From IMG/VR virus record IMGVR_UViG_3300028384_000877, positions 1 through 31,126 of that record: a DNA stretch of 31,126 nucleotides, one strand, 5' to 3'. Positions 1-31,126 of this stretch are shown one piece after another. The DNA is from a virus. The first letter of the stretch is position 1. Each line of letters starts with the position of its first letter. Below the pieces are notes generated by a model. The model did not search any database. It saw nothing but the letters and a program-made list of their open reading frames with translations, and was not told the DNA's origin. The translations under genes and the position numbers were made by a program.

Positions 1-66
1 TCCGCCAGCATTTGCTGTTGCAGCGGTCATCAGTAACATTCCAAAAGCAATTATTGCTTTTTTCAT
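1..66 (-). CDS. Secreted protein, N-terminal fragment (cut by window edge)
   Basis: The reverse strand reads from an ATG at 66 off the left edge of the window. The 22 visible residues start MKKAIIAFGMLLMTAATANA and look like a complete signal peptide: a basic start, a hydrophobic core and an ANA cleavage site followed by Gly-Gly. The mature protein lies outside the window, so its function cannot be judged. It is the last visible gene of the minus-strand structural block. A gap of 45 bases separates it from the upstream gene, and I see no clear promoter there. Confidence 0.55.
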   Translation of the reverse strand, partial: MKKAIIAFGMLLMTAATANAGG

Positions 67-111
67 TGTTGGTCATAGGATTATGAACAGCTGTATTTAG
101 TAAATTTTGGA

Positions 112-702
112 TTAGAAATATCTTAGTGTATATGTAGATGTGTCGATCTCCACTCTTGATACTCTTTGTCCATCACTTTCTCTGTTAGTCGTGATGATTT
201 GTTGTCCTGCAGAAGCTTTGAAATTATTAAATGTTTGAGTTGCTGTTGGATTATAAAAACCGTATCCTGGAATGTTGCCAGTTTCTGCTTCTTTGAGTGG
301 AGTTCCTCCCTGGAATGCATCAGCGGTTATGATAATTGGATTCGTGCCAACTTGATCGTACCAAGTTCCTCTTAGATCTAATACAATTCTAGAAGAATTA
401 TTACCAGGAGCAGATAAAATTGCAGGCACATCAATCAAAATGGATTCATATCCATCATCTGTGGATAGTGTGTTATCTCCACCCCATTCCATATATGTAA
501 CTGTTTGATCATTATTTTGAATCTTAGTGCCTTTTCTTGCACCAACAGATCCGCTTAAGTTTGGTTCGATAAACTTCGCGATGATATCAAAGTCTTTTCC
601 GTTTGTCCAATTCCAGTTGAATATTAAAAAATTACAATAAAAAACTGCTGGATCAAATACTGTTCCTCGGGACTTGCCGATTCCAAATGCGAGTGGTGAC
701 AT
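112..702 (-). CDS. Hypothetical virion structural protein
   Basis: This is a 196-residue protein with no recognised enzyme motif. It is rich in Asn, Thr, Gly and Ser, has no signal peptide or membrane segment, and reads like a beta-rich structural protein. It begins 5 bases after the stop of the cupredoxin-like fibre gene and is probably translated with it. Its position downstream of protease and fibre genes suggests a tail or fibre accessory role. That is inferred from context only. Confidence 0.6.
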   Translation of the reverse strand: MSPLAFGIGKSRGTVFDPAVFYCNFLIFNWNWTNGKDFDIIAKFIEPNLSGSVGARKGTKIQNNDQTVTYMEWGGDNTLSTDDGYESILIDVPAILSAPGNNSSRIVLDLRGTWYDQVGTNPIIITADAFQGGTPLKEAETGNIPGYGFYNPTATQTFNNFKASAGQQIITTNRESDGQRVSRVEIDTSTYTLRYF

Positions 703-707
703 ATTAA

Positions 708-1364
708 CTACTGTGGGATTATAAATGAACCTACCATACCACTATGGATGGTGCATATGTATTGATAATTTGGTGGGGCATTATGTGGGATTATGAATAC
801 TTGAGTTCCCTGTTGAGATCCACTTACATAGGTTCCAACACCAGTTGACGTTCCAGTGAATTGAATACGGAATGGATGGGAGCCTCCAGTTGAGTTCTCA
901 AAAATATATGTAAATCCTCTCTGTAAATATAGAGTTGGATTGTCTACTGTGTTTAGGATCCCAGGTCCAGCAAAGCGATAAGAGCTGGAACCATTTGCAG
1001 TAATATAATATTTAATTGCGAAAGAACGATCCGTTCCATTTCCAGTAGTGAGATCGGTTACGAAACTTCCAGCGGTACAGATACCAGAAACATCCAGTGT
1101 AGTTGCTGTTAGGTTTGCAGGTACTCCTCCTCCACCACCAAGACCAACTCCATAGTTGGTAATATTTGTGGTGGAGATGCCTGTAATATTTGTACCATTG
1201 CCAGCAAAAGATGTAGCAGTAACTACACCAGTCACGGATGTGTTGGTTGTGATTGCAACCTGACCCGTAGCACTCAACCTTAAATCAGCGGTGCCACCAA
1301 AAGTTGAAGTGTTTCCTGTTCCAACAATTCCAAATGATTTTACTCCAAAAGATTTAGATCCCAT
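708..1364 (-). CDS. Small fibre-like protein with a C-terminal cupredoxin-like domain
   Basis: This 218-residue protein has two parts. Residues 1-95 resemble the fibre repeats of the gene at 3612-6431 (VTATSFAGNGTNITGI, near residues 48-63) and include a Gly linker at 76-80. Residues from about 115 to 218 look like a cupredoxin beta-sandwich. His163 lies in SHPFRIQ, and Cys204, His207 and Met210 lie in CTIHSGM. This C-x2-H-x2-M spacing, with an upstream His, is that of an amicyanin-type mononuclear copper site. A structural role in the virion is likely from the repeats and neighbours. Real copper binding is inferred; the fold may instead be used only for structure or carbohydrate contact. Confidence 0.65.
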   Translation of the reverse strand: MGSKSFGVKSFGIVGTGNTSTFGGTADLRLSATGQVAITTNTSVTGVVTATSFAGNGTNITGISTTNITNYGVGLGGGGGVPANLTATTLDVSGICTAGSFVTDLTTGNGTDRSFAIKYYITANGSSSYRFAGPGILNTVDNPTLYLQRGFTYIFENSTGGSHPFRIQFTGTSTGVGTYVSGSQQGTQVFIIPHNAPPNYQYICTIHSGMVGSFIIPQ

Positions 1365-1385
1365 TTTTGGTTACACTTTTTGTAC

Positions 1386-1393
1386 TATTTATT
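1386..1393 (-). promoter_or_regulatory. Late-promoter-like motif AATAAATA upstream of the cupredoxin gene
   Basis: On the minus strand this reads AATAAATA, one mismatch from the T4-type late promoter TATAAATA. It lies about 20 bases before the ATG at 1364 and overlaps the stop codon of the upstream protease gene. A motif this short and AT-rich can occur by chance. Confidence 0.3.
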
Positions 1394-3608
1394 ATTCCAA
1401 CCCGAGGGTTAGTTCTGGGTTTTTTGGTTCTGTAGGAGATCCAGTAGGAGCATCCCAAATAACAACTGGTCCATTTTCACCATCGGCCCAGGAAGTTTGT
1501 GTTGAATAAACATCTTCCCATGCAAAATCTGTTGCAGATAGACTATCCACATCTAGACCATAATAAAATCTAGCTGGATTTGCATTCCCACATTGATTTT
1601 TCAACCAGTTTTTGATATCTCTCCAATCCCATTCTCTATTATATTGTAGTTTAGTGGTAATCCATCCAGCAGCAGTTGGACATGCAGAACTGGTTCCACT
1701 AAAGTCTTCGTCATATGCAATTTTTGTTAATCCAACATAGGTTTCTGGATGTTGATATGGACCTCCAGAATAATCACTGTCAGCTTCGTTCTGACCTTCT
1801 GCACTTAGAGTATCATCTGCTGCTGCATAACAATCAACACCAGTTCCTTTATCGGAATAATTTACAATTCTTTCTTTATACTCTGTTACTTGTCCACCAT
1901 ATCCACCAGAACTAATCTGATCATCTAGTGCGCCAACATTGATTGCTGGGAACTCGCAACCAACTGTTGATAGTCCTGCCTGAGTTTTTCCAATTGACTG
2001 TGGCCAACCTCTGCGGTTGAATGTATTATAACAAGTGAGACTGAATTCAGTATGCGTAGAACTAGCTAGTGATCCATTTTGAGATGTTGACCAGTAGTTA
2101 TTGTAATCTGGATCACCAGGGGACATTTGAGTTTGGTTTGAGTTTCCTGCAGCCATGACACAAATGACACCAGCTTGTTGCATTTCTGCACCTGCAGTGG
2201 TGGTAGAATTATCAACCATTTCTCCTTTCATCCTACCACCGTCACCATAGGCTCCTAGTATATCAAAAAAGTCTGGTTGAGAAGCAGAACTATATGATGT
2301 TCCAGAAGTTTCTCCCGCAGTTCCTACAGGTCTGTACCAGTAGTATGCTGTGGTATTCCAACTGGTAGATCTATAACCCCAACTATTACTACTTAATGTT
2401 GGGTTTTTGCCATCTGTTCTTTGTTGATTTCCGTTATTTGCGGAGTGCCTATCGTAGTTTGGTTTATACAGATGGAATAGTTTTTGAACATCAAATTGAC
2501 CTCCAGTGATTCCAGCAGATCCAGCTCCATAAGCATTAAGCACCCATCTATTGCAGTTGTATGCAACACCATAGTTCTTTCCAAATACTTGTCCAGCACA
2601 TTCCGTACCATGGTTAGTGCTGTTTTCTGGTTTTGCAGTATTTGATCCGTTGCAATATCCTCTGGTATAACTTGCACTGATATCAGATACTGTTCCGATG
2701 GTAGAGAACCCAACAGATCTATTAGCAGAATTAGACCACCAAGATCTAGCGGCAGATTCTTGTGGTACTGTTGTTCCATCCCATCTCTGAGTTAATCTAC
2801 CATCTGGATCTGCATTAAACCAGTCTGGATCAATATAGTAGGGTCCGTCTAGAACTAAATCTAAGACTCCGCATGTGCCTGGAGTGCTGGAGATTCCACT
2901 CCAAGTTAGTGCATTTCCTGTTTGATATCCAACTGGATCTGTTCCTGGACAATGGACGAACTCTGGGTGACCTAACCAAAATCCCTCATCTGCAACAATT
3001 GCATCAACACCAGTACCATCACCAAGTTGATAGATATCTTGACGAAGAATTTGATGATCTGCTCCTGATCTGGTTCCACCAGCAAATTCGGAACCAGTTG
3101 CATCCCAAGGATTATCAAATTGAGTATGTCTTAGGAGTTGATATCCAGTTCTATTGAGGTCAGTAGATCCTAGACTGGTTCTAGCAGTTGGTGGAGTAGA
3201 TGGTGCAGTGTTCCATGCTCTATAGTTTGATACTTGTTTTTGGAATCTAGGACTTCTTTTAACAGAAGTATTAATCATTTCTGGATCAGGTGCAAACGTG
3301 CCTGGGTAGGCATCATAGTTTAGGTTTACATAATGCACACGGGGATCATTTCTTAAAGCATCTGCTTCTGCATCATCTAGGATATAAATTGCTCTTGTCT
3401 TACTATGCTCACAAGAATTAACACACCCCACAGAACGAGATGGAATATTATCTTCCAATGTTCCATCTTGCATGAGAATATCATGGATATGATCCCAATC
3501 TTCTGGTTGATAACACCCAACATAATATTGTTTTTCTCCTGTTCCTTCAGGAACAAAAGCTAGATTTGTTCTGTCTAGAATATTTTTGGGCTTATGTGTG
3601 TTAATCAT
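1392..3608 (-). CDS. Subtilisin-like (S8) serine protease, virion-associated
   Basis: This 738-residue protein carries the full S8 catalytic set. Asp207 lies in VADEG, His333 in NHGTECAG, the oxyanion Asn489 in MAAGN and the nucleophile Ser640 in SGTSSACP. Residues about 25-105 precede the catalytic part and could be an I9-type prodomain. There is no signal peptide, and the C-terminus is a short acidic, Pro-rich tail. The start is 3 bases after the stop of the long fibre gene (TGA TAA ATG), so the two are probably coupled and made late. Lying between fibre genes, it may process fibres, be carried on the particle, or cut host surface proteins. The protease call is firm; the target is unknown. 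Confidence 0.85.
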   Translation of the reverse strand: MINTHKPKNILDRTNLAFVPEGTGEKQYYVGCYQPEDWDHIHDILMQDGTLEDNIPSRSVGCVNSCEHSKTRAIYILDDAEADALRNDPRVHYVNLNYDAYPGTFAPDPEMINTSVKRSPRFQKQVSNYRAWNTAPSTPPTARTSLGSTDLNRTGYQLLRHTQFDNPWDATGSEFAGGTRSGADHQILRQDIYQLGDGTGVDAIVADEGFWLGHPEFVHCPGTDPVGYQTGNALTWSGISSTPGTCGVLDLVLDGPYYIDPDWFNADPDGRLTQRWDGTTVPQESAARSWWSNSANRSVGFSTIGTVSDISASYTRGYCNGSNTAKPENSTNHGTECAGQVFGKNYGVAYNCNRWVLNAYGAGSAGITGGQFDVQKLFHLYKPNYDRHSANNGNQQRTDGKNPTLSSNSWGYRSTSWNTTAYYWYRPVGTAGETSGTSYSSASQPDFFDILGAYGDGGRMKGEMVDNSTTTAGAEMQQAGVICVMAAGNSNQTQMSPGDPDYNNYWSTSQNGSLASSTHTEFSLTCYNTFNRRGWPQSIGKTQAGLSTVGCEFPAINVGALDDQISSGGYGGQVTEYKERIVNYSDKGTGVDCYAAADDTLSAEGQNEADSDYSGGPYQHPETYVGLTKIAYDEDFSGTSSACPTAAGWITTKLQYNREWDWRDIKNWLKNQCGNANPARFYYGLDVDSLSATDFAWEDVYSTQTSWADGENGPVVIWDAPTGSPTEPKNPELTLGLE

Positions 3609-3611
3609 TTA

Positions 3612-6431
3612 TCAGATATCTCTCAGTAGATTTTTGGTGAAACGACATGTTGTGGTTCCAGAAATACCTTGTTCTGGTGTTATAGAAACTACGATATTTC
3701 CTGCGTTGTATGATGCAGATACAGATACAATTTGAACAGGAGAATACATGATTCCATACTCTTGATAATATGTAGTTGTGGTTATTCCTGCTCCACCACC
3801 ATCATGCATAATCATGAATTTCTGCATTTGCCTGTACGTTCCAACTCCAACGGTTAGTGTGTACTCACCACTAGAGTAGGTGGAAGCAGACCAAGTATCG
3901 ATGGTTTGTGGTGTAGCAGCGATTGCAGTAAAGGTTGTGACTCCTGCAGCGATACCAGTAGCAGTTACCGTAACAACACCTGCAGATACAGGAGTTACTG
4001 TAAGTTCTCCATCAAAGTTAATTGTTCCTGCAGTGCCAACTGGAGTTCCAGAATCTTGAATAATGACACCAGATCCAGAACCAACAACACCTGTCAGACC
4101 AGATCCATCGCCATAGAATCCATTGGCAGTGATGATACCTGTTGTGTTAATACTACCGTCCGTTCCAATACCACCACTACCACCAGGAAGATTGGTCAAT
4201 GCAGATCCATCACCAACGAATGCGTTCGCTGTTATGGTCTGACTAGAAGTTACGTTTGCTACAGTCAGTGTATTTGTGCCAGGATTGAATTGTATACCTC
4301 CATTATCAACCATTACTGCACGGTATGCAGAACCAGCTCCACTTTCGCCAAGCATCATAACATTGTATGAATTATTATCATCAACAGACTCGTCGATGTA
4401 AAAATCACCAGAGAATCCAGCAGCAGTAATAATACCTGTAGTATTGATACTGTCGTTAGGTCCAACACCACTTCCACCACTAACACCAGTCAGACCAGAT
4501 CCATCACCAACGAATGATGTTGCAGTTACAACACCTGTTACATTGATGCCAGATCCAGTTACTTGGAGTTTTGTTTGTCCAGAATTTTGTAAGATTAATT
4601 CACTAGAATTAATGAATAGAGATCCAGCTCCACTTTCATTGATGTAACTTTGATTTCCATCATGCCAGATCTGGAGATCACTTGCAGCACCAAGTCCTAG
4701 TCTAACGTTATCTGCGTTTTGTGTGCCGATTCCAGTAGCAGTTGTCCAGATAGATCCATTGTATTTCAGGATATCATTGATCTGTGCTCCAGAGGATATA
4801 ACATCAGTTAGATCATTCAATGTGGTTGCTCCACCACCGCCACTATCACCAACTACATCAGTGATTTCAATGGTTGCAACTCCATTTGAATAGGTTGCAG
4901 TAACACCAGAACCAACGAAGTTAATGGTTGCAGCAGTTCCAACAGTGCTTCCTTCTTCTTGGATTGCGACACCAGATCCTTCTGCGGTGACTCCTGTTAG
5001 GTTAGATCCATCACCATAGAATGTACTTGCGGTAATGATACCAGCAGTGAAATTATCTGTTCCAACACCGATACTTCCGTCTATGTTTCTATTAACAAGT
5101 TCAGCCCATCCTCCTGCATGAGCATAATATGCCTTTCCAGTGTCATGGGCATGAACAAATGCACCATGGTAATCAGAAGGACTTGGTAGATTTCTATATT
5201 CCGCATAGAGGAATGGTAAGATATTGGTTGTTGCAGTACCTACAATTCTTCCTTTCAGTCTGAAGTTGCCCAGAACACTAAGAGCTTCTTCTGCATTAGT
5301 TGTTCCAATACCTACATTGGATGTTGTGGTAATACCTGTTGGACCAGATCTCCAGATAGAACTGGTTGATGGTAGGTTAAACAGACCAGAAGCATCACCA
5401 TAGAATGTGGATGCTGTTAAGATGCCAGTGGTCTGATAATTACCATGAATATCTTCTACAAGTAATCTTCTCCAACCATTATACCCGCCGTTAGTAGTAC
5501 CGTAAGAAACGTATGCTTGTTTTGAGTTATTTGCATAAGCAAACATACCTCTCCAAGACACTGCACTAGGCATGTCAGTGGTAGAGTCAAAGTCAAATCT
5601 CATCTTGCTTCCTTGACCTGGGAAGGTAACAATACCTGCGCCAGAGTTGATGTTATCAACTAGGATAGAAGGGGTCCCAGAGAGGTTCTGTGCGACTGTT
5701 GCGATGCCTGCGGTATGTGCATATCCAGCAACTGTTGAGAATCCTGCATTGCCAGTGTATGTTGATACACCAGCGATCTTTGCATACTCAGAAACACCCG
5801 CATTGGTTGCAACACCCGATGCAGAAGAGTAAGTGACAATTCCTGCAGAAGTTGCGTAAGTTGCGACTCCTGCTATTGTAGCATACGAAGAAACTCCCGC
5901 AAGAGGGGAATAATCTGTAACAGACGAATATCCTGCCGTTGGTGTGTACGATGACACACCCGATACATTTGCATAGGAGACGTAATCCGATGCATCAATT
6001 GTAACGCTACCACCAAATACGCTTCCTACGTCTAATCTATCACCAAAGTTTACGGTTTGTGCAACACCAAGAGTTGCGCCACTATTTTGAATAACAATTC
6101 CTGATCCAGTAGCAGTAACTCCAGTTAGTCCAGATCCATCTCCAATAAAGGTTCCTGTTGTGATACCTGCAAGTAATACGTTCCCCTCAACATGTAGTTG
6201 ACTCTGAGGCAAGGTTGTACCAATGCCAACGTACTTACTGGTACTGATGCCATATGTGCTCGCTTTACTCCATGTACCCGCAGAACCTGCATTAGAAGAT
6301 AGCTCTGTACCGTCACCAAATTGAGTATAGATCTCTTCAAAGTTGGCGTTAATCTTTACAGCACCAGATGCGAGGGAGTCTCCCAGACCATCATTCGGCG
6401 TAAATCCAGTGAAAATCCCCTGTCTAGCCAT
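3612..6431 (-). CDS. Long tail-fibre-like structural protein with repeat modules
   Basis: This 939-residue protein begins MARQGIFTGFTPNDGLGDSL, a start I associate with cyanophage structural proteins. A module of the form TGIITASTFYGDGSGLTGV recurs, with GDGS/GDAS cores near residues 97, 345, 473, 642, 740 and 774. Residues 150-246 hold degenerate ten-residue repeats of the type SGVATYATSAG. Residues 280-330 and 400-450 form two related blocks (MFAYANNSKQAYVSYG, FVHAHDTGKAYYAHAG) that look like receptor-facing or collar domains. There are no membrane segments. It is the first gene of the minus-strand late block and probably forms part of a tail fibre. The host receptor cannot be inferred. Confidence 0.8.
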   Translation of the reverse strand: MARQGIFTGFTPNDGLGDSLASGAVKINANFEEIYTQFGDGTELSSNAGSAGTWSKASTYGISTSKYVGIGTTLPQSQLHVEGNVLLAGITTGTFIGDGSGLTGVTATGSGIVIQNSGATLGVAQTVNFGDRLDVGSVFGGSVTIDASDYVSYANVSGVSSYTPTAGYSSVTDYSPLAGVSSYATIAGVATYATSAGIVTYSSASGVATNAGVSEYAKIAGVSTYTGNAGFSTVAGYAHTAGIATVAQNLSGTPSILVDNINSGAGIVTFPGQGSKMRFDFDSTTDMPSAVSWRGMFAYANNSKQAYVSYGTTNGGYNGWRRLLVEDIHGNYQTTGILTASTFYGDASGLFNLPSTSSIWRSGPTGITTTSNVGIGTTNAEEALSVLGNFRLKGRIVGTATTNILPFLYAEYRNLPSPSDYHGAFVHAHDTGKAYYAHAGGWAELVNRNIDGSIGVGTDNFTAGIITASTFYGDGSNLTGVTAEGSGVAIQEEGSTVGTAATINFVGSGVTATYSNGVATIEITDVVGDSGGGGATTLNDLTDVISSGAQINDILKYNGSIWTTATGIGTQNADNVRLGLGAASDLQIWHDGNQSYINESGAGSLFINSSELILQNSGQTKLQVTGSGINVTGVVTATSFVGDGSGLTGVSGGSGVGPNDSINTTGIITAAGFSGDFYIDESVDDNNSYNVMMLGESGAGSAYRAVMVDNGGIQFNPGTNTLTVANVTSSQTITANAFVGDGSALTNLPGGSGGIGTDGSINTTGIITANGFYGDGSGLTGVVGSGSGVIIQDSGTPVGTAGTINFDGELTVTPVSAGVVTVTATGIAAGVTTFTAIAATPQTIDTWSASTYSSGEYTLTVGVGTYRQMQKFMIMHDGGGAGITTTTYYQEYGIMYSPVQIVSVSASYNAGNIVVSITPEQGISGTTTCRFTKNLLRDI
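5694..5984 (-). repeat. Degenerate 10-residue repeats inside the long fibre gene
   Basis: Codons for residues 150-246 of the fibre encode about nine imperfect units around SGVATYATSAG. The third codon positions vary, so selection seems to act on the protein and not on the DNA. Such runs usually form an extended trimeric fibre shaft. Confidence 0.7.
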
Positions 6432-6461
6432 TTATTTCCTTATGATAAGGTCCATTTCTTC

Positions 6462-6482
6462 TATTTATTGATCTAATAAATA
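6462..6482. promoter_or_regulatory. Divergent late-promoter-like inverted repeat
   Basis: TATTTATT at 6462-6469 and AATAAATA at 6475-6482 form a perfect 8-base inverted repeat around GATCT. Read outward, each arm is AATAAATA, one base from the T4-type late promoter TATAAATA. One arm faces the fibre gene (ATG at 6431) and the other faces the gene starting at 6516, each about 30 bases away. This is where the coding strand switches. Confidence 0.5.
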
Positions 6483-6515
6483 TCAGTATACGGCAAAATC
6501 TTTCCCTTTTATACT

Positions 6516-7250
6516 ATGACTAAAAAAGTCACTAGACATAGAGAAGAATACGAACAACTCAAATCCCAACTTCGAGAATACTATTGGGATAATTATATCT
6601 CTTGGCTGGAAAATTTGCAAGAGGAGGGATATGATGTTAGCAAGTGGGAAACTGAAGAGATTATTGATACTTATATTAAGGAAAATAATCTTTGGAAATC
6701 TGCGGATACTATCCGAGAATCTATTTTTGAAGCAAAAGAAAAGAAAGATAATTCATATCTAGAAACAGATATGAAAAAAAGAAAGAAGAATAATGAAAAA
6801 GCGATTGCGGACATGAAGAAAGTCAAGGATGACACTGTTCCTCGCTGGATGAGAGAAGATGTGCGTCGGAGACTTGAGGAAGCTCGCCGTGGTCCTGAAG
6901 ATCCCAGCAAAGCAGAGAAGCGTGAGAAAGCAGAAAAGAGTTATGCTTCTGTCAAAAAGCGCCAGAAAGTTCTCGACAAGCATGAGAAGGATACGGGGAA
7001 AAAATTAGACATCAATAAGTCTGTCGAAGGTAAAAAGCATAAGATGAATCACCCTGGTTCTCGTCAGAAACCAAAGGTGAAAGGTGAAAAGGAAACTGAA
7101 CTGCAACAGCATAACCGCAGAGTCAGTAAGCATAACGATAGACTTATCAAAAAAGGTCCTACCACGAAAGAGAAAGAGAAACAAGCAGGTTATGATGCTT
7201 ATGAGAAAAAGACTAAATCAAAATATGGTAACAAATCTGTTTGGGATTGA
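6516..7250 (+). CDS. Lys/Glu-rich hypothetical protein
   Basis: This 244-residue protein is extremely rich in Lys, Glu, Arg and Asp and is predicted largely helical or disordered. It has no Cys-based motif, signal peptide or membrane segment. The middle (about residues 70-165) has long charged stretches that could form coiled coil. The C-terminal part, with PGSRQKPKVKGEKET followed by a TKSKYGNKSVWD end, is basic and might bind nucleic acid or the capsid interior. No strong ribosome binding site precedes the ATG. It is the first plus-strand gene after the divergent late-promoter motif, and the next gene starts 8 bases after its stop. Function unknown. Confidence 0.65.
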   Translation: MTKKVTRHREEYEQLKSQLREYYWDNYISWLENLQEEGYDVSKWETEEIIDTYIKENNLWKSADTIRESIFEAKEKKDNSYLETDMKKRKKNNEKAIADMKKVKDDTVPRWMREDVRRRLEEARRGPEDPSKAEKREKAEKSYASVKKRQKVLDKHEKDTGKKLDINKSVEGKKHKMNHPGSRQKPKVKGEKETELQQHNRRVSKHNDRLIKKGPTTKEKEKQAGYDAYEKKTKSKYGNKSVWD

Positions 7251-7258
7251 TACTACTG

Positions 7259-7837
7259 ATGAAAAAGTGTAAGTCTGGATACTATTGGTGTTACACTGAT
7301 AACAAGTGCAAAAAAATTCCGCTGGGATGGCACGTTGGACGTGGTGGAATTATTGAGAAAGACGAAGAGGAAAAGAATGGAAATAACAAGGATGGCTCTG
7401 GAAATGGGGATGGGGGGTCTGATGGGGGCTCTGATGGCGGAAGCGTCTCAGAAGAAGCAGTCTCTAAAGCTCAACAAAGATTCTTCGGAATGGTCCGTGC
7501 AGTCCAAAAAGGAAGAGCAAACATCGGAGGAGATGTAGCCAAAGCTGCTGCGTCGATGAAGAAGAAAGATGTGAAAGACTTTGCATCCACCAAACATAAA
7601 GATTTGCCAGAGAAGAAGAAAGTGGAAGAGGCGTATGACAATGCCGAAATGGCTAGTCGTCTCAAAAGATATGCTGATGAGAAGAAGGTTAATTATAAAA
7701 AAGACATGCGTATGAAGCATGGAAAGAATTGGAAAGAGTTTTCTAAACAAGCAACGGAAGCTAAGAATAAACTGCGCCCTGGTGAAGTTAAGAAGTGGGA
7801 TAAAGAAAAGAAAAAGTGGGTATCGAATAGAGATTGA
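7259..7837 (+). CDS. DUF3008-like charged structural protein
   Basis: I start this 192-residue protein at the ATG at 7259, not at the upstream TTG. It opens with a Cys-rich motif (Cys4, Cys11, Cys17 in CKSGYYWCYTDNKCKKIP) that recurs in cyanophage proteins. Next comes an acidic Gly/Asp/Ser linker (40-62), then AQQRFFGMVRAVQKG and KDVKDFASTKHKDLP at 71-117. The latter resemble the small viral family DUF3008. The rest is basic and helical. Being in the late plus-strand block, it could be a head or neck component. The family match is from memory and the role is unknown. Confidence 0.65.
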   Translation: MKKCKSGYYWCYTDNKCKKIPLGWHVGRGGIIEKDEEEKNGNNKDGSGNGDGGSDGGSDGGSVSEEAVSKAQQRFFGMVRAVQKGRANIGGDVAKAAASMKKKDVKDFASTKHKDLPEKKKVEEAYDNAEMASRLKRYADEKKVNYKKDMRMKHGKNWKEFSKQATEAKNKLRPGEVKKWDKEKKKWVSNRD

Positions 7838-7862
7838 CAAGGTGTTAAATCGCAGGTAGACT
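7834..7862 (+). promoter_or_regulatory. Sigma70-type promoter, TTGACA-N17-TAGACT
   Basis: A perfect -35 (7834-7839) is followed after 17 bases by TAGACT (7857-7862), a TANNNT-type -10. The TGA inside TTGACA is the stop codon of the preceding gene. It would serve the endonuclease-like gene that starts near 7920. Confidence 0.5.
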
Positions 7863-7919
7863 AACTCTGCCAGGGTTCAAAGGACACTATATAACTTAGA
7901 GTTTTATTAATTCATTTGA

Positions 7920-8425
7920 ATGGCAACTTTGAGAGAAAAGATGAGAGCGAAGGGGGAACTCCTCCTGGCTCATGCTCCTATCCTAACCCTTGGACTTACA
8001 ATGGTAAGTACTTTGAGTCTGATGACATTGGCGACAGCTACGGCTTTGTCTACAGGATTACGAATCTCAGGAATGGAAAACAATACATCGGCAGGAAGTA
8101 CTTCTGGCAGCATCGAAAGCCTAGAGGTAAATCTAGGAGAGTTAAAAGTGAGAGCGATTGGAAAAAATACTACGGAAGCTCTAACGAACTTAATGATGAA
8201 CGCAGTGGAATTGGAAATAATTCCTTCAAGAGAGAGATTTTATCAGTCCACTCCACCAAAGGTTTTGTAAACTACGAAGAGACCCGACAGTTGTTTCTAA
8301 ATAACGTGCTGACAGAAGCACTTGACAACGGTGAACCCGCCTATTACAATAGCAATGTTCTCAGTCGTTACTTCAGGAAGGATTACTTCAATGGAACACC
8401 AGATCACGGAACAGACGCTACGTGA
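7920..8425 (+). CDS. GIY-YIG endonuclease-like protein with an apparent 1-base frameshift near its start
   Basis: The conserved part has the GIY-YIG hallmarks GFVYRITN and QYIGRKYFW. It continues with SDWKKYYGSS, FKREILS and NGEPAYYN, a pattern I associate with phage GIY-YIG proteins of the homing or repair type. This frame is open only from a TTG at 7916. The plausible ATG at 7920 (MATLREKMRAKG) lies in another frame, and adding one G to the GGGGG at 7952-7956 would join them into a protein of about 168 residues. Either a base was lost in the homopolymer, biologically or in sequencing, or translation starts at the TTG. The 3' end overlaps the next gene by 35 bases. Confidence 0.65.
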
Positions 8426-8537
8426 TATGATCATTGATCGTTTGCATGAGTTGGTTAACGATGGTTGCTATGAAAATGCCATCGCTTTGTATGAAGAATA
8501 CAAAGAGTCTTTTGAATGTACTTCTTCTTCTAAATGA
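8391..8537 (+). CDS. Small hypothetical cyanophage protein
   Basis: This 48-residue protein starts at the ATG at 8391 (MEHQITEQTLRDMIIDRLHE). It is helical and acidic, with no membrane segment. It overlaps the end of the GIY-YIG gene, and its stop TGA overlaps the ATG of the lysozyme-like gene, so the three are probably translated together. I recall similar short proteins in other cyanomyoviruses but know no function for them. Confidence 0.6.
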   Translation: MEHQITEQTLRDMIIDRLHELVNDGCYENAIALYEEYKESFECTSSSK

Positions 8538-9118
8538 AAAAAATAATGATTATTTCTGGAATTGTATTGATTTCTGCTATCGCACAGTTTTCTGTAGATG
8601 CAGATCCACAGAAAGTACAAAAAATTGAAGTAGAACCATATCAACCCGAAGTAGCGCAAAAGTGGAAGTGTCCCGACTGTACTACTGAAGAACAATATGT
8701 CCTTAAACAACTCCAAGAGAAAACAAAAATCAAAGATCGCAATGCACTTGCAACAATCCTGGGAAACATTAAACAGGAGAGCAAGTTTATTTCCAACATA
8801 TGCGAGGGAGGGGCTCGAGTTTCTTACGACGCTTGCCGTCGTGGGGGTTATGGTCTTATTCAATGGACAACCCTAGGACGCTATAATGGTCTTGGTAAGT
8901 TCTGTCAGAAGTATTCTTGTGATCCCAGTAGTTTGGAAGGGCAAACTCGCTGGATGATTAACGAACCTATCTTCCAGAAGTATCTTCCTATGTTTGAGGG
9001 CGGTGGACAAACTGTTCGTCAGTATATGGTTCCTGCCTATTATTGGTTGGGTTGGGGCATCAAAGGTAATCGTGAACTTTATGCATATCAGTATACTAAA
9101 ATGTTAAAATTGGGATAA
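8534..9118 (+). CDS. Tail-lysozyme-like peptidoglycan hydrolase with N-terminal membrane anchor or signal
   Basis: This 194-residue protein has a hydrophobic N-terminus (residues 3-19), then a linker containing CPDC (46-49). A lysozyme-like domain of the phage tail lysozyme type follows at about 65-190. The key features are NALATILGNIKQES, where Glu82 is the likely catalytic acid, and GGYGLIQWT at 104-112. It should cleave peptidoglycan glycan strands. The signal or anchor sequence is unusual for a tail-tip lysozyme and suggests either export for lysis (a SAR-endolysin-like route) or insertion during entry. It overlaps the preceding small gene by 4 bases. The domain call is good; endolysin versus virion enzyme is open. 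Confidence 0.75.
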   Translation: MKKIMIISGIVLISAIAQFSVDADPQKVQKIEVEPYQPEVAQKWKCPDCTTEEQYVLKQLQEKTKIKDRNALATILGNIKQESKFISNICEGGARVSYDACRRGGYGLIQWTTLGRYNGLGKFCQKYSCDPSSLEGQTRWMINEPIFQKYLPMFEGGGQTVRQYMVPAYYWLGWGIKGNRELYAYQYTKMLKLG

Positions 9119-9121
9119 ATA
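9114..9121 (+). promoter_or_regulatory. Possible late-promoter-like motif GATAAATA
   Basis: GATAAATA, one mismatch from TATAAATA, overlaps the stop of the lysozyme-like gene and lies 85 bases before the ATG at 9206. The remaining gap (9122-9205) shows nothing else that I can support. Confidence 0.25.
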
Positions 9122-9205
9122 GTGGGGGTGCTAAGAAAAACCGTAGAACACAAAACAAATTAACCCCTACATACGTTTAAATTTACAGCACTCTAATTTT
9201 TTCTT

Positions 9206-9478
9206 ATGATAAACAAACTACGTAAACCATATGTCGGAGTTCCCGCTCCAAACTATCTCCGACCAGATCCTTGGTTTGGTGATCCAATTCTTTCCGAGAA
9301 AGCTCAAAAACTGAGAGAAGCAGACGTTCAGAGAGATATCACAGAAATTAGTATGAGACAACAGGCTACAAAAGAACCTGATAATATTCACGAAGTCATG
9401 TATAATATGGCTACAGATAACGGTAAGACTACCGTTCAACTCAATCCTCCTGGTGGTTCTGAAAACTTCCAAGGTTGA
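9206..9478 (+). CDS. Hypothetical protein
   Basis: This 90-residue protein is rich in Pro, Arg and Gln, with no membrane segment, signal or recognised motif. Its N-terminus (PYVGVPAPNYLRPDPWFGDP) looks extended, and residues about 30-55 look helical. It stands alone between the lysozyme-like gene and the tRNA-Arg, and a GUAA-looped hairpin follows its stop. Function unknown. Confidence 0.5.
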   Translation: MINKLRKPYVGVPAPNYLRPDPWFGDPILSEKAQKLREADVQRDITEISMRQQATKEPDNIHEVMYNMATDNGKTTVQLNPPGGSENFQG

Positions 9479-9489
9479 CCTAATCCCAT

Positions 9490-9510
9490 AAGTAGTGTAA
9501 ACTACTTTTA
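9490..9510 (+). terminator. Hairpin with GUAA loop before the tRNA-Arg
   Basis: AAGTAGT (9490-9496) pairs perfectly with ACTACTT (9501-9507) around a GTAA tetraloop, followed by a short T-rich end. It may be a weak terminator or a processing signal just 5' of the tRNA. Confidence 0.45.
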
Positions 9511-9511
9511 T

Positions 9512-9585
<74 letters not shown>

Positions 9586-9589
9586 CTTC

Positions 9590-9671
9590 GTCGATGTGGC
9601 GGAATTGGTATACGCGCTGGGTTTAGGTTCCAGTGAGGCAACTCATGAAGGTTCAAGTCCTTTCATCGACA
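9590..9671 (+). tRNA. tRNA-Leu (anticodon TAG)
   Basis: This is a class II tRNA. The acceptor stem is GTCGATG/CATCGAC, the anticodon TAG sits in GGTTTAGGTT, and a long variable arm precedes GGTTCAAGTCC. It lies 4 bases after the tRNA-Arg and ends 2 bases before the next ATG. It reads CUA. Confidence 0.92.
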
Positions 9672-9673
9672 CT

Positions 9674-10279
9674 ATGGATTTTAAAATTAGACAATATTGT
9701 AACGATCCCTTTAATACTTGTAGGTTATATGACCCTGCAATATTTGAATGTCCTTACGCAGAAGATATTAATCCAGGCCTCATGGAGTGGATTAAGTCCA
9801 ATGTAATTCCACAACCTTCAAATAATGCATTAACAACTCCTTTTAAACCTACTAAAATAGGATTACCGATTAAAGAGTTGAAAGTTTTGTTTGATTGGAT
9901 TAATTCTGTATCGGTTGAGTCTTCTGAAATGCTTGCTAGGGGTACAGGAACAGCATATCATTCTGCTCCTCCAGAATATAAAAATTTTGAAGTTGCAGAT
10001 TATTGGGGAATGTGGTATAATGAAGGAGACTTTGCAGAAGAACATAATCATTTTCCATACTCAATGTCTTTTGCATACTATGTAAACTGCCCAGAAGGAA
10101 GTTCTCCTCTAGTATTAGAAGGCAATGAAATTCAGGTTACTGAAGGTAGATTGATTATGTTTGCTGGTCACCAAAACCACAAGGTAGATCCTTGTCCAGT
10201 AAATAATAGATTTATGATTGCTGGTAACATTGCGTATCTTGGTTTTGTAGACGATAATGCGGGTGTAGTTCAGCGGTAG
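9674..10279 (+). CDS. 2OG-Fe(II) oxygenase-like protein whose stop lies inside tRNA-Gly
   Basis: I start this 201-residue protein at the ATG at 9674, since the upstream open frame is tRNA-Leu. It fits the double-stranded beta-helix of 2-oxoglutarate/Fe(II) oxygenases. EEHNHFPYS supplies candidate iron ligands His124 and His126, AGHQNHKV supplies His166 or His169, and Arg179 would bind the 2OG carboxylate. The likely reaction is hydroxylation of a protein or small molecule; the substrate is unknown. It starts 2 bases after tRNA-Leu, and its last seven codons run into tRNA-Gly, whose D-arm provides the UAG. The family is likely; the exact subfamily is unsure. Confidence 0.7.
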   Translation: MDFKIRQYCNDPFNTCRLYDPAIFECPYAEDINPGLMEWIKSNVIPQPSNNALTTPFKPTKIGLPIKELKVLFDWINSVSVESSEMLARGTGTAYHSAPPEYKNFEVADYWGMWYNEGDFAEEHNHFPYSMSFAYYVNCPEGSSPLVLEGNEIQVTEGRLIMFAGHQNHKVDPCPVNNRFMIAGNIAYLGFVDDNAGVVQR

Positions 10280-10330
10280 AACGCTATCCTTCCAAGTTAG
10301 ATGTCGTCGGTTCGATTCCGATCACCCGCT
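10259..10330 (+). tRNA. tRNA-Gly (anticodon TCC)
   Basis: The acceptor stem is GCGGGTG/CACCCGC, the anticodon loop CTTCCAA and the T-arm GGTTCGATTCC. The first 21 bases are also the end of the upstream oxygenase gene. One pair of the anticodon stem is mismatched (CTATC/GTTAG). It reads GGA. Confidence 0.88.
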
Positions 10331-10360
10331 TGTTAAATAGTAATGTGTGTGCAATGACAC

Positions 10361-10645
10361 ATGAATACCAAGTTACGAGTCCAACAATCATATGTCTGGT
10401 ATGAAACTCCCAATCATACCATGATCGTTAAAATGTATTTTTTGAATTATATACCTTTTACATTTGATGAGATTCCAGCTGTTGCAATGGATGATCCAGA
10501 AGTAATTATGGAAGCAAATAAAAATCAAGTAATCACAACAGAACAATTGTATAAATCTGCTTCTTATCTTTCTGAAGAACTTGCAATGCCTTTAATTTAT
10601 GAAATGGATTTAGAAAACCCACAAGATCTTCCAGATGCATTATGA
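10361..10645 (+). CDS. Hypothetical protein paired with the next oxygenase
   Basis: This 94-residue protein has no recognised motif, signal or clear membrane segment. Its N-terminal half is beta-rich (SYVWYETPNHTMIVKMYF) and the C-terminal half acidic. It overlaps the next oxygenase gene by 4 bases (ATGA), so the pair is probably translated together and may work together. Confidence 0.55.
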   Translation: MNTKLRVQQSYVWYETPNHTMIVKMYFLNYIPFTFDEIPAVAMDDPEVIMEANKNQVITTEQLYKSASYLSEELAMPLIYEMDLENPQDLPDAL

Positions 10646-11298
10646 TTGACGCATGGTTCTGTGTTCCCATATACAGAAATTATATAATTCCCACCAAGGA
10701 TCAAGATTTTAAAATTGAAAAGTTTTTTTATAAATATTGTCAAGACTTTGGACATCTCCTAGACGGTGGCATTCATAATGTTACTGGAGATATCACAGGA
10801 CTTATTAAAATTTCCGAACTTGATGAGTTTAAATGGATTAATTCTGATTTATGTTCGCATGTAAATAATTTTCTGAGACAAATTGGCGTAGATGTCTCAG
10901 AACATATGATTCACATACAGAAATCTTGGCCTGTTGTTTGTGACACAAATGGAAGTGTGTCTCCACATAACCATAAAAATGCACATATCAGTGCAGTTTA
11001 TTATTTTAAATGTGATTCGGACAATGGCGGAGATATTGAATTCCATTGCCCACCTTATCACCCTATTTTAAATTTGCCAGTGATGCTGGAGAATAATTCT
11101 ACAGTTAGATATACTCCAGAAAAAAATCTACTTCTAATTTTCCCTTCCTCTCTAGAACATAGAGTTACGAAATATATCGGAAAAGACTTCCGTTTTTCTA
11201 TCTCTTATGATATAATGATTACGTCAAAAAAAGACTCTGGACTGGATACAGAATTAATCGTGACACATCCATCAATGTGGACTGTTTTGGGAGATTAG
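10642..11298 (+). CDS. 2OG-Fe(II) oxygenase (2OG-FeII_Oxy_5-like), stop inside tRNA-Val
   Basis: This 218-residue protein matches the phage 2OG oxygenase pattern HxH...PSSLEHRV...R. Candidate iron ligands are His109, His111 and His173 (LEHRV), and Arg184 (FRFSISYD) would hold 2-oxoglutarate. SAVYYF after the first motif is also typical of the family. Proteins of this type are thought to hydroxylate protein or small-molecule targets; none is known here. Its stop UAG lies at positions 8-10 of the tRNA-Val that follows. The family call is good. Confidence 0.78.
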   Translation: MIDAWFCVPIYRNYIIPTKDQDFKIEKFFYKYCQDFGHLLDGGIHNVTGDITGLIKISELDEFKWINSDLCSHVNNFLRQIGVDVSEHMIHIQKSWPVVCDTNGSVSPHNHKNAHISAVYYFKCDSDNGGDIEFHCPPYHPILNLPVMLENNSTVRYTPEKNLLLIFPSSLEHRVTKYIGKDFRFSISYDIMITSKKDSGLDTELIVTHPSMWTVLGD

Positions 11299-11360
11299 CT
11301 CAGAGGTAGAGCTACTCGTTTACACCGAGTCGGTCACTGGTTCAATCCCAGTATCTCCCA
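11289..11360 (+). tRNA. tRNA-Val (anticodon TAC)
   Basis: The acceptor stem is GGGAGAT/ATCTCCC, the anticodon stem-loop CTCGTTTACACCGAG and the T-arm GGTTCAATCCC. Its first ten bases overlap the 3' end of the oxygenase gene. It reads GUA. Confidence 0.92.
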
Positions 11361-11367
11361 TAAAAAA

Positions 11368-11616
11368 ATGTTACACGTTAAATGCACTTGTTGCAATAAA
11401 GAAATTATTTCGTCTTCAAAGCTACAGACATGTGGTTGTGAAAATAATATGATTGTGAGAAATGGAACAGTCACTGCACAAGATTTAAATTACGTAGTTT
11501 TAATTAAATCTAAAGATAATATAAAAAATCGTAGTTTCCTGACAAATGCTGACCTAAAATACCAAGAGGAACGACGCAAACGTAAAGTTCGTAAACTAAC
11601 TTTTGAGGAACGCTAA
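11368..11616 (+). CDS. Small Cys-rich, zinc-finger-like hypothetical protein
   Basis: This 82-residue protein has Cys6, Cys8, Cys9, Cys22 and Cys24 (CTCCNKE and TCGC), a possible small zinc knuckle, and a basic C-terminus (YQEERRKRKVRKL). A nucleic-acid-binding role is possible but only inferred. It starts 7 bases after tRNA-Val, and its stop overlaps the next ATG by one base. Confidence 0.6.
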   Translation: MLHVKCTCCNKEIISSSKLQTCGCENNMIVRNGTVTAQDLNYVVLIKSKDNIKNRSFLTNADLKYQEERRKRKVRKLTFEER

Positions 11617-11816
11617 TGATAAATCTCGATGAACGATACCATTCGTATCTTGCAGGACAGAAAAAATTTCGCATTGATGGTGTGGAGGAGGCAGTAAAAG
11701 GATATGGATTTGAGTGTGATGGTTCATCAATTGTTGGTTATTATGTGTTGACAGAGAACCATAAACTCGTATATAATCTAAAAGAACAGTTCCAATATAT
11801 GGAACATCTTTCTTAA
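11616..11816 (+). CDS. Small hypothetical protein
   Basis: This 66-residue protein (MINLDERYHSYLAGQKKFRI) has no recognised motif, signal or membrane segment. Its ATG overlaps the stop of the Cys-rich gene, so translation is probably coupled. An AT-rich gap of 38 bases follows before the peroxiredoxin gene. Confidence 0.55.
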   Translation: MINLDERYHSYLAGQKKFRIDGVEEAVKGYGFECDGSSIVGYYVLTENHKLVYNLKEQFQYMEHLS

Positions 11817-11854
11817 ATATATAACTTACGTTTAAAAAAATCGCATTAAAGATC

Positions 11855-12457
11855 ATGTTTCAAGTTCCAAACGCTGAATTGTTTTATCTCACTCAGAAGA
11901 ATACTCTGAAGAGAAAATCCATACATGATGAATTTAGAGGAAAGAAAGTTGTAGTTTACTTTGTTTGCGGAGCATATACCCCCACTTGCAGCACAAAACA
12001 CGTACCTGAATATGAAGCTGCTTATGATGAAATCAGATCTTTGGGTATTGATGAAGTCTATTGTTGTTCTATGAATGATCCATGGGTTATGAAATCCTGG
12101 TGGAAGTCCATGGATATTAAGAAACATAAGTATCTGTGTGATGGAAACGGTGCTTGGCTCTTGAGGTTTGAGGAACTTGCTTCTGCAGGACAAAAAGTAG
12201 TTCAGTTCTTTAATACGGGTATGGGAAGACGTGCATGGAGACATGCTCTTGTCATTCATGACAATGTTGTTATGCATGAAGTGCAAGAGACTTCAGAAAC
12301 TGGAGAAAAAAATAACTCTCCAGACGATCCATATGAATTCACTACTGCTCAATCAATCATTGACTATCTTAAAACAAGAGAAGAAGTCAAAAAGAGAAAT
12401 TTAGAATTTAATGAATCTAAAACTTCATTGTCCGATCCTACAGATGTGAACATCTGA
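11855..12457 (+). CDS. Peroxiredoxin (Prx5-like)
   Basis: This 200-residue protein has the Prx5-type active-site pattern CGAYTPTCS. Thr42 and Cys45 match the catalytic Thr and peroxidatic Cys. Position 38 is Cys where most family members have Pro. A Trp-rich segment (MNDPWVMKSWWKSM) and GMGRRAWRHALVIHD, with the family's conserved Arg, follow. It should reduce H2O2 or organic peroxides using thiols; no clear resolving Cys is assigned, though Cys38 is a candidate. The C-terminal 40 residues are an added charged tail. It probably protects the infected, illuminated cell from oxidants. The family is confident; the partner is unknown. Confidence 0.8.
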   Translation: MFQVPNAELFYLTQKNTLKRKSIHDEFRGKKVVVYFVCGAYTPTCSTKHVPEYEAAYDEIRSLGIDEVYCCSMNDPWVMKSWWKSMDIKKHKYLCDGNGAWLLRFEELASAGQKVVQFFNTGMGRRAWRHALVIHDNVVMHEVQETSETGEKNNSPDDPYEFTTAQSIIDYLKTREEVKKRNLEFNESKTSLSDPTDVNI

Positions 12458-12463
12458 TACTAA

Positions 12464-12478
12464 CCCCCCCTTCGGGGG
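12464..12478 (+). terminator. CCCC-UUCG-GGGG hairpin before tRNA-Pro
   Basis: A short GC stem with a UUCG tetraloop (CCCC at 12467-12470, GGGG at 12475-12478) lies between the peroxiredoxin stop and tRNA-Pro. There is no T-run, so it may be a stabilising or processing hairpin and not a true terminator. Confidence 0.45.
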
Positions 12479-12483
12479 ATCTA

Positions 12484-12557
12484 CGGGGCTTAGTTCAGTT
12501 TGGTAGAACGCTCGCTTTGGGAGCGAGAGGTCACAGGTTCAAATCCTGTAGCCCCGA
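12484..12557 (+). tRNA. tRNA-Pro (anticodon TGG)
   Basis: The acceptor stem is CGGGGCT/AGCCCCG, the anticodon stem-loop CTCGCTTTGGGAGCGAG and the T-arm AGGTTCAAATCCT. It reads CCA. A small gene starts 17 bases later. Confidence 0.92.
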
Positions 12558-12573
12558 TTTCCACTACCCATGC

Positions 12574-12792
12574 ATGGAAAAAATTACAATACAACAATTA
12601 GAGTCCGATTTTGATGCCATTTTTGAGAGGGTGGAAAAAGGTGAGTCCTTCCACATTCTCACACCAGATGGTAAGGACGTGATGATGGTTCCATCTGAGG
12701 ATGTTATCAAGGCTTCTATTGAGGCTGGAGTTGCATCTCCCATTGATGATGACTACTTCAAACTCTACCAAGAAACTGGTGAGGCTCCTTGA
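12574..12792 (+). CDS. Phd/YefM-like antitoxin-type protein, no toxin nearby
   Basis: This 72-residue protein starts at the ATG at 12574, as the upstream open frame is tRNA-Pro. MEKITIQQLESDFDAIFERV, GESFHIL and DGKDVMMVPSEDV follow the Phd/YefM antitoxin fold: a beta-alpha DNA-binding N-terminus with the 'valine-pro' strand at the end. Such proteins dimerise, bind operator DNA and neutralise a toxin. The next gene does not resemble Doc, YoeB or a PIN toxin, so this is probably an orphan, perhaps a repressor or an anti-toxin against host modules. Its TGA forms part of the next promoter's -35. Confidence 0.65.
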   Translation: MEKITIQQLESDFDAIFERVEKGESFHILTPDGKDVMMVPSEDVIKASIEAGVASPIDDDYFKLYQETGEAP

Positions 12793-12817
12793 CAAATCTA
12801 GTCCACGACAGTAAAAT
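12789..12817 (+). promoter_or_regulatory. Sigma70-type promoter, TTGACA-N17-TAAAAT
   Basis: TTGACA at 12789-12794 and TAAAAT at 12812-12817 have ideal spacing, and the start of the next gene is 23 bases downstream. The TGA in the -35 is the stop of the Phd-like gene. Confidence 0.6.
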
Positions 12818-12840
12818 TAACTCGTAAACCAAACCGACTC

Positions 12841-13050
12841 ATGTCTGTTCAAGTTAAGTTCAAGAAGGATATTGGTATGCTGATCGCAGCAGCCAATGGT
12901 GATTGTTATCTTGATGTTAAAAATCCAAAACTTTATAAAAAAGTTCGTCGTTTTTATGAAAAAGAAGGTGTAGAATTTACAGGAGATGTTGAAGAGGATT
13001 ATGAAATCCTCATTGACTATCTCGCCTCTGATCTTAATTGTGCAGTTTGA
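12841..13050 (+). CDS. Small hypothetical protein
   Basis: This 69-residue protein (MSVQVKFKKDIGMLIAAANG) mixes a basic middle (KLYKKVRRFYEKEG) with an acidic C-terminus. It has no recognised motif. It follows a good early-type promoter and shares one base with the next gene (TGATG), so the two form a small early operon. It is not similar to any toxin I recognise. Confidence 0.55.
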   Translation: MSVQVKFKKDIGMLIAAANGDCYLDVKNPKLYKKVRRFYEKEGVEFTGDVEEDYEILIDYLASDLNCAV

Positions 13051-13325
13051 TGCGTATTGCAAAAAAGCCAACCGTTCTTCTTGAGCGGTTCCCCTATCGT
13101 TATATTCAGTGTGGCACACTAGAAATCAATGGTATGCCAGACTGTCGCATCCAAAAAGTAGATTCCTATACGGGTCGATACAGAGACATGTATCTGTGCG
13201 ACAATGAGATGCAGTTGATGACCGCTATGGAAGATCATGATTACACCTGCTGGTTAGATCCTGATGGTGTTCCTTGTTATGTTCGCGGTGATGTGGTTAC
13301 AGCAAATGGTCGCGGAGTGACCTAA
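13050..13325 (+). CDS. Hypothetical protein
   Basis: I start this 91-residue protein at the ATG overlapping the previous stop. It has a beta-rich sequence (YIQCGTLEINGMPDCRIQKVD) with scattered Cys and a Trp, and no signal or membrane segment. It sits second in the short operon after the promoter at 12789. Function unknown. Confidence 0.55.
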   Translation: MRIAKKPTVLLERFPYRYIQCGTLEINGMPDCRIQKVDSYTGRYRDMYLCDNEMQLMTAMEDHDYTCWLDPDGVPCYVRGDVVTANGRGVT

Positions 13326-13399
13326 AACCTGCCCTGGTGGAGCCAGTCTCGGGATGACTATAAAAGCGCCCTGGTCGGGATTATGACCCCCTGTTTAAT
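13326..13399 (+). other. Intergenic element with CCTGG motifs, possibly structured
   Basis: This 74-base GC-richer stretch holds two related units, CCCTGGTGGAGCC...CGGGATGA and CCCTGGTCGGGATTATGA, separated by ACTATAAAAGCG. A similar series of motifs occurs before the oxygenase gene at 14216. It may be a structured leader or a spacer repeat; no known riboswitch is recognised. Confidence 0.35.
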
Positions 13400-13648
13400 A
13401 TGAATGACGACTTTCCAAGTATTCCAGAACAAGCAAGAAACTTATCTAAGACTGCTTTAGATATTGCAAAGTCTCTCGCTGAGACTCGCAGACTTCTTGC
13501 TCCAGATGATTTAGTTGATTTACGCAATTCCATTTGTGAATCTTGCGATCGATATGAATATGATTCTTCTAGATGCAAAGAATGTGGTTGTTTTATGGTG
13601 AACAAAGTCCGTTTTAATGGGGCTAAATGCCCTCTTGGTTATTGGTAA
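13400..13648 (+). CDS. Zinc-ribbon-like protein
   Basis: This 82-residue protein has a helical N-terminal half (residues 8-40) and a Cys-rich C-terminal half: Cys46, Cys49, Cys59, Cys62, Cys64 and Cys77 in ICESCDRYE, CKECGC and KCPLGYW. This looks like a zinc ribbon. I recall similar short proteins next to oxygenase and sugar genes in cyanophages. It ends one base before the next oxygenase's ATG, so the two are probably coupled. Zinc binding is inferred. Confidence 0.65.
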   Translation: MNDDFPSIPEQARNLSKTALDIAKSLAETRRLLAPDDLVDLRNSICESCDRYEYDSSRCKECGCFMVNKVRFNGAKCPLGYW

Positions 13649-13649
13649 G

Positions 13650-14123
13650 ATGTTTGTATTAGATGATTTTTTAACTGATTTTCAGATTCAAAAAATCTAT
13701 AATAGAAACCTCCCCTATGATCATACCCTCTATCCGAAAGAGGAACTTGAATGCTTTTATCCTTTTTTTGATGAAGCAAAAAAACATTTTGATTTTTCAG
13801 AATGTATTGGTTATGAAGTCTGGAGACAACGCAATCCCCAGAATCTCGGTTGGCATTATGATCATGATGAAATTCTTCTTCAAACAGAGGATGTTTTTTC
13901 TTGGCCAATATGCACAATTGTTTACTACATAAGAGTATGTGATATTCTTGGTGGTAAACTTCTCTTTAGAGATGGAACGTCCATCAAACCGTTACAAAAT
14001 CGACTAGTTATTTTTGGTCCTGGTATTGAACATGCTGTTGATGAAATGTTTACGGTTGATGGACACCGAGATTCTATTCTCATAAATCCCTGGACATATG
14101 AGATTAAAAACCCCGTAGGATAA
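13650..14123 (+). CDS. 2OG-Fe(II) oxygenase, prolyl-4-hydroxylase-like
   Basis: I start this 157-residue protein at the ATG just after the zinc-ribbon stop. Its iron site is clear: His69-x-Asp71 in GWHYDHDE, and His128 in GPGIEHAV, with Arg140 (GHRDSILINPW) for 2-oxoglutarate. CTIVYYI and GGKLLF between them match the P4H-type core. It should hydroxylate a protein side chain or small molecule with O2 and 2OG. It is the third oxygenase in 4.5 kb. The family call is strong; the substrate is unknown. Confidence 0.8.
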   Translation: MFVLDDFLTDFQIQKIYNRNLPYDHTLYPKEELECFYPFFDEAKKHFDFSECIGYEVWRQRNPQNLGWHYDHDEILLQTEDVFSWPICTIVYYIRVCDILGGKLLFRDGTSIKPLQNRLVIFGPGIEHAVDEMFTVDGHRDSILINPWTYEIKNPVG

Positions 14124-14215
14124 GGGTTAAGCCTGCTGGTGCGGATGGGATATATCCCGCCTGGTTTCCAATTTCCAGTAAAAGAATTGGTGGCGAGCCT
14201 GCAACCCCCCTAAAG
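14124..14215 (+). other. Intergenic element with hairpins before an oxygenase gene
   Basis: The stretch contains GGGATATATCCC (a perfect palindrome) and CCAATT...AATTGG around an 11-base loop, flanked by two copies of GCCTGC. CTGGTG, CGCCTGGT and CCCCCCT motifs line up with the element at 13326-13399. It could be a structured 5' leader. No known RNA family is recognised. Confidence 0.4.
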
Positions 14216-14809
14216 ATGAAACCAAAGTACGAAGATTTTATAGGCCTTTATGAAGGAGCGGTAGATCCAGAGTTTTGTAATTGGATCTGTCGTTACATGG
14301 ATAACTCTACTCATGTTCTTCCAAGAAACTTCATGCAAGTAAAAGATCAACAGATCTGCTTTAGTGCATTTTCTCCACAAGAGAACAAGCAACTAATGGA
14401 AATGGTTGATCGTTGCCTCTTCGACTATGTTAGTGAGTATCCATATCTTTCTAATTTTAATTATGTTAGTTCTTTGACTCTAGTGCAAAAAACTGAACCA
14501 TGTCAAGGTTACCATCTCTTTCATGGTGAAAATCTAAACTGGGATGTTCAACACAGAACTCTCGCTTGGATGGTTTATTTAAATGATGTTAAGGAGGGTG
14601 GTGAAACTGAGTTTCAATATCAGAAACGAAGAGTTCGTCCCAAAAAAGGAACAGTTCTTATTTGGCCTGGAGGATTTACTCATCTCCATAGAGGCAACCC
14701 TCCCTTGAGTGGTAACAAGTACATTGCCACTGGTTGGTATCAAGGATCAATTGGTTTACGTGAAGTGTACACCGCTGGTATTAATGATAAAAAACAAAAC
14801 GAAGATTGA
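14216..14809 (+). CDS. 2OG-Fe(II) oxygenase, prolyl-hydroxylase-like
   Basis: This 197-residue protein matches the P4H-type core used by many phage oxygenases. GYHLFHGEN gives candidate ligands His103 and Glu105 (or His100), RTLAWMVYLND and GGETEFQYQKR follow, then GTVLIWPGGFTHLHRGNPP with His156 or His158. Lys168 in NKYIATGW is the probable 2OG anchor. An acidic HxE pair replaces the usual HxD. It could hydroxylate proline in a protein. It lies just before the glycan operon but is separated from it by a strong terminator. Confidence 0.82.
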   Translation: MKPKYEDFIGLYEGAVDPEFCNWICRYMDNSTHVLPRNFMQVKDQQICFSAFSPQENKQLMEMVDRCLFDYVSEYPYLSNFNYVSSLTLVQKTEPCQGYHLFHGENLNWDVQHRTLAWMVYLNDVKEGGETEFQYQKRRVRPKKGTVLIWPGGFTHLHRGNPPLSGNKYIATGWYQGSIGLREVYTAGINDKKQNED

Positions 14810-14813
14810 TTGG

Positions 14814-14838
14814 TTGGGTCTATTAAGACCCAATTTTT
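14814..14838 (+). terminator. Rho-independent terminator before the glycan operon
   Basis: TTGGGTCT (14814-14821) pairs perfectly with AGACCCAA (14826-14833) around ATTA, followed by five Ts. It starts 4 bases after the oxygenase stop and separates it from the glycan genes. Confidence 0.85.
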
Positions 14839-14848
14839 GTTTTTGGGG

Positions 14849-14882
14849 TTGCAGAAAACTCTTAGACATAATATAATAAATA
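14849..14882 (+). promoter_or_regulatory. Composite promoter of the glycan operon (TATAATAAATA)
   Basis: A perfect -10 TATAAT (14872-14877) lies 17 bases after a weak -35 TTGCAG (14849-14854). The same run continues into AATAAATA (14875-14882), one mismatch from the late promoter motif. The epimerase ATG is 22 bases further on. The operon could be read by both early and late transcription. Confidence 0.55.
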
Positions 14883-14904
14883 AGACGCAGTAAATTATTA
14901 CAAC

Positions 14905-15939
14905 ATGGCGCAACAAAAAACTGCACTGGTTCTCGGTGCTGGTGGTTTCATTGGAAGTCATATGGTTAAACGCCTGATCAGAGAAGGATATTGGGTCAGG
15001 GGTGTAGATATTAAATATCCAGAGTTCTCTGAGACGATGGCTCATGAGTTCGTTATTGGTGATCTTCGTAGTCATACTGTCGTTGAAGGTGTTCTCTCTG
15101 TCAACAATGGCACCTTTGATGAGATCTATCAGTTCGCTGCAGACATGGGTGGTGCAGGGTATATCTTTACTGATGAACACTCTGCAGACATTATGCATAA
15201 TTCTGCTAGTATTAATCTAAATATTTTGGATCGTCAGAAGAAACTGAATGATTTTCTTAGTGTAAACAAAACTAAGATTTTCTATAGTTCTTCTGCATGT
15301 ATGTACCCAGAACGTAATCAACTGGACCCTGATAACCCTGATTGTCGTGAAGAATCCGCATATCCAGCAGACCCAGACTCCGAATACGGATGGGAGAAAC
15401 TATTCTCCGAACGTGTATACTTTGCTTACAACAGGAACTATGATATTCCTGTTCGTGTTGCCCGTTATCATAACATCTTTGGTCCCGAAGGAACCTGGGA
15501 GGGAGGAAAGGAGAAAGCACCAGCTGCAATCTGCCGTAAGGTCGCCTATCTTCCTGAGACGGGTGGAGGCATCGAGGTGTGGGGAGACGGCTTACAGACT
15601 CGTTCCTTCCTGTTCATTGACGAATGCATTGAAGCAACTCGAAGACTGATGGACAGTGACTTTATGGGTCCTGTGAACATTGGATCTGAAGAAATGGTAC
15701 AGATCAATCAACTAGTTGACACTGCTGCCAAAGTTTCTGGTAAAGTAGTAACTAAGTTGCACAAACTTGATGCACCTTTGGGTGTTCGTGGACGTAACTC
15801 CAACAATGATCTCATTCGTGAGAAACTTGGTTGGGATTATTCTCAAACCCTTGAGGAAGGTATCCGTAAAACGTATGAGTGGATCTCTGCTCAAATCAAA
15901 AACCGTAAACTAGCTGAACGTGAATTGACCAATGTCTGA
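14905..15939 (+). CDS. GDP-mannose 3,5-epimerase-like sugar-nucleotide epimerase
   Basis: This 344-residue protein, the usual length, is an extended SDR that looks very close to GDP-mannose 3',5'-epimerase. That enzyme converts GDP-D-mannose to GDP-L-galactose (and GDP-L-gulose) in the cytosol. GAGGFIG (11-17) binds NAD. SSSACMYPE contains Cys132, and Tyr161 and Lys165 form the YxxxK pair. GGKEKAPAAICRK contains Lys204, equivalent to the second acid/base residue of the plant enzyme. WGDGLQTRSF, GVRGRNSNN and EKLGW are also typical. It is the first gene of the glycan operon; the next ATG overlaps its stop by 8 bases. Its product would be a donor for the GT10/GT11 enzymes downstream. Confidence 0.85.
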   Translation: MAQQKTALVLGAGGFIGSHMVKRLIREGYWVRGVDIKYPEFSETMAHEFVIGDLRSHTVVEGVLSVNNGTFDEIYQFAADMGGAGYIFTDEHSADIMHNSASINLNILDRQKKLNDFLSVNKTKIFYSSSACMYPERNQLDPDNPDCREESAYPADPDSEYGWEKLFSERVYFAYNRNYDIPVRVARYHNIFGPEGTWEGGKEKAPAAICRKVAYLPETGGGIEVWGDGLQTRSFLFIDECIEATRRLMDSDFMGPVNIGSEEMVQINQLVDTAAKVSGKVVTKLHKLDAPLGVRGRNSNNDLIREKLGWDYSQTLEEGIRKTYEWISAQIKNRKLAERELTNV

Positions 15940-16531
15940 AACTATTACTAAAGTACCCGATACAACTATTGTTCTCAGAAAATCTGAGATTCAAAACCTT
16001 GATGTCTCTGCACTAGAGAATGCATCTCTTAATCCGAATGACTGGCTGTCTGCTGGACAATCTGAGTATCGTCTCTATGCATATCTGTCTACTTGTTTCA
16101 ATGATTCTGTTATCCTTGACGTAGGTACTCGCGTTGGTGGATCTGCTCTTGCACTTTCTTATAATGAAAACAACCGTGTCATTAGTTATGATTTGGTTGA
16201 GCAAGGTGCATCTAAAATCGTAAAGGATAATATTGAATTTAAGATTCAAGACTTTCGTGAAGACGAAACTCTAAACTACGATGAGATTTCAATCATTATG
16301 ATTGATGTTGATCCTCATGATGGTATTCAAGAAGTTGAGATGATGGAATTCCTGAACGACAAGGAATGGAAAGGTATTATTCTTCTGGATGATATTGGTC
16401 CTGCTTGGCCTGAGGTTCAGGACATGTGGGATGCAATTGAGGAGCCCAAGATTGATGTGACTGAAGTTGGTCACATGAGTGGAACTGGACTGGTAAACTT
16501 TGGATCTAAGCACACTGTTGATTGGGAATGA
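15932..16531 (+). CDS. Class I SAM-dependent methyltransferase-like protein
   Basis: This 199-residue protein has a glycine-rich loop VILDVGTRVGGSALAL (60-75), an acidic strand end (VISYDLVEQ), and IIMIDVDPHDG and IILLDDIGP. These follow the Rossmann layout of small methyltransferases of the Methyltransf_24 kind. The loop is a loose match, so activity is not certain. Placed between two sugar-nucleotide enzymes with overlaps on both sides, it probably methylates a sugar. Confidence 0.65.
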   Translation: MSETITKVPDTTIVLRKSEIQNLDVSALENASLNPNDWLSAGQSEYRLYAYLSTCFNDSVILDVGTRVGGSALALSYNENNRVISYDLVEQGASKIVKDNIEFKIQDFREDETLNYDEISIIMIDVDPHDGIQEVEMMEFLNDKEWKGIILLDDIGPAWPEVQDMWDAIEEPKIDVTEVGHMSGTGLVNFGSKHTVDWE

Positions 16532-17376
16532 AAATTACTATTTTGGGGTCTTCTGGTCAGGTGGGTGCCTACCTGACTCAGTATTTCAAGACCAAAGGTC
16601 ATGATGTAATTGAGTTTGATAAAGTCAATGCAGACTGGCAGGATATGACTCGTATCCCCAATGTCAATCTGCAAGATGCTTTGAAGGATACGGATTTTTG
16701 TTTCTTTCTTGCATTTGATGTGGGTGGCTCTCACTACCTGAAAAAGTATCAACATACATTTAAATTCCTTGATAACAATGCAAGGATGATGTGTAATGCT
16801 TTCCAGTATCTTGAAAAGTATAAAGTTCCTTTTGTATTCGCCTCATCTCAGATGAGTAGCATGAGTTATTCTCCTTACGGAGTTATGAAGAGAGTTGGTG
16901 AACTATATACTGAGTCCCTGGGTGGCAAGATTGTTAAATTCTGGAATGTTTATGGTATCGAGAATGACATGGAGAAAGCCCACGTCATTACCGACTTCAT
17001 CGACAAGGGATTTAGGAACGGAGTCATCGACATGATGACAGATGGCACAGAACAACGAGAGTTTCTTTACGCAGAAGATTGTTGTGAAGCTCTTGAGGCA
17101 GTCATGCAAAATTATGATGACTTCACCTCTACTGACCCTCTTCATATTACTTCTTTTGTTAGTACATCTATTCTGGAAGTCGGAAAGATTATTCAGAATC
17201 TATTTGATGCTGACGGTAAAGAAGTCAAAGTCATTCCTGCGGAGTCGAAAGACACTGTTCAGAAAGATGCTCGCAACCAGGCGGATACCTTTATTACTAA
17301 GTGGTGGAAACCCAAGACTAGTATCGAAGAAGGTATTGCAAAAGTCTATCGAGAAATGAAACATTACCATGAGTAA
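16528..17376 (+). CDS. NAD-dependent epimerase/dehydratase (SDR) of a sugar nucleotide
   Basis: I start this 282-residue protein at the ATG overlapping the previous stop. GSSGQVG (7-13) is the NAD-binding loop, FASSQMSSMSYSPYG leads to the catalytic Tyr117-x3-Lys121 pair, and EQREFLYAEDCCEAL is typical of extended SDRs of sugar nucleotides. The substrate cannot be told. It could act after the epimerase, for example as a further epimerase or reductase, but I see no signature of GDP-fucose synthase. The start of the GT10 gene overlaps its stop. Confidence 0.75.
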   Translation: MKITILGSSGQVGAYLTQYFKTKGHDVIEFDKVNADWQDMTRIPNVNLQDALKDTDFCFFLAFDVGGSHYLKKYQHTFKFLDNNARMMCNAFQYLEKYKVPFVFASSQMSSMSYSPYGVMKRVGELYTESLGGKIVKFWNVYGIENDMEKAHVITDFIDKGFRNGVIDMMTDGTEQREFLYAEDCCEALEAVMQNYDDFTSTDPLHITSFVSTSILEVGKIIQNLFDADGKEVKVIPAESKDTVQKDARNQADTFITKWWKPKTSIEEGIAKVYREMKHYHE

Positions 17377-18316
17377 AGGATTTAAAAAATCGTTGACGAA
17401 ATCCCTAGGCAACGATACTTCTATTTTATCTCCAGATAAAAAGTTTCCAATTAACTTGATCTGCAATGATGATTTGGAACCATCTACATCTGCAAACAAC
17501 AGATCCGTTTATACCCGCTGGGTTCGTGACGGATCTGGATTTTGTAATTTGTATGTCAACCATAGAGCATTGGAAGTTCTAGAAGATACTAGTGATCTTC
17601 CTAAGTTCATTTGGTTGCTTGAGTCAAGAGAAATTATTCCAGACCAGTACAAATTCATTGAAGATAACTATGATTTTGTTGCTAGTCGTGTGGATGGGAT
17701 TTTTACTTGTGACCAAAGACTCACGCATGAGGCTGGTCCTGACGGTAAATTTCTTTATTGCCTCTCTAATGCTGCTCCTTGGGTCATGGATAGAGATATC
17801 TACGACAAGTACAAGCTCGTCTCAATGGTCGCATCTAACAAAGGATATACTCTGGGACACCAGCGTCGTCTCAAAGTAGTGCAGGAATACTTTAATAAGT
17901 ATGGTGGTGATGATCTTTTTGGTTGGGGACTTCCTCAGGAACTTCCTCTCAAAGAAAAGTCCAGAGCACTTGCAGACTACATGTTCTCCTTTGCTGTAGA
18001 GAATGCAAACTATCCCACGTATTTCACTGAGAAGTTGACCGATTGCTTTGCTTGTGGAACTATTCCCGTTTATTATGGTACGATAGGAGTTGCACAGTAC
18101 TTCAATCCTGAAGGAATCATTTTTCTTGATCAGAATCGACCATGGGAAAACATTCCCTGGGAAAAATTGACCCAAGAATATTACCTATCAAAGAAAGATG
18201 CTATTGTAGAAAACTTCAATATCGCTAAAGAGATGCGAGTTGCAGAAGACTACATGTATGCAAATTACTTATCACAATTAGATCCTATTAGAAATCAGAG
18301 GCCAGTAACAGTATGA
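17369..18316 (+). CDS. GT10-family glycosyltransferase (alpha-1,3-fucosyltransferase-like)
   Basis: This 315-residue protein has the GT10 C-terminal signature FSFAVENANYPTYFTEKL (206-223), then DCFACGTIPVYYG, preceded by SMVASNKGY...GHQRRLKVV. GT10 enzymes move L-fucose from GDP-fucose to a 3- or 4-hydroxyl of a sugar. There is no membrane anchor, so it is probably cytosolic. Because a GDP-L-galactose-forming epimerase opens the operon, the donor could be GDP-L-galactose instead of GDP-fucose. The family call is firm; the donor is inferred. Confidence 0.88.
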   Translation: MSKGFKKSLTKSLGNDTSILSPDKKFPINLICNDDLEPSTSANNRSVYTRWVRDGSGFCNLYVNHRALEVLEDTSDLPKFIWLLESREIIPDQYKFIEDNYDFVASRVDGIFTCDQRLTHEAGPDGKFLYCLSNAAPWVMDRDIYDKYKLVSMVASNKGYTLGHQRRLKVVQEYFNKYGGDDLFGWGLPQELPLKEKSRALADYMFSFAVENANYPTYFTEKLTDCFACGTIPVYYGTIGVAQYFNPEGIIFLDQNRPWENIPWEKLTQEYYLSKKDAIVENFNIAKEMRVAEDYMYANYLSQLDPIRNQRPVTV

Positions 18317-19113
18317 CAACTACAGTAGATAGAAAGGGTTGGGAAGCCGAAGATAAAATTGCAGATGAATACCTACGTGCTTGTACCGAAGCAGTAGAAG
18401 ATGATTCTGCTTTTGAAGTATTCAAATCCAATCCAGAGTATACAACTATTCTAGAACACGTTCTTAAAGATCAGGGTCAATCATACCTGAACATGTCTCG
18501 TGAGATGAACGAGGAAGCTTTTGAGGATAACCTCGCAGGTTTCAGGGAGAATGATCGGTATGGTTCTCCCAATACACAAGTTTATCCTGGTATTGAAGGA
18601 CAGATCTCCCCTACCACTTTACGTTACATCAAGAATACTTTTGAGATTGCTTTCATGGTGAATGAATCTCCTATTAGTCGTATTGTTGAAGTTGGTGGTG
18701 GATATGGCGGACTGTGTAAAGTTCTCAGTACTGTCTGTGAGTTTGATGAGTATATTCTGATTGACCTTCCAGAGGTCAGTGCTCTGCAAAGAAAGTACAT
18801 CGATCTGTTCCCAGATATCAAAGATAAGGTAAAATGTATTCCATGCACTGAGTACGAAGAGATTAAAGATATCGATCTCTTCATTAGCAATTATGCTTTG
18901 TCTGAGTGTAGTCTTGAAGTTCAGATGGAATACTATGATAAACTGGTTACAAATACTAAGTTTGCTTATCTCATCTACAATCTTGTCAACTTTAACGATT
19001 TCCACTATAATGATTTCATCGACAAGATGAAGGAAACATTTACCTTCGATGTTGGTAGAGACTATGAAAACACTGTCATTCTAGCTACAAAAAAAGATGA
19101 ATCGAATCCCTGA
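18313..19113 (+). CDS. Putative sugar O-methyltransferase
   Basis: This 266-residue protein has a clear SAM-binding loop, RIVEVGGGYGGLCKVL (123-138). DEYILIDLPEVSALQRKY and FISNYALSECS follow as the later Rossmann strands. I recall this order from putative sugar O-methyltransferases of surface-polysaccharide clusters. It overlaps GT10 by 4 bases and the NadE-like gene by 17, which suggests coordinated expression. It could cap the glycan by methylating a sugar hydroxyl. Confidence 0.72.
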   Translation: MTTTVDRKGWEAEDKIADEYLRACTEAVEDDSAFEVFKSNPEYTTILEHVLKDQGQSYLNMSREMNEEAFEDNLAGFRENDRYGSPNTQVYPGIEGQISPTTLRYIKNTFEIAFMVNESPISRIVEVGGGYGGLCKVLSTVCEFDEYILIDLPEVSALQRKYIDLFPDIKDKVKCIPCTEYEEIKDIDLFISNYALSECSLEVQMEYYDKLVTNTKFAYLIYNLVNFNDFHYNDFIDKMKETFTFDVGRDYENTVILATKKDESNP

Positions 19114-19864
19114 TTATATGGAATTGACATGCGATATTGTCGCATGGATCTGTGATTACTGTTATAAACACTCCATCAAGTCTTTGGTTGTTGGAGTGTC
19201 TGGTGGTATCGACTCTGCAGTTTCTTCTACTCTTGCAGCTAAGACTGGTCTTCCTGTCTATGCTGTGGGTATGCCAATCAATCAAAAGAAAGAACAGGAG
19301 ACTCTATCTGATGCTCATCTGTTTTGGTTGGAAAAGAACTATCCTAACGTGACTGTTCTTAAGGCAGATCTTTCCGAAGTATTTGGAAAGTTTATCGAGA
19401 CTATTGGTAATGATTGTGGTGTTGAATACTCCATCAATAAAATGGCAGGTGCAAACAGTCGGTCTCGATTTCGTATGGTAACCCTGTATCAGATCGCTGC
19501 CTCTGTTGAAGGTATCGTGGTTGGTACAGGTAACAAGGTGGAAGACTATGGAGTTGGTTTTTACACTAAGTATGGTGACGGTGGCGTTGATATTGCTCCG
19601 ATTGCTGATCTTTATAAAACAGAAGTAAGAGAACTTGGACGATTCAATGGAGTAATTCCTGAAATCGTTGAAGCAAAACCCACTGATGGTCTGTGGGATG
19701 ATGGACGTACTGATGAGGACCAGATCGGTGCATCCTATGAAGATTTAGAATATGCTATGGAACATGGCACTGGTCCTGCAGTTCGTATCCTTCATGATTT
19801 CAACTGTAAGAACAAGCACAAGATGCTTCCTATCCCTACATTTAATTTGGTTACTAAGAAATGA
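19097..19864 (+). CDS. nadE: NadE-like NH3-dependent NAD synthetase or amide ligase
   Basis: This 255-residue protein is an N-type ATP pyrophosphatase of the NadE family. The P-loop is SGGIDS (35-40), and GTGNKVEDYGVGFYTKYGDG plus VDIAPIADLYKTEVRELG and TDGLWDDGRTDEDQIGA are the typical later motifs. NadE adenylates the carboxylate of nicotinic acid adenine dinucleotide and amidates it with ammonia to give NAD+. It has no glutaminase domain, but a nitrilase-like protein is coded three genes on. In this setting it may make NAD+ or may amidate a sugar uronate. The family is firm; the substrate is open. Confidence 0.85.
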   Translation: MNRIPDYMELTCDIVAWICDYCYKHSIKSLVVGVSGGIDSAVSSTLAAKTGLPVYAVGMPINQKKEQETLSDAHLFWLEKNYPNVTVLKADLSEVFGKFIETIGNDCGVEYSINKMAGANSRSRFRMVTLYQIAASVEGIVVGTGNKVEDYGVGFYTKYGDGGVDIAPIADLYKTEVRELGRFNGVIPEIVEAKPTDGLWDDGRTDEDQIGASYEDLEYAMEHGTGPAVRILHDFNCKNKHKMLPIPTFNLVTKK

Positions 19865-21012
19865 GAATCGGTGTCATTGGTGCAGGTCGTCTAGGGATCT
19901 GCTTTGCTCTTCTTTGTGAGGAGAGTGGACATTCTGTAATTGTTTCTGACGTGCAATCAAAATACGTCAGTCAACTTAACAATCGTGAGATCTTCAGTAA
20001 TGAACCTGAAGTCGAAGATCTTTTGATGAGATCAGAGAACTTACGTGCTACTACAAGTAACCAGGAAGTTATTCGTAGTTCGGATGTAATCTTTACCTTC
20101 GTTCCTACACCATCTCTTTCTGATGGCAGTTATGACTGTTCATGTGTTGATATGGTTGTAGAAGATCTTTTCAATTCACCAGATCTTCAGGATAAAAGTT
20201 TTGTTATTGGATCTACAGTCAATCCTGGGTATAGTGATACTGTTCAGGATCGATTAAAAGGTAGAGGCATTGATGTCTTCTACAACCCAGAGTTCATTGC
20301 ACAAGGAACTATCATTCGGGACATGAGAACCGCTGATATGATTCTCTGTGGTGGTGAAGATCCTAGAGGGTTTGCTGAGATTCAAATGATCTATGAGGAT
20401 ATTCAGGATTCTGAGGTTCACTTCTATCCCATGTCTCGCAAAGCTGCAGAGATTACTAAGATTGGCGTAAACTGTTTTCTTACATATAAGATCAGTTATG
20501 CTAACATGATGGGTCAGATTCTATACAATTCTGGATGTGGAGACGAGATTGACAATGTTTTGGATGCCGTTGGAGACGACACCAGAGTCGGTGCTAAATA
20601 TTTGCGTTACGGATTAGGCTTCGGTGGTCCTTGTTTGCCCCGAGACAATCGTGCATTGGGTCACTATGCTCGGACTGTTGGTCTTGAGTATAGTCTTCCT
20701 GATGTTACGGATGATTTCAACGATGCACATGCAAACTTTATTAAACGATATTGTATCGAACAGAATGTAGACAATCTTCCTTTCTTTATTGAGAGTATCG
20801 CTTTCAAGAAAGGTTCTGATATGACTGTAGAGAGTCCACGATTCTTGCTGGTTGAAGACCTTTTAAAGGATGGATATACTGTTTATGTTCAAGAGATTGA
20901 AGATGTTATCGATCATCATGAAGATGAATTGATTGATCTTTATGGAGACAATATCATCTTCGTTAAGAACCCTGCAGAGATTCATGAACCAGTTTGGAGG
21001 ATTGACTTTTGA
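19861..21012 (+). CDS. UDP-glucose/GDP-mannose 6-dehydrogenase family enzyme
   Basis: This 383-residue protein begins with the NAD-binding MRIGVIGAGRLG. It has YNPEFIAQGTIIRDM (141-155), AAEITKIGVNCFLTYKISYANM (195-216) with Lys200 and Asn204, and GFGGPCLPRD (253-262) with the catalytic Cys258. The family oxidises C6 of a nucleotide sugar twice, giving a uronic acid. Its ATG overlaps the stop of the NadE-like gene, and the next gene overlaps its 3' end. A uronic acid carboxylate next to a NadE-like amide ligase suggests a uronamide product. The sugar is not known. Confidence 0.88.
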   Translation: MRIGVIGAGRLGICFALLCEESGHSVIVSDVQSKYVSQLNNREIFSNEPEVEDLLMRSENLRATTSNQEVIRSSDVIFTFVPTPSLSDGSYDCSCVDMVVEDLFNSPDLQDKSFVIGSTVNPGYSDTVQDRLKGRGIDVFYNPEFIAQGTIIRDMRTADMILCGGEDPRGFAEIQMIYEDIQDSEVHFYPMSRKAAEITKIGVNCFLTYKISYANMMGQILYNSGCGDEIDNVLDAVGDDTRVGAKYLRYGLGFGGPCLPRDNRALGHYARTVGLEYSLPDVTDDFNDAHANFIKRYCIEQNVDNLPFFIESIAFKKGSDMTVESPRFLLVEDLLKDGYTVYVQEIEDVIDHHEDELIDLYGDNIIFVKNPAEIHEPVWRIDF

Positions 21013-21869
21013 CAATCAGTTATAATCGCCTAGGTAGCAACGGACGACTAGGTAATCAAATGTTTCAGTATGCCTCTTTGCGAGGCATCGCTGCTTATAA
21101 TGGATATGATTGGATGATTCCTCCTGATGATACTAATCATCGGGATAATTATGGTTTGTTTGAAACCTTTGAAATGGTTCACTGCAAGCCAGAGAATTTG
21201 GGAATCACTAACTTTCCTAACGTAGGAGAGTCTACACATGCCTTTGATGATAAATTATATTATACAAAGGACAACGTAAATATCGACGCATATTTACAGT
21301 GTGAAGATTATTTCTTACATATCGTCGATCACATCCATGAAGATTTTACCTTCAAGTCTGATTACAAGGATCCTTGTATTGATGTGGTTAATGGTATTGA
21401 TAATGCCCCCATTTTCCTACATATTAGACAATCCGATAACATTGGACGAGAAGAGTTTCATCCAATTCTACCGTTATCTTATTATGAGGAAGCGCTGAGT
21501 CACTTCCCCAAAGATACTCCATGCTTTGTTTTGACAGACGATATTGACTGGTGTAAACAACAGTCATTCTTTGATGATGATCGATTCATGTTCAATGAAA
21601 GCAATGGTAGATATTCTTATCAGACTATTGATGGTACTGGTAAGATGCAGAACACTCTTCTGCCTCAGGTTGATTTGTGTCTGATGAGTTTGTGTACTGG
21701 TGGTATTATTGCAAACAGTTCCTTCAGCTGGTGGGGAGCATGGTTGCAGAATGATCGTGGAAAAATCATTGCTCCTAATCCAGAGAAGTGGTTTGGGTCT
21801 GCTATGACTCACCTAGATACTTCTATGATCGTTCCTGCACGTTGGGAAACTTTGGATTGGAGTAAGTGA
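21009..21869 (+). CDS. GT11-family glycosyltransferase (alpha-1,2-fucosyltransferase-like), first copy
   Basis: This 286-residue protein has the GT11 motifs GRLGNQMFQYA (12-22), DDIDWCK and SSFSWWGAWLQND. The start is TTG at 21009, supported by GGAGG at 20996-21000, 8 bases upstream; I see no usable ATG. It differs from the other two copies at the donor-site motif: HIRQSD (138-143) replaces HVRRGD, with Gln for the second Arg. It also lacks the insertion present in the other two. Donor is GDP-fucose in known members, possibly GDP-L-galactose here. No membrane anchor. Confidence 0.85.
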   Translation: MTISYNRLGSNGRLGNQMFQYASLRGIAAYNGYDWMIPPDDTNHRDNYGLFETFEMVHCKPENLGITNFPNVGESTHAFDDKLYYTKDNVNIDAYLQCEDYFLHIVDHIHEDFTFKSDYKDPCIDVVNGIDNAPIFLHIRQSDNIGREEFHPILPLSYYEEALSHFPKDTPCFVLTDDIDWCKQQSFFDDDRFMFNESNGRYSYQTIDGTGKMQNTLLPQVDLCLMSLCTGGIIANSSFSWWGAWLQNDRGKIIAPNPEKWFGSAMTHLDTSMIVPARWETLDWSK

Positions 21870-22729
21870 TGAGGATTGCAGGAGCACAAATTCCTGTCGG
21901 ATTAGACATTCAGCGGAATAAAAGAGAGATTCTCAAAGCAATCGATTGGGCAAAAGAAAATGAAGTTGATCATCTTTTGACACCAGAAGGATCTCTTTCT
22001 GGATATCAGAATGGATGGCAACCTAAAGAGGAAGAAATTAGAGAAGCTCTTAATGAAATTCTAGAATTCCAGAAAGGAATTGGTCTTCATTTGGGGACCA
22101 TGTTTAGAGAAAAATTATCTGACTGGGACATAACAGATCGTAATGAGATTAGACACTACGATAAACTTGGTGAACTAAGTGCCGTAACTTATAAAACACA
22201 TTGTATCCCACATGATAGGTGTATACCTAGGTATGATGATACGGAACCACTTGCATATTTTGAAGTGGAACCAGATGTAACAGCATTAGGAATGATTTGC
22301 AATGATATGTGGGGTTCAGCTGAAGAAGATCACGTATCTTTTTGTGATAATTATCTTCTAGATGAGAATGTTCCACTTATATTTCACGCAACAAATGGTT
22401 TGAAGTGGAATGTAAAGGATAAAAGACAGAAAATTTTTAGTAATTATAGTGAAGCATTCTTGGGGATGGTTGCTTTCAAAAGTCAATCAACTATTTTGAC
22501 TGTAGATTCCTGTGTGAATTGGAACTGGGATGGCGATGAGAGTAAGATCGATGAGTGTATCACTTCCAGTCCTAGTGGTGTTATAAATTATTTGGGGTGG
22601 CAAACTAACGTCCCAAGACAAGGTAGACAGTTCTTCTATTGTGATGTAGACTTGAATATGAAAGAGTCATATCAAAATTATGGTAGAGAAATGTCCAAAA
22701 CATATCCATATGTGAATTTTAATCTTTGA
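21869..22729 (+). CDS. Nitrilase-superfamily (carbon-nitrogen hydrolase) protein
   Basis: This 286-residue protein starts at the ATG overlapping the previous stop (GTG at 21866 is possible). It has the nitrilase catalytic triad: Glu40 in TPEGSLSG, Lys109 in VTYKTHCIP and Cys144 in GMICNDMWG. This superfamily includes the glutaminase domains that feed ammonia to NAD synthetases as well as amidases. Since the NadE-like gene has no such domain, this may be its separate ammonia donor. It could also hydrolyse an amide on its own. The triad is clear; the pairing is inferred. Confidence 0.8.
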   Translation: MRIAGAQIPVGLDIQRNKREILKAIDWAKENEVDHLLTPEGSLSGYQNGWQPKEEEIREALNEILEFQKGIGLHLGTMFREKLSDWDITDRNEIRHYDKLGELSAVTYKTHCIPHDRCIPRYDDTEPLAYFEVEPDVTALGMICNDMWGSAEEDHVSFCDNYLLDENVPLIFHATNGLKWNVKDKRQKIFSNYSEAFLGMVAFKSQSTILTVDSCVNWNWDGDESKIDECITSSPSGVINYLGWQTNVPRQGRQFFYCDVDLNMKESYQNYGREMSKTYPYVNFNL

Positions 22730-22732
22730 GTT

Positions 22733-23629
22733 ATGGCTATTACATTTAAGGGACTTGGTAATGAAGGTCGTCTGGGAAACCAGATGTTTCAATATGCTTT
22801 TGTTCGTGGAGTTGCGGACAACAGAGGATTTGATTGGTTCGTTCCTGGACCAAATGCAGATAGACTTGATAACTATGGTCTATTTGATTGCTTTGAATTA
22901 TTCAACTGCGACCTAGTAGAGAATACTGGAGAGTATTTTATTCCCAGGAAGGTAGAATACCGTGATATGCATTTCAATGAACAGATTTTCAATGAGTGCG
23001 AGGATAATACCGATTTCTCAGGCAACTTTCAGACCGAACGTTACTTTGAGAAGATCAGTGCGTCTTTGCGTGAGGATTTCACTTTTAAAAAGGCGTACCT
23101 GGAACCGTGTCAAGAGTTTATTGATTCTCTTGGTGGACGTGATGAGTGTATCTTTTTGCACGTTCGTAGAGGTAATCCAAACCTTACTGGGCGTAGAGGG
23201 GAGAAGTGGTCTTATCAGATGGTGCAAGAGTATCACCCGCTCTGCAAAGCTGACTATTATGTACGGGCGCTCCAAGAGTTCCCCGAAGATAAACAAGTCG
23301 TAGTTGTGTCTGACACTATTGATTGGTGTAAACAACAACCATGGTTGCAAGGTGATCGATTCCAGTTCTCAGATTCTTCTTATGAAGAGTTTGGAGACGG
23401 TGCCTCAGTACCTTATATTGATCTTTGCCTGATGAGTCTTTGTGGTGGTGCAATCATCGCTAACTCTTCCCTGTCTTGGTGGGGAGCGTGGTTGCAGAAC
23501 GATGCAGGAAAGGTGGTTGTACCTGATCCCTGGTTTGGTCCTGCATATGAACACTATGATATGAAGGATATGATTCCAAAGAGATGGGTCAAACTTCACA
23601 ATGATCCAACGCCTGTGACTCCCGAATGA
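22733..23629 (+). CDS. GT11-family glycosyltransferase, second copy
   Basis: This 298-residue protein has GRLGNQMFQYA (12-22), the donor motif HVRRGN (143-148), DTIDWCKQQPW and SSLSWWGAWLQND. It shares with the third copy an insertion after the donor motif (KWSYQMVQEYHP), which the first copy lacks, so these two are the closer pair. The motifs imply transfer of a GDP-L-sugar, fucose in known enzymes, to a 2-hydroxyl. It starts 3 bases after the nitrilase-like gene and overlaps the next gene by 4 bases. Confidence 0.87.
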   Translation: MAITFKGLGNEGRLGNQMFQYAFVRGVADNRGFDWFVPGPNADRLDNYGLFDCFELFNCDLVENTGEYFIPRKVEYRDMHFNEQIFNECEDNTDFSGNFQTERYFEKISASLREDFTFKKAYLEPCQEFIDSLGGRDECIFLHVRRGNPNLTGRRGEKWSYQMVQEYHPLCKADYYVRALQEFPEDKQVVVVSDTIDWCKQQPWLQGDRFQFSDSSYEEFGDGASVPYIDLCLMSLCGGAIIANSSLSWWGAWLQNDAGKVVVPDPWFGPAYEHYDMKDMIPKRWVKLHNDPTPVTPE

Positions 23630-24462
23630 AAGACCTAACATACCTATTGCCTTGTCGAATCGAGACAGATGATCGTCTTCGTAACGTAATTACATCAGTA
23701 TCGTATCTACTTAAGAACTTTCCAGAGGCAAAAGTTCTGATCAAAGAAGTTGATACCAAATCACAATTCATCGAGTTTGCTCTTCCTCAGATCAAAAAGT
23801 ATGTTGGTGACATTGGTCAACTAAAGCATAGTTTTGAGAAGAGTGATGAAAAATTCTTTCACAAAACAAGAATTCTAAATGATCTATGTGTCGCAGCTGA
23901 CACTTCAATCATCTATAATCATGATGTAGATGTAGTTTTACCAAAGAATAGTCATGAACTTGCTTACCAAGGAATTACACAAGAAGGCTCTGATGCTGTT
24001 TATCCTTTTGGATGCGGGATCTATCAGTGGGCTGTTAACTATTCCGACGACCTGTTAGATAAGTTTCTTTCCTCTCACGATGGTACAGACTTTGACCTGA
24101 GTGTTCTTGATAACAGTAAACAACGCATCCCATCTTCTATTGGGTGGGGACAAATGATCAAGAAAGCTGCACAAGTCTCTGCTGGTATGTGGAATGAAGA
24201 GTTCATTTCATGGGGTGCGGAAGACTGTGAGTTCTATTATCGACTCAATCTTTTTGGGTTTAAGGTAGGCAGAGTTATTGATGACATCTATCATTTTGAA
24301 CATGGTAGAACTTTTAACTCACACTATCACAATCCCAAGTTCCAAGACAATGATCGACTGTGGAATTGGATTCGTACTCAAGACAAAGAAAGTCTTACTC
24401 AATATTATTCAAAACTAGAATACATTAAACGTCGGGGAGAAGAACTAAATGCTAGCCTTTAA
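23626..24462 (+). CDS. Glycosyltransferase, GT-A fold with GT7-like C-terminal motif
   Basis: This 278-residue protein starts MKDLTYLLPCRIETDDR and carries a DxD-type motif in NHDVDVVL (Asp100-Val-Asp102) for metal and nucleotide sugar. WGAEDCEFYYRLNLFGFKVG (196-215) is like the C-terminal galactosyltransferase motif of GT7. Such enzymes use UDP-activated hexoses. It lies between two GT11 genes and overlaps both by a few bases. The donor may be UDP-galactose, UDP-glucose or a modified UDP sugar made by the operon. Confidence 0.75.
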   Translation: MKDLTYLLPCRIETDDRLRNVITSVSYLLKNFPEAKVLIKEVDTKSQFIEFALPQIKKYVGDIGQLKHSFEKSDEKFFHKTRILNDLCVAADTSIIYNHDVDVVLPKNSHELAYQGITQEGSDAVYPFGCGIYQWAVNYSDDLLDKFLSSHDGTDFDLSVLDNSKQRIPSSIGWGQMIKKAAQVSAGMWNEEFISWGAEDCEFYYRLNLFGFKVGRVIDDIYHFEHGRTFNSHYHNPKFQDNDRLWNWIRTQDKESLTQYYSKLEYIKRRGEELNASL

Positions 24463-25306
24463 TCAACTTGGAAACTTAGGAAGACTGGGTAACCAGATGT
24501 TCCAGTATGCAGCAGTCAGAGGTATTGCTGCAATGAGAGGATATCAGTTTGGTATTCCTCCACACGATGCAAAACGTGTTGATAACTACAGTCTTGGTAG
24601 AGCATTTAAGTTAGAATCTGTTGGTCCTTCTAACTTGCATGTCCTTGATCGTGGACATGCTCCAGTGGTTGTCGAAAAACATTTTCACTTCGATGAAGAA
24701 CTACATAGAATGTGTCCGAACGACGTTAGTTTGTTTGGATTTTTTCAGTCGGAGAAATACTTCGCCAACATTAAGGATGAGATTCTAAGAGATTTTACTT
24801 TCCATGATTCAATTCTGGATCCCTGCAAAGAGATGGTCGATTCGCTGGATCAAGCGCCTCTCTTTCTTCACGTTCGTCGGGGTGATCCTAACCTTGTCGA
24901 TGCTAGGGGATTTAAGTGGTCGTACACGCAATGTTCGTCGCAACATCCACCACAACCGCTCTCCTATTACGAGAAAGCTCTGAAATATTTTGATGATGAT
25001 CAACCAGTAGTAGTCTGTTCTGACTCACCAGAATGGGTCAAGGAACAAGAGTTCTTTGCTGATGATAGGTTCTTGATCTCTGAACCCCAAGACAAGTATC
25101 CTGATGGATCCTGGGAACCTTTCGTGGACCTCTGCATTATGAGTCTATGTTCTGGTGCAATCATTGCTAACTCATCTTTATCTTGGTGGGGAGCATATCT
25201 TCAGAACAATCGCGGCACTGTTGTTGCTCCTGAGATGTGGTTTGGACCAGACTATAAGGACAAAGACACTTCAGATCTTTATGTGACAGGATGGATCAGA
25301 ACTTAA
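24449..25306 (+). CDS. GT11-family glycosyltransferase, third copy
   Basis: This 285-residue protein has GRLGNQMFQYA (11-21), the full donor motif HVRRGDPN (141-148) and SSLSWWGAYLQNN. It shares the KWSY insertion with the second copy. All GT11 key residues look intact, so it is expected to be active with a GDP-L-sugar donor. It overlaps the preceding GT by 14 bases and the oxygenase by 16. Three GT11s in one operon suggest several different linkages or repeated residues. Confidence 0.87.
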   Translation: MLAFNQLGNLGRLGNQMFQYAAVRGIAAMRGYQFGIPPHDAKRVDNYSLGRAFKLESVGPSNLHVLDRGHAPVVVEKHFHFDEELHRMCPNDVSLFGFFQSEKYFANIKDEILRDFTFHDSILDPCKEMVDSLDQAPLFLHVRRGDPNLVDARGFKWSYTQCSSQHPPQPLSYYEKALKYFDDDQPVVVCSDSPEWVKEQEFFADDRFLISEPQDKYPDGSWEPFVDLCIMSLCSGAIIANSSLSWWGAYLQNNRGTVVAPEMWFGPDYKDKDTSDLYVTGWIRT

Positions 25307-25812
25307 TTGTTGTTGATAATTTTTTAGACAACCCAGATTTTATAAGGCAAGTTGCACTTAAATTAGACTATAGTAATATTCAGGAAACTGTTCCTGGATG
25401 TAGGAGTACCGTTGCTCTTGGTGGAGATTTGTTTGATGAAGTTGATACTAAATTTCAACAAATTTTCAATTCTAAAATTAAGTGGTATCATGGAGCCGAT
25501 TCGTTTTATATCCAATCTTGTACAGAGGAAACGGAGACTTGGGTTCATGTAGATAACTGTAGTGATTGGGCTGCTGTCCTTTACTTAACGCCATATCCCG
25601 AGTTGGAATCAGGGACAGGAATTTATCATAAAGATGAAGATAATGAATGGGAAATGAACATCGCCGTAGGTAATGTCTACAACAGATTGATTGCATATAG
25701 AGGGAAATCGTTGTATCATAGGAGTATGGTTCCTGGATTCGGGAACTCTCTAGAAACTAGCCGACTAACACAAGTATTCTTTTTTGACTTAGAACCCAAT
25801 GGACAAGAATAA
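25291..25812 (+). CDS. 2OG-Fe(II) oxygenase, DUF6445-like, inside the glycan operon
   Basis: This 173-residue protein has a complete 2OG oxygenase site: His86-x-Asp88 in WVHVDNC, His143 in SLYHRSM and Arg158 in SRLTQVFFFD. VLYLTP and GTGIYHK lie between. I recall this layout for DUF6445 proteins, which often accompany bacterial and phage glycosyltransferases. It overlaps the GT11 before it and the GT25 after it, so it clearly belongs to the operon. It may hydroxylate the glycan acceptor, a protein or a sugar. The oxygenase call is strong; the family name is less sure. Confidence 0.78.
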   Translation: MDQNLIVVDNFLDNPDFIRQVALKLDYSNIQETVPGCRSTVALGGDLFDEVDTKFQQIFNSKIKWYHGADSFYIQSCTEETETWVHVDNCSDWAAVLYLTPYPELESGTGIYHKDEDNEWEMNIAVGNVYNRLIAYRGKSLYHRSMVPGFGNSLETSRLTQVFFFDLEPNGQE

Positions 25813-26599
25813 ATCTACTTATAAACTGAAGGGGTTTGGTCCTCTCTATGTCATCAACCTTGATGGTCAACCAGAACGTTGGCAATGGATGCAGGAACAA
25901 CTTGATTATTGGGAGATCAAAGATTATACTAGGATCTCTGCTTACGATGGCAGACCTGAGGTTGGTGACGATCTTAGTGACATCATCCAAGGTAGATACC
26001 CCGATAGCATGAGTCCTGGTGAGATTGGCTGTGTCACTTCTCACTTGAAAGCTATCAAACACTTCTACGAAGAGACTGATGATCCTTATGCAATCATTAT
26101 GGAAGATGATTGTGACATCAGTACTGCTAGATACTGGACATTCACCTGGAGACAATTCATCTCTAGGATCCCATATGATTGGGATGTTTGCCAGGTTGCA
26201 ATCATTTGTCCTGGTGAATTGCATGTAAACATCCACCGTAGATTTGTCAATGACTTCTCTACTGCATGTTATGCCATCACAAGGCACCATGCTAAGAAGG
26301 TCCTTGAGCATCATGTACGTGGAGACAAATATAAACTGGACAATGGAGTCAAACCACGTCCAGTTGCAGACGATCTTATCTACAACTCTGGAGTATCATA
26401 TGCCGCTCCTATCTTCTTGTATAAGATTGAATTGGGTTCTTCCATTCACCCAGACCATATTGAGATCTTCCACAGGGGATCTCATGATGGTCTGAGAAAT
26501 CTCTGGGAGACCCGTGGCAGTGATCTAACCATTGACAAGATCACTGAGTACGATCCTTACCTTGGACGTGTTGCAGGAAGAGATAAAACTCCTGCTTGA
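25799..26599 (+). CDS. GT25-family glycosyltransferase
   Basis: This 266-residue protein has LYVINLDGQPERWQWM near the N-terminus, GEIGCVTSHLKAIKHF (74-89) and YAIIMEDDCDI (97-107), the DxD-like metal site. These are the hallmarks of GT25, which includes LPS galactosyltransferases and the collagen hydroxylysine galactosyltransferases. It is the last gene of the operon. The overlap with an oxygenase gene is notable because collagen GT25 enzymes act after a hydroxylase. Donor and acceptor are unknown. Its TGA lies in the next promoter's -35. Confidence 0.85.
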   Translation: MDKNKSTYKLKGFGPLYVINLDGQPERWQWMQEQLDYWEIKDYTRISAYDGRPEVGDDLSDIIQGRYPDSMSPGEIGCVTSHLKAIKHFYEETDDPYAIIMEDDCDISTARYWTFTWRQFISRIPYDWDVCQVAIICPGELHVNIHRRFVNDFSTACYAITRHHAKKVLEHHVRGDKYKLDNGVKPRPVADDLIYNSGVSYAAPIFLYKIELGSSIHPDHIEIFHRGSHDGLRNLWETRGSDLTIDKITEYDPYLGRVAGRDKTPA

Positions 26600-26629
26600 C
26601 ATAATTCAAAGGTCAAAGTAGTATAAATA
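26596..26629 (+). promoter_or_regulatory. Composite promoter, TTGACA-N17-TAGTATAAATA
   Basis: TTGACA (26596-26601) is followed after exactly 17 bases by TAGTAT (26619-26624), which merges into the perfect T4-type late motif TATAAATA (26622-26629). The same arrangement precedes psbA at 29523-29556. It should drive the barrel protein gene at 26750. Confidence 0.7.
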
Positions 26630-26636
26630 CTGAACC

Positions 26637-26681
26637 AACCCGTTTTGTAACGGGTTGTTACAATTGGCACATGTGCCAATT
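26637..26681 (+). promoter_or_regulatory. Structured leader with mutually exclusive hairpins and a 20-base palindrome
   Basis: AACCCGTT (26637-26644) pairs with AACGGGTT (26649-26656). TTGTAAC (26645-26651) pairs with GTTACAA (26657-26663). The two cannot form together. A perfect 20-base palindrome with half-site AATTGGCACA follows at 26662-26681. There is no T-run, so this may be a stability or binding element and not a terminator. Confidence 0.6.
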
Positions 26682-26749
26682 TACGAAGACATGTCGAGTC
26701 TTCTTTCATCTGCGGGTGAAATTCCGCAAGTAAATAACGAGGTATCAAA

Positions 26750-27115
26750 ATGATTAAATCTGTATTCGCAGCAACTGCTGCTCTCTCCATGTCCGCTGGT
26801 GCTGCTTTTGCAGGTCCATACGTGAATGTGGAAGCAAACTCGGGATTTGTTGGTTCGGATTATTCTGGAACCGTTACAGATTTCCATGTGGGCTATGAAG
26901 ATGCATCTGGTGATGTAGGTTACTACGTCCAAGCAGGCCCTAGCCTGGTCAGCCCTGATGGTGCTGAGTCTGAGACCGTTTTCTCTGGTAAGGCAGGTGC
27001 TTCTGTGGCTGCTACCGAGCGTCTTTCCGTCTATGGTGAAGTTTCGTTCGCAACTGGTATCGATGATGCTGATAACGGTTACGGAACCAAAGTTGGAGCA
27101 ACCTTCTCCTTCTGA
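26750..27115 (+). CDS. Small outer-membrane beta-barrel-like protein
   Basis: This 121-residue protein has a signal peptide (residues 1-21, ending AAFA before GPYV) and alternating hydrophobic strands (DFHVGYEDAS, GYYVQAGPSL, LSVYGEVSFATG). It ends in Phe (KVGATFSF), the usual signal for outer-membrane barrel insertion. Length suits a small barrel or half barrel. It probably enters the host outer membrane during infection and may alter permeability or block superinfection; both are inferred. GAGGT precedes the ATG. It follows a composite early/late promoter and a structured leader. Confidence 0.7.
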   Translation: MIKSVFAATAALSMSAGAAFAGPYVNVEANSGFVGSDYSGTVTDFHVGYEDASGDVGYYVQAGPSLVSPDGAESETVFSGKAGASVAATERLSVYGEVSFATGIDDADNGYGTKVGATFSF

Positions 27116-27161
27116 TAGATTGTTAGGGATTAAAGATTAACCCAATCTTAAATCTAAATAC

Positions 27162-27195
27162 ACGGACTTTTGTTAGAATACAGAAGTCCGTTTTT
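27162..27195 (+). terminator. Strong rho-independent terminator after the barrel gene
   Basis: ACGGACTTTTGT (27162-27173) pairs with ACAGAAGTCCGT (27180-27191) through 12 pairs, one of them G-T. The loop is TAGAAT and a T-run follows. Confidence 0.85.
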
Positions 27196-27231
27196 AATGA
27201 GACGAACAAACACAAGAAAAAGGAATTACAA

Positions 27232-27390
27232 ATGAAAGCAATCGCACTTGCCGCACTGGCATTGTCTGCACTGGCGACACCTGCCCTTGCAGGACCCTAT
27301 GTAGAGTCTAAGCACGAATTCAAAGGTACTGATGAAGACTACAGCAAGGCTGTACATCAGGCGGCACCAAGTACAAGTTCTGATAACTGA
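27232..27390 (+). pseudogene. Second barrel-type gene with an internal deletion
   Basis: The open frame codes 52 residues: a signal peptide (MKAIALAALALSALATPALA), then GPYVESKHEFKGTDEDYSKAVHQ, resembling the start of the barrel protein at 26750. The frame then ends oddly. In another frame the last bases read GGTKYKF and stop at 27381-27383, the kind of Phe-ended strand a barrel protein should have. So the middle appears to be missing and the frame broken near 27350-27362. Similar breaks occur in pstS and psbA downstream. A real short secreted peptide is possible but less likely. Confidence 0.55.
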
Positions 27391-27393
27391 TAA

Positions 27394-28252
27394 ATGAAAC
27401 TCAAAGCAATCGCAGCTGCCGCCTTGGCAGCACCCCTGATGGTAGCTTGCGCTTCCACTGAGAATAAAGAAGTCAGTAAAGAGCCATACAAATTGAATGG
27501 CGCTGGTGCTTCTTTCCCTGCAATGCTCTACAATAATATGTTGCAGGACCTTGCTGAAAAGACTGGCAACCAAGTCAACTATCAAGCAGTTGGTAGTGGT
27601 GCTGGTGTTCGTCAGTTCAAAGCAAAGACCGTTGACTTCGGTGCCAGCGATGGTGCAACTGGTCTACCTTCGGTTGTGCTGATAAGCGCATCGCTACTGT
27701 CCATCGTTCTGATGGTTCTGGTACTACCAAAGGTTTCACGAACTCCCTGTCGGCATTCTCCCCTGAGTGGAAGAAGACTGTAGGTACAGGTAAGTCTGTG
27801 AAGTGGCCTGTTGGTGTTGGATCTAAAGGTAACAGCGGTGTCGCTGCTACTATCACCAATACCCCTGGTTCCATTGGTTATGTGAATTATGGTTATGTGA
27901 AGGGTGACCTTCAACAGGTTTCTATCCAAAACCGTGCAGGTAATTATGTCACCGCTTCTGCTTCGACTGCATCTGCTGGTCTTGGTGAGATCGTTCTTGA
28001 TGATCAACTGCGTGGTGCTGACGCTAACCCTGCTGGTGCCAATGCTTATCCTATTGTCTCCTTGACTTGGATCCTGGCATATCCTGAGTATGAGAAGAAT
28101 GGTGATGTGAAGGACATGCTTCGCTGGATGCTGACACCTACTCAGCAACAGAAGGCAGACTCCCTTGGTTATGTTCCTCTTCCTGAGTCACTTCGTCAGA
28201 AAGCACTTGCTGTGGTTTTTCACCAAAACAGATCGAGGGCAACAAAATTTAG
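27394..28252 (+). pseudogene. pstS: Phosphate-binding protein PstS, interrupted by a deletion and frameshift
   Basis: The first part has a lipoprotein-like signal (residues 1-19, ending MVACAS), then LNGAGASFPAMLYNNM and GSGAGVRQF...DFGASDG, the phosphate-binding start of PstS. The second part, in another frame from about 27657, begins NWSTFGCADKRIATVHRSDG and includes SDGSGTT, GNSGVAA and GSIGYVNYGYV. By comparison with E. coli PstS, some 55 residues are lost near 27651-27656, with a frame change. The 3' end is also unclear: QIEGNKI and TAG at 28250-28252 lie in a different frame from the rest. Normal PstS captures periplasmic phosphate for the host transporter. As read here it cannot make a full protein. 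Confidence 0.75.
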
Positions 28253-28263
28253 GAGACTGCACC

Positions 28264-28383
28264 TCATTATATCAATTGGTGGAAAGACTCCAATATAGAT
28301 TGGAGGGATTGGAAAATGAACACCTACAAATCTTATCAAAGCTACATCAACTAGAATCCAAATTAGACAATAATTATTCGTGA
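28264..28383 (+). CDS. Small coiled-coil protein lacking an obvious start codon
   Basis: The frame reads SLYQLVERLQYRLEGLENEH and continues to a TGA at 28383, about 40 residues of heptad-like helix. AGGAGA at 28251-28256 is a good ribosome binding site, and an ATG would be expected near 28261-28264, but none is there. The first in-frame TTG is at 28276. Either a non-ATG start is used or the start was lost together with the damage at the end of pstS. Function unknown. Confidence 0.4.
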   Translation, partial: SLYQLVERLQYRLEGLENEHLQILSKLHQLESKLDNNYS

Positions 28384-28406
28384 GGTTTGGTATTCAACAC
28401 AAATTT

Positions 28407-28434
28407 TTGATAAGTTGAGTTATTTGGATATAAT
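28407..28434 (+). promoter_or_regulatory. Sigma70-type promoter, TTGATA-N16-TATAAT
   Basis: TTGATA (28407-28412) and a perfect TATAAT (28429-28434) are 16 bases apart, and the next ATG lies 26 bases downstream of the -10. Confidence 0.55.
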
Positions 28435-28459
28435 TAGTATGTAATATCTAAAGTTCAGT

Positions 28460-28615
28460 ATGCCGAGAGGACCTCTTGACAAAAATGTGATTCTATCGCA
28501 TATCTATAAACTCAAGCACCAATTAGATCATGAAGAGATTCCCAACGGTGAAAAATGGAAAGCTCATGAATACTTATCAAAGGTATTAGATAAAGTGATG
28601 GAATTTGGATATTGA
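28460..28615 (+). CDS. Small conserved-type cyanophage protein
   Basis: This 51-residue protein (MPRGPLDKNVILSHIYKLKH at its start) is helical and charged, and ends SKVLDKVMEFGY. I recall the MxRGPLDK start from small proteins in many cyanomyoviruses, usually near the photosynthesis genes. No function is known to me. A good promoter lies upstream, and its TGA forms part of the hli promoter's -35 box. Confidence 0.65.
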   Translation: MPRGPLDKNVILSHIYKLKHQLDHEEIPNGEKWKAHEYLSKVLDKVMEFGY

Positions 28616-28640
28616 CAAAGACTTTACATTACTATATAAT
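28612..28640 (+). promoter_or_regulatory. Consensus early promoter of the hli cluster, TTGACA-N17-TATAAT
   Basis: Both hexamers are perfect (28612-28617 and 28635-28640) with the ideal 17-base spacing. The host sigma70-type polymerase should read it strongly, early in infection. The -35 contains the stop codon of the preceding gene. Confidence 0.85.
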
Positions 28641-28667
28641 TATAGTTGTAAATCTTTACAAAACCAA

Positions 28668-28886
28668 ATGACTGTTACTACTGAAGATGGTGGAAGGCAA
28701 AATATGTTTGCCAGAGAACCACGTATGTATGTCTCCAAGACTGACGCTGAGCGTTATGGTTATGAGACCTATGCAGAACGTGCAGAGAAACTGAATGGAC
28801 GCACTGCTATGCTTGGATTTGTTGCTGCTGTTATCTCTTATGCTTTCAGTGGTAGCGTATTTTTCTTTGGTGCTTTCGGATTCTGA
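28668..28886 (+). CDS. hli: High-light-inducible protein (Hli)
   Basis: I start this 72-residue protein at the ATG at 28668; upstream codons in the frame overlap the promoter. ERAEKLNGRTAMLGF (37-51) is the chlorophyll-binding ExxNGRxAMxGF motif of one-helix Hli proteins. The single membrane helix runs on to about residue 68. Hli proteins bind chlorophyll and carotenoid in thylakoids and protect photosystem II during light stress and repair. It is first in an overlapping set of small membrane protein genes leading to psbA. Confidence 0.93.
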   Translation: MTVTTEDGGRQNMFAREPRMYVSKTDAERYGYETYAERAEKLNGRTAMLGFVAAVISYAFSGSVFFFGAFGF

Positions 28887-29101
28887 TGACTGAACTTTTG
28901 ACTTATTATGTGATTGCGAGTCTTCTTTTTATTGGAGCACCAGCAATCTTTTTTATCATTGTCTTCATGCCTGCCCTACAAAACACCAAGGGTAGAATGG
29001 TTGGATACAAAGACCATAAAACATATGGCGATTCTTCAATCTATGAAAATTCGCCAAGTGACCAAACAAACTTTCATCTTATTTTAGGAGAAAACACATG
29101 A
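28886..29101 (+). CDS. Small membrane protein between two hli genes
   Basis: This 71-residue protein has one long hydrophobic segment (LLTYYVIASLLFIGAPAIFF, residues 4-23, continuing to about 31). A polar tail containing KGRMVGYKDHKTYG follows. It is not an Hli and not a photosystem subunit I can name. Its ATG overlaps the hli stop, and its stop overlaps the next ATG, so it is translated with the hli pair and probably acts in the thylakoid. Confidence 0.6.
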   Translation: MTELLTYYVIASLLFIGAPAIFFIIVFMPALQNTKGRMVGYKDHKTYGDSSIYENSPSDQTNFHLILGENT

Positions 29102-29205
29102 ACGAAAACGCAGAACGTATTAATGGATTGGCAGCAATGCTGGGTATCATTGCAGCAATGGGTGCTTATGCTGTAACAGGACAAATCATCCCAGGTATCT
29201 GGTGA
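29098..29205 (+). CDS. hli: Short high-light-inducible protein
   Basis: This 35-residue protein contains ERINGLAAMLGIIAAMG, a shortened Hli motif (ExxNGxxAMxG, with Leu where Arg is usual), then a helix and a QIIPGIW end. Short Hli proteins of this form are common in cyanophages and bind pigment in the thylakoid as dimers. TTAGGAG provides a good ribosome binding site, and its TGA overlaps the next ATG. Confidence 0.88.
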   Translation: MNENAERINGLAAMLGIIAAMGAYAVTGQIIPGIW

Positions 29206-29321
29206 TGTTGGTTTTTGCTTTCTCCATGATCTTGGGATTTTTTATTGCAAGTCTATTACGACGAGATGATGACGATGACCAAGATGGGGGACTCATGCAA
29301 CCAGTCACTATGCCAATTTAA
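29205..29321 (+). CDS. Tiny single-helix membrane protein
   Basis: This 38-residue protein has a hydrophobic segment (MLVFAFSMILGFFIASLL), then RR and a run of Asp, and a short tail with MQPVTMPI. The positive-then-acidic tail suggests a fixed membrane orientation. It overlaps the short hli gene by one base. I recall similar tiny proteins near psbA in cyanophages; the role is unknown. Confidence 0.6.
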   Translation: MLVFAFSMILGFFIASLLRRDDDDDQDGGLMQPVTMPI

Positions 29322-29356
29322 TTATACATAATAATATTGATTTAAATTTACGGAAA

Positions 29357-29503
29357 ATGCCTACAACACTTTGGGAAGACGTAACAACATTAAATGCTTT
29401 ATATGAAGAACTTTGTTGGGATCCTGAAGTTGAATTAGAATTCAAAGCGGATTTTGAAAACAATAGAATAATCGTACAACCTAAAAAAATCAAAGTTGAG
29501 TAG
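29357..29503 (+). CDS. Small hypothetical protein
   Basis: This 48-residue protein starts MPTTLWEDVTTLNALYEELC and is acidic, ending in a basic KKIKVE tail. No membrane segment or known motif is seen. Its stop codon lies in the stem and loop of the terminator that closes the hli cluster. Confidence 0.6.
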   Translation: MPTTLWEDVTTLNALYEELCWDPEVELEFKADFENNRIIVQPKKIKVE

Positions 29504-29520
29504 TAATACTCAACTTTTTT
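29493..29520 (+). terminator. Rho-independent terminator of the hli cluster
   Basis: AAGTTGAGTA (29493-29502) and TACTCAACTT (29507-29516) form a perfect 10-pair stem with a GTAA loop, then a T-run. The stem includes the end of the upstream gene, so a translating ribosome could affect folding. Confidence 0.9.
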
Positions 29521-29522
29521 TA

Positions 29523-29556
29523 TTGACAGGATTTACTGACAGTGTTAGTATAAATA
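29523..29556 (+). promoter_or_regulatory. Composite psbA promoter, TTGACA-N17-TAGTATAAATA
   Basis: TTGACA (29523-29528), 17 bases, TAGTAT (29546-29551) and an overlapping perfect late motif TATAAATA (29549-29556). It matches the promoter at 26596-26629 in both boxes and spacing, although the spacers differ. Both early host-type and late phage-type transcription of psbA are possible. Confidence 0.78.
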
Positions 29557-29565
29557 CATCATCAG

Positions 29566-29659
29566 GTTACGAAACGTAACGAATGGTCGCTCCCCCTAAA
29601 CCGAGACCTATAGGGAGAATAAACACGTCTCTAATACCCACACTGGAGGGTGGTGTGGG
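29566..29659 (+). promoter_or_regulatory. Structured psbA leader, candidate PhotoRC-type RNA
   Basis: GTTACG/CGTAAC (29566-29580) and CCCACAC/GTGTGGG (29637-29659) form hairpins. Between them, GGTC (29585-29588) with GACC (29605-29608) and CTCCC (29590-29594) with GGGAG (29613-29617) would cross as a pseudoknot. PhotoRC RNAs are known leaders of psbA in cyanophages, so this may be one; I cannot check the consensus. The rest of the leader to 29709 shows nothing more. Confidence 0.5.
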
Positions 29660-29709
29660 AATATCATAACTGTCGCATCCCTAGCGATCTTTCTTACCCT
29701 TTTTCAAAA

Positions 29710-30646
<937 letters not shown>

Positions 30647-30647
30647 T

Positions 30648-30749
30648 ATGGAAGATGGTAGTTTCATCCCCGTCAGAGAATATCTGTCGGGGTTTTTTTT
30701 AAGTATTTCTACGATTGCTGTTCCTTTACTTTGTGTGATATTATTATGA
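30648..30749 (+). CDS. Tiny membrane protein downstream of psbA
   Basis: This open frame of 33 residues starts one base after the psbA stop (MEDGSFIPVREYLSG), then has a hydrophobic helix to the end (FFLSISTIAVPLLCVILL). Its stop overlaps the next ATG (ATGA), which supports real translation. Yet the terminator hairpin and T-run at 30668-30700 lie within it, so it would need read-through or be expressed at a low level. Confidence 0.4.
   Translation: MEDGSFIPVREYLSGFFLSISTIAVPLLCVILL
30668..30700 (+). terminator. Terminator hairpin after psbA, inside a small reading frame
   Basis: CCCCG-T-CAGA (30668-30677) pairs with TCTG-T-CGGGG (30683-30692) with one T-T mismatch, followed by eight Ts. It should end much of the psbA transcript. 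Confidence 0.8.
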
Positions 30750-31126
30750 TTGGTAAACTTGATCCAGAAGAAAATGTTATGGAAGATTTAATTGCAGCAA
30801 AACGCAAAGCAATTGCTGTGTGTAATCAAGGTGTAGTTGAAGAACTTTATGATGTGATTTCTAAACTTGGTTGGGATTGTTATGATGATGTAGTGGTTGA
30901 GATTGGTGGTACTCAGGTTTCTGGTATTCATCAAGGTGAAAACTACAACAAAAAATGGGCAGCACCTTATGGAGATCGTAAGTACAATAAAGATGCGTTC
31001 ATTGTTTTCAAGAATCGCACACGTTCTCCGTTTGAACCATCAAAACCTTTCTCAGAAGGTGAGTTCAAACCACATCATATTATGGTTGCTGGTCAGGAAA
31101 TCCCTATTCAACAAGAAATAAATGAC
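30746..31126 (+). CDS. Hypothetical protein, cut by the right window edge
   Basis: At least 127 residues are visible from the ATG at 30746, with no stop. The N-terminal part is helical and acidic (DPEENVMEDLIAAKRKAIAV). The middle is beta-rich with Trp and Gly (KLGWDCYDDVVVEIGGTQVSG), and a Lys/Phe/Pro-rich segment follows. No known motif, signal or membrane segment. It overlaps the tiny membrane gene by 4 bases. Function unknown. Confidence 0.55.
   Translation, partial: MIGKLDPEENVMEDLIAAKRKAIAVCNQGVVEELYDVISKLGWDCYDDVVVEIGGTQVSGIHQGENYNKKWAAPYGDRKYNKDAFIVFKNRTRSPFEPSKPFSEGEFKPHHIMVAGQEIPIQQEIND

Follow-up and report, generated by a model that had tools for sequence, protein, structure and literature searches.

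The cupredoxin fold is a Greek-key beta-sandwich of seven to eight strands, and in type 1 copper proteins the ligands follow one another in the order His...Cys-x(2-4)-His-x(2-4)-Met/Gln. Gln is the natural axial ligand of stellacyanins, the C-x4-H spacing is known from azurin, and the first His is followed by Asn in the small cupredoxins and by Pro in multicopper oxidases. Metal ions also occur in phage tail proteins: T4 gp12 holds zinc, and T4 gp37 and the P2 spike hold iron, in interchain sites built from His motifs. In the open-access literature that we searched, nothing was found on copper in phage tails, and the one paper there that mentions cyanophages together with a cupredoxin deals with Borgs. 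Marine cyanophages related to T4 possess a baseplate protein, gp9 (T4-GC 398, PHROG 677), whose likeness to T4 gp9 and gp10 is limited to the N-terminal domain (E-values of 3.5e-6 and 1e-8, respectively). We analysed a virus fragment of 31,126 bases (hereafter the window), which is ~99.6% identical to Synechococcus phage Sf-FS3 over 24.9 kb. On balance, we favour the view that one of its genes encodes an accessory protein of the tail fibre or baseplate in a marine T4-like cyanophage, and that the last 109 residues of this protein adopt the cupredoxin fold and include a complete type 1 site, a putative copper clip.

The predicted protein has 218 residues and lies in a row of tail-module genes (Table 1). 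The preliminary description had proposed a fibre-like protein ending in a type 1 copper site with amicyanin-like spacing, formed by His163, Cys204, His207 and Met210; the four positions are exact in the minus-strand reading frame, and the C-x2-H-x2-M arrangement agrees with type 1 site architecture. Cys204, His207 and Met210 all fall within the stretch YQYICTIHSGMVGSFII. That the protein starts as a fibre repeat is likewise borne out, as the GVVTATSFAGNGTNITGI-type repeat of its N-terminal half occurs in five copies in the 939-residue fibre encoded two genes upstream, with which the N-terminal region shares a match of E 3.5e-5. Residues 35–217 match positions 230–409 of the 412-position profile PHROG 677, “baseplate wedge tail fiber protein connector”, with E 9e-39, and the Sf-FS3 counterpart, SfFS3_196, which bears the same name, is 98.6% identical to the window protein.

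Table 1 Features of the tail-module gene row of the window, and of a related wedge subunit in another cyanophage record (L072).
Feature	Position	Strand	Basis or conservation
196-aa protein, next in the same gene row	112..702	-	PHROG 24956, E 3e-8; order shared with Sf-FS3 and S-SSM7
Fibre-like protein with C-terminal cupredoxin-like domain, 218 aa	708..1364	-	ATG start; PHROG 677
Cupredoxin-like domain, ~residues 110-218	711..1037	-	AlphaFold2 model and Foldseek PDB matches
Met210 codon, putative axial ligand	735..737	-	Met in 171, Gln in 6 of 177 domains
His207 codon, putative second His ligand	744..746	-	Kept in 176 of 177 domains
Cys204 codon, putative thiolate ligand	753..755	-	Kept in 176 of 177 domains
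His163 codon, putative first ligand, in HPFRI (context GSHPFRIQF)	876..878	-	Kept in 176 of 178 domains
N-terminal fibre-like region, residues 1-105, TATSF-x-G-x-G repeat	1050..1364	-	Match to 939-aa fibre; repeat positions
S8 (subtilase-like) protease, 738 aa	1392..3608	-	Pfam PF00082, E 2e-11; D207, H333, N489, S640
Large fibre, 939 aa, N-terminus baseplate-wedge-like	3612..6431	-	PHROG 6942, 677 and 958 matches from residues 1-4
T4-GC 399 cupredoxin-like region, first copy	L072:4264-4710		H-P and C-x2-H-x2-M
T4-GC 399 cupredoxin-like region, second copy	L072:4897-5373		Ligand-free

Structure prediction, proposed earlier as a check on the copper-site reading, agreed with it as to fold and ligand placement. 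AlphaFold2 modelled the domain, from an input that contained the ligand residues themselves, with nine strands, a pLDDT of 93.3 and a pTM of 0.85. When the PDB was searched with this model using Foldseek, the best 50 matches were all cupredoxins or cupredoxin-containing copper enzymes, with probabilities mostly of 1.00 and TM-scores of only ~0.5 to the solved cupredoxins. In the model, His163 lies just ahead of a strand, Cys204 closes the penultimate strand, and His207 and Met210 occupy the loop that leads into the last strand, so that ligand order and predicted placement are those of type 1 sites. The domain thus resembles amicyanin, plastocyanin, rusticyanin and the cupredoxin domains of nitrite reductase in its predicted fold, in ligand order and spacing, in the signature Y-x-C-x2-H-x2-M-x-G and in a Cys that ends the penultimate strand. 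It differs from type 1 blue copper proteins in that it is borne by a phage structural protein whose N-terminus is fibre-like, and from the small ones also in that Pro, not Asn, follows the first His. The model of a full canonical gp9 reached a pLDDT of just 59 and was therefore left out of the fold search.

Sequence comparisons gave a more qualified picture. The window protein is without a match in Pfam, and the curated amicyanin model of NCBIfam scored 16.4 bits (E 0.009) against a cut-off of 110.2, so the domain falls outside the curated plastocyanin and amicyanin families. With the window sequence alone, phmmer retrieved just two weak matches from the PDB, one of them amicyanin. With a profile of 32 homologues, type 1 copper proteins made up nearly all of the 24 matches, including copper nitrite reductases (E 4.5e-4), amicyanins, auracyanin, plastocyanins, azurin and pseudoazurin; over the profile searches with all columns kept, about 22–26 of the 24–27 PDB matches were type 1 copper proteins. 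An 18-row alignment yielded such proteins as 26 of its 27 matches, and hiding the four ligand columns of the same rows abolished every cupredoxin match, a further difference from the blue copper proteins themselves. The sequence link to cupredoxins thus rests on the ligand residues, and the rest of the case is carried by the predicted fold. We regard the cupredoxin fold as close to certain.

The bare motif is weak evidence, because the six frames of the window contain three instances of the loose pattern H...C-x2-4-H-x2-4-M/Q. Common as it is, a chance match is ruled out by ligand conservation and the predicted fold. According to the preliminary description, homologues lacking the Cys or His residues would count against a copper site; among 178 distinct domains the ligand set is HCHM in 169 and HCHQ in six, with single cases of NCHM, DSNM and a truncated domain, and the observation stands. 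The four residues are invariant in the 32-sequence alignment, and their conservation reaches homologues of ~31% identity. All 51 distinct proteins of gp9 length are HCHM, in a set gathered blind to the ligands, using gp9 patterns that contained no ligand residue. The axial position changes only from Met to Gln, and C-x4-H variants are present among the 178 domains. Cys and both His residues are as conserved (99%) as the structural Gly and Pro residues. The DSNM domain (record L027) has lost His, Cys and His jointly but retains the remainder of the domain, which suggests that the ligands act as one site and are dispensable for the fold. No second Cys is present in 163 of the 178 domains, and a disulphide role for Cys204 within the domain is thereby ruled out. 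From the conservation, the triple loss and the lone Cys, the four residues appear to behave as one metal site. The earlier suggestion that they might merely keep the fold is accordingly disfavoured, the restriction of axial changes to Gln adding to the L027 and lone-Cys evidence.

The metal of this site is probably copper. Zinc, bound as a purely structural ion in the manner of the zinc and iron in other phages' fibres, is the most likely substitute, and we consider it unlikely. Cys-His-His sites bind zinc too, and zinc-stabilised phage fibres are known, but an axial Met that is conserved and replaced only by Gln is the signature of a copper site, Met being rare in zinc sites, and copper proteins top the profile matches in the PDB.

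Relatives of the domain were found by tblastn in 320 phage records, all of marine cyanophages or unnamed marine viruses, of which 318 cover at least 80% of the domain. A control search with the baseplate gene gp8 recovered 488 records, 459 of them named Synechococcus, Cyanophage or Prochlorococcus; at the tblastn sensitivity used, the domain had no match in the other T4-like phages of that control (Pelagibacter, Sinorhizobium, Caulobacter and others). Most marine cyanomyovirus records carry the domain. A scan of a genome collection gave only one planctomycete MAG contig, so no cellular source could be identified.

In most cyanomyoviruses the domain is the C-terminus of gp9, to which that of the window protein is homologous. 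Unlike canonical gp9 and S-SZBM1_206, the window protein does not have the N-terminal wedge-binding domain that resembles T4 gp9 and gp10. In the window, Sf-FS3, S-SSM7 and S-SCSM2R, the domain is instead found on a small fibre-like protein whose gene adjoins an S8 protease gene, and no such domain was found in the separate gp9-N-type reading frame (~341 residues) of Sf-FS3 and S-SSM7. A single strong copy, on differing carriers, is present in every one of the 21 cyanophage records examined, with weaker additional matches in some. The axial residue is Gln in some long reading frames downstream of gp9 (L198, L199, L203, L206 and L209).

Two related regions occur in the wedge subunit T4-GC 399, which adjoins canonical gp9: in one, His-Pro and C-x2-H-x2-M are invariant, and in the other these residues are missing. 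Comparison of the copies' profiles by hhalign gave 60% and 83%, and a PDB search with the first copy returned antibody domains and no cupredoxins; given these modest hhalign values and the antibody matches, the link of T4-GC 399 to cupredoxins is suggestive only. The second copy, ligand-free and related at the profile level, would fit a cupredoxin-shaped beta-sandwich that serves as a mere scaffold, its ligands inherited and its virion form devoid of metal. Apo-cupredoxins do fold without metal, and apo-plastocyanin (2pcy) is among the Foldseek matches. We think a metal-free scaffold quite improbable for the window protein, since ligand loss is rare in its relatives, the one clear case loses three ligands together, and Cys, His and His are kept as strictly as the structural residues.

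The S8 protein encoded next to the window protein has the Asp/His/Ser triad and the oxyanion Asn, which are kept in the homologues covered apart from one Ser-to-Cys change; judged by these residues, the protease is apparently active. An S8 gene directly adjoins the cupredoxin gene in ~58 loci, before it in ~49 and after it in ~9, in a set sampled for likeness to the window protein and including some overlapping contigs. None of 13 records with the canonical form of gp9 has the S8 gene. A single profile, PHROG 9158, spans both the S8 protein of the window (4–570) and the cupredoxin domain (590–695); in the window, unlike in the single protein of that profile, the two parts are separate adjoining genes.

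In another reading the copper would be redox active: the domain would either exchange electrons with components of the host surface or thylakoid, or sense redox state and thereby set off contraction of the tail or activate the neighbouring protease. The site has the architecture of an electron-transfer centre, and the domain was found only in cyanophages and not in the non-cyanobacterial T4-like records recovered by the gp8 control. Electron transfer would, however, require an exposed docking face; no redox partner is encoded beside the cupredoxin gene, and the carriers vary between gp9, fibres and S8-linked proteins. A redox role is, in our judgement, decidedly unlikely.

A virion location had been supposed for the protein from the outset, and homology supports it. 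S-SZBM1_206 (498 residues) begins with a T4_gp9_10_N domain and ends with a complete HCHM domain, and was detected by LC-MS in CsCl-purified virions with nine peptides, 24.9% coverage and an emPAI of 0.98, between those of the baseplate wedge protein S-SZBM1_204 (1.37) and the sheath (0.72) (PMC9146016). Direct detection thus places a protein carrying this domain in the virion of S-SZBM1, and homology suggests the same for the window phage. The notion that the gene is a phage plastocyanin, an auxiliary metabolic PetE as the annotation of the S-SCSM2R homologue has it, draws some colour from the plastocyanins among the fold matches but is ruled out, to all intents, by the fibre repeats with which the protein begins, the lack of an apparent signal peptide, the gp9 and tail-protein context of its homologues, one of them in the virion, and the existence of separate short cyanophage petE genes of 324–369 nt (PMC3037559). 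The S-SCSM2R gene (L061:8001-8507) is likely a misannotated structural protein.

Several other features of the window were recorded. Five tRNA genes (Arg, Leu, Gly, Val and Pro) are interspersed with oxygenase-like genes at 9512–12557, and a peroxiredoxin-like protein (11855–12457; Redoxin, E 2e-20) is flanked by tRNA genes. An NAD synthase gene (19097–19864) is followed two genes on by a nitrilase-like reading frame (21866–22729), recognised by eye and with no Pfam match at 1e-3; together they may represent a glutamine-dependent NAD synthetase split in two. Among nucleotide-sugar enzymes lie three glycosyltransferase family 11 (alpha-1,2-fucosyltransferase) genes that resemble one another (21009–21869, 22733–23629 and 24449–25306), a surface-sugar cassette. 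Towards the end of the window, a gene for a pstS-like phosphate-binding protein (27394–28298) is split into two frames, and psbA (29650–30646) appears broken into an N-terminal reading frame at 29650–30306 and a C-terminal one at 30443–30646 with a shortened middle, possibly by a true deletion or an assembly fault. The window end aligns to Sf-FS3 in five pieces, which suggests assembly errors in conserved host-like genes.

For the copper-binding domain that we prefer, we tentatively propose the role of a structural copper clip at the tail tip or in an adaptor. The domain would be assembled on the tail in apo form and, after release, would acquire copper from sea water or from cyanobacteria undergoing lysis; the bound ion would lock the C-terminal loop that joins the final pair of strands, and the locked loop would stiffen the adaptor or a receptor-facing tip. 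The fibre repeats suggest a trimer, in which case there may be three sites per spike. In the subgroup to which the window belongs, the domain may work beside the subtilisin-like protease of the tail module. The proposed use of a metal as a stabiliser of the tail tip is shared with T4 gp12, T4 gp37 and the P2 spike; unlike theirs, the putative site of the window protein lies inside one cupredoxin domain. A bolder possibility, which we hold to be doubtful, is that the baseplate or tail fibre of most marine cyanomyoviruses bears a type 1 copper centre, moved among carriers (gp9, fibre, subtilase partner) with one strong copy per genome, and that copper loading or redox state controls the stability of the tail tip or the activation of an adjacent virion protease at the host surface.

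Ocean phages may, then, carry a copper centre on the tail. The fold and the site are already known; their use as a widespread structural domain in the virions of marine cyanophages is apparently undescribed in the searchable literature. For annotation, the domain serves as a warning: genes of this kind can wrongly receive the label of an auxiliary metabolic plastocyanin (PetE), as S-SCSM2R illustrates. If copper is bound, a conserved and so far unexplained domain of cyanophage gp9 would be accounted for, and the metal would offer a spectroscopic handle on the phage baseplate. Copper would then belong to the particle itself in some of the commonest viruses of the ocean, where it would stabilise or switch the infection machinery, and the stability of these phages would be tied to marine copper chemistry.

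Follow-up and report, generated by a model that had tools for sequence, protein, structure and literature searches.

The locus considered here raises the question of what a phage makes with a run of 14 co-directional open reading frames dominated by sugar-related families, where the product might be placed, and whether such genes function at all. The run occupies positions 14905–26599, entirely on the + strand, of the 31,126-nt viral stretch IMGVR_UViG_3300028384_000877 (the window, i.e., the whole stretch of DNA that was analysed), and lies near hli/psbA and tRNAs of a T4-like cyanophage (Table 1); tail-fibre genes are also present in the window. From gene 1 to gene 14, with the preferred start codons, the junctions measure −8, −4, −8, −4, −17, −4, −4, −1, +3, −4, −14, −16 and −14 nt, such that 12 of the 13 overlap and a single 3-nt gap remains (22730–22732). 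This bears out the claim of an earlier sequence-only reading that nearly every junction overlaps by 1–17 bases. The overlaps are by themselves unremarkable, since short overlaps are frequent elsewhere in the same genome.

Table 1. Features of the sugar operon and of the region immediately upstream.
Feature	Positions	Strand	Basis or remark
wcaG cis-regulatory RNA (RF01761), leader of the 2OG oxygenase gene that precedes the operon	14107–14204	+	81.4 bits (gathering 42), E 5.7e-14
2OG-Fe(II) oxygenase gene (phrog_61), directly upstream of the operon	14216–14809	+	
Intrinsic-terminator-like hairpin between oxygenase and operon	14812–14835	+	
Composite promoter	14849–14884	+	Weak TTGCAG −35; TATAAT −10 overlapping T4-like late motif (ATAAATA)
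GDP-mannose 3,5-epimerase (GME)	14905–15939	+	PDB 2c59, E 9.3e-87; relatives retain the catalytic motifs
Class-I SAM methyltransferase, O-methyltransferase-like fold	15932–16531	+	FtsJ sub-threshold (Pfam); predicted fold, pLDDT 89
Second sugar-nucleotide SDR	16528–17376	+	Family profile; YxxxK kept in relatives
GT10 fucosyltransferase-type glycosyltransferase	17369–18316	+	34 bits (cut-off 23.9); alpha1,3-fucosyltransferase 2nzw, E 2.5e-7
NanM-type putative sugar O-methyltransferase	18313–19113	+	TIGR04371, 65.7 bits (cut-off 44)
NadE homologue (ATP- and ammonia-dependent ligase family)	19097–19864	+	Family profile; conserved ATP-loop and active-site residues
NDP-sugar 6-dehydrogenase (UDPG/MGDP family)	19861–21012	+	Catalytic Cys kept
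GT11 glycosyltransferase (a)	21009–21869	+	TTG start; HIRQSD variant of HxRRxD motif
Nitrilase-superfamily amidase, optional member	21869–22729	+	Predicted fold; E40-K109-C144 invariant
GT11 glycosyltransferase (b)	22733–23629	+	Pfam cut-off passed
GT7C-like glycosyltransferase with DxD	23626–24462	+	24.6 bits (cut-off 23)
GT11 glycosyltransferase (c)	24449–25306	+	Canonical HVRRGD
DUF6445 protein with 2OG-Fe(II) oxygenase motif, optional member	25291–25812	+	Pfam; in 17/23 full cassettes
GT25 glycosyltransferase	25799–26599	+	49.7 bits (cut-off 24); motifs kept

The cassette belongs to the known class of cyanophage “LPS clusters” typified by S-SSM7. The closest counterpart is found in the isolate Synechococcus phage Sf-FS3 (PV340856), which carries all 14 genes as here at 99.7% identity over 12.5 kb. 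Across the operon the two amount in essence to one phage, and Sf-FS3 departs from the window mainly around pstS and psbA. The “LPS gene cluster” of S-SSM7 and S-SSM6a (Sullivan et al. 2010) lacks the nitrilase-type gene but shares the other 13, in unchanged order, as well as the hli/psbA neighbourhood; its proteins are 63–84% identical to those of the window. S-SCSM2R carries a variant of the cassette. A search of cyanophage genomes, as suggested by the sequence-only reading, recovers the same gene set and order.

The unit, its order, the constraint on it, its families and the conservation of its promoter were computed directly. Most of the enzymes listed in that reading pass Pfam cut-offs, namely both SDRs, GT10, NadE, the NDP-sugar dehydrogenase, the three GT11 proteins, the GT7C-like protein, DUF6445 and GT25, and the sugar O-methyltransferase passes that of NCBIfam TIGR04371. 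Of the two methyltransferases and the nitrilase-like amidase that it also named, the second methyltransferase stands on a family cut-off, whereas the first and the nitrilase are recognised by predicted fold, with an invariant E-K-C triad in addition for the nitrilase. The fold of the former matches O-methyltransferases among other class-I enzymes; that of the latter, which has no Pfam or PDB sequence match, resembles amidases and the glutaminase part of glutamine-dependent NAD synthetases. The DUF6445 protein shows a 2OG-Fe(II)-type HxD...H...R pattern in its sequence. When compared by sequence with the PDB, the GT7C-like, GT25 and GT11 (c) proteins gave no useful match, and the GT7C-like protein none of any kind.

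Gene 1, previously described as a sugar-nucleotide SDR, does fall in that family but is more exactly a GDP-mannose 3,5-epimerase: it has full-length strong similarity to the characterised enzyme, and the conserved catalytic Cys, Tyr/Lys, Lys and Arg motifs are present in nearly all of 77 relatives. It is predicted to make GDP-L-galactose/GDP-L-gulose, and GDP-L-galactose is a plausible donor for the GT10 and GT11 fucosyltransferase-type enzymes, though these may use host GDP-fucose. This identity was overlooked in the first reading, as were the wcaG RNA, the upstream 2OG oxygenase and the linkage of NadE with the dehydrogenase.

The cassette can be seen as one functional unit for the cytosolic synthesis of its own special sugar donors and the assembly of a short glycan, a reading to which we assign a probability of roughly 0.55. 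Its substrates, amidation step, acceptor and biological role are what we infer from these families and their context. Under this scheme, the unit would be transcribed from the composite promoter, and L-galactose (or host L-fucose) would be transferred by the GT10 and three GT11 enzymes. An NDP-hexose would be oxidised to a uronate by the 6-dehydrogenase, and its carboxylate converted to an amide by the NadE-type ligase, optionally aided by ammonia released by the nitrilase-type amidase. The methyltransferases and 2OG oxygenases might add further decoration, with the GT7C-like and GT25 enzymes completing the oligosaccharide.

The composite promoter proposed by the sequence-only reading is conserved: 31 of the 53 distinct regions carry NTAAATA 5' of the epimerase, against 1.7 expected, and so does every member of the canonical cassette sampled. 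In variant clusters the promoter is sigma-70-like and the late motif is missing. Expression is not necessarily restricted to late infection, because the promoter also has a sigma-70-type −10, which the late motif overlaps; an initial view of exclusively late expression was toned down on both counts. The upstream terminator fared less well, in that the hairpin exists in this sequence but is absent as a conserved element in relatives, which rules it out as a conserved operon boundary. The 2OG oxygenase gene stays upstream of the cassette in most relatives and possibly belongs to the same module. Its wcaG leader was detected in relatives L011, L012, L016 and L020, was not at threshold in L027, L031 and L088, and is annotated at the same place in S-SCSM2R.

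As to the destination of the glycan, profile searches of the operon found no initiating transferase, flippase or polymerase of the kind seen in a Wzx/Wzy-type O-antigen locus. The whole Sf-FS3 genome likewise has no flippase or polymerase candidate and, among its annotated genes, no multi-TM protein besides PsbA/PsbD, so that the earlier statement that a flippase, a polymerase and other membrane proteins are absent is supported for the operon and, via Sf-FS3, for the genome. Since there is no flippase, the target would be either a host envelope glycolipid remodelled on its cytosolic face or virion proteins, and we lean slightly toward the host envelope. Surface polysaccharide loci typically contain families such as GT10, GT11 and GT25 along with sugar O-methyltransferases, which counts for a remodelling of the host cell surface (LPS/exopolysaccharide), e.g., against superinfection or grazing. 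Such remodelling has been proposed for P-SSM2 (reviewed in PMC2984593), and an association of wcaG RNAs with exopolysaccharide genes has been described (PMC2864571). It would, however, need host machinery, and we regard it as a tentative proposal at somewhat under even odds.

Decoration of virion proteins, either tail fibres or capsid, is a less probable but still sizeable contender. The T4-late-type motif fused to the promoter, the lack of membrane export genes and the tail-fibre genes in the same window are all in line with it, as is the overlap of the GT25 gene with a 2OG oxygenase gene, an arrangement that recalls hydroxylate-then-glycosylate systems. Against this, the sigma-70-type −10 loosens the tie to late expression, and Sf-FS3 has no collagen-like repeats. 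Given that no Pfam Collagen match occurs in Sf-FS3, a collagen-type hydroxylation and glycosylation of tail fibres, like that of mimivirus L230, is unsupported and was set aside.

In each of the 79 testable loci (49/49 clusters), the NadE homologue adjoins an NDP-sugar 6-dehydrogenase. The paired dehydrogenases fall into two lineages that share ~26% identity. NadE entered phages on at least two occasions, and the pelagiphage copy, too, overlaps a dehydrogenase by 4 nt. This context points to a substrate other than, or in addition to, deamido-NAD (or NaMN). Marine phages might on at least two occasions have captured an NAD+ synthetase and used it beside the dehydrogenase as an NDP-uronate amidating enzyme, a conjecture that we hold at slightly less than an even chance. 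The same chemistry, uronate to uronamide in a sugar pathway, would be that of the WbpS-type uronamide amidotransferase of Porphyromonas gingivalis (PMC7468200), but that enzyme is of the asparagine-synthase type and the phage module would be unrelated to it; we found no literature on NadE-type uronamide synthesis. Should the proposal be true, a phage gene routinely annotated as NAD synthetase would belong to glycan synthesis, changing how such “auxiliary metabolic genes” are counted.

It is unlikely, though by no means negligible, that this protein is instead a genuine NAD+ synthetase that keeps up NAD+ for the dehydrogenase or for infection generally, with no uronamide being made and the remaining glycan pathway standing. 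Cellular short NAD+ synthetases of SAR11, flavobacteria and marine Thermoplasmatota are 47–56% identical to the phage protein with nearly the same conserved residues, and unlike it have no 6-dehydrogenase linkage. Each of six tested genomes carrying these nearest homologues has one strong NadE, i.e., an ordinary single-copy NAD synthetase, and in Pelagibacterales the short form and a 550–580 aa glutamine-dependent form are carried by separate genomes, as would be expected if the two were interchangeable NAD synthetases. The phage active site is almost unchanged, with consistent differences from cellular enzymes at just three internal positions (151, 167 and 232), at all of which pelagiphage HTVC008M has the cellular state; the cellular scan used motifs conserved in the phage proteins and is thus biased towards similar active sites. 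What speaks against NAD+ supply is the strict pairing with two dehydrogenase lineages, for which it offers no obvious reason because a dehydrogenase only reduces NAD+, without consuming it. A cellular NadE-dehydrogenase pair as the source of the module was rejected, none being found among the 80 best cellular loci. Also discarded was the nitrilase as an obligatory glutaminase of NadE (a split glutamine-dependent NAD synthetase) on account of its patchy presence in 7/23 full cassettes; its phage relatives mostly have no NadE nearby, and the operon nitrilases lie close together in a tree, yet not in one clean clade.

Whether the large sugar clusters of T4-like cyanophages serve a function or act as packaging filler has been a question since 2010 (PMC3037559). 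All 23 IMG/VR loci with the complete set of 12 core genes, which form 15 clusters at 95% and hence ~15 independent lineages, keep order and strand, and the genes are neither scattered nor inactive in relatives. That they would be non-functional “stuffer DNA” for headful packaging, as raised in that paper for the LPS clusters of S-SSM7, S-SM2 and P-SSM2, is highly improbable in the face of low dN/dS in every gene (point values mostly 0.03–0.25 where dS was measurable), retained catalytic motifs, intact frames and an order fixed across divergent phages. With the same set and order intact in many ocean phages, the cassette looks like a working pathway, in keeping with the original description of a whole pathway rather than a lone modifying enzyme. 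The order and the purifying selection maintained in these lineages argue for function of cyanophage sugar clusters, and the cultured Sf-FS3 with the same operon makes that function testable. The sugar clusters of P-TIM68, S-SM2, S-SCSM1 and Bellamy have GME and/or the NadE-dehydrogenase pair and glycosyltransferases in common with the cassette, but combine them with other genes (carbamoyltransferase, transketolase-like genes and asparagine synthase) in other orders.

The operon in the window, whose source is a T4-like cyanophage represented by an IMG/VR virus record, is a real, conserved glycan cassette and belongs to a class of cyanophage cluster that is already known. Every one of the 14 genes described in the sequence-only reading is found and is co-directional, and the overlapping junctions described there recur at 12 of the 13 gene boundaries. 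Sequence searches against Pfam, NCBIfam and the PDB assign the proteins to families: 11 of the 14 genes score above the curated cut-off in Pfam, and the NanM-type methyltransferase does so in NCBIfam; the identity of the first methyltransferase is supported by its predicted fold, and that of the nitrilase by its predicted fold together with an invariant E-K-C triad. The 12.5 kb operon stretch is complete, at 99.7% identity, in phage Sf-FS3, the isolation host of which is Synechococcus WH8102; S-SCSM2R carries a near variant, and S-SSM7 has the same gene order but lacks the nitrilase. Of the 80 IMG/VR loci that best match the NadE homologue, 23 contain all 12 core genes, i.e., the set without the optional nitrilase and DUF6445 genes, with order and strand identical in 23/23; clustering by the NadE gene at 95% identity groups these 23 into 15. 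Further, dN/dS is low in each operon gene where dS is unsaturated in pairwise comparisons with ten relatives, these values being simple counting estimates from single pairs, of which those with Sf-FS3 and the related locus L009 contain few changes, and the catalytic motifs of the operon enzymes are retained in relatives. For such genes, Sullivan et al. 2010 (PMC3037559) stated that it was not known whether they are functional or 'stuffer DNA'; judged at the sequence level, the fixed order, low dN/dS and kept motifs argue for function over 'stuffer DNA'.

Coordinates of the cassette and of other features in the window and in related phages
Feature	Genome	Position	Strand	Remark
Glycan cassette, 14 genes	window	14905-26599	+
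Subtilase-like protein	window	1392-3608	-	Peptidase_S8, E 2e-11; among tail-fibre genes
phrog_447 match	window	7916-8425
Region around pstS and psbA	window	27362-30709
PhotoRC-II RNA (RF01717)	window	29577-29672		5' of psbA
Second sugar cluster (loci L164, L165)	Sf-FS3	98597-107185
Nitrilase-superfamily gene (locus L006)	P-SSM2	251481-252398

An NDP-sugar 6-dehydrogenase lies 0–1.7 kb from the NadE homologue in 79/80 of these loci, the contig ending in the remaining one, and when counted by cluster the pairing stands at 49/49, with the paired dehydrogenases falling into two lineages that are about 26–28% identical. The cyanophage sequences form a single clade in the NadE tree. The NadE of pelagiphage HTVC008M, the gene for which also overlaps a dehydrogenase gene, groups among cellular SAR11-type sequences. 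HTVC008M is a long branch and its exclusion from the cyanophage clade is surer than its exact placement; its position outside that clade indicates that NadE was acquired by phages at least twice. That the pairing with the dehydrogenase recurs suggests that the two reactions are coupled, the simplest scheme being formation of a uronate and its amidation. Taken alone, the proposal that the NadE homologue amidates the uronate, turning the NDP-uronate from the 6-dehydrogenase into a uronamide, is given a little less than even odds (about 0.45). Serious evidence against it comes from the cellular relatives of the phage protein, which resemble true NAD synthetases, and from the consistent differences between phage and cellular versions, which are confined to three internal positions. 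The cassette offers, in the amidation proposal, a specific and testable biochemical hypothesis on NadE. Elsewhere in the window, a gene matches phrog_447, a cyanophage family labelled 'NAD synthetase' that resembles a GIY-YIG endonuclease; homing-endonuclease PHROGs also match this gene, and the label looks wrong.

The nitrilase is an optional accessory of the cassette, present in 7 of the 23 full versions and always at one position, where it perhaps serves as an ammonia source. Related phage nitrilases occur mostly in other neighbourhoods, often in tandem and without NadE. Other marine phages have nitrilase-superfamily relatives of it (loci L100-L151), often as tandem paralogues close to a DUF6445-like gene, and one in P-SSM2 adjoins late-transcription and replication genes. 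As for the sugar donors, the product of the first gene matches the plant GDP-mannose 3,5-epimerase (GME) over its full length, and the GME catalytic motifs are retained in nearly all of 77 relatives. The usual donor of GT10 and GT11 enzymes is GDP-L-fucose; for those of the operon, the donor may be GDP-L-galactose.

No flippase or polymerase was found in the complete Sf-FS3 genome by a simple hydropathy scan, the sole matches being PsbD, PsbA and other-frame ORFs within large structural genes, which bears out the earlier claim that the operon has neither. The glycan must be completed in the cytosol or exported by the host machinery. Both the host envelope and the virion are candidate targets, with the collagen-type version of the virion model having failed its test in Sf-FS3. 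The same phage has a second sugar cluster, coding for carbamoyltransferases, a cytidylyltransferase, a kinase, an isomerase and an SDR, which is flanked by baseplate/tail-fibre and neck genes, and its annotation (stretches L002, L008, L164-L167) lists more than 12 2OG-Fe(II) oxygenase genes.

Upstream of GME, a late-type motif, ATAAATA, is overlapped by TATAAT, and the composite promoter proposed from the sequence gains weight from the recurrence of NTAAATA in 31 of 53 distinct GME upstream regions, against 1.7 expected, including every sampled member of the canonical cassette. In variant clusters (loci L039, L041, L052-L087), the region 5' of GME has a terminator-like hairpin with an embedded TTGACA -35 element and, after the hairpin, a T-run and then a -10 element—a combined terminator and promoter. 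In a hand-picked set of 23 genes of Sf-FS3, the late-type motif lies 5' of several structural genes and is absent upstream of all the replication genes included. A wcaG RNA is located 5' of the upstream 2OG oxygenase gene; Weinberg et al. (PMC2864571) linked this RNA with exopolysaccharide or high-light genes. Downstream of the cassette, in the stretch with pstS and psbA, the window is shorter than Sf-FS3 by about 205, 146, 110 and 143 bases at four separate places, and both genes are broken; this probably reflects assembly collapse, and is possibly real.
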